DNA of 64,000 nt. Origin: Tricholomella constricta (Eukaryota; Basidiomycota; Agaricomycetes; Agaricales; Lyophyllaceae). Within the stretch, counting starts at the first letter, position 1. Each line of letters opens with the position of its first letter. Positions 1-64,000 of the stretch are shown in pieces. The DNA lies in assembly GCA_013368375.1 (NCBI GenBank), contig JAACJP010000003.1, forward strand, positions 186,001 to 250,000, read 5' to 3'. Under the pieces are notes generated by a model. It made no database searches. It had not been told where the DNA came from and saw nothing but the letters and a program-made list of their open reading frames with translations. A program made the position numbers and the translations under genes.

Positions 1-3000
1 GTCGAACATAAAGGAGTAAGTCTCTTCTTACACACTCACTGCTGCAACTTTTACAAGGTGCCCAGATATCTTGGTGTAAGGTGGAGACAACTGTCTCCAA
101 TCCCAAGGATATCAACCCATTCTCAGAAACCGACCCCAATGCTCCGCGGGATATGCCTCCCCTTACCGTCGTCAGCTTGAGCGTCCGGACGATTGTGAAC
201 CATCAGGAGAATAAACGGGAAGTTGTCTGTACGACGGCTCGGATTTGGCACAATAGTTCGTGTCCCTGTTACTTCACACCCTTCACTGATCCCTCAAATC
301 ATTGGATTCAGTGGCTATCGACGATGCAACGCCCCCAGAGAAGCTGCCATGCACTGTCCATACATTTGTACGGCCGCTGGACAGGTTCCCACCCAATTTC
401 GAGGCCCAAGCAAAGGCGAATGGCAAAGGATTCATTTCACCGATGAAGAACGAGCGCATGCTCCTAAGTAGCCTGCTCAGTACGTGATTCACCCCCATTC
501 ATATTTCTTTCCACTCAAACTTTGTACCAGTGACTATATACAAAGCGGACCCTGATGTCATCGTCGGTCATGACTTCTTGGGTGTCTCCCTCGACGTCCT
601 CCTCCACCGGATGCGAGATCTCAAGGTCGATCATTGGTCCCGCGTTGGGCGGTTTCGCCGTGCTAGGTGGCCCAATATCGGCAGACAAGGCTCCAACCTG
701 AAATTCCTGAACGGACGAATGTTGTGCGACCTCGCTAGCGATGGCGCCAAGGTGCGACCGCAATAAATTCACGTTCGATTCATACTAAACTTTAGCCTTA
801 CAGAGTATGATCTCATCAACGACGTGGTCGATGACTGAGATGTGTAAGACGCACCTTCGTAGTGAAAGGCAGGATATCGATCCTGACGATACGGCGAGCT
901 ACTTTGATGGAAGTTTGACCACCCCCGACCGCCTTCTCACGTTTGTACGACACTGTGAGCTGGACGCGCATTATCAGATGGCGATCGCAGCCAAGGTGCA
1001 GATCTTGCCTTTGACAAGACAATTGACGAATCTGGCTGGCAACTCCTGGTGGGTCGACTAGCAGTGCCTACCTTGCAAAAACATTCGCTGAATCGTCAAT
1101 AGGAACAAGACTCTTAACGGAGGCCGCGCCGAACGGAACGAATACATCTTGTTGCACGAATTTCATCGGCTTAAATATATCTGCCCTGACAAGACATGGG
1201 GCAAGAAGGCTGCGGCTGCGGTGAAGCAGGAATCTCAGGACGATGACCCCGAGAGTGCGAAAACAACAAAAGGCAAGCGCGACAAGTACAAGGGAGGGCT
1301 GGTGTTCGAACCCAAAAGAGGCTTGTGGGATAAGTTCATCCTGGTCATGGACTTCAATTCGTTGTACCCGAGTATCATACAGGAGTATAACATTGACTTC
1401 ACAACGGTGGAGAGGAATGACGACGATGAGGTTCGTCAGCGATGTTTGTCATTTTTTTCCGTCGCTAATTGAAACTATCTTTCGTAGACCGGCGAGGACA
1501 AGATCCCAGAGCCTCCGTCATCCGACGTGCCACAAGGCGTTTTGCCACGACTTATTGCAACCCTTGTTAATCGGCGGCGACAAGTCAAGTCCTTGATGAA
1601 GGATAAGACTGCTACGCCCTCACAGCTCCTCCAGGTATGGAAGAATCGCGATCTCTAAAGGACGGCAAAGCTTATATTCCAGCAGTACGATATCAAGCAG
1701 CAAGCCTTGAAGCTCACCGCCAACAGCATGTACGGCTGTCTTGGATTCGAGTATTCACGGTTCTTTGCACGACCACTTGCGGCCCTCACCACGTACAAAG
1801 GTCGTGAAATTTTGACCCACACCAGAGAACTGGCTGAGAGTCTAGAGCTAGACGTGAGTTCTAAGCCTGCCATCGTATGTGCTATTACTGATTACTTCTT
1901 TTCTTTCAGGTCGTCTACGGAGACACCGATTCGGTCTTCGTGAACTCCAACGTGACTGAGCTCTCAGAAGCCCTGCGGATATCTGCTGAATTCAAAAAAG
2001 CCGTCAATGACCGTTACAAGCTCCTCGAAATCGATCTCGACAGTATCTTTCAGCGCCTTTTGCTTTTGCAGAAAAAGAAGTACGCTGCTATCAAGGTTGA
2101 AGATGGATCAAGGACCTCGACGGAGGTCAAGGGTCTCGATATGAAACGCCGCGAGTATTGCGCGCTATCCAAGAACGTTTCACAGTGAGTAGTGTGTTTG
2201 TGTCTTCGAGCGTCGCGCAATAAGCTCATATACTTTAGATATGTATTGGACCAGATTCTATCCGGTGAAGCCACAGAGGACGTGGTCGAGAATATCCATG
2301 ACTATCTGCGAACTGTCAGCGAGAACGTTCGGGAAGGGAAAACCAAGGTCGACGACTTCATCGTTTTCAAGGTCGACTTCTTTCGTTGGATATAGCTGTG
2401 ACAGTATTGAAAAGAGAGTGAAACAGCGACTAGGAAAGGCGCCGGAGGATTACCCCGACGCTAAAAGCCAGCCTCATGTTCAAGTTGCTTTACGCATGAA
2501 GGCGAAGGGCGGATCTTCACGGGCAGGAGACGTTATATCCTACGTGTTCTGCCTTGGAGAAGGCGAAGAATCTGCGAAGACTGCCCAGGCCGATCGAGCA
2601 AAACATCCAGACGAATTACGAAGGGCTGGCTCGGAACTCAAAATCGGTCCGTTCAGCACCTTTGGCAGACGCAACCGCCCTTTACTCATTTTGCTCTAGA
2701 TTTCGAGTATTACCTGGCCCACCAGGTCTTGCCACCCATTGAACGATTGTGCGAACCTATAGAAGGCACCGACCGGGCTCGATTGGCAGAATGCCTCGGT
2801 ATGATGTAGATGCACACATCCAAGTCCTCATTGCTGACTGATTTTCCAGGTCTGGACCCCGCAAAATACCGTACTTCTTCTATCAGTGGCCCGGACGAAC
2901 GGGCGTTCTCATCTCTCGATTCGCAAATGTCGGATGCGCAGCGATTCAAAGATTGTCAATCATTTTTTGTGCGTTGTCGACACTGCAAGGGCGAACTTCC

Positions 3001-3676
3001 CTTTGCACCTCTGCACGATCGAGATGTATGTTTCTCCGCGGCGTGACTCGATGTGGGTGCGCGGCGTCCTCTAACTTCGTTGATCCATCCAGGCGTCCAT
3101 CATACTCACTACAGGGCCAACGTGCCCTGCGTGCCAAAAGCCTTTCAGCGTCGGCAGTCTGACGGTACAACTTGAGACGCAGATACGCGCATTCATCGCC
3201 AAATATTACGAGGGATGGACCGAGTGCAACGACCCCACTTGTGGACACCGTACGCGCATGATGGGGGTGTACGGCAGGAGATGCTTGCGCCCTGGTTGCA
3301 GAGGGACGGTTTCCTTTGAGGTATGTCTCAGCTCAAAACCGCCAATTGGGCTCTTGAACTCACCTCAAACCACCTCCCAGTATACCGATGCTCAGCTTTA
3401 CAACCAGCTGAGGTACTTCTCTTCCCTCTTCGATGGCCAACGAGCGGTGGGCACCGTTAAAGGCCGATCGAAAACGGAGCAAGGTTCGTGATACCGTGGT
3501 TTTACATCCACAGTAAAGGAATTGACTCCCTCTCGTGTCAAGACACTATTTCTGCACTTGTTCTTCACAACGCCGAATGTCTGCGTGCCTTGGGCGATTG
3601 TGTTGAGAAATACCTGGACCAATGTGGTCGCCGATGGGTCGATCTGAAAGGCCTTTTCTCTTTTATGAAAGTCTAG
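1..3676 (+). CDS. POL1: DNA polymerase alpha catalytic subunit, 3' part (starts before the window)
   Basis: Family B replicative polymerase that extends RNA primers made by its primase partner. Spliced exons give, in order: the inactive exonuclease-like domain ([18 protein letters not shown] near 550-610), region II with [14 protein letters not shown] (about 1350-1395), region III with [18 protein letters not shown] (about 1710-1765), region [10 protein letters not shown] (about 1918-1944), the KKKYAA lysine motif (about 2070), then the C-terminal zinc region with paired cysteines (CRHC near 2976, CPAC near 3130, CNDPTC near 3220). It ends with the conserved [10 protein letters not shown] and a stop at 3674-3676. 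Introns are short; one donor follows base 14, so the window opens at an exon end. No break was found in the part present. The family assignment is certain; exon edges are by eye. Confidence 0.95.
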
Positions 3677-4264
3677 CTTTGCTGTACTCACTTGCTTTCA
3701 TGCTTTCTTCCCCATGCGTATCTCAAACTAGACCGTATCAGCACAGCAATAGTATCTTAACTATCGCATTCCGCCTTATTACAAGCATATTCTCAACGAT
3801 CATGTAATCCGACATTCGCCCGGATTTAGGTCACAACGCGATCCACGAGTTTGATCCACCTGCCAGGGTTTTGCTCAATGGATCATTGGTCCACAATCAT
3901 CGTGGATCAAACACGGCGATGAACGATAGCGAGGACCCTAAGTCGCAAGACGTGCGTCGCCATCGAGGTTCAGTGTTGATTCATATTGAGATGACATTGT
4001 GACCACGTCTCCGACTTGTTCTTCCAGGAAAATCTCAAGTTCGCTCAGCCCACCGCACGACCTCCAATTAAGTCAAGGAGTAGGCGTTGAGACCGAGAGA
4101 CCCGAAGCTGTCGTGCCATCAGTGATGCCTGATGCAGACCTGATATTTCCGAACACAGCGGCAGCGCTGAGTGATTATACAATGCGAGCGCCCATAGCCA
4201 TGTCAGAGACCACTATATCAGCCGAAGATTACTCTCAAAGCCTTCCCCCAAACAGTGTTGATCG
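3677..4264. other. POL1-calpain intergenic region, possible calpain 5' exons
   Basis: No clear gene. A short open stretch from an ATG at 3919 (MNDSEDPKSQD) meets a GT donor at about 3952, and a longer open frame (about 4032-4268) lies upstream of the calpain start. A TGA lies directly before the ATG at 4265 in that frame, so any 5' exon must be joined by splicing. Confidence 0.4.
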
Positions 4265-7006
4265 ATGACTAGGTCGAAGCAACAGAGAGCGCGCAAAGCT
4301 CGCCTGGAACGAGCGACGAAGGACCGACCTCAACCAGGCCAGGCCTCGTTCGTTCAACAACAAAAGCGGGGTGGCTTACTTGTCACCGACGAACTGAACA
4401 AAGCCCTTGAGGAATGCAAATCTCGGGTTGCCCAGATCGCCGAAAACTGTCGAGGAAGAAACAGGAAATTTAGGTCGGTCTGATTACATCTGCAATGTAC
4501 AGTAGCTAATCCATATAATTAGAGATATAGAGTTCGATCTACAGAATGATCGTCATCGATGCTTACAAGGTCTCCAGACCGACAGGATCTACAGTCCGTC
4601 GGATGTCCAACGAGCGACGCAGATATTTGAAAAACCATCGTTTTTCATCGATGGTGCCGATTCCAATGATATTATTCAAGGTTCTCTAGGTGACTGTTGG
4701 TTCTTATCTGCATTGGCGACGATGTCTACCGCCAAGGGCCTCGTGGAGAAATTCTGCGTCGCAGTAAGTACTTACTCCTTTATGATTATGCTTGTCTGTC
4801 ACGTTGGCCTTAGCGAGACGAGCAAATCGGAGTCTATGGCTTCATCTTTTTCCGCGATACCGCTTGGGTTGTGGTCATCATCGACGAGTACGCTTATGTT
4901 AAATTCTGTTATCGTTTTCTGACCTCTTTTGCTCATGCGAATTCAGCCTTCTATTCACGTCTATTCCCAAGTTTGAAGAACTCAGCATTTCTGAGAAGCA
5001 GCTGTACCATTATGACAAGGAAACTTTCAACAAGTCGGCGAGGAGAGGCAGTAAAAGTCTGTATTTTGCGCAATCTGGAACTGATGGAGAGACTTGGGTG
5101 CCACTTATCGAAAAAGCATACGCTAAACTTCACGGTAATTACGCTGCCTTGAGGGGAGGTGAAACGGGTGAGGCGGTCGAGGACTTGACTGGGTATCATT
5201 GCCTTCTATCTGACCAATCGATCAATCATTGATGAACGCAATCGTCACACAGGGGAGTAACCAGCTTCATTTTCACCCAGGTCGGTCGCAATGTCCACTG
5301 CAGATTCTCCCAGCTGAGATACAAAATAGGATATCCTGGACCCAGATAGGTTCTGGAACGACGAGCTCCTTCGAGCGAATGAGGACAGACTCTTCGCATG
5401 TGCCTACGACACAATCGATAGTTACCGTAGTGGAAATATTAACACCACCGTCAATGGCCTGATTGGCGGACATGCCTATGCAGTTCTTCGTGCCGTTGAG
5501 TACAACGGAAAACGATTTGTTGTCATTCGCAATCCCTGGGGCAGAAACGAGTGGATGGGGCCATGGTCGGATGGATCAAAGGAGTGGACTCCGGAATGGA
5601 TACCCGCACTCTCAGTATTAGGTCACTCCTTTGGAGATGACGGTAGATTTATCATGGAGTGTAAGTCCATGTCGCCTTCGATCGGCGCGTGCTTTTGGTT
5701 GACTCGTGTTACAGACAAGGATTTTCTCGAGAACTGGGAGCAGATTGACCGAACATTGCTCTTTGATTCGTCTTGGGCGATGTCTTCGCAATGGCTGAAA
5801 GTTACCTCACGTCTCTGCTCTCAGCTTGGGGATTCGGCGACGTTTCATGTGCGGTTTGGCTAATTTTTGTTCAAATAACATCCGACACTCACTGGCAATG
5901 ACAACAGTCACAATTTCTGTTCCCGCCGCGTCCCCTGCTGTGATCGTCCTTTCAAAACTTGACGACCGGTATTTCCAGCCGATCTCTGGTCGTTCAAGGT
6001 GGTCCTTTGACTTTGTTGTCTTCCGGAAAGGAGAGACCGAACCCATCACAACTTCGTCGCTGAGCCCAACGTCCGCTAGGAGCGTTAATGCGGAGATGTT
6101 CCTTGATTCCGGGGAATACGTTGTGCATGTACGCTTCGTGTTCTACTGTCTGAAAGACGGCTTTTCACCAGACTGTAGGTTCGTCTAGACCGTCATGTTT
6201 GTCGACCATCGGTGCGCATTTTCTCTGCCAAGGCATACTTCCATATGCTCACAGACATCTTGCGTAGAGTTATTTGGAAGCGGGGCCAGAAAACTGGCAG
6301 GAACGCACATATTCACGTGTTCTAATGGAAAGGGCAAAGAGTCGATCAATCGCGTCGAGTACGCCAGTCACCTCTCAGCTTGATTGATCTCATTTATTGC
6401 CTCCTTCAGATTTTGACCGAAGGTCAGTCAGCACTCGTGAAGAAACATATTTCCAGCTGAAATGTCTGCAGTGCGGAAGCCAAGTATCTCTCAGTTTCTC
6501 TTGACACCCTCGCCGGTCAGGATCTTGCAGAAATCGAGGCCAAAGCAGCCGCAGCTTCCGAAGCTTGGAAAAAAGAGAAAGAGCTTGAGGAGAAACCAAC
6601 GGCTGACGAGGAAGTATATGAGCATGTGGTCGAACAGACCCCAGCGCCTGCCCCTGGCGGTGAGGAGAAGATCTTTGGCGGGTTAGACGAAGAAGCCGAA
6701 CAAAAAGGTGATACCGCCGCCGAAAACGATGACGGTGACGAAGACGATGGCGATAGCGAAGACGGTAGCAAGGTAGCAAACGACAAAGATAACCACGGGG
6801 AAGGGGATCACGAAAACCGTGACGGAGCGCCCACTGAGAAGGACGATAGTAGACCGCCTCGTGTGTCCGATCCTTCTGAGGACGATGTCATTTTCCTCGG
6901 ATTGAGGGTATACACGAAGAAGGAGTCGCCCGTTAAGGTAGAAGGGCAGCTGAGGCACAACCTCGAGGCTACATCTTTCGCTGGGCTCTCTATCGATGAC
7001 TGGTAA
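4265..7006 (+). CDS. Calpain-like cysteine protease (family C2)
   Basis: Intracellular calpain-type protease. The catalytic core is complete: the Cys box [15 protein letters not shown] (about 4680-4725), the His box [10 protein letters not shown] (about 5466-5495) and the Asn box RNPWGRNEW (about 5529-5555). It is followed by a C2-like/domain III segment ([20 protein letters not shown], about 5920-5972) and a long acidic tail rich in E, D and G (about 6560-6900), ending LSIDDW at 7006. The N-terminus is basic ([17 protein letters not shown]). The start at 4265 is the first ATG after an in-frame TGA; an upstream spliced exon beginning at 3919 is possible. At least five short introns. No EF-hand domain was seen, so this is an atypical fungal calpain rather than the animal type. 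All three catalytic residues are present, so probably active. Confidence 0.88.
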
Positions 7007-7025
7007 GGTAGATATCTACCGTCAA

Positions 7026-7280
7026 GAGCGACAAATGTACATGACAACCTGGACATCGCCCCAGATTCTCAGTGTACAGTTTTCACCACTTCTTGATTTT
7101 TGGGCAGTAAAATATACTTCTCCTGAAACGCGCTTTTTTTTTGGAAGTTGAAAGGTGTAACTTGCGGCCGTCGACATGCATCGTAGCATGAGTTTTTGAT
7201 TGCTGATACCAGCGGTCGCCGATTGGTCAAGAATCTAAGTAAAAAGAGACCTGAAATGAATGATCACAATAATCATTTTG
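7026..7280. repeat. Dispersed repeat, copy 1
   Basis: About 255 bp starting GAGCGACAAATGTACATGAC recurs at 36804-37054 in the same orientation, with scattered substitutions and small indels. It begins 20 bp after the calpain stop. It has no TG...CA ends and no recognisable coding content, so its class is unknown. Confidence 0.85.
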
Positions 7281-7989
7281 GTCGTTTCGAGACTGTATTT
7301 GCGTTGATAACGATAATTTTAACTGAACCTCACTTACGACAAAGGAAATGACAACGGGGAATCCATCGCGGGTCTGAAGGAGACGACTTTGTCGTCGGTC
7401 GGCAGACTACACCAAACGCTCCATCAAAAAAAAAAAGAAAGAAAAAAAAAGTGCGCACTTGCATACGTCATGTCATGCATCAATTCAGCCACGAATATAC
7501 AACCATTTATCATCTATGCGCTCCTTGTTAATTGAATGTTTGCTGTAGCAACATCATAATTCGCGGTACTCACATAGACCACAAAGCAAAATGGGTGTCG
7601 AAATAACTAACCCCTGAAGGGAATCAAAAAGGAGCCAATGTTGTGATGAAAGTACTCTCATGACTAGACCTTCTATTCCTTTTTGTGCAAAACCTGGATT
7701 TGGCAGATAAAATGCTGAAGTACCGCCAGACAATGGTGTCCATTCAAACAAGGCTTATGCCCCTCGCAGCAACAATAATCCTATTAGAACTATACGATGG
7801 CCCAAATTGCCATGTACTGGGATTATCTACAAGGTAATCAGCAACGTGGAGAGAACATTGAAGATAATTTACCAAGGCCATCGGTAGAGTCGGGGGTAGA
7901 GTTGGGATTACCGTCACTTGGCTCCGAATCTTCATATGGGCTTAAAGAGTGCACAGATACATCGTCGACGGCCGTTGAAAATGACGATG
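7281..7989. other. AT-rich intergenic stretch, no gene recognised
   Basis: Contains an A-rich run near 7425-7452 and only short open frames on both strands. It separates the convergent 3' ends of the calpain (+) and HNH (-) genes. Confidence 0.6.
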
Positions 7990-9306
7990 CTACCTCCCAA
8001 TCCTCTGGATGTACTCCATGATGGATTCTTTCTGGCGAGCCTGGTTGTCAAAGAGGTCAAGCAAGTACGGGATTTGATTCGAAGACTGCGCACCACTCCG
8101 GTCACTAAGCCTAGGTTCGTGCATTTCTACGAGAGATTTCGAGGCATGGGGGTCTTCCTTCCTCCGGACCCTCTTGACTGGTGGCTCACCACGATCACCA
8201 CTTCGGCGGCTCCTTGTCTTCCTTCCCCGCCCAGCCGTACCACTATCTGCACTGCCATCGTGACCTATCCCGGATCCACCACCCCCCTTGTATCCACCAC
8301 CCCCGCTTGGTCCACCTGCTTCGCGACGGCTTAGTTTGGTCTCCGCCACTCTCAACTGGAGCAAGGCAACGATCGCTTGGGTTCGAATGATCTCATCGCA
8401 TTCCGATGACTTCATGATGACACGAACTGCCAATGCTGTAAAGATGGCCCCTAAGTTCACTGGCACCCGCCAATAGCGGTGTTGCTGGAAATCAGGATCC
8501 GTTGCTGATAACGGAATGGTTCCAGGTGATAGAGGGGGGTTAGCAGATGCAACAGCCATGACGTCAAATATCCGAGCGACATGCTCATCCGCCGGGTGCG
8601 TCCCGTCAGGGGCAGGATGAAAACGACCCCTTCGCAGGATGGAAAGCTCAGGTAGATGCTGAGTGGAGAGGTGACGCCCAACCACCACTTCCGGACTCAA
8701 AACAACTAGGCTGAAGAGCCCAAGATACGGCAAAATGGGGGTCGGGTCTGGCAACGGGACAACGTCCCCTGTCATTGCACACTCGAGGAACTCAAATACC
8801 TGAACGTTGAACGTTCAGGCAGTCAGAAACTGCTATACTTAGCTGTAGGCATACCTGATGCAGGGGGATTTGGTTGGCTGTCGGGGTATCTTCGATGTAA
8901 CGATGAATGTACTCCAGGACGGGTAGGCAGGGTGAAAGGGCGATGGCATTGGGAGTAAAGAACCCGATATGACAGGTAGGGCATTCTGCATCTGAGTTAA
9001 TCAACGCTGAGCAGCTGAACGGTGTCTACACGTACGTGCAATCCCGTTGACGACTGAGCTTCTCTGATAATCCGCAGTCACAAAACCTATCTCAACTGCC
9101 ATGTCCAGCTGTGCATGAAAATATTAGTGCTCGTGTGAAGTGCCGTTTTCGTTGTTACGAACCTGCTCCTTACCATCTAGCACATGGGCGGCTTGGGTAG
9201 CACCTTCGGTGAGGTATTGCAGACATATGACGCAGTGGTAGCGGTACTTGGTACGGATTGTATTTTTCACAGACTCCTCAAAGGAAGCGACAGAATCGCC
9301 TGACAT
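7990..9306 (-). CDS. HNH-type nuclease-like zinc-binding protein
   Basis: Read 9306 to 7990. The start MSGDSVASFEESVKNT was chosen because it opens directly into the domain. Exon 1 ends at KEQ, with short introns near 9170-9110, 9035-9006 and 8855-8800. The joined protein has a CVIC pair, an AAHVLD motif, an NGIA segment and then CPTCH, which is the layout of fungal HNH_2-type domains (Cys pair, then His, then Asn, then Cys pair/His). The C-terminal half is low complexity: a Gly-rich run (GGGGYKGGGGSG, about 8280-8315) followed by a basic RGRKTRSRRS and KRVRRK patch that could be a nuclear signal. No lesion seen. The role is unknown; the family is common in basidiomycetes without a defined pathway. 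Confidence 0.65.
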
Positions 9307-9505
9307 GTCATAGGATGAGGTCAACAGGATGCGCAGGCAGATTCCCGCAGGACAGTAGCATGAGCGAACGGGTAAGCAACGAGACACAGCGAGACCGACG
9401 CTTCTTGATTTAAAACCACCACCATCCAACCGTGAGAACTCGTCACTCCTACACAATGGTTGGCCCTATCATACCGAACACCGCCCATTAATCGACATCG
9501 TTCCG

Positions 9506-9521
9506 AGTTCTATTTATAGAA
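9506..9521. promoter_or_regulatory. Palindrome GTTCTA-TTTA-TAGAAC
   Basis: Perfect 6-bp arms around TTTA, containing a TATTTATAG box, about 200 bp upstream of the HNH gene start on the minus strand. It could be a core promoter; unproven. Confidence 0.35.
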
Positions 9522-9557
9522 CGAGGTCTTTCCACCTGAGTTTTGGGCCAGTTATTT

Positions 9558-9600
9558 AATGATTGGATCAATTTGATCGAATCATAATGATCCAATCATT
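9558..9600. promoter_or_regulatory. 13-bp perfect inverted repeat between divergent genes
   Basis: AATGATTGGATCA (9558-9570) is matched by its exact reverse complement at 9588-9600 with a 17-nt spacer. It lies in the 360-bp gap between the HNH gene (-) and the dioxygenase relic (+). It contains ATTGG/CCAAT cores, the target of CCAAT-binding complexes, on both arms. Alternatively it is a small hairpin element. Confidence 0.5.
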
Positions 9601-9665
9601 TTGATGGGATCACTTTCAGCGAGTATATCCAACATTCGGGCTATGATGACCTTTTTAATCGGTTT

Positions 9666-10312
9666 ATGATACACAGGTGCGTCAACGCGCGTCTGGATTC
9701 CACAATACTACCACTACTAATCAACATGCGCTCGCCTCGGTACTCGAATCGGGAGAAGCCTGACTGTCGCAGTCGTCTGACTTCTGGAAAAGATGGGTCC
9801 TATTCTTTCCGAGCCATAGTGTGCATTTGGTGTTATCCACTCCATCTCGCGTGCGCGATGCTTATTATTTCTTTTCAGCCCTGTTCCATATCCCATCCCG
9901 AGTGATGGGACAGTTGGCAATCTATTATCAGGGCTGGGTCACCATGTATTCAGACCCGCACATCTGCACATGATGATTGAGGTTCGCAACTCTCTCCACG
10001 AATGAAAGTTTTCGAAAGCCGGTAGCTAACAATGCAAATTTTAAGGCTCCGGGATTCGAGAAGCTCACTACTGCGCTTTACTTTGAAGGAAATCCTTACC
10101 TGACCAGCAACACCGTTTTTGGCATGCGGACATTGTTGATTGTTGTAAGCACCTCTCTCTCGTCCCAGCCACACAAAGCTAATTCGCGGCAGAACCCCGA
10201 GGTTGTCGACGACGTGGCAAAAACGAAGGCTCACGTGTTCATCAGGAAAAACATGCTTGACAACATGGGACTAGATAGCCAATGTAGGACAGATAGGCCG
10301 ATTGTTAGCTGA
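9666..10312 (+). pseudogene. Truncated intradiol ring-cleavage dioxygenase
   Basis: Intradiol dioxygenases open catechol rings with non-haem Fe(III). The C-terminal half of the domain is clear over three exons: GKDGSYSFRAIV (about 9787-9823), then after an intron PVPYPIPSDGTVGNLL (about 9884-9930), RPAHLHMMIE with two iron-site histidines (about 9954-9983), then APGFEKLTTALYFEGNPYL (about 10042-10100) and VFGMRTLLIV. The N-terminal part of the domain, including the first iron tyrosine, is not found upstream: the frame from 9666 has unrelated short sequence. The end after about 10150 also departs from the family. I read it as a 5'-truncated relic; a distant upstream exon cannot be excluded. 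Confidence 0.7.
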
Positions 10313-10489
10313 ATTTAATCTGAAGACTTGATGTCAAAGAAAAGTATAAGGAGGGTAGGGCCGGCAAGTGGCAACACCCGCTACCCTGCGCAGTTTAGAA
10401 ACAGGACAGGGGGAAAATTTTATATTTGACTTGGAACTATCAAAAAGTATACCACGACTGTGAAAAATTGTGCTATATATCGAGAGACT

Positions 10490-11508
10490 TTAACGCCATG
10501 GTCCAGGGAAAAGACTTTCTCGAAATCTAAGCCTCCTCATCCTCTCTTCATGCTCATGTACCCATAGTTGATGGGATTGGTCGTTATCAAAGAAGAACAT
10601 CCTTTCGTTGTCCATATTGTGTACTGATGTTTCTATTGTCCACAAACCTTCTTCAACAACCCAAGCTCCGTGAACACATTGTTCAGCGCTGGGATTGAGG
10701 ACAGAATTGTTGATCCCTCTGCGTTCTTCGTAGTTGGCGGCCAATGTACCCTCATCTCGTTCACCAGATGAAAACCTGACGTCCATCAAATTTCCCTGCG
10801 TTGGGAGAGCTGAAGTCCAGTGAGCTAGAAGTTTCTTGTGTTCTTCTTCCGTCGGTGGCCAAAAGATGTAGCCATCTGTCGAAACCCGCAAGAAGCGTGA
10901 TTTCGCGAACATTGACAGATTCCGTGCCCAGTTCGCCCCATTCCATGGTCCTTCGGTCATTGGCAAATCCTCGTTTGGGTTATTCTAATGAATAAATCAG
11001 GGACTTTCATATCGTTGATTATAATAACGGATACCTGAAAATCCATGTTTCTCAAATGGACTTGGGTAATTGACGTTGGCAGTCGATCACCGCCTGCGGT
11101 CCGAGACCACCAACGGTCAAAGCAATTCACGTCTTCATGGGCATACTCGATGATCAGGCAATCGAGTTGGGTCATTGTTTCGAAAGATTTCAGAAGCATT
11201 CTCCAGAACAGTTGGACTTGCTGTCTGGATACCTGGTCTTCAAGTAGGCCATCTGCAGATAGATCTATGCTGATGTCGAGTGTGATAACAAGGGAACTGA
11301 TGTTTGGACGAGTACTGAGTGTCTTTAGCACGTAGAGGGCATGTTTGACACCTAGAAGTTGCATATGGCGGTAGAAATAGGGATCGAGGAGGGTTTTGAA
11401 TTTTGTTGACATGGATCGTAGTTGAATGATATCGTTTCTTGTCATGGACCATATCACGAGAGGGATGATGTGGTTGAACCAGATGTCAAAATCCACTAGG
11501 ACTAGCAT
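10490..11508 (-). CDS. F-box/LRR-like hypothetical protein
   Basis: Two exons on the minus strand, 11508-11035 and 10984-10490, joined by a 50-bp intron (donor GTATCC, acceptor TTAG), giving about 322 residues. The N-terminus (FNHIIPLVIWSMTRNDIIQL followed by TKFKTLLDPYFYRHMQL) resembles the degenerate F-box start of fungal F-box/LRR proteins, followed by leucine-rich text without a clean repeat. An alternative start uses a tiny upstream exon (ATGAAAGATT near 11550) spliced into the same frame at about 11503. The reading frame is intact. By family analogy it would be a substrate adaptor for an SCF ubiquitin ligase, but nothing here proves that. Confidence 0.6.
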
Positions 11509-11550
11509 GAGTAACTGTCAATGATATACTTTAAGAAAAGCTTACAATCT

Positions 11551-12540
11551 TTCATGATGTGATGATATCGTAAATCAGATGTTTTTATGGGATCCGTGTT
11601 ATGCGACTAGTGCTGTTCAATTAAACATGTTGAATGAAAGTCACGGTAAAGTTGTGTGTAGATACTTACAAGGTTTTTTTTGAAAGACTGCCAGTGGCGT
11701 TTTTACGGCGAGCCAGCAAACTTAATTTGTTATTGTTTCCTCAGTGATACCTCGGTAGATCGTGAATCCAAACACTGGATCCGCATTGTCTTCGCGTTAC
11801 TTGACACATCTTACTCTCAGCTTCTCAGCTTGCCCTCCTTGAATTGATCCTTGGCAAGATATCCTGGGCACTTGGGGTAGCCCGCGCACCGTGTTTGCTT
11901 TTGTCTCTTCTCAACTTCGAAACTGATTTTTACACTCTCGTACTTGCAGCAATAATCGTCGACCCGTTCACAAGTAGCTTGGTATCATTTACGTGCAGCG
12001 TACAATCGCGGAAATCGTTAAGATTGTCTTCAAGCTTAAGAATCTTTGTCATGTGCTTGGGGATGCTGGGAAGCTGGCGGGTTTTTTGGAGGGAATTTGG
12101 GGGAGTGAGTTGTAGTTTGTGTTTTTCATTATGCCTCATTCACTGAACCGGTTGTTGATGCCGCTTTCGCAGTGTCAACGTTGAGATCGCGTAAGGACAC
12201 CAGGTTTTTCTTTTTTTGAGGTCAAATCTGGAGAAAGGATCTGAAGCAACTTTTGAGGTTCGCACTCCAGTCAGTGGAAACCTTTCACACGTCTTATCCC
12301 GTGATAGCACTTGCTGGTAGATAGTCAACCATCGAGACCTACGTTGGTATCGGCGACACATCCGAATCTAGCTTTTTTCTACGGCGTCCCTCTGCGTGCA
12401 TTGCGTTTTGAAATTTGAGGCCTACGAAGACGGCGCCAGCCCCCCCACGGAACCTCGCATGTCTGGGACGGTCTCACGTTTGAGCATCTGTGGTCGTTCC
12501 CATCTTTTGTGCCTTGCATACATGGCAGGCATGGTGAAGA
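11551..12540. other. Unassigned stretch
   Basis: Short open frames exist on both strands (for example 11844-12146 + and 12140-12361 -), but none shows a recognisable motif or convincing exon structure. Probably intergenic or decayed sequence. Confidence 0.5.
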
Positions 12541-13790
12541 ATCTTCGTCATGAAGAAGTAGATGTGGATGAGATGCTGCAGATGGATGTGGACCTAGAGA
12601 TGGAGGATGAACGACAGGGCCCGGAGTCAAAGCACAGGCAGGCGATACAACGGCGTCGAAGAGGTGCGTGTTCGGTTCTGCTGCCTGTGTCTACTCCAAT
12701 TTGATGCATCGTCCTCATCCTCGTCCTCCTCTTCCCACAGGGGCACATCAAAAACTGCGGCTAACTCCAGTACCGCCTCCTCGCCCTCTCTGACATCTAC
12801 CACAACATCTTCAACGACATCCACAGTGCCCTCACTGCCTGCATCACTCCTTGCCGCGCCGACACTCGCCTTATCGCCCCCTGCAACCACCCCTGCACAG
12901 GAGACCCATTTCCGCAAACTCAAGGAACACAATGTTTCTTGGGAATATACCCTCTCTATCCTTATTTGCATGGATGTCGACTGCGACCCCCAATCCATGC
13001 TTCTGTCATGTCCAGTTAAACTCACTATTCTTTAGCGCGACCTAGCGAACCTCAATGTGCGCCCGACACGTTTTGGCATTGTCAATCTCGACCTCACGCA
13101 GTACGCATGTAAAGGCGAAGTCACCGGGCGGTATCTCCTGCGGGAGAGCAAAACGAATGCAAAACTAAAGGTATGTCTCATTTCAGACTCACTGGCACCT
13201 TACTCAACAACCCACCTCACCCACCTCCCCACCACATCTGCGCCCACACCGTTTACACCACCCACGCCCTCATCCACTTCTTCGACCACGACCACGACCA
13301 CTTCGACCTCGACCTCTACAAGCACCTTCACCGCTCCGCCCCTTCCCCAAGGCGAAATTCTGAATGGAATTTCGAACATCCTATCCGGCCCTTCCGGCCT
13401 CGGCATCATTGGAGAACACGATGTGTACCGTGTCCGCCCCAAAGGCCTCGACCTTTACGGGATCACTACAACCAAGAAGAACTCAAGCTCGACCTCCTCG
13501 GCGGGCCCGCAACCCCGTCTTCCAAGTCAAAATCTAAGGGGAAGCTAAAAGCAGCGAAACCCGAGGACACCGACTCCGCACAACAAGGGAGAAGAAACGG
13601 CCGCGAGCGCTCAGCAACGCTGTCCTTTGACCCCTCCCGCCTTCCGCTCGTGTATGGCCCCAAGACGACAGAGACACTCATCGAGGCGATGTTCAACCCC
13701 GTGCGCACATCACATCAAGCAAAGGAGAGCCCGTTCACGGTATACATCCCGCCCGAGCCGCGTCCGCCCCTGATCGCAAACAGGACCGTG
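12541..13790 (+). pseudogene. NT-C2 (EEIG1/EHBP1-type) domain protein, disrupted
   Basis: Fungal NT-C2 proteins bind membranes or scaffolds through an N-terminal C2-like fold. Recognisable blocks in order: a Ser/Thr-rich linker (about 12710-12890), FRKLKEHNVSWEYTLS (about 12909-12956), RDLANLNVRPTRFGIVNLDL (about 13036-13095), GRYLLRESKTNAKLK, LPQGEILNGISNIL (about 13344-13385), RPKGLDLYG (about 13435-13460), NQEELKLDLLGG and FDPSRLPLVYGPKTTETLIE (about 13627-13686), ESPFTVYIPPE. Two lesions: an in-frame TAG at 13033-13035 between LTIL and RDLAN, where the family usually has Gln, and a one-base frameshift at about 13460 between LDLYG and NQEEL. The first part of the C2 domain is not clearly present. 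Likely a pseudogene. Confidence 0.7.
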
Positions 13791-14283
13791 CCGAAAATGC
13801 CGTCGTCTTCGACACCCGTGAGTTTCATCGACGCCTCCTCGAGGTCCGTGTCCGCGCCCACCCCGACACTGGGGTCCTTGGGTTCATCGACGGTGATGCT
13901 CACAGCTACCGCCGCCGCCGTGCTTCCGCCGTCTCTCTCGTCGTCAAAGTCCCCGTCATCTTCGAGAGTCACCACTTCCTCGCCCACGCCTGCATCGTCC
14001 TTGACACCCACACCTAAAGCAAACTCGAATGCGAATTCGAGGTCTGCGACACCCTCGGAAGCGGGGCGGCTGCTCCCGCTGTGCAGGTCGGGGAGCACGG
14101 GCATCGGCGTGGGGCTGGGTATTATGGGGCTTGGGGTGGGGATGGGTGTCAGCCATGTCGCTATGCAGCGCAAGGTTTTCTCGTCTGTCACAACGGAACC
14201 ACACCAGATAAGGAGGCTGATGGTGCTCCTTGGGGTGCACCCGCCTTCGAACTCACACCAGAGTCCGCGCACGAGCAAGGTGT
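13783..14283 (+). pseudogene. Unrecognised coding-like relic downstream of the NT-C2 gene
   Basis: In one frame this GC-rich stretch reads like real protein (VVFDTREFHRRLLEVRV..., then SLVVKVPVIFESHHFLAHAC, then LECEFEVCDTLG) and is broken by one TAA at about 14017. It ends at a possible donor near 14280. A longer frame that overlaps it is low complexity and looks like a shadow. I cannot name the family. It may be the 3' part of the NT-C2 gene or a separate fragment. Confidence 0.4.
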
Positions 14284-14547
14284 GTTTGTCTCGTCATTTC
14301 GTCACCCTTCTCTCACTAACTCCAACACCGCTCGTCAGCGCCTCCACCATTACCACCAAGATCGAGATCGCGAGCGGCGACTGTTTTTGTCACTCAGGCA
14401 TTTGCGCTTATTTCCACCTTCAATCCCGCCTCTGTGAAGGACTACCGCCACATCTAGCAAGTGGCCGCTGATCGTGCTCTGGAATGTAGTGCTGGATGCA
14501 GGGGGCGGCAATGTTAAGAACAAGAAAATGCTGGAGTGCCGTGAGAA

Positions 14548-14636
14548 GGGAGGAGCTGTGCCGTGCCTTCGTTAGCATCAATGCTCCCGTCGAGGGAGGA
14601 GGTGCGCCGTGCCTTCGTTAGCCTCGATGCTCCCCC
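14548..14636. repeat. Two-copy tandem repeat of about 45 bp
   Basis: GGGAGGAGCTGTGCCGTGCC... (14548-14593) is repeated at once as GGGAGGAGGTGCGCCGTGCC... (14594-14636) with a few substitutions. The flanks (14.47-15.35 kb) hold no recognisable gene. Confidence 0.75.
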
Positions 14637-15348
14637 TGTCTCTCACTAACCGCAACTTCAGCTCACGGTGTCCTCCCTCGTTCACCTCCTCCCTGCTGGT
14701 TCAACAGCTGTCCTTCCCCTTGTCGCCCTGTTCTCTTCTTTCCGTACCTCTGCGCTGGACGGCTTAAGTCCAGCCGCCTACATCCACGGTTCTTGATGCC
14801 GAGGTGCGTATTTCTGCCGTTGTATGTGTCCTATAACAACGTTGATAATTTTCACAATCTGGGGACGGCTCTCTGGGTCGAAGGACTGTGCGATTTAGCG
14901 AAGTTTTGTTGTGCACAGCGCTGCGTAACGATGAAGTAGACATGCACATCTTACGACAATGGGATTCAGGACTTAGTGCGCAGCACGCAGCATTATTGTT
15001 TGGTCGAGCAGTACCTTCTGATTATGAGTTCAGTGTCATCAAATCTGAACCGATGAACTTGGAAGCGACATGATACATGCATTTCCAACATAATTTCTCT
15101 CTTCACCTGTTAATGAAAGCGCTTTGAATATCTCTGCATGCAGTGATAGCGTGCTTGGCTGCAGGGCCTGCTACACTGCCAGTACACCGTCTGTCGTTGA
15201 CACTTCAGTACACTCTCTGTTGGTTAATCAGGTTCTGTAGTATAGAAAATATCAACTGAGCCGTTCAACCCTATATCACAATCATCACATATAATCAAGG
15301 TTCACATCTTCCGTCAGCTACATAGTATTAAAATACCAAAGGTTTCCT

Positions 15349-17270
15349 TCATTTCTTGCGACGTTTAGCAATTCCCGCCTTTGCAGACAACAACCGATCA
15401 GCTGGAGTGACGACTGCCTTTCGGCGAGCACCATTGGTCCAGAATCGGCTAACTGCCGCAGTACCTCTTTTCGTCAGTTGAACGGACGTTCCGAATCGAG
15501 TAACACCTTCTCCACTTGAGCTTTGCATGGTTGCGTGTTTGTCGAACTTTCCACGCCAGTATATTTGAACAAGACCTTGGCACCTTGCACAGCAAATTTA
15601 TCAGTTATGATTGATTGCGAACATCACGCACTCACCGTTGGAAATCAACACCAATACCATAACCACTGAGAATAAAAGCCCCACCTTTGACCTTGTCATG
15701 GTCAAAGGCTGGGTCAAGAACATACACTTTACCACGTGCACCTTTATCAACCTTGGCGGTCCACCAGAGCCCAAATGCAATCTCAATCTGATCAGCATCC
15801 GTGTGCAGATAATTGGCAAAATCATCTCGGGTGATGGTGAGCGAGTTTGCAAATGGGCGTTCAGTCGAATCGCCGTCAAGCTCCATAGCTGCAAACGATG
15901 GAATGTTCTCGCTGTAGAGATATAATTCAGCTCATGGTTCATCAATCAGGTTTTACTACATACTTTATTGCAATGCCGTCAATAATGTTTCCACCCCCGG
16001 GGAATAAGCTAAGCAGTCCATCGCGATACAGCTGGGCAACCTTGGGTAGCCCCGCAATACATTTCTCATATCTAGCCACAGACATCAGTTCCGTACCATG
16101 ACATGGAATGAGTACTTACGTCTCAACCGCGGCAGGTGTCTGTAAAGGGGCGTAGGCAACTATTTCTTTGTGCTTCTCCATGCTGGCATGCCAGCCAGCA
16201 CCGAACATCTTGCCGTGACGAAGACGGGGAGTAGTTGCCTGGGTTGACTCGATCCCATGCGGCTTGTTCTGAGACTGTTTGACAGAGGTTATTCCTTATT
16301 AACGGCTGAAAATTGTGATACTCACTGCGTTTAGTTTGATGTCATGGACACATGTTGTGTAGTCCATAATAATACCCAAGGCTGTAGAAACCTCAGTCTT
16401 CCGTGCAGGTGACATGCTGTCAAATGGTCTGCAAAGAACTGTCATTAAATTTGAATTGATTGGAAAATAGCAACGCACTCTACTTTGCAAGCGAAAATGA
16501 ATGCTTTTGTATCATAGTCAAAGACGGCATGGATTCCTGGCTCGGTAATCCAGGTGGTTTGGAGAGCTTGGAAAGCTGGATCTTCCGCATCTAATGGTGT
16601 GGTTCTGGACACCTCGAGATCTAAGATGGTCTTGTTGTAGAGCTCGTTGTACTTGATATCGTGGATCTTGTAATCGGAAGTATTGAACATTTGTTTCATA
16701 ATTTAATGACATTGTTAATGAGCGAAGAAAAAAATTATTAGCTTTGATGTGGACTCACATTCTCAGCGTACGCTCGTGCGCCTTGCTCGATGCAATCTTG
16801 AGCTGCCGTGATTTCACTCTCCAGACGTAAACGACGCGCGCGGCGCTTGAGGGTCTGGCAACAATGAGCTGAGGGGCGATGAATGATGCAGGACGCCATA
16901 CCTGACGGTTCTTGCGATTACTACCTGTTTGCTTTGGTGTGTCCTATGGTTTGCGCGATAATCATGTTCATTTATTGATCAGCTTCCTAGAAAAACCACA
17001 CACTTGGATTTCTTTAGCAGTCTGTGCGCTGACTGCTGTTGTAGCTCCTGTGGCTGTACTCTTTGCCATGGTGGGCTCGGCAGGAGTTGCTGCCCGCGAC
17101 TGACGGTCGCTGTCGTTATCGGTGGTGGACATCATGTCATCATCGCTATCGACACCTAGATCTTCCTGCTTGCCCGATGTAAAGACGAATGATTCTTGAC
17201 CGCTTGTCAAAGGCACACCGCAGATGTTGAGGCCATAATCGTAGCTTTCGAAAGTTGTATCGGTGTTCAT
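15349..17270 (-). CDS. Tet-like 2OG-Fe(II) oxygenase domain protein
   Basis: Read 17270 to 15349 through at least six exons. The N-terminus (MNTDTTFESYDYGLNI) is acidic and Ser/Thr-rich, then comes a basic helix (LKRRARRLRLESEITAAQ, about 16850-16800). The C-terminal half has the oxygenase core: NIPSFAAMELDG, then FANYLHTDAD with the HxD iron motif (about 15815-15790), GLWWTAKVD, GGAFILSGYGIGVDF (about 15690-15640), then IYWRGKFDKHATM with the candidate distal His and GVTRFGTSVQ with the candidate 2-oxoglutarate Arg (about 15560-15460). It ends RRKK at 15349. This matches the large agaric family of Tet/JBP-related oxygenases, often multicopy and linked to transposons. By homology the target could be 5-methylcytosine; not shown here. 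Confidence 0.72.
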
Positions 17271-17835
17271 CGATGCGACGAGAGAATTGTTATCGACATC
17301 TATTTTCGTTTCCGAATCTAATCGTAGCTACCACGTGACATGTGACGGTTGTTGAAAAATGTTGAAATGTATCGTCCTTTTGTCAGAGTATGCTTCAAAC
17401 ATTCAAATCCCCTCTCCCCTCATGTTTAAGAAAGTGGCATTCGTGCCCTTCACACGAGAAGGCTCCCGTGTGTGGCAAATTTGCCCTCGGAGCACGACCC
17501 CCGAGACAATTCAACCATATATAAAAACACGTCGTCCGTCAAGGTAAAGAAACTTGAAGGCCATTTTAGAGCGAGAAGGTGTCACCTGGTATGGCCAGCA
17601 GTCTACTCGTGCGTTTTGCGCAAGTGGTGCAGGACAGCAGGTGTGTTGCATTTCGTGTCACGCCCTCTTGATGGAACAATCTCACATACTTCGTTACGCT
17701 CAGAAAGTCGTGCAGGCACTAGAGGGGCGTAGTAGTTCAACCCCGCTGCTGGATTAAATCCTAAGGCATGGTATGTCACCTTTTTTTATCCTTTTCTCTG
17801 CTATATTCATAATTTATGTCCAGAACATCGGACCG
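17271..17835. other. Unassigned stretch upstream of the tandem repeats
   Basis: A 67-codon frame (17554-17757, +) reads MKAILEREGVTWYGQQSTRA and may be a fragment of a gene, but no family is recognised. Confidence 0.35.
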
Positions 17836-18470
17836 TTCAGCACCAGCATCGAAATCGAAGTCGTGCTGGCACCGCCATTGCTGTCTTCCACCTCCACCAC
17901 CCTCGCAACCCTCCCTTCACCCCGCCCCCCCCCTCCTCCCGGGCTTTTCGCTTGCACGGCCCAGCGCCCCCCTTCAGCGCCTCCACCACCTCCTGCATAA
18001 TCCTCGCCGACGCCAGGAGTCGAAGCACATTCGGCACCTCCAGCAGGGCGTTCGTGTATTGCGCGTGCGGGTGGTACGCAGCCAGTACCTGCGAAAGGAT
18101 AGTGGAGTCACCGGTTGAGTTAGGTCGTTCAACAGCCGAGTTTCAACATCAAGGTCAAAGTCGTACTGTCGCCGCCGTTGCCTCTTGCCACCTCCACCAT
18201 CCTTGCAACCCCCTGCTTCCCCGACTCCTCCCCTGCGCACCCCATCACCCTCTCCAGCGCTCCACCACCTCCTGCAAATTCCCCACCGACGGAGCGCAGG
18301 TCAAAGTCGTACCGTCATCGCCATTGCCTCCTTCCACCTCCGCCATCCCTCCCCCCCGTTCTCCCGACTCCTCCTCTGCACGCCCCAGCGGCCCCTCCAA
18401 CGCTCCACCACCTCCTGCAGCACGTCTAGCAAAGCGTTCGTGTACCGCGCATTCGCATGTATGTGGGCTT
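17836..18470. repeat. Degenerate three-unit pyrimidine-rich tandem array
   Basis: Three related units start at TCGAAGTCGT (17855), TCAAAGTCGT (18155) and TCAAAGTCGT (18301). Each runs through a C/T-rich tract to CTCCACCACCTCCTGCA, and units 1 and 3 end in GCGTTCGTGTA. The last two units are 146 bp apart. On the minus strand each unit encodes a similar short peptide (ALLDVLQEVVERWRG in unit 3; MQEVVEALKGG in unit 1), so the array may descend from a duplicated exon. Confidence 0.6.
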
Positions 18471-18545
18471 CCTTGTCCTTGTTATTGGAGGTGCGGACCC
18501 AGGCTCGCCAATGGCACGGGCGCACTCAAACTGCGTGTCAAAGTT

Positions 18546-19672
18546 GCAAGTTTTTCAACCGCGGTTCCAGCGTGACCGTGTCTGACGGGCAGTTCTCCAT
18601 CACCCCCACCGTCCAGCCCTACGAGTTCCAGACCAAGCGAACCGTTGGCATGACTGGGTACATTCTCCTAACTTTCTCTCTTGATTTTTTTTATTTACAT
18701 TTTTCTCAGTTTCCTTTTGTTCAGTTTGATGATGATCGGCCTTGGCGGTAACAACGGCACCACCCTTGCCGCGACCATCCTCGCCAACCATCACAACATC
18801 ACCTGGCACACCAAGGAGGGCATCCAGCAGCCCAACTACATCGGCTCCCTCCTGCGTGCCTCCACCGTCCGCATCGGCATGGACTCTGCCACCGGCAACG
18901 ATGTCCACGTTCCCGTCTCTGACGTCCTCCCCATGGTCCACCTCAACGACCTCGTCCTCCGCAGCTGGGATATCTCTGGCCTCCGTCTTGACAAGGCCAT
19001 GGAGCGTGCCCAGGTCCTCGACTATGACCTCCAGCGCCAGGTTGCCCCACACATGGCCCTCCTCGGCTCCCCCCTCGCCTCATCCTACTACCCCGACTTC
19101 ATTGCCGTGAACCAAGAAGCCCGCGCCGACAACGTCCTCCCCGGGACCGACAAGCAAGCCCACCTCGATCAGATCTGTGCCGACATCTGCAAATCCAAGG
19201 CCGACAACGGACTGGACCGGGTCATCGTGTTCTGGACCGCCAACACCGAGCGCTACAGCGACATCCTCCCGGGCATGAACAACACCGCCGACAACGTCCT
19301 CGCTGCGATCCAGGCCTCACACGCGGTGTCCCCCTCCAGCCTCTTCGCCGTCGCTGCCATCCTCGAGGGCGAGTCCTTCGTCAACGGCACCCCCAGAACA
19401 CGTTCGTCCTGGGAATCGTCGCACTCGCGGAACGCCACCGCTCGTTCATCAGTGGGGACGACCTCAAGTCAGGCCAGACGAAGCTTAAATCCGTCCTGGC
19501 GGAGTTCTTGGTCAATGCGGGGATCAAGCCCCTCTCCATCGCGTCGTACAACCATCTGGGCAACAACGACGGGCACAACCTCTCCGCAGAGCGGCAGTTC
19601 CGCTCCAAGGAGATCAGCAAGTCCAGCGTCGTCGACGACATGGTCGACGCCAACCGCCTCCTCTACAAGCCC
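18546..19672 (+). pseudogene. INO1: Inositol-3-phosphate synthase fragment, frameshifted and 3'-truncated
   Basis: INO1 converts glucose 6-phosphate to inositol 3-phosphate with NAD. Very clear family text: VTVSDGQFSITPT, then after a short intron (about 18659-18725) MMIGLGGNNGTTLAATILAN (NAD-binding), [35 protein letters not shown], and [16 protein letters not shown], then [18 protein letters not shown] one-base deletion near 19390, in the usual PQNTF motif, shifts the frame. The gene stops at NRLLYK (about 19665), before the last quarter of the enzyme, and is directly joined to an ABC-transporter fragment. Non-functional as an enzyme. An intact INO1 must lie elsewhere if the organism makes inositol. 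Confidence 0.92.
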
Positions 19673-21000
19673 CCCTCTCCCTGGTTTATCCACTGGTCAA
19701 ATGGGTGCGTCCTCTCTTCAAGCCATTCCACACCTTACTAACACATCCCAGGGCCACGACACGACGCTCAACGAGAAAGACATATGGGCGCTCAGCCCAA
19801 CGATGCAATCACGCCCCATCTTTATGAAATTCGTCAATATCCAGTACGTTCCCTACAGCTACATCTTCGCATCCAACACTCACCCACCCCCTTCAGCCAC
19901 TCATCACTGCTCCGCCGGCTCTGGGCGGCCAACTCTCTCGACCTCCTGTACGTCCATCACACACACACATCCTCTCCTCTCGTAGTACCCAAACTCAACA
20001 CAATCTATTTATAGCCTCGATTTTCTGCTCACGTTTGTCAGTGTTGCGTTCAACTACACTGGGCCTTTCTTCCTCAAGTGCGTCTTTGCTCTTACGCGTG
20101 GTTATTTGACTCAACTTGTGTCGCAGATGCATCCTCGATGCCATAGACCTGCAAACGCCGACGCCTGAAAGCCGTGCACGCGCGTACATCTACGCCTTCC
20201 TTGCGTTCGCAGCTTCCATGTGCAAGGTGCGTCTCCTTCTCCCGCACCCATTCGTGTCACCTTGCTCAGCTGATAAGGGATATACATAGGCCCAGGCGGA
20301 CGTGCAGCATCTATGGTTCGGCCGTCGCACGTCGACGCGCATCCGCTCGGAGCTGATGGCTGCTATATATGACAAGGCGCTCAAGCGGAAGGATTTTTCT
20401 GGGATTATTGATAGAGATAAAGATAAAGACAAGGGGAAGCAGGCGGAGATGGAGGAGGCGACGTCACGTGCATTCTATCTACTTTCTTTCCCTCTCTTCT
20501 TCCGGGGTGCTTATTTTCATTGTGGGATTGGATTGTGGGTGGGTAGGGAAGAGCAGTAAGGAGAGGAAGCGCGTGGAGAAGGAAAGGAAGGATAAGGCAG
20601 ATGAACCCAAGGCTGGGGCTGATGTGGGGAAGATTGTTTAACCTCATGGCGGGTGATGCGAACCGGGTGCGTGTTTTCCATTCTTTTTAATCACATCATG
20701 TAAGGGTATCTCATGGAGATTGGGTAGGTGTCGCAAACAGTGTCGGCGTCGTACTTTATATACGGTGCGCCATTCGAGATCATCATCGCTGGGACGTTCC
20801 TCTACCAGTGCGTTTTGTCCTTTCCTCCTCTCATACAACTGACACAATGACATATAGGCTCCTGGGCTGGAGCGCCTTCGCGGGCTTCACCGTCCTCCTC
20901 CTGGGGTGGCCCCTGAACAGCTAAGTCGCGCGGCGGAGCATCCGGATTCAGAAGGGGTTGCTGTCGGCACGGGACAAGAGGATGGGCGTGCTGAACGAAA
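19673..21000 (+). pseudogene. ABC transporter (ABCC/MRP-like) transmembrane-domain fragment
   Basis: Begins in mid-gene at SLVYPLVKW, then after an intron GHDTTLNEKDIWALSP, SLLRRLWAANSLDLL, FNYTGPFFLKRILDAID, KAQADVQHLWFGRRTSTRIR, and ELMAAIYDKALKRKDFSG (about 20350-20405). It continues ADVGKIV, NLMAGDANRV, YFIYGAPFEIIIAGTFLYQ, LLGWSAFAGFTVLLLGWPLN and DKRMGVLNE (about 20980-20998), then the similarity ends. This is the first membrane domain of a fungal multidrug-resistance-type exporter; both ATPase domains are missing. Lesions: an extra base at about 20638 (after GKIV) and a TAA at about 20922 (after LNS). Same orientation as the INO1 fragment but a different frame at the junction. Confidence 0.88.
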
Positions 21001-21573
21001 CGTTACGCTCGCCGCCTTCTACGGGCGCATGGATGTTTGACCACAGCCACTCTCAGGTCTCCGGTCCTCAGGCTGCCGACTCCAACTCCATTCCTTCGTC
21101 CATCGACGAGTCCCCGGTTTTCCCACATTCACACCCTCGCCAATTTCGCCAACCCCGCCACCGTTGCCGCAGCAGCAGGCATGGCCCACCGCCCTCGCAT
21201 CCCCAGATATCGTAACCAGCCCCAAGGGTGTAATTTTTTTCGTTTAGTTGGTGCCGTGAGCACGGGAAGGGGGTGGAAGAAACGACTTATGCGCGAGTTT
21301 CGAATCAAGCACACATACTTTTTTCTGATGTTGCTCAATAATGTCACCTGTTGCTCAATAATGTCACTGCACGGTCCCACAGCTATGCATGTTTTCTATC
21401 TATGCTTTGGACTATTCACCCACGTCCTCCGTATCCACGTCCATTCCCTTCTTGTACGACCGCTCCTCTGAATTTTCGTACCCCACCTTCCTTTTCAATG
21501 TGGATGGTGTCTTCGTCTGTTTGGTGGGCATTGTCGCTACCTATCGTGTCGATGTCAGTCCCTCCTCAGTGCA
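21001..21573. other. Unassigned, possibly a third gene fragment
   Basis: Reads HTLANFANPATVAAAAGM in one frame (about 21131-21185), which looks coding, but the family is unknown. A 20-bp direct repeat containing GTTGCTCAATAATGTCAC occurs twice in tandem near 21329-21368. Confidence 0.35.
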
Positions 21574-22576
21574 TTAATGCAATGCTTCACCTACCTTGCT
21601 GTACCTCCCATCTATCAGAGCGATGGATCTCAAGACTGTAATCATCTTCTGATGACGGCCCTTCAATGGAACCACAACGAAAGAGAACTGCAGCTCCACC
21701 AAGTCCCCGTTCCGGAAAACTTGCGGCCCGATTTTGTTGTGGCTGCAACAACGTGAGTCACAGTCCTCCCTTTTATTATGCCGACTCACATTATGCTGCC
21801 ATCGCTATCCTTGCGTCGCCTGAAATACAGAACCTGGTTGTCCTCCGTGTGGACATGGTCAGAACTCTTTGCCATCTTTTCGAGGACGTCCTTGGGATCC
21901 ACTTCTTGGTCGAAAGGGATACAGTCCTCGGTATAGGCGTCCCGTCGGGGCATCATATACCGATTAGAGGCCTCAAACACTGCATCATTGCTGCGCTGGT
22001 CGCCCGAAGGTGTCCACGATTCTAGGATACCCTCGCTAAAGTTTCGGTCAAAAAACCCAAATATCTCTGCGGCACCCCGAAGGGCGTCATCGAACATGGT
22101 CGTCCCTAAGCCCTTGATGGCGATACTTTGCCGAAGATACTTATACCTGTCTGGTTTGATCCTATATGTCATGAGTAAGGGGCGTTAACCAATGTCATTG
22201 AGCTTACTGAGGTTTGTCGACTGGTGGAAGTTGCTTGTCCACAACACTGCCATGAATAACAAATACTATCTCCTCCTTTTCACCAGCTCCGCTGTCATGG
22301 ACCAGCCTCCACGTCTTCGGGTGCTCAAAACTCTCCACCTTGAACAGTTCCATCCAGTTGGGGGTCTTTGTCGTCAAAAGGTCAGCATACCATTTGTTGC
22401 GTGCAGCATCCCAAATTTACCGTCAGCAGGCTCCCCAGCCGTCGGTCTATTCCAATGGGGGTCGCCGTTGCGTGCTGGTCCAATGCTATGGCTGCTGACT
22501 ATTTAGATGCCAGATATCATGTTTTCCCCATAAAACGACCCTCACCTGCTGCAGTGTGTATTTCTTGATCGCTCAT
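21574..22576 (-). pseudogene. Agaric-specific expanded family gene, frameshifted
   Basis: Read 22576 to 21574. The first exon MSDQEIHTAA splices to SSHSIGPARNGDPHW; further on come RNKWYADLLTTKTPNW, ELFKVESFEHPKTWRLVHDS, IVFVIHG, then after introns IKPDRYKYLRQSIAIKGLG, GILESWTPSGDQ, YMMPRRDAYTE, SDHVHTEDNQVLYF and FVVVPLKGRHQKMITVLRSI. I recall this as a family repeated in mushroom genomes with no known function. One base appears missing at about 22416, in the step from DGKFG to AARNKW, so the first exons and the rest are out of frame. Otherwise well conserved, so the loss is recent or an assembly error. Confidence 0.55.
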
Positions 22577-22644
22577 GGTGTGGTGCTGCTCGCTCCTTCT
22601 TCACGGCTCTGCTTGCAACTCTACCATGATGGGATTGCCCGCTC

Positions 22645-23050
22645 TCTCGTTCATATCATGTGCCTTTGACATGTCCAGGTGATCCTGTCGTAGCAAAGTT
22701 CACGTTCATTTTTACGCTTCGACTTCGCACTCCTTCACCCCGTTGGTCCACCCCTCATTCGGTATCGCTGGTGCCGCCGCTCGTTCATATCATGTACCTT
22801 TGACATGCCCAGGTGATCCTGTTGTAGCAAAGTTCACGTTCATTTTTACGCTTCGACTTCGCACTCCTTCACCCCGTTGGTCCACCCCTCATTCGGTATC
22901 GCTGGTGCCGCCGCTCGTTCATATCATGTACCTTTGACATGCCCAGATGATCCTGTCGTAGCAAAGTTCACGTTCATTTTTACGCTTCGACTTCGCACTG
23001 CTTCACCCCGTTGGTCCACTCTACCCCTCATTTGGTATCGCTGACGCCGC
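22645..23050. repeat. 134-bp tandem repeat, about three copies
   Basis: TCATATCATG starts units at 22651, 22785 and 22919, an exact 134-bp spacing. Units 2 and 3 are almost identical for their first 120 bp; the third gains a few bases (CCACTCTACCCC) near its end. No coding sense found. Confidence 0.92.
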
Positions 23051-23579
23051 CGTGGGTATCTGCTTCCCTGCAGTTCGGCTGGGCCTTTGCCTCGCTCTCT
23101 TTTCCCATATATCCTTAGCTGTGTTATTATCTGCTCTCAATACTTTCGTCCACTCTCTCGATCTGTTCTGCACTCTCCTCTGCCCGCATCTTCCCCCTCC
23201 TCAATTCTTTCCCGCATTTTTCCATTTACTGCTTGACCTCCTCGTTCAACCCAGGCATCCAATTTTTGTTCCCCAACCAAGGCTTTTCCATTCCTTATCA
23301 GTTGTCGTTTCCGATGTGCAGTTCTTTCAATCAAGGTGGATCCCCTTAATCTGATTCGCGGCTTCTTTTTAAGCTTCAAGCATGGACCTCCCCCTCCATT
23401 TGGGCTTTCTGCTGCCTCCCGTGTGTGCCTCCGATCCCTTGGTGTTTTCAGATTTTTGGCATTCACTTCACTGTTCCAGCATCTACCCCGTGATATGCTG
23501 GATACCGTTATAAACCACCGACAGTATTTTTTCGCCCTTTCATTTCTCTATTCCTCCCCCTTGTGTCTAGTCTTTGACC
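23051..23579. other. Pyrimidine-rich leader region, no gene recognised
   Basis: C/T-rich on the plus strand with only low-complexity open frames. It lies directly upstream of the multi-exon gene starting at 23580. Confidence 0.45.
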
Positions 23580-26514
23580 ATGCCCCCCAAGAATGCAAAT
23601 TCAAAGTCTCCAACGTACTTCGTCTCCCCCTCTCGACCTTTTTCTTCCTTGGCCTGACTTCTATCCTTTGCCCCAGTAAACCTGTCCGTCAACTTAAGAA
23701 AAAAGTCATGCTGTGCGTCACCCTTTTTTCATATTCTGTCACCTCACTGACTCATTGTCCTTCAGCGAGAAGGATGATATCTCTGGGTACGCCGGCTATC
23801 TTCACTCCCCTGTTAGGCTTAACTTTGTATCACAGTCTTATCAGCGAAGGCCTATCCAACCCCCCCCCCAGGTTGGTCTTTCTCCGTATTCCAATCCATG
23901 CTCATTCTTCGCCTCAGTACCATCAAAGTTCCTTCCTCGAGGGGCAAGCGCAAGCCGCCGCCTCCTCCTGAGTCTGACTCCGACTTGTATGCTTTCCTTT
24001 CCTCCCTTCCTTCTATGTACCCTCAGGCTCTTATAGGGAGATCATTGAAAGCCCATTTCAAGCCAACCAAAAAAAGCGCAAGCTTGGCGGTAATGCTGCT
24101 TCCCCCTCCGCTGAGCCCCTCGGACTTTCTTCTTCAATCGGATTGCCCGATAAACCCGCCACCCCCGCCGTCAGCTCACTTGTGTATGTCATCCTCTGCT
24201 GTCCCTATCCCTTGTTGGTCTCCTGCCTCACCGTGTTTACCAGGGGTGCATTGGACGTGGCATTTCTTGCCAATGCTTTACTTAATGATGGGCGTCCTGA
24301 CCAGGATAGCATCAGGTTTGTGTTGATTCATTATACAAAGTAACCTTTCTCTTATTTGCTCTCCTTTTAGTCGGGCTGGCCGTCCCGTGTAAGCTCCTCT
24401 GCCATCACATCTATCTCCCTCTCACTCACACGCTGTCTTAGCCGTTTGAGAGTAAAGTCTGAGAAGGCCCGCCAGTCCGAGTCACCGAACAAGGCTCCTG
24501 CTCCTGCTCGCACTCATGCTGAGCCTGTTAACCTCCCCAAGAAACCTGGTCGTTCTGTTCCGTGAGTGCCTGTCATGCTCTTCCACTTCCTCTTTTTTAT
24601 GTATTTTTTTAGAAAGAAAAAAAGCCTTCAACAAGTGAAAGCCGAGGCTTCTGCGGCCCTCAAGGCTTGGAAGGCTGCAGATGGGTAGGCTGTATTTCTT
24701 ATCTACAACAAACTTTTTTAACTTATTTGGCGCTGGTCCCTTAGCTCTCCTAACAAAGATGCTGATGGTACTCGCCCGCCTCCAGCTGATGGCATAGACA
24801 GTGCTGATTCTGATGATTCACTCCCTGAAGTATCCCAGTGCGTTTTACTTCTTTGCCTCATGATCTTATATAGCCTCCCAGCTGACCCTGTTACTCAGAT
24901 TGCTTGCCACCGCTTCTTCTCCATCTTTCAGACGTGTTATCCATCCTGCTCCAGCCTCAGATGAAGAGGAAGACAATAAGGCATCCGCCCCCTTCAATGA
25001 GTAGGTTTTCTTGCTTGTGACATGGTTTGTATGTTGTTCACTGTGTTCTGCTCGCTAGGCCTCCTCGTACTCCCGTGTCCAACTCATCGCGCCTAAACCC
25101 CTTCATTGATGATGAGGCTGTAGAGTCTGATACGGAGGTTCGTGCCTCTGATGAGGATGAGGGCATCTCCGCTGCTAGAGCTGGTGACAGCGACAGCGGC
25201 AGATCACAAGATGCCAACTCAGGCAATGATCTTGACGGTGTTTCGGATGATGGCTCCAATGTCGTCGAGTATTTCTCGTTCTTCTTCCTTCTATGATCCA
25301 CATTGATGATGATTTATGCATAGAGCTGAAGACGACCCGGATAAGGTCATGCAACCGTCTCTGTGGCATAAAAATCTGGCCACGACTTATCGTGACCTAC
25401 CCTTCCTTTCGTGAATGATCTCTATTGTCACCCCTTTCCACTAATAACGACTTACACCTTCTCAAAGCATTGTTCGCGACATCCAACCCTTCTCTAATGG
25501 GAACTTTGATATCGCCAGCAGCACCTTGAGGGTCTCAGTGGCAGATATGGCTTCCGCTATGAAGAGGGAAAACATCCGGTATGTGCACCGCCATCCTGCG
25601 CATGCTGGCTCTCTGTTCTTAATTTGTGTTCACTTTTGGAAGCTGCCTTGTTGCTGGCCTGACGTTTGTTCAGTCTGGCCAATTCATCAATACTGCCCGT
25701 ATCGACCCGCAGCTCCTGGACGTCGATCCCGCCTCGAGTCGCCTTCGTGTTGCCAGCTCCGGCGCACAGGCTGTTGGCGTCATGGTAGGTTTGGTTACAG
25801 AGTGTGCCCTGATTGAGGCTACCACAGGCGGCAACCAGCGGGCCCCGTATCGCTCTCACCGCATCACGATTGCTCCTGCTCCCCAAGAGTTCAGACGAGA
25901 TGTCTCCCTCTGGGGCGAACATCACCTGCTGAACTTTGGCTCCGTGATCAGAGGCCCATCTTCGGAGCTTGGGTTTTCTTTCTCAACATTGCCTGAGCGG
26001 AGAGGTCCCATGCCAGGTAGTGTTCCCGGTGCATAGCCCCCTTGTCTTCTCCTCCCTCCTGTTTCTCACCCTCTTATGTTGTCCAGGGTCTCCCGTCACC
26101 ACACCAAGGAAGTCCGTTGTGAACCTCCTCAAAGTATGCCAAACCTGTCAAGATGCCTTTCGTCTCCAAGAAGCCCTCTGCTGCCCAGTTTGGTCAGACC
26201 CCTGCCTTTGAGCAGCTTGGTGCGTCTTTTTGTCTTTTTCAACATGTTGTGGTCTCATATCCTCCTTTCCAGTTCCAATCTACGATGGCAGGGAGGGGTT
26301 TGGCGAAGCATTCAACTTCACTGATGAAGACTTCAAACGCCTCTCTAAATGGCCCACTTTCAAAGACAACAAACACGACATCCCCATTGACTCCGTGGTA
26401 GCTGTGGGCTACACCGTGGGCACTTACATGTCAAGTAACACCAGCCAGACTTACTTGTCATCAAACATACAGTTCGTCATCGTTCTCAGTGTCCCTACAG
26501 TTACCATCGGCTAG
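23580..26514 (+). CDS. Multi-exon hypothetical protein, agaric-type, next to the Helitron
   Basis: Start MPPKNANSKSPT at 23580, directly before a GT donor. About a dozen short exons give a Lys/Pro/Ser-rich, acidic N-terminal half (KRKPPPPPESDSD; KKKSLQQVKAEASAALKAW, a possible coiled coil; DDEAVESDTEVRASDEDEG). A compact C-terminal half includes FVQSGQFINTARIDPQLLDV, GVMVGLVTECALIEATT, and VPIYDGREGFGEAFNFTDED followed by AVGYTVGTY and QFVIVLSVP before the stop at 26512-26514. The layout resembles unnamed proteins repeated in mushroom genomes. The function is unknown and exon edges are approximate. It may travel with the Helitron just downstream. Confidence 0.55.
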
Positions 26515-26751
26515 GCATGTTCCTGCTCGCTGGGTATGTTGTTTTTTAAAGGCTGGCTGTTATTGAAGGCCTCGATTTGTTCACTGATGGCTTGGGCTGG
26601 GGTTGGTGTTATTTGGCAGGACATCTTGGCTACCTTTACCACTAGTTGATCTGTTTCTTGTTAGTGTCTTGTTCCCCATCATTCTGCCTCACGTATAGTT
26701 GTTTATTTTGGACACTCCAGCACCGCCCGCTCCCACATTAGTATACATTCG

Positions 26752-27129
26752 TTGCACAGGCTGTACCTTTTTTCATCATTGTCCACACAGCGTGCTGCAC
26801 AATATATTCTCTTTGTCAGCAACCAATTGTTCTCTCATAAATCTCTTGGCTTTCAAGTTGCGCGTGATATTGCAAAATGGAGCAAATATGACGAGCACAG
26901 CTGCACCTCCTTTGGCTGCTGCCCTCAGACGGTTCGCTCTCTGCAGGATAGCGTGGGCTTATTTATCGAATTCCCACAGAGCAAAGGCGACGAGTTTTTG
27001 AAGCGCACCATCTATACTGACTATCTCGGACAGAGGCATGCATCGTTGATATGGAGCATTGGAACACCTTGTAAGAACAGCAATCCTGCTGTACATAAAG
27101 TTTCGAGGCTGATCTTTACTTATGAGTAA
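26752..27129 (+). other. Unassigned open frame of about 112 codons
   Basis: From a plausible acceptor near 26789 the frame reads RAAQYILFVSNQLFSHKSLG and later HSCTSFGCCPQTVRSLQDS, ending at 27129. Composition looks coding, but I cannot name it and no partner exon is certain. It may be a 5' exon of the Helitron transcript or a gene fragment. Confidence 0.35.
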
Positions 27130-27245
27130 TTACGGCCGCCTTTATAATATGCCATAGAAACTTCTGGACCGATGTCGCGACATGTCACAAAATGTCTCTG
27201 TCAGTGCAATCCCACCACTTCTTTTTCAGGACCACTGCGAGAAGT

Positions 27246-27275
27246 CCATCCATCCATCCATCCATCCATCTATCC
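27246..27275. repeat. CCAT microsatellite
   Basis: Six perfect CCAT units followed by a CTATCC variant. Confidence 0.95.
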
Positions 27276-27479
27276 ACCTGGATTCTGAATCACGTGGACA
27301 ACTTCAACCTTCATTTGTTCTTCTTTTGCGCCTCTGCCTGAACCTTCACCATGCCTTCACGCAAGCCATTGCTACATACTTTGCGAGATGAAGTGTCAGC
27401 AATTTTCTGCCTGCTTCTCTGCGCCTTGCTTCCACTGCCATGTATACCACAGTTTTCACCTGCGTATGCTACTCGTTTA

Positions 27480-27965
27480 CGCTCACGTTTCTCACCAGTG
27501 CTGACCATGATTAGTAGATGCATGACATCTGTTGCAGCGCAGACGCGTCATTTATGCCCGACATTTCATACGTTATCTGATACAGTGCGCTCTTTTTTTG
27601 TCCACTGCTTCATCTCACCAGACGTTCGTCTTCTTAGTCAACATACTCGGCAGCTTCGCTGTACTACACTTGTGGTACATCATGGATGGCCTATCAGCAA
27701 TTGACATATGTACCTGAGGTATTCCTTGTGTACGTGCTACTCATTTTCTCTGATGTTTTCTTGCAATTTCTGACCGTGTTCTGTACGCCCAGTCCATCTC
27801 GTACTTTGCAAAGGCGTCTTTCATACCCGTTTTTAGATATGTTATCCGCTACCGATACAGTTCGCGCTGTTGTTATCTATTGCATCGACTCACTCTAACC
27901 TTTTTTCTTCTTAGACTACGTACTCCGCAGCTCCGCTGTACTACCCTTGTGGTGCATCATGGGTG
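27480..27965. repeat. Degenerate tandem duplication at the Helitron ORF 5' end
   Basis: The segment ending at about 27690 and the one ending at about 27965 match in order: a TGATACAGTGCGCTC/CGATACAGTTCGCGC block, then CTTCTTAG, then a block encoding TYSAASLYYTCGTSW (first copy) and TYSAAPLYYPCGASW (second copy). The second copy runs in frame into the large Helitron ORF. Confidence 0.7.
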
Positions 27966-30900
27966 ACCCCTGAGGATTCACCTGCCCTTTCAGGATACCA
28001 ATCGGGCTACATCAAAGCCTGTAAGCCTTCGGGTTACCATGTCTTCAGTGCTGGGCCTCTGCCTGTCAGCCTAAATGCCCATTCTCGGTATTCTGGGTAC
28101 ACAATATGCCAGTTTGCTACCCACAAGCCCCTGGTTGCTTACACCAGCCTTGAGCTTCATGCTAACCTTACTACCTGTATTGACTCGGTTGTTAACTGTG
28201 CCCTCCCACCTCCTCCTCACACCGTTGTACACGGTGTTGTTGTGCCTCCCCCATACATACTACAATTGTGTGCTAATCAACATCAGGATGTTCCTGTATG
28301 TTGTCTTTCATCCCCTTATGCTCGGGCCCGGCACGGTATATCTCTTCACTCTGTTTACTCTTTCAATTACCTGTTATGTGATATGTTGAGGTGCTTGATG
28401 CGTAGCCATGCCTCCCATGCACTCATCCGTCATTTCCGCACGTCTATTGACTGGTGTATCTGTGCATATTCCGTTCCACGAAGGGATGTCAGAATGACTT
28501 GCTTGGTCCTCCGCTGGTTAATGCAGCGTGGTTCGATGAGTAGGCATGATTTTCTGGCAGGTTTTGGACATCGACTGGTGTGGCGAGTCAAGGCCCACAC
28601 GCGGCGTGCTTTTTCCATTTTACCTGGCATGTATGTGTCGCGTCGCGCTGCTCCTGTCAACTTGCCGTGGTTGCTGTTGATTTCCAACTCCCTGTCAGTT
28701 TTTGGTTCGATCTGTAACTTGACGTCTTCCAGTCTCTTTAGTCAAACCTCCCCTCATCATGCTGCTGTACGAGCTTCTATCCAAACCTCATTTTCCCCAC
28801 CCATAGGAGGAGGGAAAGCAAAGACTTATGCTTTCACTGCGGAAGACCTAGATCTTTACTTGGCTGTTGGTCTTCCTGAATCGGAGAAACACTACACATT
28901 AAAATATGTAGACCACGTGAATAGCTGTGGTCTTTTGAATTATCCTCTCAGCGAAGGCTATGCACATGCTGATATGCCACTGCGCAACCTTCTGCCACAG
29001 CTTTCCATGACAAATATCATCAAGATCGCTCGGCTTCATGGTGTTGCTGTCAAACGAAGACCTTACCGGGAAGAGCTGCTTTCCTTGTTTACTGGGCATG
29101 ATTGTGTTTCATGTACACTGTATAAAACTGTCTTCATGGTCAACACTTCCAAAAAAACTAAACAGCTCAAGGAGTCCAGGGTTCCTGACTTTCCCTCCGA
29201 TTACGAGGACGATCCGACCCCTTTCCCTCCACCGCCCTTGGCTCCTGACCTTTGTCGTACAATCATCAAGGACTTCTGTGCAGAGTCTGATCCCAGCGTT
29301 CTTGAGGAAGCCGGTTGTGCTGTGTGTGGAAGACTGACTCCAGTTCATCTTTTAAGCCGACTTAAAGATATCAAACACATGCTTCACATATTGGAGGCTC
29401 CGGGTGTTACTAGAGTGGAACGTACAAAGCCTTCCCAACCAGTGCGGGAATACATGGGTCCTGTATTGGATTACTCCTGCAACCGTGTGTGTGATAACTG
29501 TAGGGGGCTTGTCAGAAATGGTAAAGTCCCTGAGTATGCATTGGCAAATGGTCTCTGGCTTGGTAAAGTTCCACAAGTCCTTTCATCATTGAACTTCATG
29601 GAGAAACTCTTGATTTCCCGTGTGAGGCATACATGCTGCTATGTCCGTGTTGCTTCTTCTGGCCGTCACAAGATTCGGGCTCATATGGTCGCCTTCGAAT
29701 CTCCAGTCCCGAAAATGTACAATATGTTGCCTCCTCCCATGGCGGACTTGGATGACGTGCTTGCTATTCTGTTCACTGGTCCATGTAGGCCGTCTGAGGA
29801 AGACATGAAACGTGACATGAAGCGTGTACCAGTTCTTGTACGGCGGAAGGCTGTCAGAGCTGCTCTCGAATGGCTGAGACTTAACCACCCTGATTATGAA
29901 GATGTAGGGATATCTGAGGTAAACTTGGAATCCTACCCAGAAGATTGCCCCCCTGTGTCTGTCGTCTACCAAGAGCGCCATACAAACAAAATAGCTGAGG
30001 CCACAAGTGTTCATGACAATGGTGAAGAAGAAGGCGTGGAGGCAGGCGATTGTCCTTTTGTGGTGCATGGTCTGATGGGAGAACAGCTTGGAGCTATCTC
30101 TGTCGATGAACTGAAAGGTATGGCATTAAAGCATTGGAAGTCAGGCGGAAAAGCCCTTCGTGTCGGATCATCTGGAAATCTGGAGTCGATCTATGACAAC
30201 CCAGACTTATATCCGCGAATGTTTCCATGGTTGTTTCCATATGGTTTGGGGGGCATCGGGTCGACACCCCTGTCCGACGCAAAACATAAGAAGCACCTAC
30301 TCATGTACCACGATAAGCGTTTTCAGACAGACCTCGCCTTTCCTTTTGCCGCCTTCAGCCATCAGCAGATAAAGGATGGTTCATCAGGTAGCTTTTTATG
30401 TGCAGAGGCTGCAAACTTCCATCAAATTACCGACCGTCTTCTCAATGTCAATCAGGACGTCCTCGAAGATCTTTCCAAAAGAATGGAAAGAGGAGATATT
30501 GTAAAGCCTCAAACTGAGGCCGAAAAGTCGTGCTTTCAAGTCATCAAAGACCTAGATCAAGTTGGCGGGAAGGTCAAGGGCTCTGTCGCGAGTAAGAAGT
30601 ACATGAGGAATGAGATATGGTCCCTCATTGCAAATCAAGGTGCTCCTTCGTGGTATATTACCTTGTCTCCTGCAGATTTATGCCATCCAATCTGTCTGTA
30701 TTATGCTGACAAGAAGGAGAGCTTTGACCCTATTTTGAGGTCAGGAGATGAGCGGTTCCGTCTCATTGCTCACAACCCCGTTGCAGCAGCTCGTTTCTTT
30801 GACTTCATGGTGAGACTTTTCATAAAGCATGTGTTGGGGTTCGGCTCAGATCATTCCGGCTTATACGGTGATACCTCAGCTTTCTATGGGACTGTAGAGC

Positions 30901-33900
30901 AGCAGGGTCGTCTCACACTTCATCTGCACCTTTTGCTATGGATTCGGAATGGACTTGCACCTGACGATGCCCGTAAACTCATCATGGACCCGTCCTCTCC
31001 ATTCCAGAGAGAGCTGGTGCAGTACCTTGAGGCTGCACACCAAGGTGAGTTCAATACTGGCACTATTGACGATGTACGCGCCGCCGTAGACGCTGCAGCT
31101 AAATCACCAGACTATAAAAAGCCAACAGAAACATTGCCTGAACCTCCCCCCAACCCGTGCTCTGATGATTGTGGTCAACCTCCATGTGGACAGTGCGATA
31201 AACTGGCAACCTGGTGGACACGATTCAAGTTTACCGTGGATGATCTTCTTTTGAAATCAAATGTGCACACATGTAGATCAACAGTCAACAAGGACGGCTC
31301 GAAAAGCAAAAAGAAGCAGTATGAGGGCTGTTTGGATAACAAATGGGGCACTTGTCGATCCCGATTTCCACGACCTATCTTTAAGCAAACCGAGGTAGAC
31401 CCTGCAACTGGATCTCTTCACATTAAGAAGCTTGAATCATGGATTAACACATTTTCATCGACTGTTACTTACCTTTTCCGCTGCAACACTGATGTTACGA
31501 GCATGCGTTCTGGCACCGCAATCAAGGGGGTCATGCATTATGTTACAAAATATGTCACCAAAACCTCCTTGAAAACGCACGTAATATTTGATACCGTTCG
31601 AACAATGTTTCGTAAGAATGCGGAGGTTGTGGGTGGCTCAGCTTCATGCACTGATAAGGCCAGGAAGTTGATGACGAAGATAGTCAATTGCCTTGGAGTC
31701 AAGACTGAAATGGGTTCACCTATGATCTGCATGTATCTTCTTCAGAACCCTGACCACTATACGAGCCACTCCTTCCGGACCTTCTACTGGCAAGATTTTG
31801 TCCGTGAGGCTATGTCTGCTTTCCCTGAGCATGCATCTAGTTCTCTTCACCCACCTGAGAAAGTGGTCCTGGTCAAGCGCAATGGGCGAGTGATTGGCCT
31901 CTCACACCTTTATGATTATGTTTATCGCGCTACTGAGCTAGAATCTATGTGCCTGTACGACTGGGTGGCAAGATTCCACCGAATCAAGGGCGATAATGTT
32001 ACTGACATGACAAGTGCACAGCATCTCAAGGTAGATGCAGAGGAAGACAAAGACATCTCTGAATGCAAAGTAGAGCACCACAATGGTGGTGAATGGCCTG
32101 AAGGCGGCGGTGGCCCTGCAGTAAAAAATAATAAAAAAAGGGCCAAGTCCACGATTCACGCTTTCCTTCCTGATCATCCCTTATCGACGACCCACAGCAC
32201 GGTCTGCGTAGATGCCAAGCATGGTGTGGTGCCCAATTTTGCAGGCCGTGCATTGCCTCGTCGGGATCAAGGTGACCGCGAGTACTATTGCGCTACAATG
32301 CTCACAATGTTCAAGCCATGGCGAAGCGGCCTAGATTTAAGGACAAAAATTGATGCTCCATTCAAGCCCGGCGGTCCCGATGAATCATATTCCTCCTGGG
32401 ATGAGGCATTTGTTGCAGCAAAGTTTTTACCCAGGCATGACACCTTGATCAAAAATTTTAACATTCAGTATGAGTGCATGGATGCCCAAGATGACTTCCA
32501 CGCGCAAATGAAAAAAGGTACAGTGCACTTGCCAGGATCTATGGACGCTCATATGTCTTATATCAGCAACTTTCAACAAGACCAGCAAATCGACGATTTT
32601 ACATTTGACGAGGCCAACATCGATTGCAATGAAATACTTGGATCTGTCGACTCGGCAAGAGGCCATTCAACCGTGATAGCAGAGATACAAAGTATGACTG
32701 GGATTATGAATGCTGAGGGATGGCGAGACCCACAACCTCAGTTACTTCCTGATGACACAGATTTATGTCCGACGGCCCCATTGATTGAGCAGCCTGGGAG
32801 TATGTGGAAGGCGTCCGTCGCCAAGAAGCGGGCTCTTATTCTGGATGAACGGGCAAGAAACTTGCCTGGTGGAAAAAAGCATTCTAAGAACCATGGTGAT
32901 CCAAATGTCGTCGAGATAGTGGACAAGTCTTACCTGAACAGGAAGTGCAAATCGGGAAAATGGGCCTCTACCATCGACAACCTCGTACTTGACTTTGGCT
33001 TGAACAAAGAGCAGTGCAGGGCATTCACAATTGTTGCCAACCATGCTGCAAATCCGGCATCTGAACAGCTGAAAATGTACATTGGAGGCATGGGGGGGAC
33101 TGGAAAGACACAAGTTCTGAAGGCATTGATGAAGTATTTTGATATGCGTAAAGAGACCCATCGCATCATTGTGGTGGCTCCGACGGGCACTGCGGCTTCG
33201 TTGCTAGGTGGCTCCACGTACCACTACATGTTTGGCATCTCAGATATTGATGGTCAACGAAATACCCAACTTGCGCAAGTAAAGACGCGGCTCACAGGAG
33301 TAGATTATGTTTTCTTTGACGAGGTTTCGATGTTGTCCTGCCGGGACCTCTACCGCATTAGTGCCAGACTCGCACATGTTTTGGGTGATGCTGACACTCC
33401 ATTTGGAGGAATGAACATGATTTTTGCTGGTGATTTTGCGCAGCTCCCACCTGCTATGGGCGGCGAAGCTATATCATTGTATAGTCGGACTGTTGGCGAA
33501 GGCGGAGTTTCTCTGCGAAATCAGGAAAGTGCCATCGGGAAAGCTCTTTGGCATCAGGTCACTACGGTGGTCATACTGCGGCAAAATATGCGCCAAAGCA
33601 TACAATCAGCGGAAGATACGAAACTAAGAAAGGCTCTTGAAAACATGCGGTACAAGTCTTGCACGCCTGAGGACCTCATCTTTCTGCGCTCCCGAGTCTC
33701 TAGCAAATCACCTGGAAAACCGTCTATAATCGACAAGGAGTTCAGAAATGTTTCAATCATCACTGGCCTTAATCGTGTCAAGGATGCTATCAATGGGATT
33801 GGCTCTGAAAGGTTTGCGAAAGAGACAAATCAGACGTTGACTCACTTTTATTCTGAGGATCTTATAACGCCACTGGAAGACGCTGATATTCGCAAACAAA

Positions 33901-34829
33901 GGTTGGCCGCAGGCGTCAGGGCCCGAGTGAAGAAGTCAATGCCATCGGAAAAGGATCAAATGGCTCTATGGGAGTCTCCACATTGCCGAAACAGTAAGCA
34001 TATACCTGGGAAATTGTCGTTGTGCATTGGTTTGCCTGTCATGCTTCGCCACAATGATGCCACTGAGTTGTGCATGACCCGCGGTCAGGAAGGCTTTGTG
34101 CATTTGTGGCAAGCATCCAAGGGTGCACATGGCCAAAGAATACTTGACACGCTGTTTGTGTGTCTGTTGAATCCCCCTAGACCGGTCGACATTGAAGGCT
34201 TACCGCAAAACGTTGTTCCTATCACAAGGTCTACTGTTTCGACCATGTGTTCCCTTCCTGATGACTCTGAGTTGAATGTTTCTCGCACGCAAGTTGAGGT
34301 CCTACCCAATTTTTCTATGACAGACTATGCCTCGCAGGGAAAGACAAGGAAGTCAAATGTCGTTCACTTGAATGAATGTCGGACGCACCATGGATACTAC
34401 ACAGCACTATCTCGTGGCGCTTCAGCAAGTGGAACTCTTATATTACAAGGCTTTGATAGCAATAAAATAACCGGGGAGGCGTCTGGGGCACTGCGTCAGG
34501 AATTTCGCGAACTCGAATTACTTGATAATATTACTTCCCTGCGTTATGAGGATAAGCTCCCTAAGGGTGTGTATGATGCCGATCGGAGAAATACCCTGAT
34601 AGACTCTTTTCGGGCATGCAAGGGTGCATTGTATATGCCTGCGTCCGTTCATCATGCGATTAAATGGAGTAAATCTGATCCATTCTTAGAATGGGTCCTA
34701 CAGGACGTGCAATGGGAGATCGTTACTAAGGATTCCGCCGAATCAGCAATTGCACCAAAACCTCCTTTGTTCCGGCTAGAGGTACCATTCCGCTTTCTCA
34801 ACAGCATGGTGCACAAGACGCCGGCCTAA
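27963..34829 (+). CDS. Helitron Rep/helicase protein
   Basis: An open frame of 2288 residues, unbroken. The first about 270 residues are unassigned. Then comes a DUF6570-like region (CAVCGRLTPVHLLSRLKDIK; CDNCRGLVRNGKVPEYALAN, about 29310-29560). The Helitron_like_N/Rep domain follows (FPWLFPYGLGGIG, about 30224), with the HUH motif in GRLTLHLHLLLWI (about 30907-30945) and the tyrosine motif in HYVTKYVTKTSLKTH (about 31537-31580). The PIF1-type helicase has Walker A GGMGGTGKTQ (about 33085-33115), PTGTAASLLGG, Walker B DYVFFDEVSM (about 33303-33335), GDFAQLPP, and motif VI-like ASQGKTRKSNVVHL...YTALSRG (about 34330-34420). This makes the element capable of rolling-circle transposition. The ORF may begin earlier through short exons (a candidate ATG at 27351, MPSRKPLLHTLRDE, then a GT). 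Confidence 0.93.
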   Translation: MTPEDSPALSGYQSGYIKACKPSGYHVFSAGPLPVSLNAHSRYSGYTICQFATHKPLVAYTSLELHANLTTCIDSVVNCALPPPPHTVVHGVVVPPPYILQLCANQHQDVPVCCLSSPYARARHGISLHSVYSFNYLLCDMLRCLMRSHASHALIRHFRTSIDWCICAYSVPRRDVRMTCLVLRWLMQRGSMSRHDFLAGFGHRLVWRVKAHTRRAFSILPGMYVSRRAAPVNLPWLLLISNSLSVFGSICNLTSSSLFSQTSPHHAAVRASIQTSFSPPIGGGKAKTYAFTAEDLDLYLAVGLPESEKHYTLKYVDHVNSCGLLNYPLSEGYAHADMPLRNLLPQLSMTNIIKIARLHGVAVKRRPYREELLSLFTGHDCVSCTLYKTVFMVNTSKKTKQLKESRVPDFPSDYEDDPTPFPPPPLAPDLCRTIIKDFCAESDPSVLEEAGCAVCGRLTPVHLLSRLKDIKHMLHILEAPGVTRVERTKPSQPVREYMGPVLDYSCNRVCDNCRGLVRNGKVPEYALANGLWLGKVPQVLSSLNFMEKLLISRVRHTCCYVRVASSGRHKIRAHMVAFESPVPKMYNMLPPPMADLDDVLAILFTGPCRPSEEDMKRDMKRVPVLVRRKAVRAALEWLRLNHPDYEDVGISEVNLESYPEDCPPVSVVYQERHTNKIAEATSVHDNGEEEGVEAGDCPFVVHGLMGEQLGAISVDELKGMALKHWKSGGKALRVGSSGNLESIYDNPDLYPRMFPWLFPYGLGGIGSTPLSDAKHKKHLLMYHDKRFQTDLAFPFAAFSHQQIKDGSSGSFLCAEAANFHQITDRLLNVNQDVLEDLSKRMERGDIVKPQTEAEKSCFQVIKDLDQVGGKVKGSVASKKYMRNEIWSLIANQGAPSWYITLSPADLCHPICLYYADKKESFDPILRSGDERFRLIAHNPVAAARFFDFMVRLFIKHVLGFGSDHSGLYGDTSAFYGTVEQQGRLTLHLHLLLWIRNGLAPDDARKLIMDPSSPFQRELVQYLEAAHQGEFNTGTIDDVRAAVDAAAKSPDYKKPTETLPEPPPNPCSDDCGQPPCGQCDKLATWWTRFKFTVDDLLLKSNVHTCRSTVNKDGSKSKKKQYEGCLDNKWGTCRSRFPRPIFKQTEVDPATGSLHIKKLESWINTFSSTVTYLFRCNTDVTSMRSGTAIKGVMHYVTKYVTKTSLKTHVIFDTVRTMFRKNAEVVGGSASCTDKARKLMTKIVNCLGVKTEMGSPMICMYLLQNPDHYTSHSFRTFYWQDFVREAMSAFPEHASSSLHPPEKVVLVKRNGRVIGLSHLYDYVYRATELESMCLYDWVARFHRIKGDNVTDMTSAQHLKVDAEEDKDISECKVEHHNGGEWPEGGGGPAVKNNKKRAKSTIHAFLPDHPLSTTHSTVCVDAKHGVVPNFAGRALPRRDQGDREYYCATMLTMFKPWRSGLDLRTKIDAPFKPGGPDESYSSWDEAFVAAKFLPRHDTLIKNFNIQYECMDAQDDFHAQMKKGTVHLPGSMDAHMSYISNFQQDQQIDDFTFDEANIDCNEILGSVDSARGHSTVIAEIQSMTGIMNAEGWRDPQPQLLPDDTDLCPTAPLIEQPGSMWKASVAKKRALILDERARNLPGGKKHSKNHGDPNVVEIVDKSYLNRKCKSGKWASTIDNLVLDFGLNKEQCRAFTIVANHAANPASEQLKMYIGGMGGTGKTQVLKALMKYFDMRKETHRIIVVAPTGTAASLLGGSTYHYMFGISDIDGQRNTQLAQVKTRLTGVDYVFFDEVSMLSCRDLYRISARLAHVLGDADTPFGGMNMIFAGDFAQLPPAMGGEAISLYSRTVGEGGVSLRNQESAIGKALWHQVTTVVILRQNMRQSIQSAEDTKLRKALENMRYKSCTPEDLIFLRSRVSSKSPGKPSIIDKEFRNVSIITGLNRVKDAINGIGSERFAKETNQTLTHFYSEDLITPLEDADIRKQRLAAGVRARVKKSMPSEKDQMALWESPHCRNSKHIPGKLSLCIGLPVMLRHNDATELCMTRGQEGFVHLWQASKGAHGQRILDTLFVCLLNPPRPVDIEGLPQNVVPITRSTVSTMCSLPDDSELNVSRTQVEVLPNFSMTDYASQGKTRKSNVVHLNECRTHHGYYTALSRGASASGTLILQGFDSNKITGEASGALRQEFRELELLDNITSLRYEDKLPKGVYDADRRNTLIDSFRACKGALYMPASVHHAIKWSKSDPFLEWVLQDVQWEIVTKDSAESAIAPKPPLFRLEVPFRFLNSMVHKTPA

Positions 34830-34834
34830 AACGA

Positions 34835-35764
34835 ATGTCGGAAGATGACAAGCAATCTCTGGTCCACCTCGATATGCCTGTTGCAAAAAAAGTGAAGACT
34901 CACGATGCTGGGCCCTCTCCTTCGCAAACTCCACTTAATCCTTTTTCCTTTGTAGCTCCTGTAGGGGTGGCATGGCGGGACAATAGTTGTGCTTATGATG
35001 TGCCTGTCGTGTTGTTGCACAATATATGGCGCCAAAAACCCGACACCATCACTGAGCTCCTTACATTCTGTAATTCTGAGATTTTGGCTTCACTCATTGC
35101 CCAATTCTCTTATGCCGCCACCTTGCAGCCAGTTCGTTTGGAGAACCTGTGTGACACCTTGCGTCACTCTTTATTCGTGAAATCTCCTTCCACATTTCCT
35201 TGGGGCCAGTACACAAGTGTGCACTCAATGTTTGACTACATCTTTGACTCCCGTGTCCAGGTCTTGTCATCCAAGCTCACCTGTCCAAACCGCCATCGTG
35301 TGAGCCGCGTGGTTGATCCTATCATGGGTTGTTTTTTTATACCTATAACAGATGGTGATACCTCATTGCAAACCTATGTACGTACATTTCAGTACCAGGC
35401 GGGGTCACGGTGTCGCACATGTCAGAGCACATTGACAATGGTACATACTTTCATACATGCTCCTCCTTTGTTGGCTTTTGATTTGACACGGGGAAGTCCG
35501 ACACTCTCATGGGACTTAACGGTAATATCAGGACAAAGGCATTGTCAGCAGCAGGTTAGTTACCGCCTTGCTGGTGTCATTTACCATGGCGAATGCCACT
35601 TTGTTTCTCGAGTGATCTCCCCTTTAGGGTCTCGCAATGTCTGGTGTCACGATGGGATGACCACATGTGCTTCTGTTGAGCATGAAGGGTCTGACTTAGA
35701 AATTCAGAACCTTGCATACTTGGGTGCCAAAAATGCAATTATGGCGGTGTATGTTCGGGCGTAG
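34835..35764 (+). CDS. Ubiquitin-hydrolase-like cysteine protease ORF of the Helitron
   Basis: 309 residues starting 5 bp after the helicase stop, in another frame. The Cys box WRDNSCAYDVPVVLLHNIW (about 34974-35030) and the His box LAGVIYHGECHFVSRVI (about 35560-35613), followed by VWCHDGMTTC, match the catalytic plan of USP/UCH-type (C19) deubiquitinases. A CPNRH...CRTC cysteine set lies between (about 35282-35425). Similar proteases are known as accessory domains of some basidiomycete transposons. The frame is open for at least a dozen codons upstream of the ATG, overlapping the helicase end, so frameshifting or splicing could join the two. The target is unknown. The basic tract KKVKTH near the start might be a nuclear signal. 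Confidence 0.7.
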   Translation: MSEDDKQSLVHLDMPVAKKVKTHDAGPSPSQTPLNPFSFVAPVGVAWRDNSCAYDVPVVLLHNIWRQKPDTITELLTFCNSEILASLIAQFSYAATLQPVRLENLCDTLRHSLFVKSPSTFPWGQYTSVHSMFDYIFDSRVQVLSSKLTCPNRHRVSRVVDPIMGCFFIPITDGDTSLQTYVRTFQYQAGSRCRTCQSTLTMVHTFIHAPPLLAFDLTRGSPTLSWDLTVISGQRHCQQQVSYRLAGVIYHGECHFVSRVISPLGSRNVWCHDGMTTCASVEHEGSDLEIQNLAYLGAKNAIMAVYVRA

Positions 35765-36803
35765 TTATTTTGATGAGTGAACCTATATGCAAGGATAACT
35801 TGGCTTTGGTAGATAGCCGTGTCTCATACATACACTGACATTGAAACCGCCAGAACTCGGACCTGCCGTTTAACGGCCCGCGCAACCAAGTCCTTCATCG
35901 GGCCTCTCTCATGGCCTGAGTCTTCATCCACGTTATCAACCTACACCCTGATACACTCTTTTTTCTTATCGGAACTGATCACGACAATCTGCGTGGTCCG
36001 CTTCCCCCTCCGCTCTGCTGGAGGCCGGATGGCTCCGTTTACAATCTACCCAACCCACTCTCAGGCACCACAGTCAATGCTCCGACGACCCAGCCCTGCT
36101 CTGCTTCACGCAGACCCTTCGGGGGCGCAACTTGTGCACAAGATCGCGTGTAGACGTGCAACCTTCGGGGAGAAGGACCCATGGCGGAAGGACGCTAGTA
36201 TCCAACGCAAGGCTTTGTCCCTACACAGGCCTCACCCCATGGGGAGATTGCTAGCAAATCGACTGGACCTTATCGAGCACAGGGGGAGTCTTTGGGCGTA
36301 CTAATGAAGAGCAGAAGATATGGTGAATAGGGGGAGTAAGAGGGCTGGGGCGGTTCAGGGCCCGCAAAGCATAGTAGAAGGCAGGGTCACTCTTCCAACA
36401 ACTTTGACAATCCAGTCTCGCGCACCATTTGGAGGTTCTTCACATGAGCTGATCCTGCGCAACACCATCTATGCAGCTTGCTGACAGCTGGAAGCCGTTT
36501 GGCGATCACGCGTACAGACACGGCGAACCATCACAGAACCCGGAGAATGAGGTGGAACTCCTACGAAATCCGGTAGTCTTTCGAGCCATTGGCGTGGGTC
36601 AGGTGCAAGACTGATGAGGGGGATGCTTTAGGTGTAGCCTGCTCCCGGGGGAATGTGACCGTGCACCCTAATTTTTTGTGTGTTTTGAGTATGTCTAAAT
36701 TACACCCCATATAAGGAAAAAAAAAAAAGAGACACAGCGAGACACTCTCGATGCAAGGGTTTTCTCCCACGCGCAGTAATAGCTTCTTCAACGTTCAAAC
36801 GAA
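35765..36803. other. Helitron 3' flank, unassigned
   Basis: A 161-codon frame (35819-36304, +) lacks motifs and is probably chance. The Helitron 3' end should lie here, but no convincing hairpin plus CTRR end was found. A 13-nt A-run starts near 36717. Confidence 0.4.
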
Positions 36804-37054
36804 GAGCGACAAATGTACATGACAACCTGAACATTGCCCCAGACTGCATCAATATACAGCTTTTCGCCACTGCTTGGTTTAGGGGCTTCAGTAAAATATA
36901 CTCCTCCTGAAATGCGCGTTTCTTTTTGGAGATTGAAAGGTGCAACTTGCGACCGTCGACATGCATAGTATGAGTTTTTGATAGCCGCTAGTGGTCGCTG
37001 GTTGGTCAAAAAGTATAAAGAGACATGAAATGGATGATCCCAACAACCATTTTG
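36804..37054. repeat. Dispersed repeat, copy 2
   Basis: Same repeat as 7026-7280, same orientation, similar along its whole length. Its match stops at CATTTTG, exactly where the left terminal repeat of the tyrosine-recombinase retroelement begins. Confidence 0.85.
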
Positions 37055-37239
37055 ATAGCTAAGGCTATGTAAGCTTGCGCACGGCTAGCCTAAGATTCTT
37101 TAAGAATCAGGCTCGCCCGGACACGGAATCCTTTTCCTCTCTCACGTGATTACCGATTACTTTCCTTTTTGAGCTATGCGCGCCATTTCTCAGACGTCTT
37201 TCTCCTGCGCGCTCCCTCACCTTATAAATTTTTTAGTCA
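37053..37239 (+). repeat. Left direct terminal repeat of the DIRS-like element
   Basis: Begins TGATAGCTAAGG and ends TTTTTTAGTCA. Matches 42855-43030, including the shared GCTTGCGCACGGCTAGCCTA and CTCTCTCACGTGATTACCGA blocks. About 11 bp longer than the right copy. Probably holds the element's promoter; the ACGTGA box is in both copies. Confidence 0.88.
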
Positions 37240-37243
37240 ACAT

Positions 37244-38665
37244 ATGTCCACCCTGCTCCCTAATGCCAGAATTCTAGGGCCTCTGCACGAGGATTTTGAC
37301 TTCGAAGAACACCTCAATGTACCGGATGCGCATAGGATGCCTGAGATTCCCCTTTCCTTGCGGGTGTCTCGCAATGTCGACATCAAGAAGTATAACGACG
37401 AGAGCATCTTCAAGACTGTATCGGCCAAGGAAACTCCTTGCCCACGTCCAGTTGACCTGGACATCGGCCCGACCTTGTGTCAGCCTTATGCATATACTGA
37501 CGAAGAGATGCAGGAAATGGTGGACAGTCAGGCCGTCTGTGCGACTCTCAGCCCTCTGCCTCTCGAGCTGGTCCGTTTCATCGAAGCGGAGCATTTACGC
37601 TCTAAGAAGGTCGCAGAGGTGGACAGGCAGGACAAAGATATGGAGAGCAAGGCTTGGACTCGTTTACTCGGAAGTATGTGTCTCGTTGATCCGGTCAAGC
37701 GTGTTCCTGCCCAGCGGGACCGGATCACTATCCCGACAACCTATTTGCTCTGCATCAAGAACAAGCTCTGCCCTCCGCTCAATTTCTTCACCAACGATCG
37801 CATTGATCTCGTCAACTACTCTCCTCAAGATGTCCACTTCAAATTGTTGCGCCCTTGGAGTGACGAAGACTCGTCGGAGAAGGTGCAGTTGCTGGATATG
37901 CCGAAGATGATCTCTATGTGGGGTGCGGACGACGTGAGCACTTGCCTTACGCCCTACCGATACACTGAAGCTTCAGCCGATCTTTTAACGGCTCTCGAGC
38001 TTCTGTGTAATCCTCTCTCGTCGTCCACCAGCACCAGCACCACCGGTACGGAAACCCCATCCTCCGAAGCCGCCACTTCAGTGTACTCTTACGCCACAGA
38101 GTTCAAGAAACATCGTGATTTCTTCCTGCAATTGGACAATTACGAGACCACATTCAAAGATTGGTACCCGTTTGAGGTCAAGGCATGTCGTGATATTCTC
38201 AAAGGCATTCTCTTTGACTGGGATGTCTATGCCTCGGAGGTTTTGTTGCGCATTTGTCTAGGCTCTCTCGAACGTGAACGCAAGGCCGCCACCCCCGCTT
38301 TCAAGCGACCTTTTGAGCAAGGTCATTTCACTGGTTCAAAGACGCCTCGCGCTTCGCGCTCGGATTCAGCACCATCTCAAATCGCACTCGCCAGCCCTTT
38401 CGGGCCAGAGCTGGACGAGTGCCTCAATGTCTCATATGTGGATGCGGTCACTCCTTTCGGGAGTAACCGAGCTCAATCACGTCCTTCGAAGACGGAAAGC
38501 CTCTCCACGCTCAACTCAGAGACAACGCCTTGTGGACCACAAAATCCAGCAAAGGGTTCAAGAGAATCTGTACGCTTTTTAACCTCAACCGGTTCTGCGG
38601 CGGACATTGTGTGGAGGACAACACGCCGCTTTCGAACGTACCTCATCCTGCGAGTGCACGTTTGA
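37244..38665 (+). CDS. Gag-like protein of the DIRS-like element
   Basis: The start MSTLLPNARILGPLHED at 37244 is just outside the left repeat; an in-frame ATG at 37169 lies inside it. The body (FEEHLNVPDAHRMPEIPLSL; LPLELVRFIEAEHLRSKKV) is the usual first ORF of agaric tyrosine-recombinase retroelements, likely a nucleocapsid protein. Near the end a second frame reads LFNLNRFCGGHCVEDNTPL, which looks like the true C-terminus with a Cys/His pair, so a frameshift near 38565 is likely. No known enzyme domain. Confidence 0.65.
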   Translation: MSTLLPNARILGPLHEDFDFEEHLNVPDAHRMPEIPLSLRVSRNVDIKKYNDESIFKTVSAKETPCPRPVDLDIGPTLCQPYAYTDEEMQEMVDSQAVCATLSPLPLELVRFIEAEHLRSKKVAEVDRQDKDMESKAWTRLLGSMCLVDPVKRVPAQRDRITIPTTYLLCIKNKLCPPLNFFTNDRIDLVNYSPQDVHFKLLRPWSDEDSSEKVQLLDMPKMISMWGADDVSTCLTPYRYTEASADLLTALELLCNPLSSSTSTSTTGTETPSSEAATSVYSYATEFKKHRDFFLQLDNYETTFKDWYPFEVKACRDILKGILFDWDVYASEVLLRICLGSLERERKAATPAFKRPFEQGHFTGSKTPRASRSDSAPSQIALASPFGPELDECLNVSYVDAVTPFGSNRAQSRPSKTESLSTLNSETTPCGPQNPAKGSRESVRFLTSTGSAADIVWRTTRRFRTYLILRVHV

Positions 38666-38709
38666 TGGTTACATACAAGCCTAACTCCTATATCCAACAG
38701 CCTCTCGCG

Positions 38710-40880
38710 TAACACGATTTCTCGGCTCACATTCATTACCGACCTCCTCTTCCTAACTCATCGCCTGCTGACAACGATCTCTATGAATGTGTCGTAACCC
38801 CTTACAATATCTCGGCATTCCAACATCTTCTTAGCAAACACCATCTAACCAGCTCTTATCCCTTGCTCGACGAAAATCTATCTCATGGTTTCCCACTTGG
38901 TATCCTCCCAGAACTCCAGCACAGCATCATTATCAAAAATCACCCCTCCGTGGATACTCACTCTGAAGCCGTTCGTGATTACATCGCAGCTGAGTTATCT
39001 TGTGGTCGCATGTCGGGCCCCTTCAGTTTACAAGATGTCGAGAGAACTTTGCGAGGCCCAGTATACTCATCACGTTTCATCATGGCAGAGCATGATGTCG
39101 GCCCAGATCTTCCCCCCAAGCTGAGGGTCTGCCGTAACCTTTCGAAAAACAATACGGTTACTGGGATGCCCTCGGTCAACAGCTTCATATCTAAAGATGA
39201 TTTCCCTACTCGTTTCGATATGGCCTTCCAAGTAGCCAATGAGGTATGTCTATCCCATGACTCTTCTAAATTGCTTCTCCACTGCGAACCGTGGCTTTCT
39301 GGACCTCGTCTTAGCTACCTCTTTTGTTGGACATCGTCCAATGTTTTCTCCATCCCTTACTCCAATCTCCGCCCTCTTGGGCTATGATGATGTCCTCTCA
39401 TCGTCAAACTCCTATCTCTCTCATGCTTTCACGACGTACTCTTGTTGTAGCCATTCTTTTTGCATGGCGCGTGAGTTTTCTACACTCCAATCTCTGTATT
39501 TTATACTTATTGACGTCCCGTTGCACTCTCGCTTGGGGCGTCTCTACTGCACATATCTCTTTCCCTCTTCTACAAGCGACAGTTCCGGAGCTTGTGCTTA
39601 TCTCTCTCCATCCTCAGGTCGCACAAGCCCCTCCCGGCACCCAGGCCATGTCCTTCGACATCAAGGCCTTTCATTGCACCTGCCCGGCTCTCTCTCATCA
39701 TTAGCCCTTTTTAGTCATCTCATTCAAAGGCGATTTCTTTATCGATCATGTACATCCCTTCGGTCGCCAACCAGCTAGCAGTAACTCCGAGCAAGTCGCT
39801 AATGCAACTGTAGATATTTGGCATGCCGAAACCTCCATGCAAGCTCTCTTCCTCAAATACGAGGATGATATCGAAGCCTTCCGCTTCCCTGTGTCTGATG
39901 GCCCTTTCCGAGACGGTGCCTATACTTATGCCTACGACCGTGGCTCTATTTCAGGACCTCAACGTTCCCTGGCACCCTGATAAAATGGACCCATGCTTCT
40001 CAAGCACCTTCACCTTTATTGGTTTCGCATGGGATCTCGAGTCGTGCATGGTCTCCCTTCCAGAAAAGAAGCGGCTCAAATATTTCGCTGGAGTCTCGAA
40101 TATGCTCGATGCCCACCTCCGTCTTCATTGCTCTTTCCTCCTCCGCGATATACAAATTATTCACGGCACTCTCGTGCATGTATCATTCGTCTTTCCCGAC
40201 GGCTCTTCGCACCTGCCAGCTTTTTCTTACTTTATGTCGGGTTTGCCCTCTCCTACTTCTCATAATTTCTCTCCTCATCCTCAACAGACTTCCGGGCTAA
40301 TAACTTCTTCTGGGCTAATAATTTCGTTCATCATCACCTCTCCGACTCTGTAGTATTCGCTCTCCGTTGGTGGGCTAGTAAACTAGCGGACCCTCTTGCC
40401 GCCCGGGTCCTACATCCCATCAGTTCTCAGGCTCCAGACCTTGTCTACGTCGACGCTTCTACATCCTGGGGCATCGGGATAATCATAGACAAATTCTGGC
40501 ATGCTTTCCAGCTTCGAGAAGATTGGAAACGCCCGCAGCATGACATATGTTGGCTAGAGGTGCTCGCAGTTGAGTTCGCCATATACTTCCTCGTCCAGAT
40601 TGATCTGAACAACACATGTGTTTTGACCCATTCTGACAACATGGGCGCTATCGGCGCCCACCACAAGTCTCGCAGCCCAAATGTACCTATCAATCTCTGC
40701 GCTCGACGCACCTATGCTGTTCTTGCTCAGTGTCTCGTCATTCCATCTTTTGAGTACGTCGCTTCGGAAGATAATCCTGCTGACCCCATCTTGCGTGGAG
40801 AATCGGGGTCCCCCTCTCGTTCTTGGCTCCCGCGGGCCTTCGAGCTCCCGCGTGAACTTCGACCCTTCTTCCATGAATAA
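38710..40880 (+). pseudogene. Reverse transcriptase and RNase H of the DIRS-like element
   Basis: RT text starts SAHIHYRPPLPNSSPAD and continues through RGPVYSSRFIMAEHDVGPDL, KLRVCRNLSKNN and FPTRFDMAFQVANE (about 39205-39240). After a gap of about 400 bp that looks like an intron it resumes with APPGTQAMSFDIKAFH and the active site KYEDDIEAFRFP (about 39857-39892, the YxDD box), then NVPWHPDKMDP and TFIGFAWDLES. RNase H follows: VYVDASTSWGIGI, WLEVLAVEFAIYF, HSDNMGAIGAHH and EDNPADPILRGE (about 40445-40800). A TAG near 39702 and a frameshift near 39935 break the frame. Confidence 0.8.
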
Positions 40881-41539
40881 CTCACTTCGACACGCGGTCT
40901 CTCGTGAGGCCGCCAACGTTGCCTTGGGTGTCTCAAATGACCACGAACACCCTCCACACAAGTCGACCGTCAAAAGCTCTCCTTCGTGTTGTAGGTCGAG
41001 GTGTCTTTGTCATGCCCCCACCGAAGTCTCCTCATCCAAAGGGCATCATGACTGCATCTAAGCAAGCCCCTTCTATATCCTCGCAATCTACAGCTTCCTC
41101 CTCCCCTCCGCTTCGCATCGTCGCCCAGGGTGTTTCCATTATGCTTGCTTCGCGCTCTTCTCGACAATCCGGCATAACCATTATGCCTGCTCGCAATTCT
41201 AACCCTCGCGCCGACTCTCCGATCATCTCATTGCCACCGCCACCCTCTTTGTCATTGTCGATGCCAACTGCCCATCTCGCAGACGCCTCAATCTCCTCAT
41301 CCTTTCCTCGTCTCGCCGCTGCACAACATTTTCCATTCCGCCATCGTCGTCTTCCCTCCTCTTGTAATACTTATCAATCCTCATCTCTTCATCCACCAGT
41401 TCTGGCAGACCAACATATTCTTCTTTGGACAGCTCCGTACTCCCACCGAGCTCGTTCCTCACTCGACAAAGTCTCACCTTGTCTCCAGGTACCTCCCCTG
41501 TCCCTCTCTTATCTCTTTCTTTCTCATCCACCCTATAGT

Positions 41540-42533
41540 CCAACATCTTCGAGTGCCTCCTTGAATCGGTCTCTGATTCCACGCGCCAATCTTACGGTGC
41601 TGGACTCCTTCGATTTACCCAATTTTGCGACCGTGAGCACATCGCTGAACACCAACGCATGCCCGCCTCCGAAGTTCTCCTATCTGCTTTCGTCGCCGAC
41701 GCTGCGGGCACCTGTTCCGGCGAGTGCATTCGTAATTGGTTAAATGGTCTCCGATTTTGGCACAAGCTTAATCGAGCTCGTTGGCACGGTCGAGACTCTC
41801 TCGTCCCATCGTTGCAAAAACAGCTGATAAGTTAGGATCCACCTTCCGCCGCCCCCCTCGTAATCCTATCACTGGAGAACACCTTTACGCTCTTCACCAA
41901 AAACTTGACCTCTGGTCCCCTTTTGGGGCTGCCGTCTGGGCGACTGCCCTCACCGCCTTTTGGGGCTGTCGTCGCCTTGGGGAACTTCTTCCTCAATCTG
42001 CAACCTCTTACTCTCCCATCACCATACCACTCCGCTCTGCCCCTTGCTCGACATCTTTTGTCGATGGCAAAAAGGTCATCACCATCCACCTCCCCTGGAC
42101 CAAGACCACTACCTTTTGTGGCGGCGAGTGCATCCTTACCGCCACGGGTAACATTTTCTGTCCTGTCACCGCCATCAAAAACTATCTTCGCATCAACAAC
42201 ATATCTTCGTCCGCCCCCTTCTTCGCTTTTTCTGATAATGCTCACCCTTTTTCTCCTTTAACTAAAAGCTCCTTCTTACAACACACTTCTGCTATCTTCT
42301 CCGGCCTCCGCCTCGAACCTGTTTTTGGCCACAGATATTGCATCAGGGGCTCCCTCGAACTCCTTGCTGCCGGGGTCGCCCCCGAGGTCATTATGAAACT
42401 CGGTGGTTGGTCTTCTCTCTGTTTCCTCACCTACTGGCGTCGTCTCAATTTTCTCGTTCCCTCAGCTATCATACGTACTTGGGAGGATAATCATCGTCAT
42501 TTCGCCGAAAAACATCATTTACCTTATCTTTAA
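41540..42533 (+). pseudogene. Tyrosine recombinase of the DIRS-like element, catalytic Arg lost
   Basis: The N-terminal core-binding part (SYGAGLLRFTQFCDREHIAE, about 41590) and the catalytic part from about 41835 are in different frames, with a shift near 41820. The first catalytic Arg box is WGCRRLGELLP (about 41961-41993) and the Tyr box is LGGWSSLCFLTYWRR (about 42399-42445). The His/Arg box reads GHRYCIRGSLELL (about 42327-42365), where the family has H-x-x-R; here the position is Cys (TGC, 42339-42341). By family logic this copy cannot catalyse strand exchange. It ends at 42533. Confidence 0.82.
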
Positions 42534-42768
42534 TTTTTGCTTTCAATTTACATTACCTTCTCCCTACTTAACAATATAATTCTTTCGCATGCCTCTGTGG
42601 GGTAGCTCGGACAGTAAGGTCGCCCGACGGTGGAGCCATGCTCTATTCGGGTAGTCGTGGCCTCCCTTCCTGACCCAAGCTACACTTGGACCTCGCTCGC
42701 GGTATCATCTCAGATTTAGCCGACCGGGATCGTGCGCGGGGCCCGACTTTCTTACTACCATTTGTACA

Positions 42769-42790
42769 GAGGTTCGAGCAACCGAACCTC
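42769..42790. promoter_or_regulatory. 8-bp perfect hairpin in the DIRS-like element 3' region
   Basis: GAGGTTCG (42769-42776), a 6-nt loop and CGAACCTC (42783-42790). It lies between the recombinase stop and the right repeat in a 320-bp non-coding stretch. It could be an RNA 3' structure. It resembles a tRNA T-arm GTTCGA, but no full tRNA fits. Confidence 0.5.
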
Positions 42791-42854
42791 TTACCAAACC
42801 ATTCTTCTACTCATTCTCTCTTCTTACTTGCATTCTCGAGAGCGCTAGCCTTAT

Positions 42855-43030
42855 TGATAGCTAAGCTATAGCTTGCGCACGGCTAGCCTAAGATTAAATA
42901 AGGCTCGCGCGGACACGGAATCCTTTTCCTCTCTCACGTGATTACCGATTCCTTTTTTTTTGAGCTATGCGCGCCATTTCTTAGACATCTTTCTCTTGCG
43001 CACTCTCTCACCTTATAAAATTTTTAGTCA
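42855..43030 (+). repeat. Right direct terminal repeat of the DIRS-like element
   Basis: 176 bp, begins TGATAGCTAAGC and ends TTTTTAGTCA; pairs with 37053-37239. Confidence 0.88.
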
Positions 43031-43972
43031 CCCCCCATAACCTTGAAGAAAGCCTTCGGACCCATGCCTCTGGCTGTCAGAACATCCGAACCGCTGGCCT
43101 TGACTGGAGGGCCGCACGGATACCGTGGACCGCAGGAACGGCTGAAATGAGGGGAAGACTTGGACTGGTGTTTAAAAGAGGAAGATACTTCTAGAATATG
43201 GGATAGTACTTACTGACGATCTTTACGCCTAGCAATCTGGTGTCTTCGACAGTGAAATCCGGAGTTGAGCCGCCATGGACCACATTCAGAAGCACTTTTT
43301 TGTTGTTTGAGTTCATTAAGCGTCCAGTTTGAAATTGAACGGAGGCATACTGGTGCCGGTGCTAGCTCTTTCACTGTTCGCACGAGTTCTTCCCGGCTCC
43401 TGACACTGTTAGAGGACGTCCGGATGGGCAAAGGCGAGCGAGGAGCTGCAAGCCGGCAGGAGCCAAGAGGGTCCTGAATGCGGTCAAGTGAGCAATCAAC
43501 AGTGCGAAACGTGAGAAGGGCGACGAGAGAGCAAGCTAAGAGTCGATCAATGTATAAACCCAAAGATACTGTTATTGTTCAGGTTGGAGATATTCTATCT
43601 CCAACACAGGCTTACTACATCGCCGAGCCAGTGATAAGGCGGTATGTAAAGGCGCTGACTACTGATGAGTAACAATTGTCCAGCTGACTGATAGGAATCT
43701 AAGTAGTGGTGTCGGTGTGGAAGTCATGGCTACGAAAGGGACGTAAGAACAGTATGGTGGTCAGCAAGTATGTCTAAGGCGGGGGCCATGGGGGCCGATG
43801 ACAGAGAACAAGAGACTAAGCGATAATAGGAGCAGACGAGAGAGACATGGGTGGGTGGAACAGGGAGATGCCAACAAAAAACGAAAGCGAGAAATTGCGG
43901 TTGTCAAGGCGGGATTTTCCGGAGCTGAGGTTCAAATGAGTTTTGCTCAATGTCGCCCACGCCCACGCGCGC
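43031..43972. other. Host sequence between two retroelements, possible gene remnant
   Basis: Minus-strand reading from about 43400 to 43050 gives coding-like text (VHGGSTPDFTVEDTRLLGVK, then ARGMGPKAFFKVMG) across a possible intron near 43210, suggesting the edge of a host gene cut by insertions. The family is not recognised. A 117-codon minus frame (43210-43563) overlaps it. Confidence 0.35.
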
Positions 43973-44957
43973 TGATAGAGCTAGAAGGCCTGTGGGTGCT
44001 GTACACAACAACAAAACAACTAACAACTATAGGGGGCGAGAAGTGTTAAAAGTTCCCAAACACGCAAGTGTGCAGGGCTAAAAGGATGGTTTGGGCGAAG
44101 GTTAAGACGACCCGACTCGATATTAGTCGAACCGATGACGATGCGACGAGTGCGATGGCATGCGATAGTTCCCAGCTGGAACTGGTCGGCGACGCGACTG
44201 TTGATGTCGGTGGCGCGACAACGAGACGAACGATGCTAAAACGGAGAACTCACGGGTTCGGGCGGTGGTTACGAGCGGACAGATACGGCGGTTTACTAGA
44301 TTTACTACAGTGGCGACGGTTACGGCGGTTTGCGACGGGTTTATACGATGAGGACGGTTCGGTGACGACGGAGACGATGGTTTTTGAGCTATTAACTCTG
44401 AACGTGAGGGAAAATACGGGCTATAATTCACTGGGGGGGCAGTAGGTACTACATGGGATTTGTTTATATGGTAAAGCCAAATCACCGACTCTTAGTGCGA
44501 CCATGCAGGCGTTTCACGTTAGGTTGTCGCCAAGTCTGGTGCCGCGCGGTGCATTTCTGAGGACAAGTCGAGTGTGGCGCGTTATTGATCGGATACCAGC
44601 GTCGGATCGGATACGTGGTCAGGGCAGTCAGCGATTGCGGGACTCCGTGAGTTAGTCGGATCTGTGCCGTGAATAGGAGACGGAGTGGTTTTTGTCGGTA
44701 AGTACGTCATGGGTAAGGCGCCAAGTCGGGTGTTTGACGTTTTGACAGACGAACGTGCGTAGTCGCTTGGTGACTACACGGTTACTCCGATCTCCGGCGC
44801 CCGTGAACGAGGTCGGCCGAGATGGGTAGGTCGCGTTTAGGTCGGGAGTTGGTCGGCGAGTTGGTTGGCGAGTCGGTCGATACTGTCGCGTGCATCTTTG
44901 GGCGGTTTACTGTGGTCGGGACGTCGGATCGGTGGCCAGCCGAAGGGGTGCATATCA
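43973..44957 (-). repeat. 3' LTR of Ty3-B
   Basis: 985 bp, same length as the right LTR and about 97% identical by eye. In element orientation it starts TGATATGCAC and ends CTCTATCA. Open frames inside both LTRs (such as 44068-44445) are not conserved in length and look like chance. Confidence 0.93.
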
Positions 44958-44973
44958 TCTCCTCCTTACTTGA
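44958..44973 (-). promoter_or_regulatory. 3' polypurine tract of Ty3-B
   Basis: On the minus strand TCAAGTAAGGAGGAGA abuts the LTR start TGATATG, the expected place for plus-strand DNA priming. The same 16-mer recurs at 46397-46412 and 50530-50545. Confidence 0.85.
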
Positions 44974-44977
44974 ATTA

Positions 44978-44995
44978 CCGACTGTCCCTAGTCGG
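44978..44995. promoter_or_regulatory. Hairpin upstream of antisense gene 1
   Basis: CCGACT-GTCCCT-AGTCGG, perfect 6-bp stem, 4 bp from the polypurine tract. It pairs with the related hairpin at 46417-46434, in which one stem base pair changes on both sides. Confidence 0.65.
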
Positions 44996-45132
44996 CTTCG
45001 AGGTACCGGATCGGCATCCTAGTTGGCATGGTGTTGTACGGGGTGATGCGGGGGGGGTGGCGGTGCGTACTGCCCTGGCGACGAGTCCGATTCAGTTTTA
45101 TACCCCTGCCGTCCGTGGTCGTCCTTATTACA

Positions 45133-46044
45133 ATGTCTCGTCCTCCCACCGATTTTGGGAAAGTCGTCTGGAACCTTGACGAGGACTGGATCGCCTGGCG
45201 TTCACTCCCCATCGACACTGGTCGTGAAGAGTGTACTTCTCTCATGGAGAACATTTTGGACGGCATCGAGGTGTTAAGGGGTCAGGACGCGGTGTCCGAG
45301 CGATGGGAGTGGCCTAACAAAGATGCTGCTTTTGCCGACTTATGGGCGGTCATTTCGCACGACGCCGAGTGGTCTGCCCGTTTTAGGGATTGGAGCCCAG
45401 AGGTACGTCTAGGCGCTTGTGTCGTTGTGCTTTTCGTGGTCCGATTGACGCCTTTATTCTAGGATGACTATACGCGCCGTCGTCGCGAGCGGCGACTCCG
45501 TTTGGCGGATGGTATAGATAAGGTGATAGACGAGGAAGCTGCCCGTGTCGCGTCAACCCCTGTGGCTTGTAAGCGTAAACGAGACCTCGTCGACGACGAG
45601 TGCCAGGAGTCGGAGAGTCAGGAGGGTTCCGTCGGTGGGCATGCGGGAGTTGGGGCTCTCCTGGAGGGGGTCTCCCAAGTCCATGATCATGACTTGGTGG
45701 TTGTCGCCCGTCGCTTCGCGATGGAACAGGTCGCCAGTCTCTCGTCGTTGACCTCCGACGTTCCTGGTGATGAGGATCTGCACGACTCAAATCCGGTGCA
45801 GCCTTTGTCGGTTGTGTCGCGCTTCGATCTCGCCGGTGTGGACCACGCTCTGTCTACCCGTTGTTCCTTTTTACAGTCTCTGGTTCGGGATTCTCATATC
45901 CTCGAGTCGCGGCAAGAGGTCCTCCGCTTGTCGATCCGCCAGCTCTATCAAGAGGTCGTAGCGACGTCTACCGCCTTAGACGTACTCCGGGCGCGCCGTA
46001 CCGAGTTAGTTAGCGAAGTTCTAGTGGGTGTCGCGGAAAGCTAG
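45133..46044 (+). CDS. Ty3-B antisense gene 1 (coiled-coil protein, paralogue of gene 2)
   Basis: Exon 1 is 45133-45402 (exactly 90 codons, MSRPPTDFGKVVWNLDEDW) and exon 2 is 45463-46044, giving about 283 residues; intron GTACGT...TTCTAG. Exon 1 matches gene 2 exon 1 (DEDWIAWRSLP / GKDWEEWRSLP; ENILDGIEVLRGQ / EDILEGVESLRAQ; WAVISHDAEWSARF / WAVVSVDSEWSVQF). The C-terminal helix region (VDHALSTRCSFLQSLVRDSH) matches gene 2 (VERALSSRHALLRSLVQESQ) and looks like a coiled coil. A KRKR tract follows VACKRKRD. The cysteine cluster of gene 2 is absent. It runs opposite to gag-pol, about 175 bp from the LTR, so it could use an antisense LTR promoter. Function unknown. Confidence 0.72.
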
Positions 46045-46396
46045 GGCAAGGAGCACGACAGGGGGGGTTTCGAGAACACGGTGGTGGCAGGAGTGAAGAG
46101 GGCGGAGACGCTGGCGACAGCGCTCTAGGGCTTGGAATGTCGCCGTCTGGTTGGTCCTAGTCGCGTCCTGTCCGTTATTGACCATCTTTGCATTCGTTAC
46201 TGTCGTGTCCTAGAATTGTGTTACGTTTCTTTCGCTTCTTGTTGGCAGCCGACCGTTGTGATGCTTTATTCGGTCTTTTATCGTGCGTCGCCAACCATGT
46301 CTGGTTTAGATGGTCTACGCCACTTCTTTGCAGAGATGCGTGGTCATGTGATTTTGTTGGTCCATGTGGGTGCCATGTGTGCGCCATGCTGTTTCC

Positions 46397-46412
46397 TCTC
46401 CTCCTTACTTGA
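46397..46412 (-). repeat. Second copy of the Ty3-B polypurine 16-mer
   Basis: Minus strand TCAAGTAAGGAGGAGA, identical to the 3' tract. It lies upstream of antisense gene 2, probably as part of the duplicated leader. Confidence 0.8.
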
Positions 46413-46416
46413 GCTG

Positions 46417-46434
46417 CTGACTGTCCTCAGTCAG
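46417..46434. promoter_or_regulatory. Hairpin upstream of antisense gene 2
   Basis: CTGACT-GTCCTC-AGTCAG, perfect 6-bp stem at the same distance from the 16-mer as the hairpin before gene 1. The second stem pair is T-A here and C-G there, a compensated change. Confidence 0.65.
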
Positions 46435-46544
46435 GCCTGGGTGTCGCGCGTGCGTGGCGTGGGAAGGGTGTGGCGGTACGAAATTTTTTTGTCAACACGT
46501 CGTCGTTGTCAGTTCTTCCTTTCTTTCCTTGCCTCCCTCCCTCC

Positions 46545-48581
46545 ATGTCTCCCGTAATTCCCAATCTCGCACTCGTCTTGGACAACCTGGGGAAGGACTG
46601 GGAGGAATGGCGCTCTTTGCCGCCGGACGCGTCGTGTGCCAAACGCGCTGTCGTCCTCGAGGATATTTTAGAGGGTGTCGAGTCCCTTCGTGCCCAGGTG
46701 GACAGCGGGGAGCGGCAGGTCTGGCACAATGAGGATGAGGCTCTGGCTGCCATTTGGGCCGTCGTGAGTGTGGATAGCGAGTGGAGTGTGCAGTTCGCTG
46801 GTCTGCGGCCAGAGGTGAGTCCCTTGGGTCTGTCGGACCCGTTTGTTGTCTGAGGTGCTGGCTCTGTTTGTGTAGGACGAGTACATTCGCCGACGTCGGC
46901 AGCGACGTCTGCGCCTCGGGTCGGAGGTCGGCACTCGTGGGTCGCAGTCGGTGGCTCCGGAAGAGCCCGTGGGCGGTCCGAATGCGCTAACCAAGGGAGT
47001 GGGTCCGATGGACGTGGATGGCGAGGCGAGTGTGGGACTGCCCTCTGCTGTTGGGGCCGACGGTCGTTCCGTGGTCGCTGGCTCTGCCGGTAGCGCTGCG
47101 CCTGCTTCGGGCGCTGCCCATAGCAACGAGGGGGTCACGCGTACGGTAGAGGGTTTCCGTCAGGTATCGGAGGCGGCCAGTGTCGCGGCGATGGCTGCGC
47201 GCATGGCGCGTGAAGTCGAGGAGCCTCTGCAGGACCCTCTTGCGCCCCTCTCTCGTGCTGTTTCCGAGGTCGCTTTGAGTGGGCCGCCTGTCGCTGTCGG
47301 AGAAGGGGCTTCACCGGTGCGCCCGAAGGTCGAGGGTAAGAGGCGCGACGGTGCACGCAAGGTGGCGTACATGTCCGTGGGTGGTGGTCGTCCGTCAGCG
47401 TCGCCCGCCCTTCCGGTGCCTGGGGTGAGTTCGCTTTTAGCAAGGTCGGATTGCTGACTTCCTGACGTCGTTTGATAGGTGTCCCGTCCCCTTGCTCGTC
47501 CCGTGGGGTCGGGTGAGTTTGTGCTTCGTTCCTTCCGCCATGTTTTGCCCTCTGAGCGGGCGCCGCCTGATCCCCTTTGCAGGTGCCGCCCAAGCGACTT
47601 CATCGGTCATCCGAGACTCCGACAAGAAACGCAAGCGTGTGGTGGGAGAGGACGACGAGGGGTCGGTCGTGGTCGTAGAGGAGGTCGCGGAGAAGGGGAA
47701 GAAGCGGAGGATGACCGCGAACCCCAGCGTCTGGGAGCTGAAGTTGGAGGAGTTCAAGGTGGAGTGTCCCGACTGGGTCGTGCGCGACGTTCCGGTGAGC
47801 GGGGTCGGTCTCCTTCTCGTTGCGTGTCCTTCTAATTTGTTGTGTTTTTCTGTAGTGCAAGCGTTGTGTGCGCGCCAACCAGACGTGCGTCCAGCGACTG
47901 GGCAGTGGGCCTTGCGCGCGGTGCAAGATCCAGTCTAAAGGCTGTGTCTCGTCGGTCGCAGCTGGCGGCAAGGGGCAGGGGTCGCGGCCGCGTCGTCGCG
48001 CCATCTCCCGTCCCACCGTTGAGAATTCCGATGGCGAGGTGCAGATCGTCTCGTCGCCATCCGATGCGCGTCGGGGTCGGTATGCGACCGACGGGCCGTT
48101 TGGGATTGGTGCTTCCGCGGGGCGTCTGGCACTGGAGCGTACCGAGGCGTTGCCTTTCCTTGGGTCTGACTACCTGCTACGCGGACGGATTTCCGGGGAT
48201 GCTGGTCTGCCGACGGGGGCTGACTTGGTTGGGTTGGGACGGGACCGGGAGGCGACGTCGGCCGTGGTCGCGCAGTTCTCTCGTGCCGACGTGGAGCGAG
48301 CGCTGTCGTCGCGACACGCTTTACTCCGCAGCCTCGTTCAGGAATCACAAATGGCGGAGGCGCGGGTGGAGATCCTTCGGTCTACCCTGGCAGCATTGAA
48401 CGACCAGTTCGTTGAGACGACTGTCGCCGTTCAACTCCTCCAAGATCGCTACGACCAGATGTGCGCGGCCGACGAGGCTTATGTGGGGGGGCGGGGTTCC
48501 GACGATGATGCCAGCGACGAGGAGGGCGAGGGTCCAGAGCGCGCGGGTAGTGACTTCGACGAGGGGGCTGTGGAGGGGTGA
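46545..48581 (+). CDS. Ty3-B antisense gene 2 with a Zn(II)2Cys6-type cluster
   Basis: Five exons by GT-AG joins that hold the frame throughout: 46545-46814 (90 codons, MSPVIPNLALVLDNLGKDW), 46876-47424, 47479-47512, 47583-47794 and 47856-48581, total about 596 residues. Exon 5 opens with a cysteine set spaced C-x2-C-x6-C-x8-C-x2-C-x6-C (CKRCVRANQTC then CARCKIQSKGC, 47856-47945), the exact plan of fungal GAL4-type binuclear clusters. A basic KKRKR tract lies just before it (exon 4), a coiled-coil-like region follows (VVAQFSRADVERALSSRHAL), and the tail is acidic (DDDASDEEGEGPE). The order of cluster, basic tract, coiled coil and acidic tail suggests a DNA-binding regulator; inferred, not shown. 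It converges on the end of pol. Confidence 0.75.
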
Positions 48582-48963
48582 GGGTCGGGCGGGCGGTCGG
48601 GTGAGGACGTGCGCGATTGGGATCTTGGACGCGCCGCTCCTCTTCGTTTTTGTTTGTTTTTTTTTTTTTGTCTTTATCATTGGAACAGCGTGTTTGTGCG
48701 GATCGGTAGGCCCGTAAAATGGGTGTTTGTACTATAGAAAAAAAAATGGTGTCTTCCTGACGTGTGTGAACTTAAGCAGTGAGGGCGGTAACATTGAGTG
48801 GAGTTGTGATGATAGGATGGGGAACAATAAGTAGGAACGGTCGGCGACGATTGGTCGGTCGGGGATTGATAGTGATGAATTGGTGGGGCGGCGACGATTG
48901 GTCGGTTGGTGAAAGTGGTGGGCATTAATTAAGAGGGTATATGGTTGGTCGGTATGTAGTCGA
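48582..48963. other. Spacer between convergent antisense gene 2 and pol
   Basis: Non-coding; contains a T-rich run near 48651-48671 and a GATTGGTCGGT motif near 48848-48860 and again at 48895-48906. Confidence 0.55.
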
Positions 48964-50529
48964 TCAATTTTGTTCTTCTTCCGATTCGGAGTCGTCGCTA
49001 ACGACTTCGGGTCGGTCTTCGTCGTCTGTGAGCGTTGTCGCCTCCAATTCTCTGAGTCGTCTGGTGTCGATGTCTAGGGCGTTATCGGGTAAGGGGATGT
49101 TGCTCCGTGCGAAGTAGGGGGTGAGTCGGAATGCTGCTACGGGTCGGTGCAAGACTGTGCCGTCGAGTTCGCAGAGTATGTAGGCGCCGCCTCGGTTTCG
49201 TGATATGACGACCAGTGGTCCTAGGTATCGCGGTCGCATTTTTCGATTGAGCGACTTCTCGATTTTGGTGTTACGCATGAGGATGAGGTCTCCCCATTTA
49301 AAGTTGTAATCGCGAAGGGTTCTGGCGTGTTTGATTTCGAAGCGGACCGCCGCTTGCCGCCGTGCCGCGTAGACGTCGGAATGTAGTCGGTCTAGGTCAG
49401 TGGAGCGTTTCTGTAAGGCGATCGCGCGACGTGTTAAGAGGGCGGTGGAGGAAAGGATAGAATCGGGCGTGGTTGCATATACGTAGCTTCCACGATATCG
49501 AGTGGGAGAAGCAGATGGGTGCCCGTCGCGGCGTAATAAGGGGAACATCCCATTCTTTTACGGACCGTGACACGTTCGGCCCAAAATACTGAATAGGCGG
49601 ATTGCGACCATTTGTTTCTCATTCCCATCGGCAGCTTTAAAAAGGGATTGTCGGACGTCGAAGTGAGGTCTTTCGATGAGGCCATTGGCTTTAGAGTTAT
49701 AGCCCGAGATGCGAATGTTGTGAACGTGGTATTTCTTCGTAAGGTGTTCGGCGGCCTTGATAAAGGCTGGTCCATTGATCGGTGACGATTTCGCGTAGTC
49801 CGCCCCAGCGGCAGACGATGTCTTCGTACATCCAATCGCCCAATGTACGGCTGTTTTCTTTTCGCAGCGCGCGCCACTCGGGGAAGTGGATTAGGGAACA
49901 GCGACCTTGAACGATATATTTGAATCCGTTGGAGGCCGGTAGGTGCATGGTGTCGATATATATCTTCGCGAACAGTGGTGCGGGTGTTGCGACGGTCGGG
50001 GGAATAAGGACTTTGGTGGTCTGTTGAATCTGGCATATGTGGCATGTTTGTACGAACCAAATGACGTCGGCTCAAACGTTGGGCCACCAGAAGCGCTCGA
50101 GGAGGGTCGCGCGGGTCGCGTAAAATCGCTTATGTCCGAGGTTGTCGTGGACCGATCGTAAGATCTCCAGTCGCGTCTCGGGTCGGGCGACTAGCTTGTG
50201 TGCACCTTGTCTGTCCCGTCGCCATAGTCGCGTCCCATCGATGAAGAAACCTGTGGCGTAACGGATGAAGGTTGCGTACTGTTCATCGGACATATTATCA
50301 GGTCGCCTGAGGTCAGTTAACCATTGCCTAACAACGTCGATGCGCCGATCCTGGGCTTTCGCCGTGTCAGTCCTAGGTATATCATCATATGACATGTCTG
50401 TCGGGTTCGTATTAGGGTCGCGTATGCCTGTATCGTCGTCGGTGCGGATTTTAGGCTGTCGCAGAAAGTTGGTTACGAGTTCGTGAGCCGTTGGGTCTGG
50501 TGGCGTCGGGTCGGTGTCAGCTGCCACTA

Positions 50530-50545
50530 TCTCCTCCTTACTTGA
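50530..50545 (-). promoter_or_regulatory. Candidate central polypurine tract of Ty3-B
   Basis: Minus strand TCAAGTAAGGAGGAGA inside pol (encodes part of ISSKEEI), identical to the 3' polypurine tract. It lies about 260 bp from the arithmetic centre of the element (about 50,280). Confidence 0.65.
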
Positions 50546-51625
50546 GATCTGAGCTAGGGCGAAGGTCTGGTAAATATGCAATGGCGACGGTGGCTGGGGC
50601 AGCGGTTGTATAATATGCATCAGGCTTTGCATTCGGTCGACCCAGTCCTCAAAGTCGGCTTCGTCTTCGTCGTAAGTATCGGGTGGATCATCGGGCTGTC
50701 GGGGGCGACGCGACAATCCGTCGGGACCGTGGAAAGTGCCTTTAACATGGACGAGTTCGAAGTGGAACATGAGGACAGAGACAATCCATCTATTGACAGA
50801 GGCGGATGGTTGGATATCGGGATTGGAAAGCATGCCTTTGATGTAGCGGGCGTCAACTTCGACGACCAAGTTTCGGACGCCTATGACGTAGAGCCGCAAG
50901 GCTCCGAGTGCGCGGAAGAGGCCATAAAATTCCAGCTTGGGTTGCGAAAAACGCGATTCGCGGTCGTTCAGCGTAATGGAGCCGAAGCGGTTGTATCTGC
51001 GTCGCGTTCGGTTGATTGGGTCGGTCTGACAGAGGTAAAACCCGACTGCTATGTGTGAGGTATTGACGGCGAGTATAACCGGGTCGTTGGATGTGTAGTC
51101 GATGGGGACAAGAGGTTTAGCTTCGGCGATTGCTTCGACGATATCGCGTTGCGCTGCTATTTGGTCGGGCCCGAATTCGATCTTTACGGGTTAGTTTTAC
51201 GAGGTGGTGCGCGCGGTGAGCGAAGTTCTTGACAAATATTCTTAGTACTCCGACAGTTCCTAGGAAGGCGCGCAGTTCCGACAGTGTGGCGCAAGATGTC
51301 CATTTTCGCAATAACGTGAGGCGGTCCACATCGGGGACACGACCAGCCGGTGTGCAAACGTGTCCCAGGACCTTGAATTGCGGCGCACATATGACTAGTT
51401 TCTTGCCTGAAAAGGTACCGCCGCAGTATTTCATACGTTGGAGAATTCGGTTGACGTTATTGAAGAACTCCCAGATCGCGAGGCGTACGTCGGAATTGTC
51501 GGGATGTGTTGTCGGTAGGCCTGTGTTGGGGTCGGGGTACCAAGTCGCGGGACCCTTGATAGGAGCATCATCGATATATGGCAGCGTGTGGTCGGGGATT
51601 TCGGGTTGCAGGATGTAAGTAACAT

Positions 51626-51817
51626 TGTAACGGGCGTTACCGAATATGGTAGCGATCGTTGTTTGTTCTTATTTAAATCTAAAGGTACTGGCTATATAAA
51701 GCCAGCACCTCTACATTATGTAATGTTAAGACTTACTCATACCTTTAACTACACACAATCCTATCATGGTCGTGTTTAGTTTGGTGTGAATATATTAAGT
51801 CTATTCCAACCCTTACA
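51626..51817 (+). repeat. Solo LTR related to the Ty3-A LTR, nested in Ty3-B pol
   Basis: 192 bp beginning TGTAACGGGCGTTACCGAAT and ending CCCTTACA, about 80% like the LTR at 56833-57023. It is flanked by a perfect 5-bp duplication AACAT (51621-51625 and 51818-51822). Removing it with one duplication rejoins the RT frame between HDDV and TYILQPEIPDH. It contains TATATAAA at 51693-51700. A full element inserted here and was lost by LTR-LTR recombination. Confidence 0.93.
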
Positions 51818-52850
51818 AACATCGTCATGAAATATAGGGACGGAATTGGTCCAGCCCATGGGCAGGGTTACGAGGCGCAGTGCGCCAAAAGGTGTTTGAA
51901 AGGTAGTGAGGTCGCGCGACGATGGCGCGATCAATCGCTCGTCGTAACCGACGAATAGGTCTAGCATGGCGCCACAAATGCGACCGGCAAACTGTTCGGC
52001 GACGTGGTCTGGAATCGGTGTTACTCCGGAGTGTCGTATGGTGACGCGGTTCAGGGGGAGTTTGCCGTTTTTCTTTAGGGTACAGAACCAGCGCGATCGG
52101 TAGCTGGAGTTGGATGGTTCGTAGACGCCGGCTGCGAGCTTGGTTTTAATAATGTCGCAAACTTCATCGTAGATGCCTGGGGGAATGGGGATGTTTCGTT
52201 CGATCCATGGGGTGTGAGCGACAACTGGGATATCAATAGGTGGAAAGAAGTCCGATCGGAAGCGACCACGCTCCGAGTCGTCCCATGCGAACGCGAGGTT
52301 TTGTTTACACATGAGGTCGTGCATATAGCGCGTTCGGTATCGGTAAGGAATCCCGGGTGTTCGCGGTCGAGGTCTTCTTTGCGTTCTATAGTGTAGCGTC
52401 CCGTGGGTCGGAATGGTGGTGGGTTGGGATGTAGTATCGGTATGTCGGCGAGGGGATCGCCCAAGATGTTTCTTTCTATCCTGAAGTGATCGGGGCAGCT
52501 AGCGACGATAGATCGTACTTTCTGCGCGACGGGTTTGTACTTCTTTTTGGTTTGTACACCTTTAATTTTAACGACGAACGTGTCTGTGTCAGTCGGAATT
52601 GGTAAACCGGTGTTGCGATCGTAGTGCGGTAGTGAGTCGGCGGAGCTCGTTGGTGAGGTGAGGATAAAAGATTTGTTGATGGGCAAGGGAGGCGTTAGTC
52701 CTGGCGCTGTGATGTAGAGTGAAGCAAGCTGGGCGTCGTGGGTAGCGTCGCTATTAGGTTCGGAAGGGAGTTCGCAAAAGGAAATAACAGTCGGGGTATA
52801 GCTCCGTGGGTCGTACTCGAGGAGGAGCGCGAGATCGCCGTGATCATGGC

Positions 52851-55672
52851 TTAATTCCTCGAGAGTATACGAAAATTTACGTCTTTCTTGGGGCGGCGAC
52901 GCTGTCCGCGTGCGAAGGTCGGGATCGCAATGACTTCTTGAGTGTTTGGATCGGTGATAGTTATAATGGTGTCGTCAGCAGAGCGCGTTTTGACGTTGGA
53001 GCAGGTGAGCACGTCGAATGGTCGTCCGAGGAGTATGTCGTAATCTGGAGGTAGAGGGTGACTTCGCCTATGGTGCATGGTACGTTTCGCGCTAGTCCGA
53101 GCGATGGGTCAGTCGTGCCGTTCGCGGACTGCATCTGAAGAACGATGGTTGGGTCGTATTTGACTCCCAATCCATGGCAGACCTCCTCCGACATTGCAAT
53201 GATTTGACATCCGCTATCCACAATGCTTTCGATTTGTTCCCTTGCGTCGACCATCAGCATGATGGATCTAAGCGCGTGCGATTCCATTGCGACGATCAGT
53301 CTGTCGGGGCATTCTCCCGGTAACAGGTTTTGGTAGTACGTGTCGTAGACGTCGCCGGTGACTAACGCACCTGGTGGTGGCGTCGCGTTGTCGCTATTGC
53401 CTTCGCAGGGGAGTGCATCAAGTTCTTCTATGTAGGCGGACGTAGGGGCTTCATTGTATACCGTAATAAGGTTGCTGTTTATGATTCTCTTGGGTGTGTT
53501 GGCGTCCCTGAATTTTCCGCGAATCTCTGGTGCGACTCCGCAAAGTTCTCTGACGGTTACCGACATTGTCGAGTCGAGCGCGCGTTCAAAGAGGTCGGCC
53601 GATTTAGTCGGGTCAGAAATGGGCGCTTGGGTTCGATATGCGCTATCGGCTTTCGCTTTTTCGGTGGCAGCTAAGTTCCGCGTGGTGGGAGGTACGTAGC
53701 GATTGTCGGGAATATTGGGGAACGGATGAATTGGCGCTTTGTCGCGCGTAGCGGTCACGGGGTCGGCTCTGGTGCTAGGGATCAGCGGTATGTTGGATGG
53801 TAGTGGGGTAGCTTTAGCGTCGCTTTTCTTTGGGTCCGGTGTAGTCCGCGGTGTGGGTGCTTCCTTGGTGGTCGGAGCGTCGGCGTCTTGAATGGTCTCG
53901 ATAGTGACAGGTCGCTTCTGCGGCGCGCGACTAATGAGTTCTACTCCGTCAAAGACTTCTTTCCGTGCACGCAATGTGTTGAGTTCCCGCTCCAATACGA
54001 CCATTCGATCCTCGATTTTCAAGTCATGGTTGGTGATATCGTTGAATTGTAGTATTTCTAGCATCATGCCTTCGGTCGGGTTCGCGTTAGCCAATAGTTG
54101 TCCTGTTGCTAATTGGTTGGGGTTACGTCTGTGCCACTCGTCGATTTTGTCTTTTATGTATCTGCCTGGTGTCCCAAGTGGTATGAGCGCGCCGCTCGGT
54201 AGTCCTATTTTGTTGTCTTCGGGTCGTCGGCGGCAGCGCCCTTCTGCCATGTATTGTTGACATATGGGGCAGTTGGGAATGTAATGTCCTTCGCCACCAC
54301 AAAAGTGACAGTTGTCGTGAGGTACCCGATTTGGCCGATTGCCGTTGCTTCCTGTAGTGTGTTCTAAGCGGTGGATGTGCTGTTCTAGAAGGTGAATTTT
54401 CTCGTAAAGCTCTTCCAATTTGAGGGGTTGGTTCGCGTTCGGTGACTTGGTCGCGTCCGATAAAGGTCCGCGTGGTGCGATCGCAATCTGTGGTGGTGCG
54501 TGCACCGGCTCTTCCTGTCGTCAGACGGTGCTGGTTCCGTGGAGAATGTGTTCGGCCGCCGCGCGAATGTTTTCGGTGGAGTAGGGGTCGTCTGGGTGGT
54601 GGTTCAGATCTAAGATTTCGAGTCTGCGATGGATTTTTGACCATAAGTCGGACTGGAATGCGCGGCGAAATTGGCGGTCGCGTTCGTTTTTCGAGAGTCG
54701 GTCTTTGCTGACAAGGAATTGAGTGATTGGAAGGAACCGTTGGTAATACTCTCCGAGGTCGCTGTTGGATTGGATCCCTAGTCGGTGTCATTCTCTGATC
54801 AGGTGGTCGAGGTCGGCCATCGAGTACTTTCTTTCCTCGCTAGCTCCTGGATAAAGTGCCATTATCGCTTTTCGCCAGTCGTCGTGTGCGCCGTTCGCGA
54901 ACTCCTCGAGTTGTTCCCATAGGTCGGCCGTATCGATATCGGTATATCGTGTGGCGTGCATTTTCTTTTCTCGTTCGTCTACCACGTTACATTCGGTGAA
55001 GAGGTGATCCAGGTCTGAGAAATACCGCCGTAGTTCGCGTGCGCATTCGGGTGAGAACGTCGGTGCCGAACTTTGTCCGCGCGCGGGCATTGGTTTCATA
55101 ACGATCGGTGGTTGTGCCATGACAGATGGTGTTGGTCTCTGAAGAGGGGACGGAGAGGGGGAATATGACGGTGAGGAAGAATCTGAGGTTTCGGGTGTCA
55201 TAGGCAATAGGGGAGTGAGTCTAAATTCTACTCCTTGATCGGTAGTAGGGAGTTCCGACGCAAAGGGGTCGGAGTCTGAGTTGGTTCGGGCGGTCGGTTC
55301 ACGAGACGGGGTTCGGTCGGTCAGGGTAGGCGATGGTAGGTCTGATAAAGGGCTATAGAACAGGGGACTGAGGTTGTTGTGGATCGCGCGATGTGGGGTT
55401 ACTGAGTGAAAGAGCGGGGAGAGGGATTCTGAGTCGGTGTCGGCCTCTCCGAAGACAGCGCGGATTTCGGCACGAAGGGTTCGGGCTCTCGTTTCTTGTC
55501 GAGTCTCCGGCGGAATGGTCGCCGCGTCGTAGGTTTTTACGAAAAAGTGTAAGAAGGTTGCGTGTTCGGCGGTGGTTTTTAAAACCCTCGCGGTGGGCTC
55601 CAGAATGATAGAGCTAGAAGGCCTGTGGGTGCTGTACACAACAACAAAACAACTAACAACTATAGGGGGCAA
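52851..55672 (-). pseudogene. Ty3-B gag and protease, disrupted
   Basis: One frame runs from 55672 to about 52961 with two TGA codons (at 54790-54788 after HLIRE and near 54514 after GTSTV). A likely start is MAQPPIVMKPMPARG at 55120, because the frame upstream crosses the PBS and LTR. Capsid-like text: CARELRRYFSDLDHLFTEC, EYYQRFLPITQFLVSKDRL. Zinc knuckle CHFCGGEGHYIPNC (C-x2-C-x4-H-x4-C, about 54305-54264). Protease active site IVDSGCQIIAMSEEV (about 53227-53180) with SLGLARNVP. A frameshift near 53045 moves the end of the protease (YDILLGRPFDVLT) to another frame ending at 52851. Both stops could be CGA-to-TGA changes. Confidence 0.85.
55585..55602 (-). promoter_or_regulatory. Candidate tRNA primer-binding site of Ty3-B
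   Basis: On the minus strand, 3 nt after the 5' LTR, the sequence reads TGGAGCCCACCGCGAGGG. TGG complements a tRNA CCA end and the position is canonical. The tRNA was not identified. Confidence 0.6.
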
Positions 55673-56590
55673 GAAGTGTTAAAAGTTCCCAAACACGCAA
55701 GTGTGCAGGGCTAAAAGGATGGTTTGGACGAAGGTAAAGACGACCCGACTCGATATTAGTCGAACCGACGACGATGCGACGAGTGCGATGGTATGTGATA
55801 GTTCCCAGCTGGAACGGGTCGGCGACGCGACTGTTGATGTCGGTGACGCGACAACGAGACGAACGATGCTAAAACGGAGAACTCACGGGTTCGGGCGGCG
55901 GTTACGGGCGGACAGATACGGCGGTTTACTAGATTTACTACAGTGGCGACGGTTACGGCGGTTTGCGACGGGTTTATACGACGAGGACGGTTCAGGGACG
56001 ACGGAGACGATGGTTTTTGAGCTATTAACTCTGAACGTGAGGGAAAATACGGGCTATAATTCACTGGGGGACGGTAGGTACTACATGGGGTTTGTTTATA
56101 TGGTAAAGCCAGATCACCGACTCTTAGTGCGACCATGCAGGCGTTTCACGTTAGGTTGTCGCCAAGTCTGGTGCCGCGCGGTGCGTTTCTGAGGACAAGT
56201 CGAGTGTGGCGCGTTATTGATCGGATACCAGCGTCGGGTCGGATACGTGGTCAGGGCAGTCGGTGATTGCGGGACTCCGTGAGTTAGTCGGATCTGTGCC
56301 GTGAATAGGAGACGGAGTGGCTTTTGTTGGTAAGTACGTCATGGGTAAGGCGCCAAGTCGGGTGTTTGACGTTTTGACAGACGAACGTGCGTAGTCGCTT
56401 GGTGGCTACACGGTTACTCCGATCTCCGGCGCCCGTGAACGAGGTCGGCCGAGTTGGGTAGGTCGCGTTTAGGTCGGGAGTTGGTCGGCGAGTTGGTTGG
56501 CGAGTCGGTCGATACTGTCGCGTGCGTCTTTGGGCGGTTTACTGTGGTCGGGACGTCGGATCGGTGGCCAGCTGGAGAGGGTGCATATCA
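55606..56590 (-). repeat. 5' LTR of Ty3-B
   Basis: 985 bp, pairs with 43973-44957 over its whole length. Confidence 0.93.
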
Positions 56591-56832
56591 ACGTACATCC
56601 TCAGTGTTCCGAGATCGTGTGAAAAGCTGAGGATGGCAACACGACGAGCTGATGAATCATACATAAGCAATGAGGAAGAATAGGGACAAGTCCCAATAAG
56701 AAGGATCTACCAGGCATCAACACAGGTTGAGTGATGGAGGTGAAGTCCATGGTGATGATGAGGACGCCGTCATGGGTTGTGACTTGCTGGGGGCTGTACC
56801 ACCCTAAGTCCGCTGTAGCGCTGTACCGGGTC
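56591..56832. other. 242-bp gap between Ty3-B and Ty3-A
   Basis: No gene or repeat recognised. It is the only non-element sequence between the two retrotransposons. Confidence 0.6.
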
Positions 56833-57023
56833 TGTAACGGGCGTTACCGAATAAGGTAGCGATCGTTGTTTGTCTTTGTTTATTTCTAAAGGCGCTGGCT
56901 CTATATAGACAGCGCCTCTGTATTATATAATCTTTAGACTTATATACACCACTACTACACACAATCCAATACGCGGTCGTGTTTAGTCCGGTGTGAACCT
57001 TAAGTCTACAACCCATCCTTACA
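56833..57023 (+). repeat. 5' LTR of Ty3-A
   Basis: 191 bp from TGTAACGGGCG to CCTTACA. It starts with the palindrome GTAACG-GG-CGTTAC, which is conserved in the solo LTR. A TATATA box (56902-56907) lies at the centre of an imperfect inverted repeat with 11-bp arms (56890-56900 and 56907-56917, one mismatch). Confidence 0.9.
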
Positions 57024-57035
57024 GTTTTTTAAACA

Positions 57036-57050
57036 CCCTTGCTTCAAGGG
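57036..57050 (+). promoter_or_regulatory. Hairpin just inside the Ty3-A 5' LTR
   Basis: CCCTTG-CTT-CAAGGG, perfect stem, 12 nt after the LTR, flanked by two AACACCC repeats. It sits where a primer-binding site is expected, but no TGG-type tRNA site is present. Confidence 0.5.
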
Positions 57051-57082
57051 AACACCCCTACAATTCCAAATTTTATTGTGAC

Positions 57083-60000
57083 ATGTCCAATAAAAATAGA
57101 AAGAAGACTTCGAAACCGAAGTCTTCTGACCGAATTCGGTCGAGTTCTGTTGCTCCGGACAACCCGCGGGAGCCAGATGATAATCCCTCGGGGAGTGGAG
57201 TTGCCGAAATCGGAGGCAATAACGAAGTGCCGCGTGACGTGGCGACGACGACACTTGATGATGACTACCATCATCAAGAGGACGAACGCAGCAGCGGTCG
57301 CCCTCAGAGCGCGGTACTGGCCACGGCCAGGATAACCCCGATAGTGGAGACTATCGAGAAACTCGAGTCTAGCGACAGGAAAGCCCTGACCTCGGAATTA
57401 CGAGGACAGGACAGCGATGAGAAAGGAGGAGTATTTCCTCACCCCTTCGATAACATATCGAGGAAGTCAGTCAAGATGCGGGATGACGAAAATCGCCATA
57501 CCGCCATTTTCGGCGAAAGCGAGCTGACGGATTTACCGGACTCGCGATCATCGAAGACAATGTCTACGGCCACCCGTCAAAAACGACGGGCGGACAAGAA
57601 ACCGATGAAAGAGGAGACGAGAAGCACCAGAGTGCCCCCGTCTACTGCAGTAGACGATAAGGATCTACTGATTGAAAGCATCGTACTAGGGGTACGAATG
57701 CTCAGTCGAGACGGACTGATGCCCGCTCGAGAGACACTGGTAGAATTAGTCAACGATGCATTCGTGAAATGCGTCGGGATGTCCGACAGCGAAACAGCTA
57801 TTGGGCACTACCGGGAACTGGTAGTAGAGAACATTGTTCTCCAACTACGAACAGGGGGAAAGACCGGGGTGACCCCACCCCGGGAAGAATTGGTCAAACG
57901 AGTAACGAGCGGCATTCGAGAATGCGCCTCGGGACTCGCTGATAGCGCCGTGAACGCGCCGCGACTGAGTAGTCGAGGAGAGCGAGGAACGGAACCACTG
58001 CCATTGTCCACCGACACGATGGAAGTGGTGAATCAGAGTTTGCGAAAGCCGCGTCAAATAGACGAGACAAGCTCGCAAGCAAGGACAAGGCATGCGGCAT
58101 ATGAGCGAGCCATGAACCCACCCCAGGCGGGGCAAACAACCACGTCCGCTAGCCGGACAATGGAGCTATCAGGAGCGGGACCCACGTCGTATCGACGAGG
58201 ACCATCATGCGATGACGAAATAGTCACACATTGGGGAACGCCTGAGGGTACTAGGAACGAACAGGGTCAATGGACGCGTAGAGGAAGTGCACAGATTAGT
58301 CTGGACACTACCAGGCCAAGGCAGGGGACGGGGAGCGTGAACAATCACGTACCCGACGAGGACGAAGAGGTATTAGATTCCGAGGAAGAAGGGGAATCTG
58401 AGAGCGAAGTCGACGAGAGGAACGACTACGATCGGAGGTCTGCTCAAGGACGCCGATCAACGACGAGGAGCGTGCAAGGAGGGATACCACGACCTGGGTC
58501 AGGGCGTGGTATACAAGCGGGAGCTACGGTCAGAGCACCGCAGAACCCAACACAGAGCTTAACATCTCCACAGCCGCAGTACTACGGCAGTGTTCGACTT
58601 CCAAGTAGAACACCGGGCGCTGCGCCAGCAGAGACACAGAGGACGCGGGATGCCGCGTCCAGGCCGGTGAGGTCGTTTGGATCTGGCGGGTTGCAACGCC
58701 AAGGCGACTACCTGCGGAAGGTGCATGGGCGGTACCACGCAACTATTGATGAGAAGCTGGAAAGCCCCATCGCGCTACCGCAAGGTATTAAACCAGGCGG
58801 ACTAAGAGTTCCAATGCCCGACTATTATGGGGGAACACCAAGTATGGAAGTATTCGATGCTTGGTTATATGGATTGCTCCGCTGGATGGAAATCAGCCAG
58901 TTGGGTGGGGACGAGCGTGAACGGGAAAGAATCTCGTACACAGGAATGTACCTCAAAGGACCCGCCGCGGTGTGGTTTACGGATAACGTCGATGGCATTA
59001 ACCGACGACGCCGGGAATGGTCCCTCAAGGACGTGATAACGGGATTGTACGACCGTTTTATTCACGAGGCATCTTTACAGGATGCATACGTCGGATTTGA
59101 AGGTGCGACGTACAACAACGAGGGAGGAATTAGCGAATTCTTCCATCAATTAAAGAGGTATGCGGAGCGGATGGCGATGCAGCCCGACCCGTATACGTTC
59201 AAGAGGAGATTCCTGTTAGGAATTCCCCGGTATCTGCGAAAGGAGATACTGAGCAGAGGATTCACGGCGGAAACGTCGCGAATGAGCGAAATACTCGAGG
59301 CCGGCATGAAAGTCGAGCAAGCCAACAGAGTACTGCGAGGATACGACGAGTATGAATCGTCGATCAAGAAGACGCAGATAAAGTGGGAGCCGCCCAGCCC
59401 GAAAACTACGGGTAAGCCCGACCCTGGGGGTCGGGGTGCGTACAGAGCGACGCAGGGCGGCGGGCTGAAGGTCGAGCCCAGAATGGATAACAAGGAGAAG
59501 AAGCCGAGTGTAACGGCAGGAAAAGACACTGGAGGGGATACCAAGTCCCCAGCAGAAAAGCGGCTAGCTTGCTTTGAATGCGGCAGCCTGGAACACTTTG
59601 CGCGGAGTCGCAAGTGCCCCAAAAATAAAGCACACACCGCGCGATTGAACGCGGTGCGAGATATTGTGGACGATACGTCGGACACAGAAGAGGCTGAGGA
59701 CAGCCATTGTGAAAGACATAGCTGTGACAGGCCACCCGGCAGGTCACTAGGAACGGTTCAGGAAGAACCGGAAGAGGAAGAGACGCCCCTCATCGGGGAA
59801 CAGTACGAGTCCGAAGGCGAGGATTATGCCCTCGAACAGTACGAGGAGTATGATACGGAGGACGGGGGATGCACGGTCGAACGACTGTGCTACGGTCGAG
59901 CCGTAATTGAAGAAGAGGAAGATGACGGACTCCCACTGCTAGTGGAAGTCAGTGACAGCGAGTCGGAAGACGAGGGAGAAAGTGCCCAGGTCTTCGCAGT

Positions 60001-60532
60001 GCGAACGGAGATGGGACCGGGGGCGGGCCTGCATCCTATTGTGGTTAAGAAGTCAACACGACTACTTAAGCGACCGACACGCAAAGCAACGGAGCGTCAG
60101 TGCTTTACAGCGCTGGTGGAAATCAACGGGCTGAAAGCGTTTACGCTTTTTGATTCGGGCTGCACGGCGGAAGCGGTGTCGCCGGAATTCGCGAGAGTTG
60201 CGAATATGAAGGTGCATCAGCTCGAAGAGGTGGTGCCATTGCAACTTGGAACGAAAGGGAGCCGGTCCGTTATTAACTACGGGACGTCGGTGCCACTACG
60301 GTATGAGGCCGTGGATGTCCAAGTATACTTTGACATCGTGAACCTAGATAAGTACGACGCCATTATCGGAGTCGCACTGATGAGGCAGCTGGATATCGAG
60401 CTCGATTTCAGGCATAACTGCGTAAGAGTAGCGGGGATACCAGCCCCGACGTTTACGGTCGAAGAAGAGACGCGGGAAATGGCGCGCCGCAGCGCATTGC
60501 GACGCAGCGACGCGGGACACAGTCATGAATGA
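57083..60532 (+). CDS. Ty3-A Gag-protease polyprotein
   Basis: 1149 residues from MSNKNRKKTSKPKSSDR (57083), the first ATG after the LTR in the frame; the frame is also open back into the LTR. The first about 550 residues are hydrophilic and charged, much longer than usual for Ty3 Gag. The retrotransposon capsid-like domain follows (PDYYGGTPSMEVFDAWLYGL, KGPAAVWFTDN, FIHEASLQDAYVGFE, RRFLLGIPRYLRKEIL; about 58815-59260). The zinc knuckle CFECGSLEHFARSRKC (about 59572-59620) has C-x2-C-x4-H-x6-C spacing, two residues longer than canonical. After an acidic linker comes the aspartic protease: TLFDSGCTAEAVSPEFA (about 60141-60200) and YDAIIGVALMRQLDIELD. It ends at TGA 60530-60532, followed in frame by pol. 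Confidence 0.9.
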   Translation: MSNKNRKKTSKPKSSDRIRSSSVAPDNPREPDDNPSGSGVAEIGGNNEVPRDVATTTLDDDYHHQEDERSSGRPQSAVLATARITPIVETIEKLESSDRKALTSELRGQDSDEKGGVFPHPFDNISRKSVKMRDDENRHTAIFGESELTDLPDSRSSKTMSTATRQKRRADKKPMKEETRSTRVPPSTAVDDKDLLIESIVLGVRMLSRDGLMPARETLVELVNDAFVKCVGMSDSETAIGHYRELVVENIVLQLRTGGKTGVTPPREELVKRVTSGIRECASGLADSAVNAPRLSSRGERGTEPLPLSTDTMEVVNQSLRKPRQIDETSSQARTRHAAYERAMNPPQAGQTTTSASRTMELSGAGPTSYRRGPSCDDEIVTHWGTPEGTRNEQGQWTRRGSAQISLDTTRPRQGTGSVNNHVPDEDEEVLDSEEEGESESEVDERNDYDRRSAQGRRSTTRSVQGGIPRPGSGRGIQAGATVRAPQNPTQSLTSPQPQYYGSVRLPSRTPGAAPAETQRTRDAASRPVRSFGSGGLQRQGDYLRKVHGRYHATIDEKLESPIALPQGIKPGGLRVPMPDYYGGTPSMEVFDAWLYGLLRWMEISQLGGDERERERISYTGMYLKGPAAVWFTDNVDGINRRRREWSLKDVITGLYDRFIHEASLQDAYVGFEGATYNNEGGISEFFHQLKRYAERMAMQPDPYTFKRRFLLGIPRYLRKEILSRGFTAETSRMSEILEAGMKVEQANRVLRGYDEYESSIKKTQIKWEPPSPKTTGKPDPGGRGAYRATQGGGLKVEPRMDNKEKKPSVTAGKDTGGDTKSPAEKRLACFECGSLEHFARSRKCPKNKAHTARLNAVRDIVDDTSDTEEAEDSHCERHSCDRPPGRSLGTVQEEPEEEETPLIGEQYESEGEDYALEQYEEYDTEDGGCTVERLCYGRAVIEEEEDDGLPLLVEVSDSESEDEGESAQVFAVRTEMGPGAGLHPIVVKKSTRLLKRPTRKATERQCFTALVEINGLKAFTLFDSGCTAEAVSPEFARVANMKVHQLEEVVPLQLGTKGSRSVINYGTSVPLRYEAVDVQVYFDIVNLDKYDAIIGVALMRQLDIELDFRHNCVRVAGIPAPTFTVEEETREMARRSALRRSDAGHSHE

Positions 60533-60538
60533 CTACCG
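60530..60538 (+). promoter_or_regulatory. Candidate stop-codon readthrough site (TGA CTA)
   Basis: The Gag-PR frame ends GAA TGA CTA CCG and continues open in the same frame to the window end. UGA followed by CUA is a known leaky context, used by some viruses and eukaryotic readthrough genes. It would yield Gag-PR plus a minor Gag-Pol product. Confidence 0.75.
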
Positions 60539-63500
60539 CGGGAAGGACGAGTGCGAGTGGTCGAAGATGCTGATGAACGACCACCGCAACAGGGACTGGC
60601 ATTGAGCGAGCCCCTGATGATATTGGAGAGTGATTATTCGGCGGATAACGGCCGAGAATCGGGGACAGCGCACCGGGTTAGGGAACCGGGAGAGCCGCAG
60701 ACGGCTAAACGACGTCAGCAGGTGGTGATCGAGGAAGAGGTCGACATAGAAGCGTCGACAGCGGGAATGGGCCTGCCACGGTCGTTCCCAGTGATAATGG
60801 AAGACGATGACCTCTTGACAACGGAGGACATCGAGAGAATGGTGGATGAAGCACCCGACATTCTCAAGAGTGGCAGATCAAAGTATCACACTCTGAAGGA
60901 CCTGCGGGAAATCGAGGAGATCGTGCAGGAATTCACGCGATCGCGGTACCCCGACCGGGTACAGCGAGAGGCGATACGCGCCACATTTCCGGTTATACCG
61001 GAAGACGAGGACCCGTTTACAAACCCGCAGCTAAGTGAAGCGCTGAGAGCGGTGACGGACCTACATCAGGAGAGAGTGGCCGGGATGGGCACACTCACGG
61101 AAGAAGACATACCGAGGCTGCGCGCAGCCTGGATGGAGTCCTGTAAGGACATACTGCATGGGGTACCGGAGGAACTGCCGCCAGTACGAGGTGTGAATCA
61201 TCACATCAATTTAATCGATGACGACAAGTTGTATCATTACCACTTGCCGCGGTGTCCGGATTCACTCCGAACGCAACTTATGGAGAAAATAGCACGGTAT
61301 ACGCGTGCCGGCTGGTGGGAATCAGTGCAGACGTCGCAGGCGGCGCCGATGCTGTGTATTCCGAAGAAGGACGGCCGACTGCGAACAGCAGTCGACGGTC
61401 GGAAAAGAAATGCGAACACGATCAAGGACGTGACGCCATTCCCGGACCAGGACCAGATTAGACTGGACGTGGCGAGGGCGAAGATTCGATCAAAAATCGA
61501 CTTTTCGGATGCGTACGAACAAGTACGCGTTCATCCACCAGACGTGCATAAGAGTGCATTCGCGACAGTGTTTGGCACGTTTGTGAGCCACACTATGCAA
61601 ATTGGCGACTGCAACGCACCCGCGACGTTCCAGCGGGTGATGACAATGATATTCCGAGATTTTATCGGTATATTTTTACATGTATATTTGGATGATCTAT
61701 TTGTATTTAGTTCATCGGTAGAGGAGCATGAGAAGCATCTCAAGCTTATATTCAATAAAATTAGGGAGAATAAGTTCTACCTAAAAGAGGAGAAGTGTGA
61801 GCTCTACTCGGATAGAGTAGACTGCTTGGGGCATGTAATCGACGACAAGGGATTACACGCAACGGCGGACAAGATGGCGCGCATTCGAGAATGGCGCAGG
61901 CCGAGGAACTATGGAGATATCCAGAGGTTCCTGGGCCTTGTACAATATCTGGCACACTTTTTACCAGATATATCGGCATACACGACGCCGCTGTCAGCAA
62001 TGACGCAGAACGGACAGGCGTTCGCCTGGCGGCCATTACACGAGTCGTGTTTTCAGGCAATAAAGGACGCGTGCTGTAGGACACCGGTACTAGTACCGCT
62101 GGACCACAACAAAGATGAACCGATATGGGTTATCTGCGACGCGTCGGTGTCCGGAGTCGGAGCGATGTATGGACAGGGACCGACATGGCAGACATGTCGG
62201 CCGGCGGGATTCATGTCCCGCAAATTCACTGATGCGCAACGGCATTATCGTGTCTTCGAACAAGAAACGATAGCAATACTGGAGGCTCTCCTCAAATGGG
62301 AGGACAAGCTGATCGGGTACCGAATACATGTGGTAACCGATCATAAAGCGTTGGAATTTTTCCAGACGCAGAGGCGACTATCTAGTCGTCAGACGAGATG
62401 GATGGAATATCTATCTCGGTTCGACTTTGACATTAGATATGTCAAAGGCTCATTGAATAAGGTGGCAGACGCTCTGTCCAGATACCACAAAAGTGATGTC
62501 TGGGATGATAAGTTCACAATGAACGACTACGTCAACGCTGACGTCCGGCTGGATCCCAGGCATGATGATCTGCCTTGGGATAGAGTGCGGGAGGTAGTGG
62601 ATCAAGTCGTCGAGCGGCAGATCCAGATGAAGGAGATCAAGCAGGAGCACAGCAGCATAGCAGTGCTCCGGGACATGGTACAAGAAAGAGATGTGAGGGC
62701 GGCAGCGCTAGCAGCGGCCGCAGAGACGGGTGAGACGACGTTACCCAAGGAAGGCGGGGAAGATGACCCCACCGTCTTTAAATCGAGGGACCGCGGGACG
62801 CATCTGCGGGTACAGGTCGAGAACGGGGCAGGGAATGAAACATTCCTGGCCGCGGTGATAGCGGGTTACGAGAGCGACCCGCTATTCAAGAAGATAGTAG
62901 GTGCACCAGCACAGCATCCGTCCTTTCGAGTAGCCGAGGGACTGGTGTGGGGGAAAAACAGGGGCGGAGAGGAGGTGCTATGCATCCCATCCGCGAAAAA
63001 CGGAGAACAGTCGCTGCACGGGCAAGTTATTGACCGGGCACATAGAGTGGTTGGACATTTCGGTCCGCAACGCACCGCCGACTACGTGAGACGGTGGTAC
63101 TGGTGGCCGCGACTTCAGAAGGAAGTCGAGATTTTTTGTGCGTCATGCCAAACGTGCATGACGACGAAGGGAGAGTACCGGATGCCCGCGGGGCTGGTAC
63201 ACTCACTACCGATACCAACGACACCATGGGAGTCGATTGGGATGGACTTCGTGGGACCATTCCCGGAAGTAGACGGATACAACTATTTATGGGTAGTGGT
63301 ATGCAGGATGACGTCCCAGGTACATCTGGTACCATTGAACACGAGAACGACAGCATCACAGTTGTCGTGGATATATATGAGGGAAGTGGTGCGTTTGCAC
63401 GGTCTTCCCAGCTCGATCGTGTGCGATCGAGACCCCAAGTTTACGTCGAAGTGGTGGAAGGAACTACATCGACTAATGGGATCGACATTGTTAATGTCGA

Positions 63501-64000
63501 CAGCATTCCATCCGCAGACGGATGGAGCGACGGAGAGAGCAAATCGGTCGATCGCACAGATCATCCGAGCATGTATTCGCCCGGACCAGAAGGACTGGGT
63601 GGTGGCGCTACCGATGGTCGAGTTCGCGATAAACTCGAGCATTAGTGCAGCAACGGGGCTCGCACCGTTCGAAGCAAACCATGGGTTTATACCGACGGTT
63701 ATGACAAAAATGGACTCGGGGACGAAGGCGCCACCGGGAGTACAGGAATTCGCAGCCAATGCGCTGCGGAATATGGCAGCAGCACATGACGCGATTATCG
63801 CGGCGCGTACGTTTCAGAGGCACCACGCGAATACGCGTCGACGCGCTGACCCAACGATAAGTAAAGACGACCTCGTCTACTTATCAACGGACAACTTATC
63901 TTTGCCCTCGGGAAGGGCAGGTAAGTTGTTGCCTAAATATGTGGGCCCGTATCGGGTCCTCGAGGCATTTCCGGAGACATCCAACTATGTATTGGAATTG
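60533..64000 (+). CDS. Ty3-A Pol: RT, RNase H and integrase (partial at the window edge)
   Basis: In the Gag frame with no stop to base 64000 (1156 codons present). A linker with acidic text is followed by RT: SQAAPMLCIPKKDGRLRTAV, SKIDFSDAYEQVRVHP, THTMQ-like IGDCNAPATFQRVM and the active site YLDDLFVFSSS (61685 onward). RNase H: VICDASVSGVGAMYGQG, FEQETIAILEALLKW and VTDHKALEF. Integrase: a zinc domain with HRVVGHFGPQRT and CASCQTC (about 63040-63165), then the catalytic acids in GMDFVGPFPE, VCDRDPKFTSKWW and TDGATERANRS (about 63240-63545), then the GPY/F module LLPKYVGPYRVLEAFPE at the edge. All catalytic residues seen are intact. A chromodomain, if any, would be beyond the window. Confidence 0.93.

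Follow-up and report, generated by a model that had tools for sequence, protein, structure and literature searches.

Structure of the element and its antisense gene pair

The window (the whole 64-kb stretch of Tricholomella constricta DNA analysed here) contains a Ty3/gypsy element that reads on the minus strand and has the LTRs, polypurine tract, Ty3-type RNase H and integrase zinc domain of this group. Its two LTRs are 97.0% identical over 986 columns, and no clear target-site duplication was found in the flanks of this copy. The pol of the window copy is broken into several frames, and open pol frames of up to 1295 aa are present in other copies. The element consists of the following parts:

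43973-44957, minus strand: 3' LTR, with TG..CA ends
48964-49557, minus strand: pol C-terminus, facing gene 2 in convergent orientation, from sequence comparison
50072-51190, minus strand: RNase H and integrase H2C2 domains of pol (PF17917, PF17919 and PF17921, above cut-off)
52961-54520, minus strand: gag/protease part with a CCHC knuckle and an aspartyl protease (weak, below cut-off)
55606-56590, minus strand: 5' LTR, with TG..CA ends

A preliminary description of this DNA had placed two antisense genes between pol and the 3' LTR, and they are present at those coordinates, on the plus strand and opposite to gag-pol, which is the position of the antisense accessory ORFs of plant elements known as aORF-3R. 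The two genes, referred to as gene 1 and gene 2, comprise:

45133-45402, plus strand: gene 1 exon 1, 90 codons, encoding a helical domain common to gene 2
45463-46044, plus strand: gene 1 exon 2, with an RRRR tract, KRKR (45571-45582) and a C-terminal helix region, and in the window family no Cys cluster
46545-46814, plus strand: gene 2 exon 1, 90 codons
46876-47424, plus strand: gene 2 exon 2, from the alignment of copies
47479-47794, plus strand: gene 2 exon 3, with KKRKR (47624-47638)
47795-47855, plus strand: gene 2 intron directly 5' of the first cysteine codon, which from the comparison of copies also recurs in gene 1
47856-48581, plus strand: gene 2 last exon, with the Cys6 cluster, a long helix and an acidic tail, from dN/dS, alignment and AlphaFold2
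47856-47945, plus strand: C-x2-C-x6-C-x8-C-x2-C-x6-C cluster
48282-48488, plus strand: long, coiled-coil-like helix of gene 2 (exon residues 143-211), predicted by AlphaFold2 without alignment with ten-residue blocks at pLDDT 77-96
48459-48578, plus strand: acidic tail at the C-terminus of gene 2, its final 40 residues having a net charge of -12

The paralogy proposed for the two genes is borne out by their first exons, which are both exactly 90 codons long, share 43% identity and are followed by a phase-0 intron after codon 90; the KRKR tracts and matching C-terminal helix region are likewise present. Gene 1 encodes a product of 283 aa (45133-45402 joined to 45463-46044), gene 2 spans 46545-48581, and all proposed introns of both genes are GT..AG. 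Splicing of both genes is predicted because the intron positions are conserved between copies. For the intron preceding the first cysteine codon, a GT 5' site and AG|TGY were read by eye in 9/9 copies.

The exon list originally given for gene 2 holds in its coordinates and GT..AG introns, except that its third intron (47513-47582) is doubtful. The interval 47479-47794 is open and stop-free in five of the seven other copies, while the remaining two (L006 and L018) carry an additional length difference and then reach a stop; within it, the window copy has a one-base length change compared with all seven. Gene 2 therefore most likely has three introns rather than four, and the window copy is probably damaged in exon 3. 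Divergence at 47513-47582 is 0.22 in the pair L034-L036, compared with 0.32-0.45 for the three other gene 2 introns, and the differences of this pair are concentrated at third codon positions; in the closer pair L034-L018 it is 0.12, compared with 0.06-0.25 for the other introns. As a general feature, the intron 47513-47582 was rejected because other copies are mostly open there.

Distribution among elements and selection

The pair had been described as part of the element, and homologues with the same architecture do occur in dozens of elements of the host genome. Our tally of 116 putative Cys-exon loci, counted as search matches, was drawn from 103 of the 150 rows of one genome search and 13 of the 122 rows of another, with rows excluded if they began beyond the first residue, were short or were repeats (one kept locus starts at residue 18). 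Among these loci, 104 are convergent with a related pol, with Cys exon-pol distances falling mostly in two modes (87 pol rows), one has a same-strand pol only, and 11 lack a listed pol within 8 kb. Some of these pol-less or same-strand loci lie near contig ends. The raw genome match counts (127, 143 and 120) are exon-level and overlap between paralogues, and are not gene counts. Conversely, at least one Cys exon stands opposite pol in 72 of 85 pol elements (from 98 of 120 rows, with relatives of less than 66% identity left out), so that, as for aORF-3R, the gene is conserved in most copies; two Cys exons were found in 33 of them and none in 13. From these comparisons, the pair appears to be a conserved accessory module of a Ty3/gypsy clade in T. 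constricta.

A dN/dS near 1, named beforehand as speaking against the genes, was not seen between diverged copies, where values between families were 0.06-0.41. For gene 1 exon 1, dN/dS was 0.06, 0.07 and 0.08 in three pairs and 0.29 in another, and for exon 2 it was 0.32-0.37; for gene 2 it was 0.09 in exon 1 (one pair) and 0.16-0.18 in the last exon (moderately diverged pairs), and for pol 0.05-0.13. The very near pair L031-L032 is uninformative, as its intervals include 1 or nearly reach it. These substitution patterns establish both as protein genes under purifying selection. Chance ORFs were rejected on dN/dS, third-position bias, invariant cysteines and recurrence across elements, and an env-like gene on strand alone.

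The last-exon tree parts gene 1 from gene 2 (support 98/97), and the exon 1 tree does not separate them. By sequence comparison, the pair descends from a duplication that predates the element families.

The Cys6 cluster and other protein features

The Zn2Cys6 (GAL4) family has the spacing C-x2-C-x6-C-x5-12-C-x2-C-x6-8-C, and the cluster exon of gene 2 conforms to it. As described, gene 2 carries this GAL4-type plan, and 47856-47945 is its sole match in six frames of the window. All six cysteines are kept in 12/12 aligned last exons (eight from gene 2, four from gene 1), which are 30-98% identical to that of the window, and the cluster is intact in 19 of the 20 loci retrieved, the 20th being cut off before it. 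The view that only one gene of the pair bears the cluster is correct for the window family and fails in other families, in which gene 1 also has all six cysteines; the window's gene 1 has therefore probably lost its cluster.

The gathering cut-off of Pfam Zn_clus (PF00172), 21 bits, was not reached by any member among the scores listed; a match at E <=10 was obtained for 8 of 11 cluster pieces, the best at 20.7 bits (L047) and the window at 10.5-13.9, and none of these loci is among the matches listed in a Zn_clus scan of the host genome. A PDB sequence search gave nothing significant, with PPR1 only at E 0.71 and 0.58. In GAL4, basic residues between Cys2 and Cys3 contact CGG. The corresponding residues here are RKQGVS in the C7 type, VRANQT in the window, and ADANVD and VSYALD in the C38 type; the DNA-contacting basic residues of GAL4 seem to be mostly missing (e.g., ADANVD in the C38 family). 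AlphaFold2 without alignment modeled the cluster part of the gene 2 last exon at low confidence (pLDDT ~50). The protein resembles GAL4-type factors in its cysteine spacing, the helix after the cluster and the acidic tail, but differs in its sub-threshold profile score, apparently weak basic contact residues and the position of the cluster, which opens the last exon, whereas Zn2Cys6 clusters usually lie near the N-terminus. We regard the cluster as a putative zinc- and DNA-binding motif.

The acidic tail is present in 8/8 gene 2 sequences (net -11 to -18) and also in gene 1 of two families, and a KRKR-like tract in 6 of the 7 gene 2 stretches scanned, the one in which it was not found being that of L046. 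Exon 1 encodes a helical domain without a significant PDB match, and Foldseek with its model (pLDDT 68) gave a best E of 1.2. The homologue search proposed for gene 2 recovered copies in other elements of the host genome; with the full-length protein, no homologue was found among the 7993 candidates scored (a capped set), nor with the exon 1 region among 173. The last-exon alignment gave one match among 7991 candidates scored, from T. constricta itself, and 0/57 pattern matches were confirmed in a scan of IMG/VR.

Duplicated polypurine-palindrome blocks upstream of both genes

Upstream of each gene stands a block joining a polypurine tract to a palindrome, followed by a putative promoter box:

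44958-44995, plus strand: block 1, polypurine tract (minus-strand reading) and palindrome CCGACTGTCCCTAGTCGG (44978-44995), upstream of gene 1, from a genome pattern search
45057-45066, plus strand: GTGGCGGTGC box in the gene 1 promoter region, from upstream comparison
45099-45102, plus strand: TATA, 34 bp 5' of the start codon of gene 1, from upstream comparison
46397-46434, plus strand: block 2, second polypurine tract and palindrome CTGACTGTCCTCAGTCAG (46417-46434), upstream of gene 2, from block comparison
46470-46479, plus strand: GTGGCGGTAC box in the gene 2 promoter region, from upstream comparison

The 31-base block pattern has 104 matches in the genome and none in a reversed control. 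The block and a GTGGCGGTGC-like box stand before both genes in every family sampled, and are common to 11/11 chosen upstreams (at most one mismatch per 9 bases) and to 0/20 shuffled sets, with near relatives among these upstreams and relatedness lost on shuffling. Both blocks are present in 13 of the 20 retrieved loci, one in 4 and none in 3. A TATA was found at -34 to -40 in 5/5 gene 1 upstreams examined. Where exon 1 was detected downstream, as it was for 40 of the 100 blocks listed, the block lies 110-161 bp from the start codon (a count drawing on 87 pol rows, 56 exon 1 rows and 100 of the 104 blocks). The palindrome arms are fully paired in 19 of 30 boxes and paired at 6 of 7 positions in the other 11, with a both-sided change from CCG..CGG to CTG..CAG; only three of the seven arm pairs were free to vary in this test, the others being fixed by the search word.

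Comparison with known antisense genes

Antisense accessory genes of LTR retrotransposons are already known (Grande, Retand, and Boty brtn), and what appears to be new here is that the pair is spliced, has a zinc cluster and is served by control regions present in duplicate; a literature search, in which few subscription journals were covered, listed no paper describing an antisense gene of this zinc-cluster type in an LTR element. According to the available portions of PMC7264820, the aORF-3R of plants include those of maize Grande (gene23), rice RIRE2, Silene Retand and PvRetro13, and the Grande gene, cited to 1997, has its own promoter and a nuclear product. Like our pair, they lie between pol and the 3' LTR, antisense to gag-pol, in most copies. 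Their products have no clear similarity to known proteins, with an SMC-type domain in PvRetro13, in contrast to the Cys6 cluster here, and those portions mention for them no spliced tandem pair of paralogues that combines such a cluster with duplicated polypurine-palindrome blocks (PMC7264820). TRP28 of Retand is likewise antisense, present in 97% of clusters and predicted to bind DNA, but has domain PF04195, is reported from flowering plants only, and is not described as a spliced pair in the portions available (PMC11963269).

Boty of Botrytis cinerea is a fungal element with an extra antisense gene, brtn, between pol and the 3' LTR (PMC7264820 and PMC8365987, in part); compared by description only, brtn is a single gene according to the title of Zhao et al. 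(2011), as opposed to the pair here. As an analogy only, HBZ of HTLV-1 is an antisense, spliced, nuclear leucine-zipper regulator expressed from the 3' LTR side, which tunes sense transcription and may activate itself, although it is a bZIP rather than a Cys6 protein, its transcript starts inside the 3' LTR, and its element is an animal retrovirus (PMC3185765, in part).

Proposed role of the pair

On balance, we lean slightly toward the gene products being nuclear, dimeric, self-regulating transcription factors of the element, with expression, splicing and DNA binding predicted from sequence. Transcription of each gene would start at a promoter of its own, immediately inside the 3' LTR or deeper in the element. 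The introns would persist through retrotransposition because the genomic RNA is the opposite strand, from which they are not spliced, and the case thereby illustrates how introns can persist in a retroelement. The proteins would enter the nucleus via their KRKR tracts, coordinate zinc with the six cysteines and form dimers by way of the long helix. Their targets would be the palindrome, the GTGGCGGTGC box or both, at the two antisense promoters, and perhaps also sites within the LTR. Gene 2, which has the cluster and the acidic tail, would act as main regulator; gene 1 of the window family lacks both and would there serve as partner or antagonist. Outside the window family, the view of gene 1 as purely antagonistic, without cluster and tail, does not hold. 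Together, the two would determine how sense (gag-pol) and antisense expression are balanced, much like HBZ in HTLV-1, and such a control role is plausible; control of the LTR or competition with sense transcription, as first suggested, would be more conjectural forms of it.

Alternatively, the proteins may be nuclear accessory factors of replication or integration that, for example, accompany the pre-integration complex, anchor it on chromatin or select its targets. KRKR tracts, a zinc cluster and a long helix would suit a chromatin tether equally, exon 1 encodes a helical domain that has no significant PDB match, and the function of the plant antisense genes is likewise an open question in the available portions of PMC7264820. 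We consider this unlikely, because the blocks and GTGGCGGTGC box are tied to both antisense promoters (in the 11 chosen upstreams), which feedback control fits better.

Since the blocks contain the polypurine tract, their conservation may instead serve plus-strand priming: block 1 adjoins the 3' LTR, where this tract must lie, and the polypurine part is identical in block 2. The duplicated block could then be a priming signal only, a 3' polypurine tract with an internal, central-type copy whose palindrome serves RNase H or a hairpin, the proteins being unrelated to it; a deletion junction at block 2 in L041 would agree with this. Against it, the palindrome is situated outside the tract, both sides of its free outer pair change, the upstreams share a second promoter box further down, and the spacing to the start codon is confined as given above, so that we doubt this account. 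A rather improbable reading makes the antisense RNA itself the effector, through transcriptional interference or dsRNA/siRNA, with the proteins secondary or relics. The genes converge on pol, so the genomic RNA would overlap them, and such a role has been discussed for plant elements (PMC7264820, in part), but purifying selection on amino acids and the invariant cysteines show that the proteins matter. Finally, host genes caught in, or neighbouring, one element copy might explain the 12 pol-less or same-strand loci, a suggestion of negligible probability that the 104 convergent loci, mostly at two distances and in families 30-98% identical, refute for the T. constricta genome.

Self-regulation by the pair has features that make it tractable. 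The function of antisense genes in LTR retrotransposons has long been in question, and here such genes combine a recognisable DNA-binding-type signature, measured purifying selection and a candidate binding site, the palindrome duplicated before both genes and kept across families; self-regulation can thus be tested with one protein and one 38-bp DNA. A more speculative and rather doubtful extension is that the pair forms a swappable self-recognition circuit of zinc-cluster regulators acting via the element's own palindromes, with gene 2 (and gene 1) cassettes exchanged between lineages so that each lineage retains private control, similar to the immunity groups of phages. Types of gene 1 and gene 2 do occur in differing combinations between elements: the mosaics have three types of gene 2 and two of gene 1.

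The Element and Its Antisense Genes

The minus-strand Ty3/gypsy element of the window carries two paralogous genes on its opposite strand, positioned as follows:

43973-44957 and 55606-56590, minus strand: LTRs of the element (97.0% identical, TG..CA ends)
45133-45402 and 45463-46044, plus strand: gene 1, between pol and the 3' LTR
46545 to 48581 (start, end), plus strand: gene 2, between pol (which ends at 48964) and the 3' LTR

The pol of this copy, in which Ty3-type RNase H and integrase zinc domains were found, is broken up into several frames. A clear target-site duplication is absent from the flanks (43968-43972 and 56591-56595).

We consider the pair best explained as regulators of the zinc-cluster type, nuclear and dimeric, that the element itself encodes. 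They would be transcribed and spliced antisense to its own sense strand, bind zinc and DNA, and act on shared cis elements, the direction of that regulation being conjectural.

Selection on the Coding Regions

Both genes are coding and under selection, as judged from Nei-Gojobori dN/dS on pairs of element copies (loci L031-L050, of which L031 represents the window type and L046 the C7 type). For gene 1, dN/dS was 0.06, 0.07, and 0.08 in exon 1 (pairs of L031, L036, and L046; 0.29 for L048-L050) and 0.34, 0.37, and 0.32 in exon 2. For gene 2, it was 0.09 in exon 1 and 0.18 (L034-L036) and 0.16 (L046-L047) in the last exon, with 0.41 and 0.32 in far pairs of near-saturated dS. The C-terminal part of pol gave 0.05-0.13. 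The preliminary description had named values near 1 between copies as grounds for refutation; all values for the two genes were 0.06-0.41 outside the very near pair L031-L032, whose values (0.66, interval 0.09-2.44; 2.13, 0.34-3.76; 0.49, 0.22-0.95) are of little information. Between L034 and L036, third codon positions differ by 0.30-0.47, positions 1 and 2 by 0.08-0.19, and three introns by 0.32-0.45.

The Cysteine Cluster and the Duplication

The first exons of both genes are, as initially described, exactly 90 codons long, and are 43% identical. A six-frame scan likewise bore out the GAL4-type cysteine pattern in gene 2, at 47856-47945, the sole such pattern in the window. Its cysteines (C1, C4, C11, C20, C23, and C30) are invariant in 12 aligned last exons (eight of gene 2 and four of gene 1, 30-98% identical to the window), and the cluster is intact in 19 of the 20 fetched loci, the remaining one stopping before it. 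The claim that only one gene of the pair has the cluster holds for the window family and fails for the C38-type family and the C66 and C3:14k elements, where gene 1 has it too; the window and C7 families have therefore probably lost the cluster from their gene 1. A last-exon tree (15 exons) parts gene 1 from gene 2 with support of 98/97, so that the two genes seem to have duplicated before the element families arose. In the exon 1 tree the two do not separate, and both trees drew a long-branch warning from the program.

Of 11 cluster pieces, eight match Pfam Zn_clus at an E-value of 10 or below; the best scores 20.7 bits, short of the 21-bit cut-off, and the window 10.5-13.9. AlphaFold2 models of the last exon alone contain a long helix (residues 143-211, pLDDT 77-96 by ten-residue block) and, at low confidence, two helices over the cluster. 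Exon 1 modelled as a pair forms four helices (pLDDT 68), with no significant structural match in PDB. The C-terminal tail is acidic in all eight gene 2 sequences (net -11 to -18); gene 1 tails are near neutral in five and acidic in two of seven. One main rival to a regulatory function is an integration or nuclear accessory role of these proteins.

For the last exon, a single database protein was found, P0001 of Tricholomella constricta; over 225 residues it is identical to the last exon on contig C61. At this locus (L045), gene model D9615_010527 of the public annotation, with a precomputed DUF6534 domain, extends into the cysteine exon, its own exon starting exactly at the first cysteine; the model is probably a fusion made in annotation where an element copy is truncated.

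Introns

Intron 1 lies in phase 0 after codon 90 in all eight copies with both ends placed, six further copies contributing only the 5'-site region. The intron that precedes the first Cys codon, present in gene 2 and gene 1 alike, has a GT 5' site and an AG abutting TGY in 9/9 listed copies, by eye. A third gene 2 intron (47513-47582), proposed in the preliminary description, is not supported: the window copy has a one-base length change there that is absent from all seven other aligned copies. The exon is open throughout in five of these, two having another defect further on, and intact copies are present. Given the known retroelement life cycle, the introns would survive retrotransposition because the genomic RNA is the opposite strand, in which they remain unspliced.

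Proposed Control Regions Shared by Both Genes

A polypurine tract joined to a palindrome, typically CCGACTG-N4-CAGTCGG, forms a block that precedes both genes in every family sampled. Among the 20 loci, 13 have both blocks, four have one (in L044, the second is a single base off the pattern), and three, all cut or truncated copies, have none. The genome contains 104 occurrences of the 31-base block pattern, and a reversed control none. Among the 100 occurrences listed, 80 are on the strand opposite a pol and 3' of it, 40 sit 110-161 bp upstream of a detected exon 1, and eight have neither pol nor exon 1. Eleven chosen upstream regions (five of gene 1 and six of gene 2, some close relatives) have in common parts of the block and the word GTGGCGGTG, at no more than one mismatch per nine bases; 20 sets of base-shuffled upstreams yielded no shared words. 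The box takes the form GTGGCGGT[GA]C in nine of the 11. Among 30 palindromes, 19 pair at 7/7 positions and 11 at 6/7, four of the seven arm pairs being already set by the search word; in that of window gene 2, one of the free pairs still pairs through a both-sided change. A TATA sequence lies at -34 to -40 in all five gene 1 upstreams, and none was found in the six of gene 2. The other main rival is that the blocks serve a mere priming role.

Apparent Exchange between Elements and Genomic Spread

The elements are mosaic. The DNA of L031 and L046 is 82% identical from the LTR to the end of gene 1. Similarity returns for about 120 bases around block 2 (76%), is absent at the DNA level throughout gene 2, and reaches 87% identity in pol. 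In the C66 element, a gene 1 83% like the C38 type stands with a gene 2 74% like the window, and pol is 90.6% identical to C38 vs. 81.8% to the window. Between L031/L034 and L046, synonymous distance is about 0.6 for pol and 0.58-0.79 for gene 1, rising to 1.7 for the last exon of gene 2. This patchwork suggests that elements have swapped gene 1 and gene 2 as cassettes. L041 (about 5520-5760, oriented) naturally lacks gene 1, whose first bases are joined straight to block 2. L033 and L034 (about 4313-4654, oriented), of the window family, match L031 only downstream of nearly the same gene 1 point; their LTR-like stretch resembles one half of the window LTR (80%), and they are perhaps another mosaic.

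Exon-level searches gave at least 127 genome matches with gene 2, 143 with gene 1, and 120 with the RNase H/integrase part, matches of the paralogues overlapping. Counting only matches that start at or near the first cysteine (individual cysteines unchecked), we obtained 116 cysteine-exon loci: 104 convergent with a pol piece (at least 66% identity, within 8 kb), one with same-strand pol only, and 11 with no such pol nearby. The 85 merged pol elements have two such exons in 33 cases, one in 39, and none in 13. With fewer pol pieces, the tallies were 103, 1, and 12, and 33, 38, and 13 of 84. Distances to pol are mainly bimodal, at 1-2 kb (the place of gene 2) and 3.5-4.5 kb (that of gene 1).

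Known Relatives

Antisense ORFs before the 3' LTR, of unknown function, are described in a passage of PMC7264820 for Grande, RIRE2, Retand, PvRetro13, and the fungal Boty, and DNA binding is predicted for Retand TRP28 antisense proteins in an excerpt of PMC11963269. Partial texts also describe HBZ (PMC3185765) and mention brtn (PMC8365987), and a figure legend in PMC2864245 includes an extra ORF of unknown function, strand unstated, in fungal gypsy elements. The word "antisense" is absent from PMC10799480, in which fungi were screened for co-opted transposable elements. Our literature search results on LTR elements included no description of a zinc-cluster antisense pair.

Other Elements in the Window

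A Helitron at 27915-34829 (plus strand) encodes Helitron_like_N, DUF6570, and PIF1 helicase in a single 2304-codon frame. Terminal repeats (37052-37239 and 42854-43030, 88.8%) bound the element at 37052-43030, which has frames that by eye resemble reverse transcriptase/RNase H and tyrosine recombinase (DIRS-like?), a reading for which Pfam on three frames gave no support. A second gag-like frame (56987-60532, plus strand, 1181 codons, retroviral protease domain RVP_2) lies close to the 5' LTR of the Ty3/gypsy element described above. Between these two elements, just outside that LTR, a 165-bp pol-region piece (51626-51790) recurs at 56833-56997 (82%).
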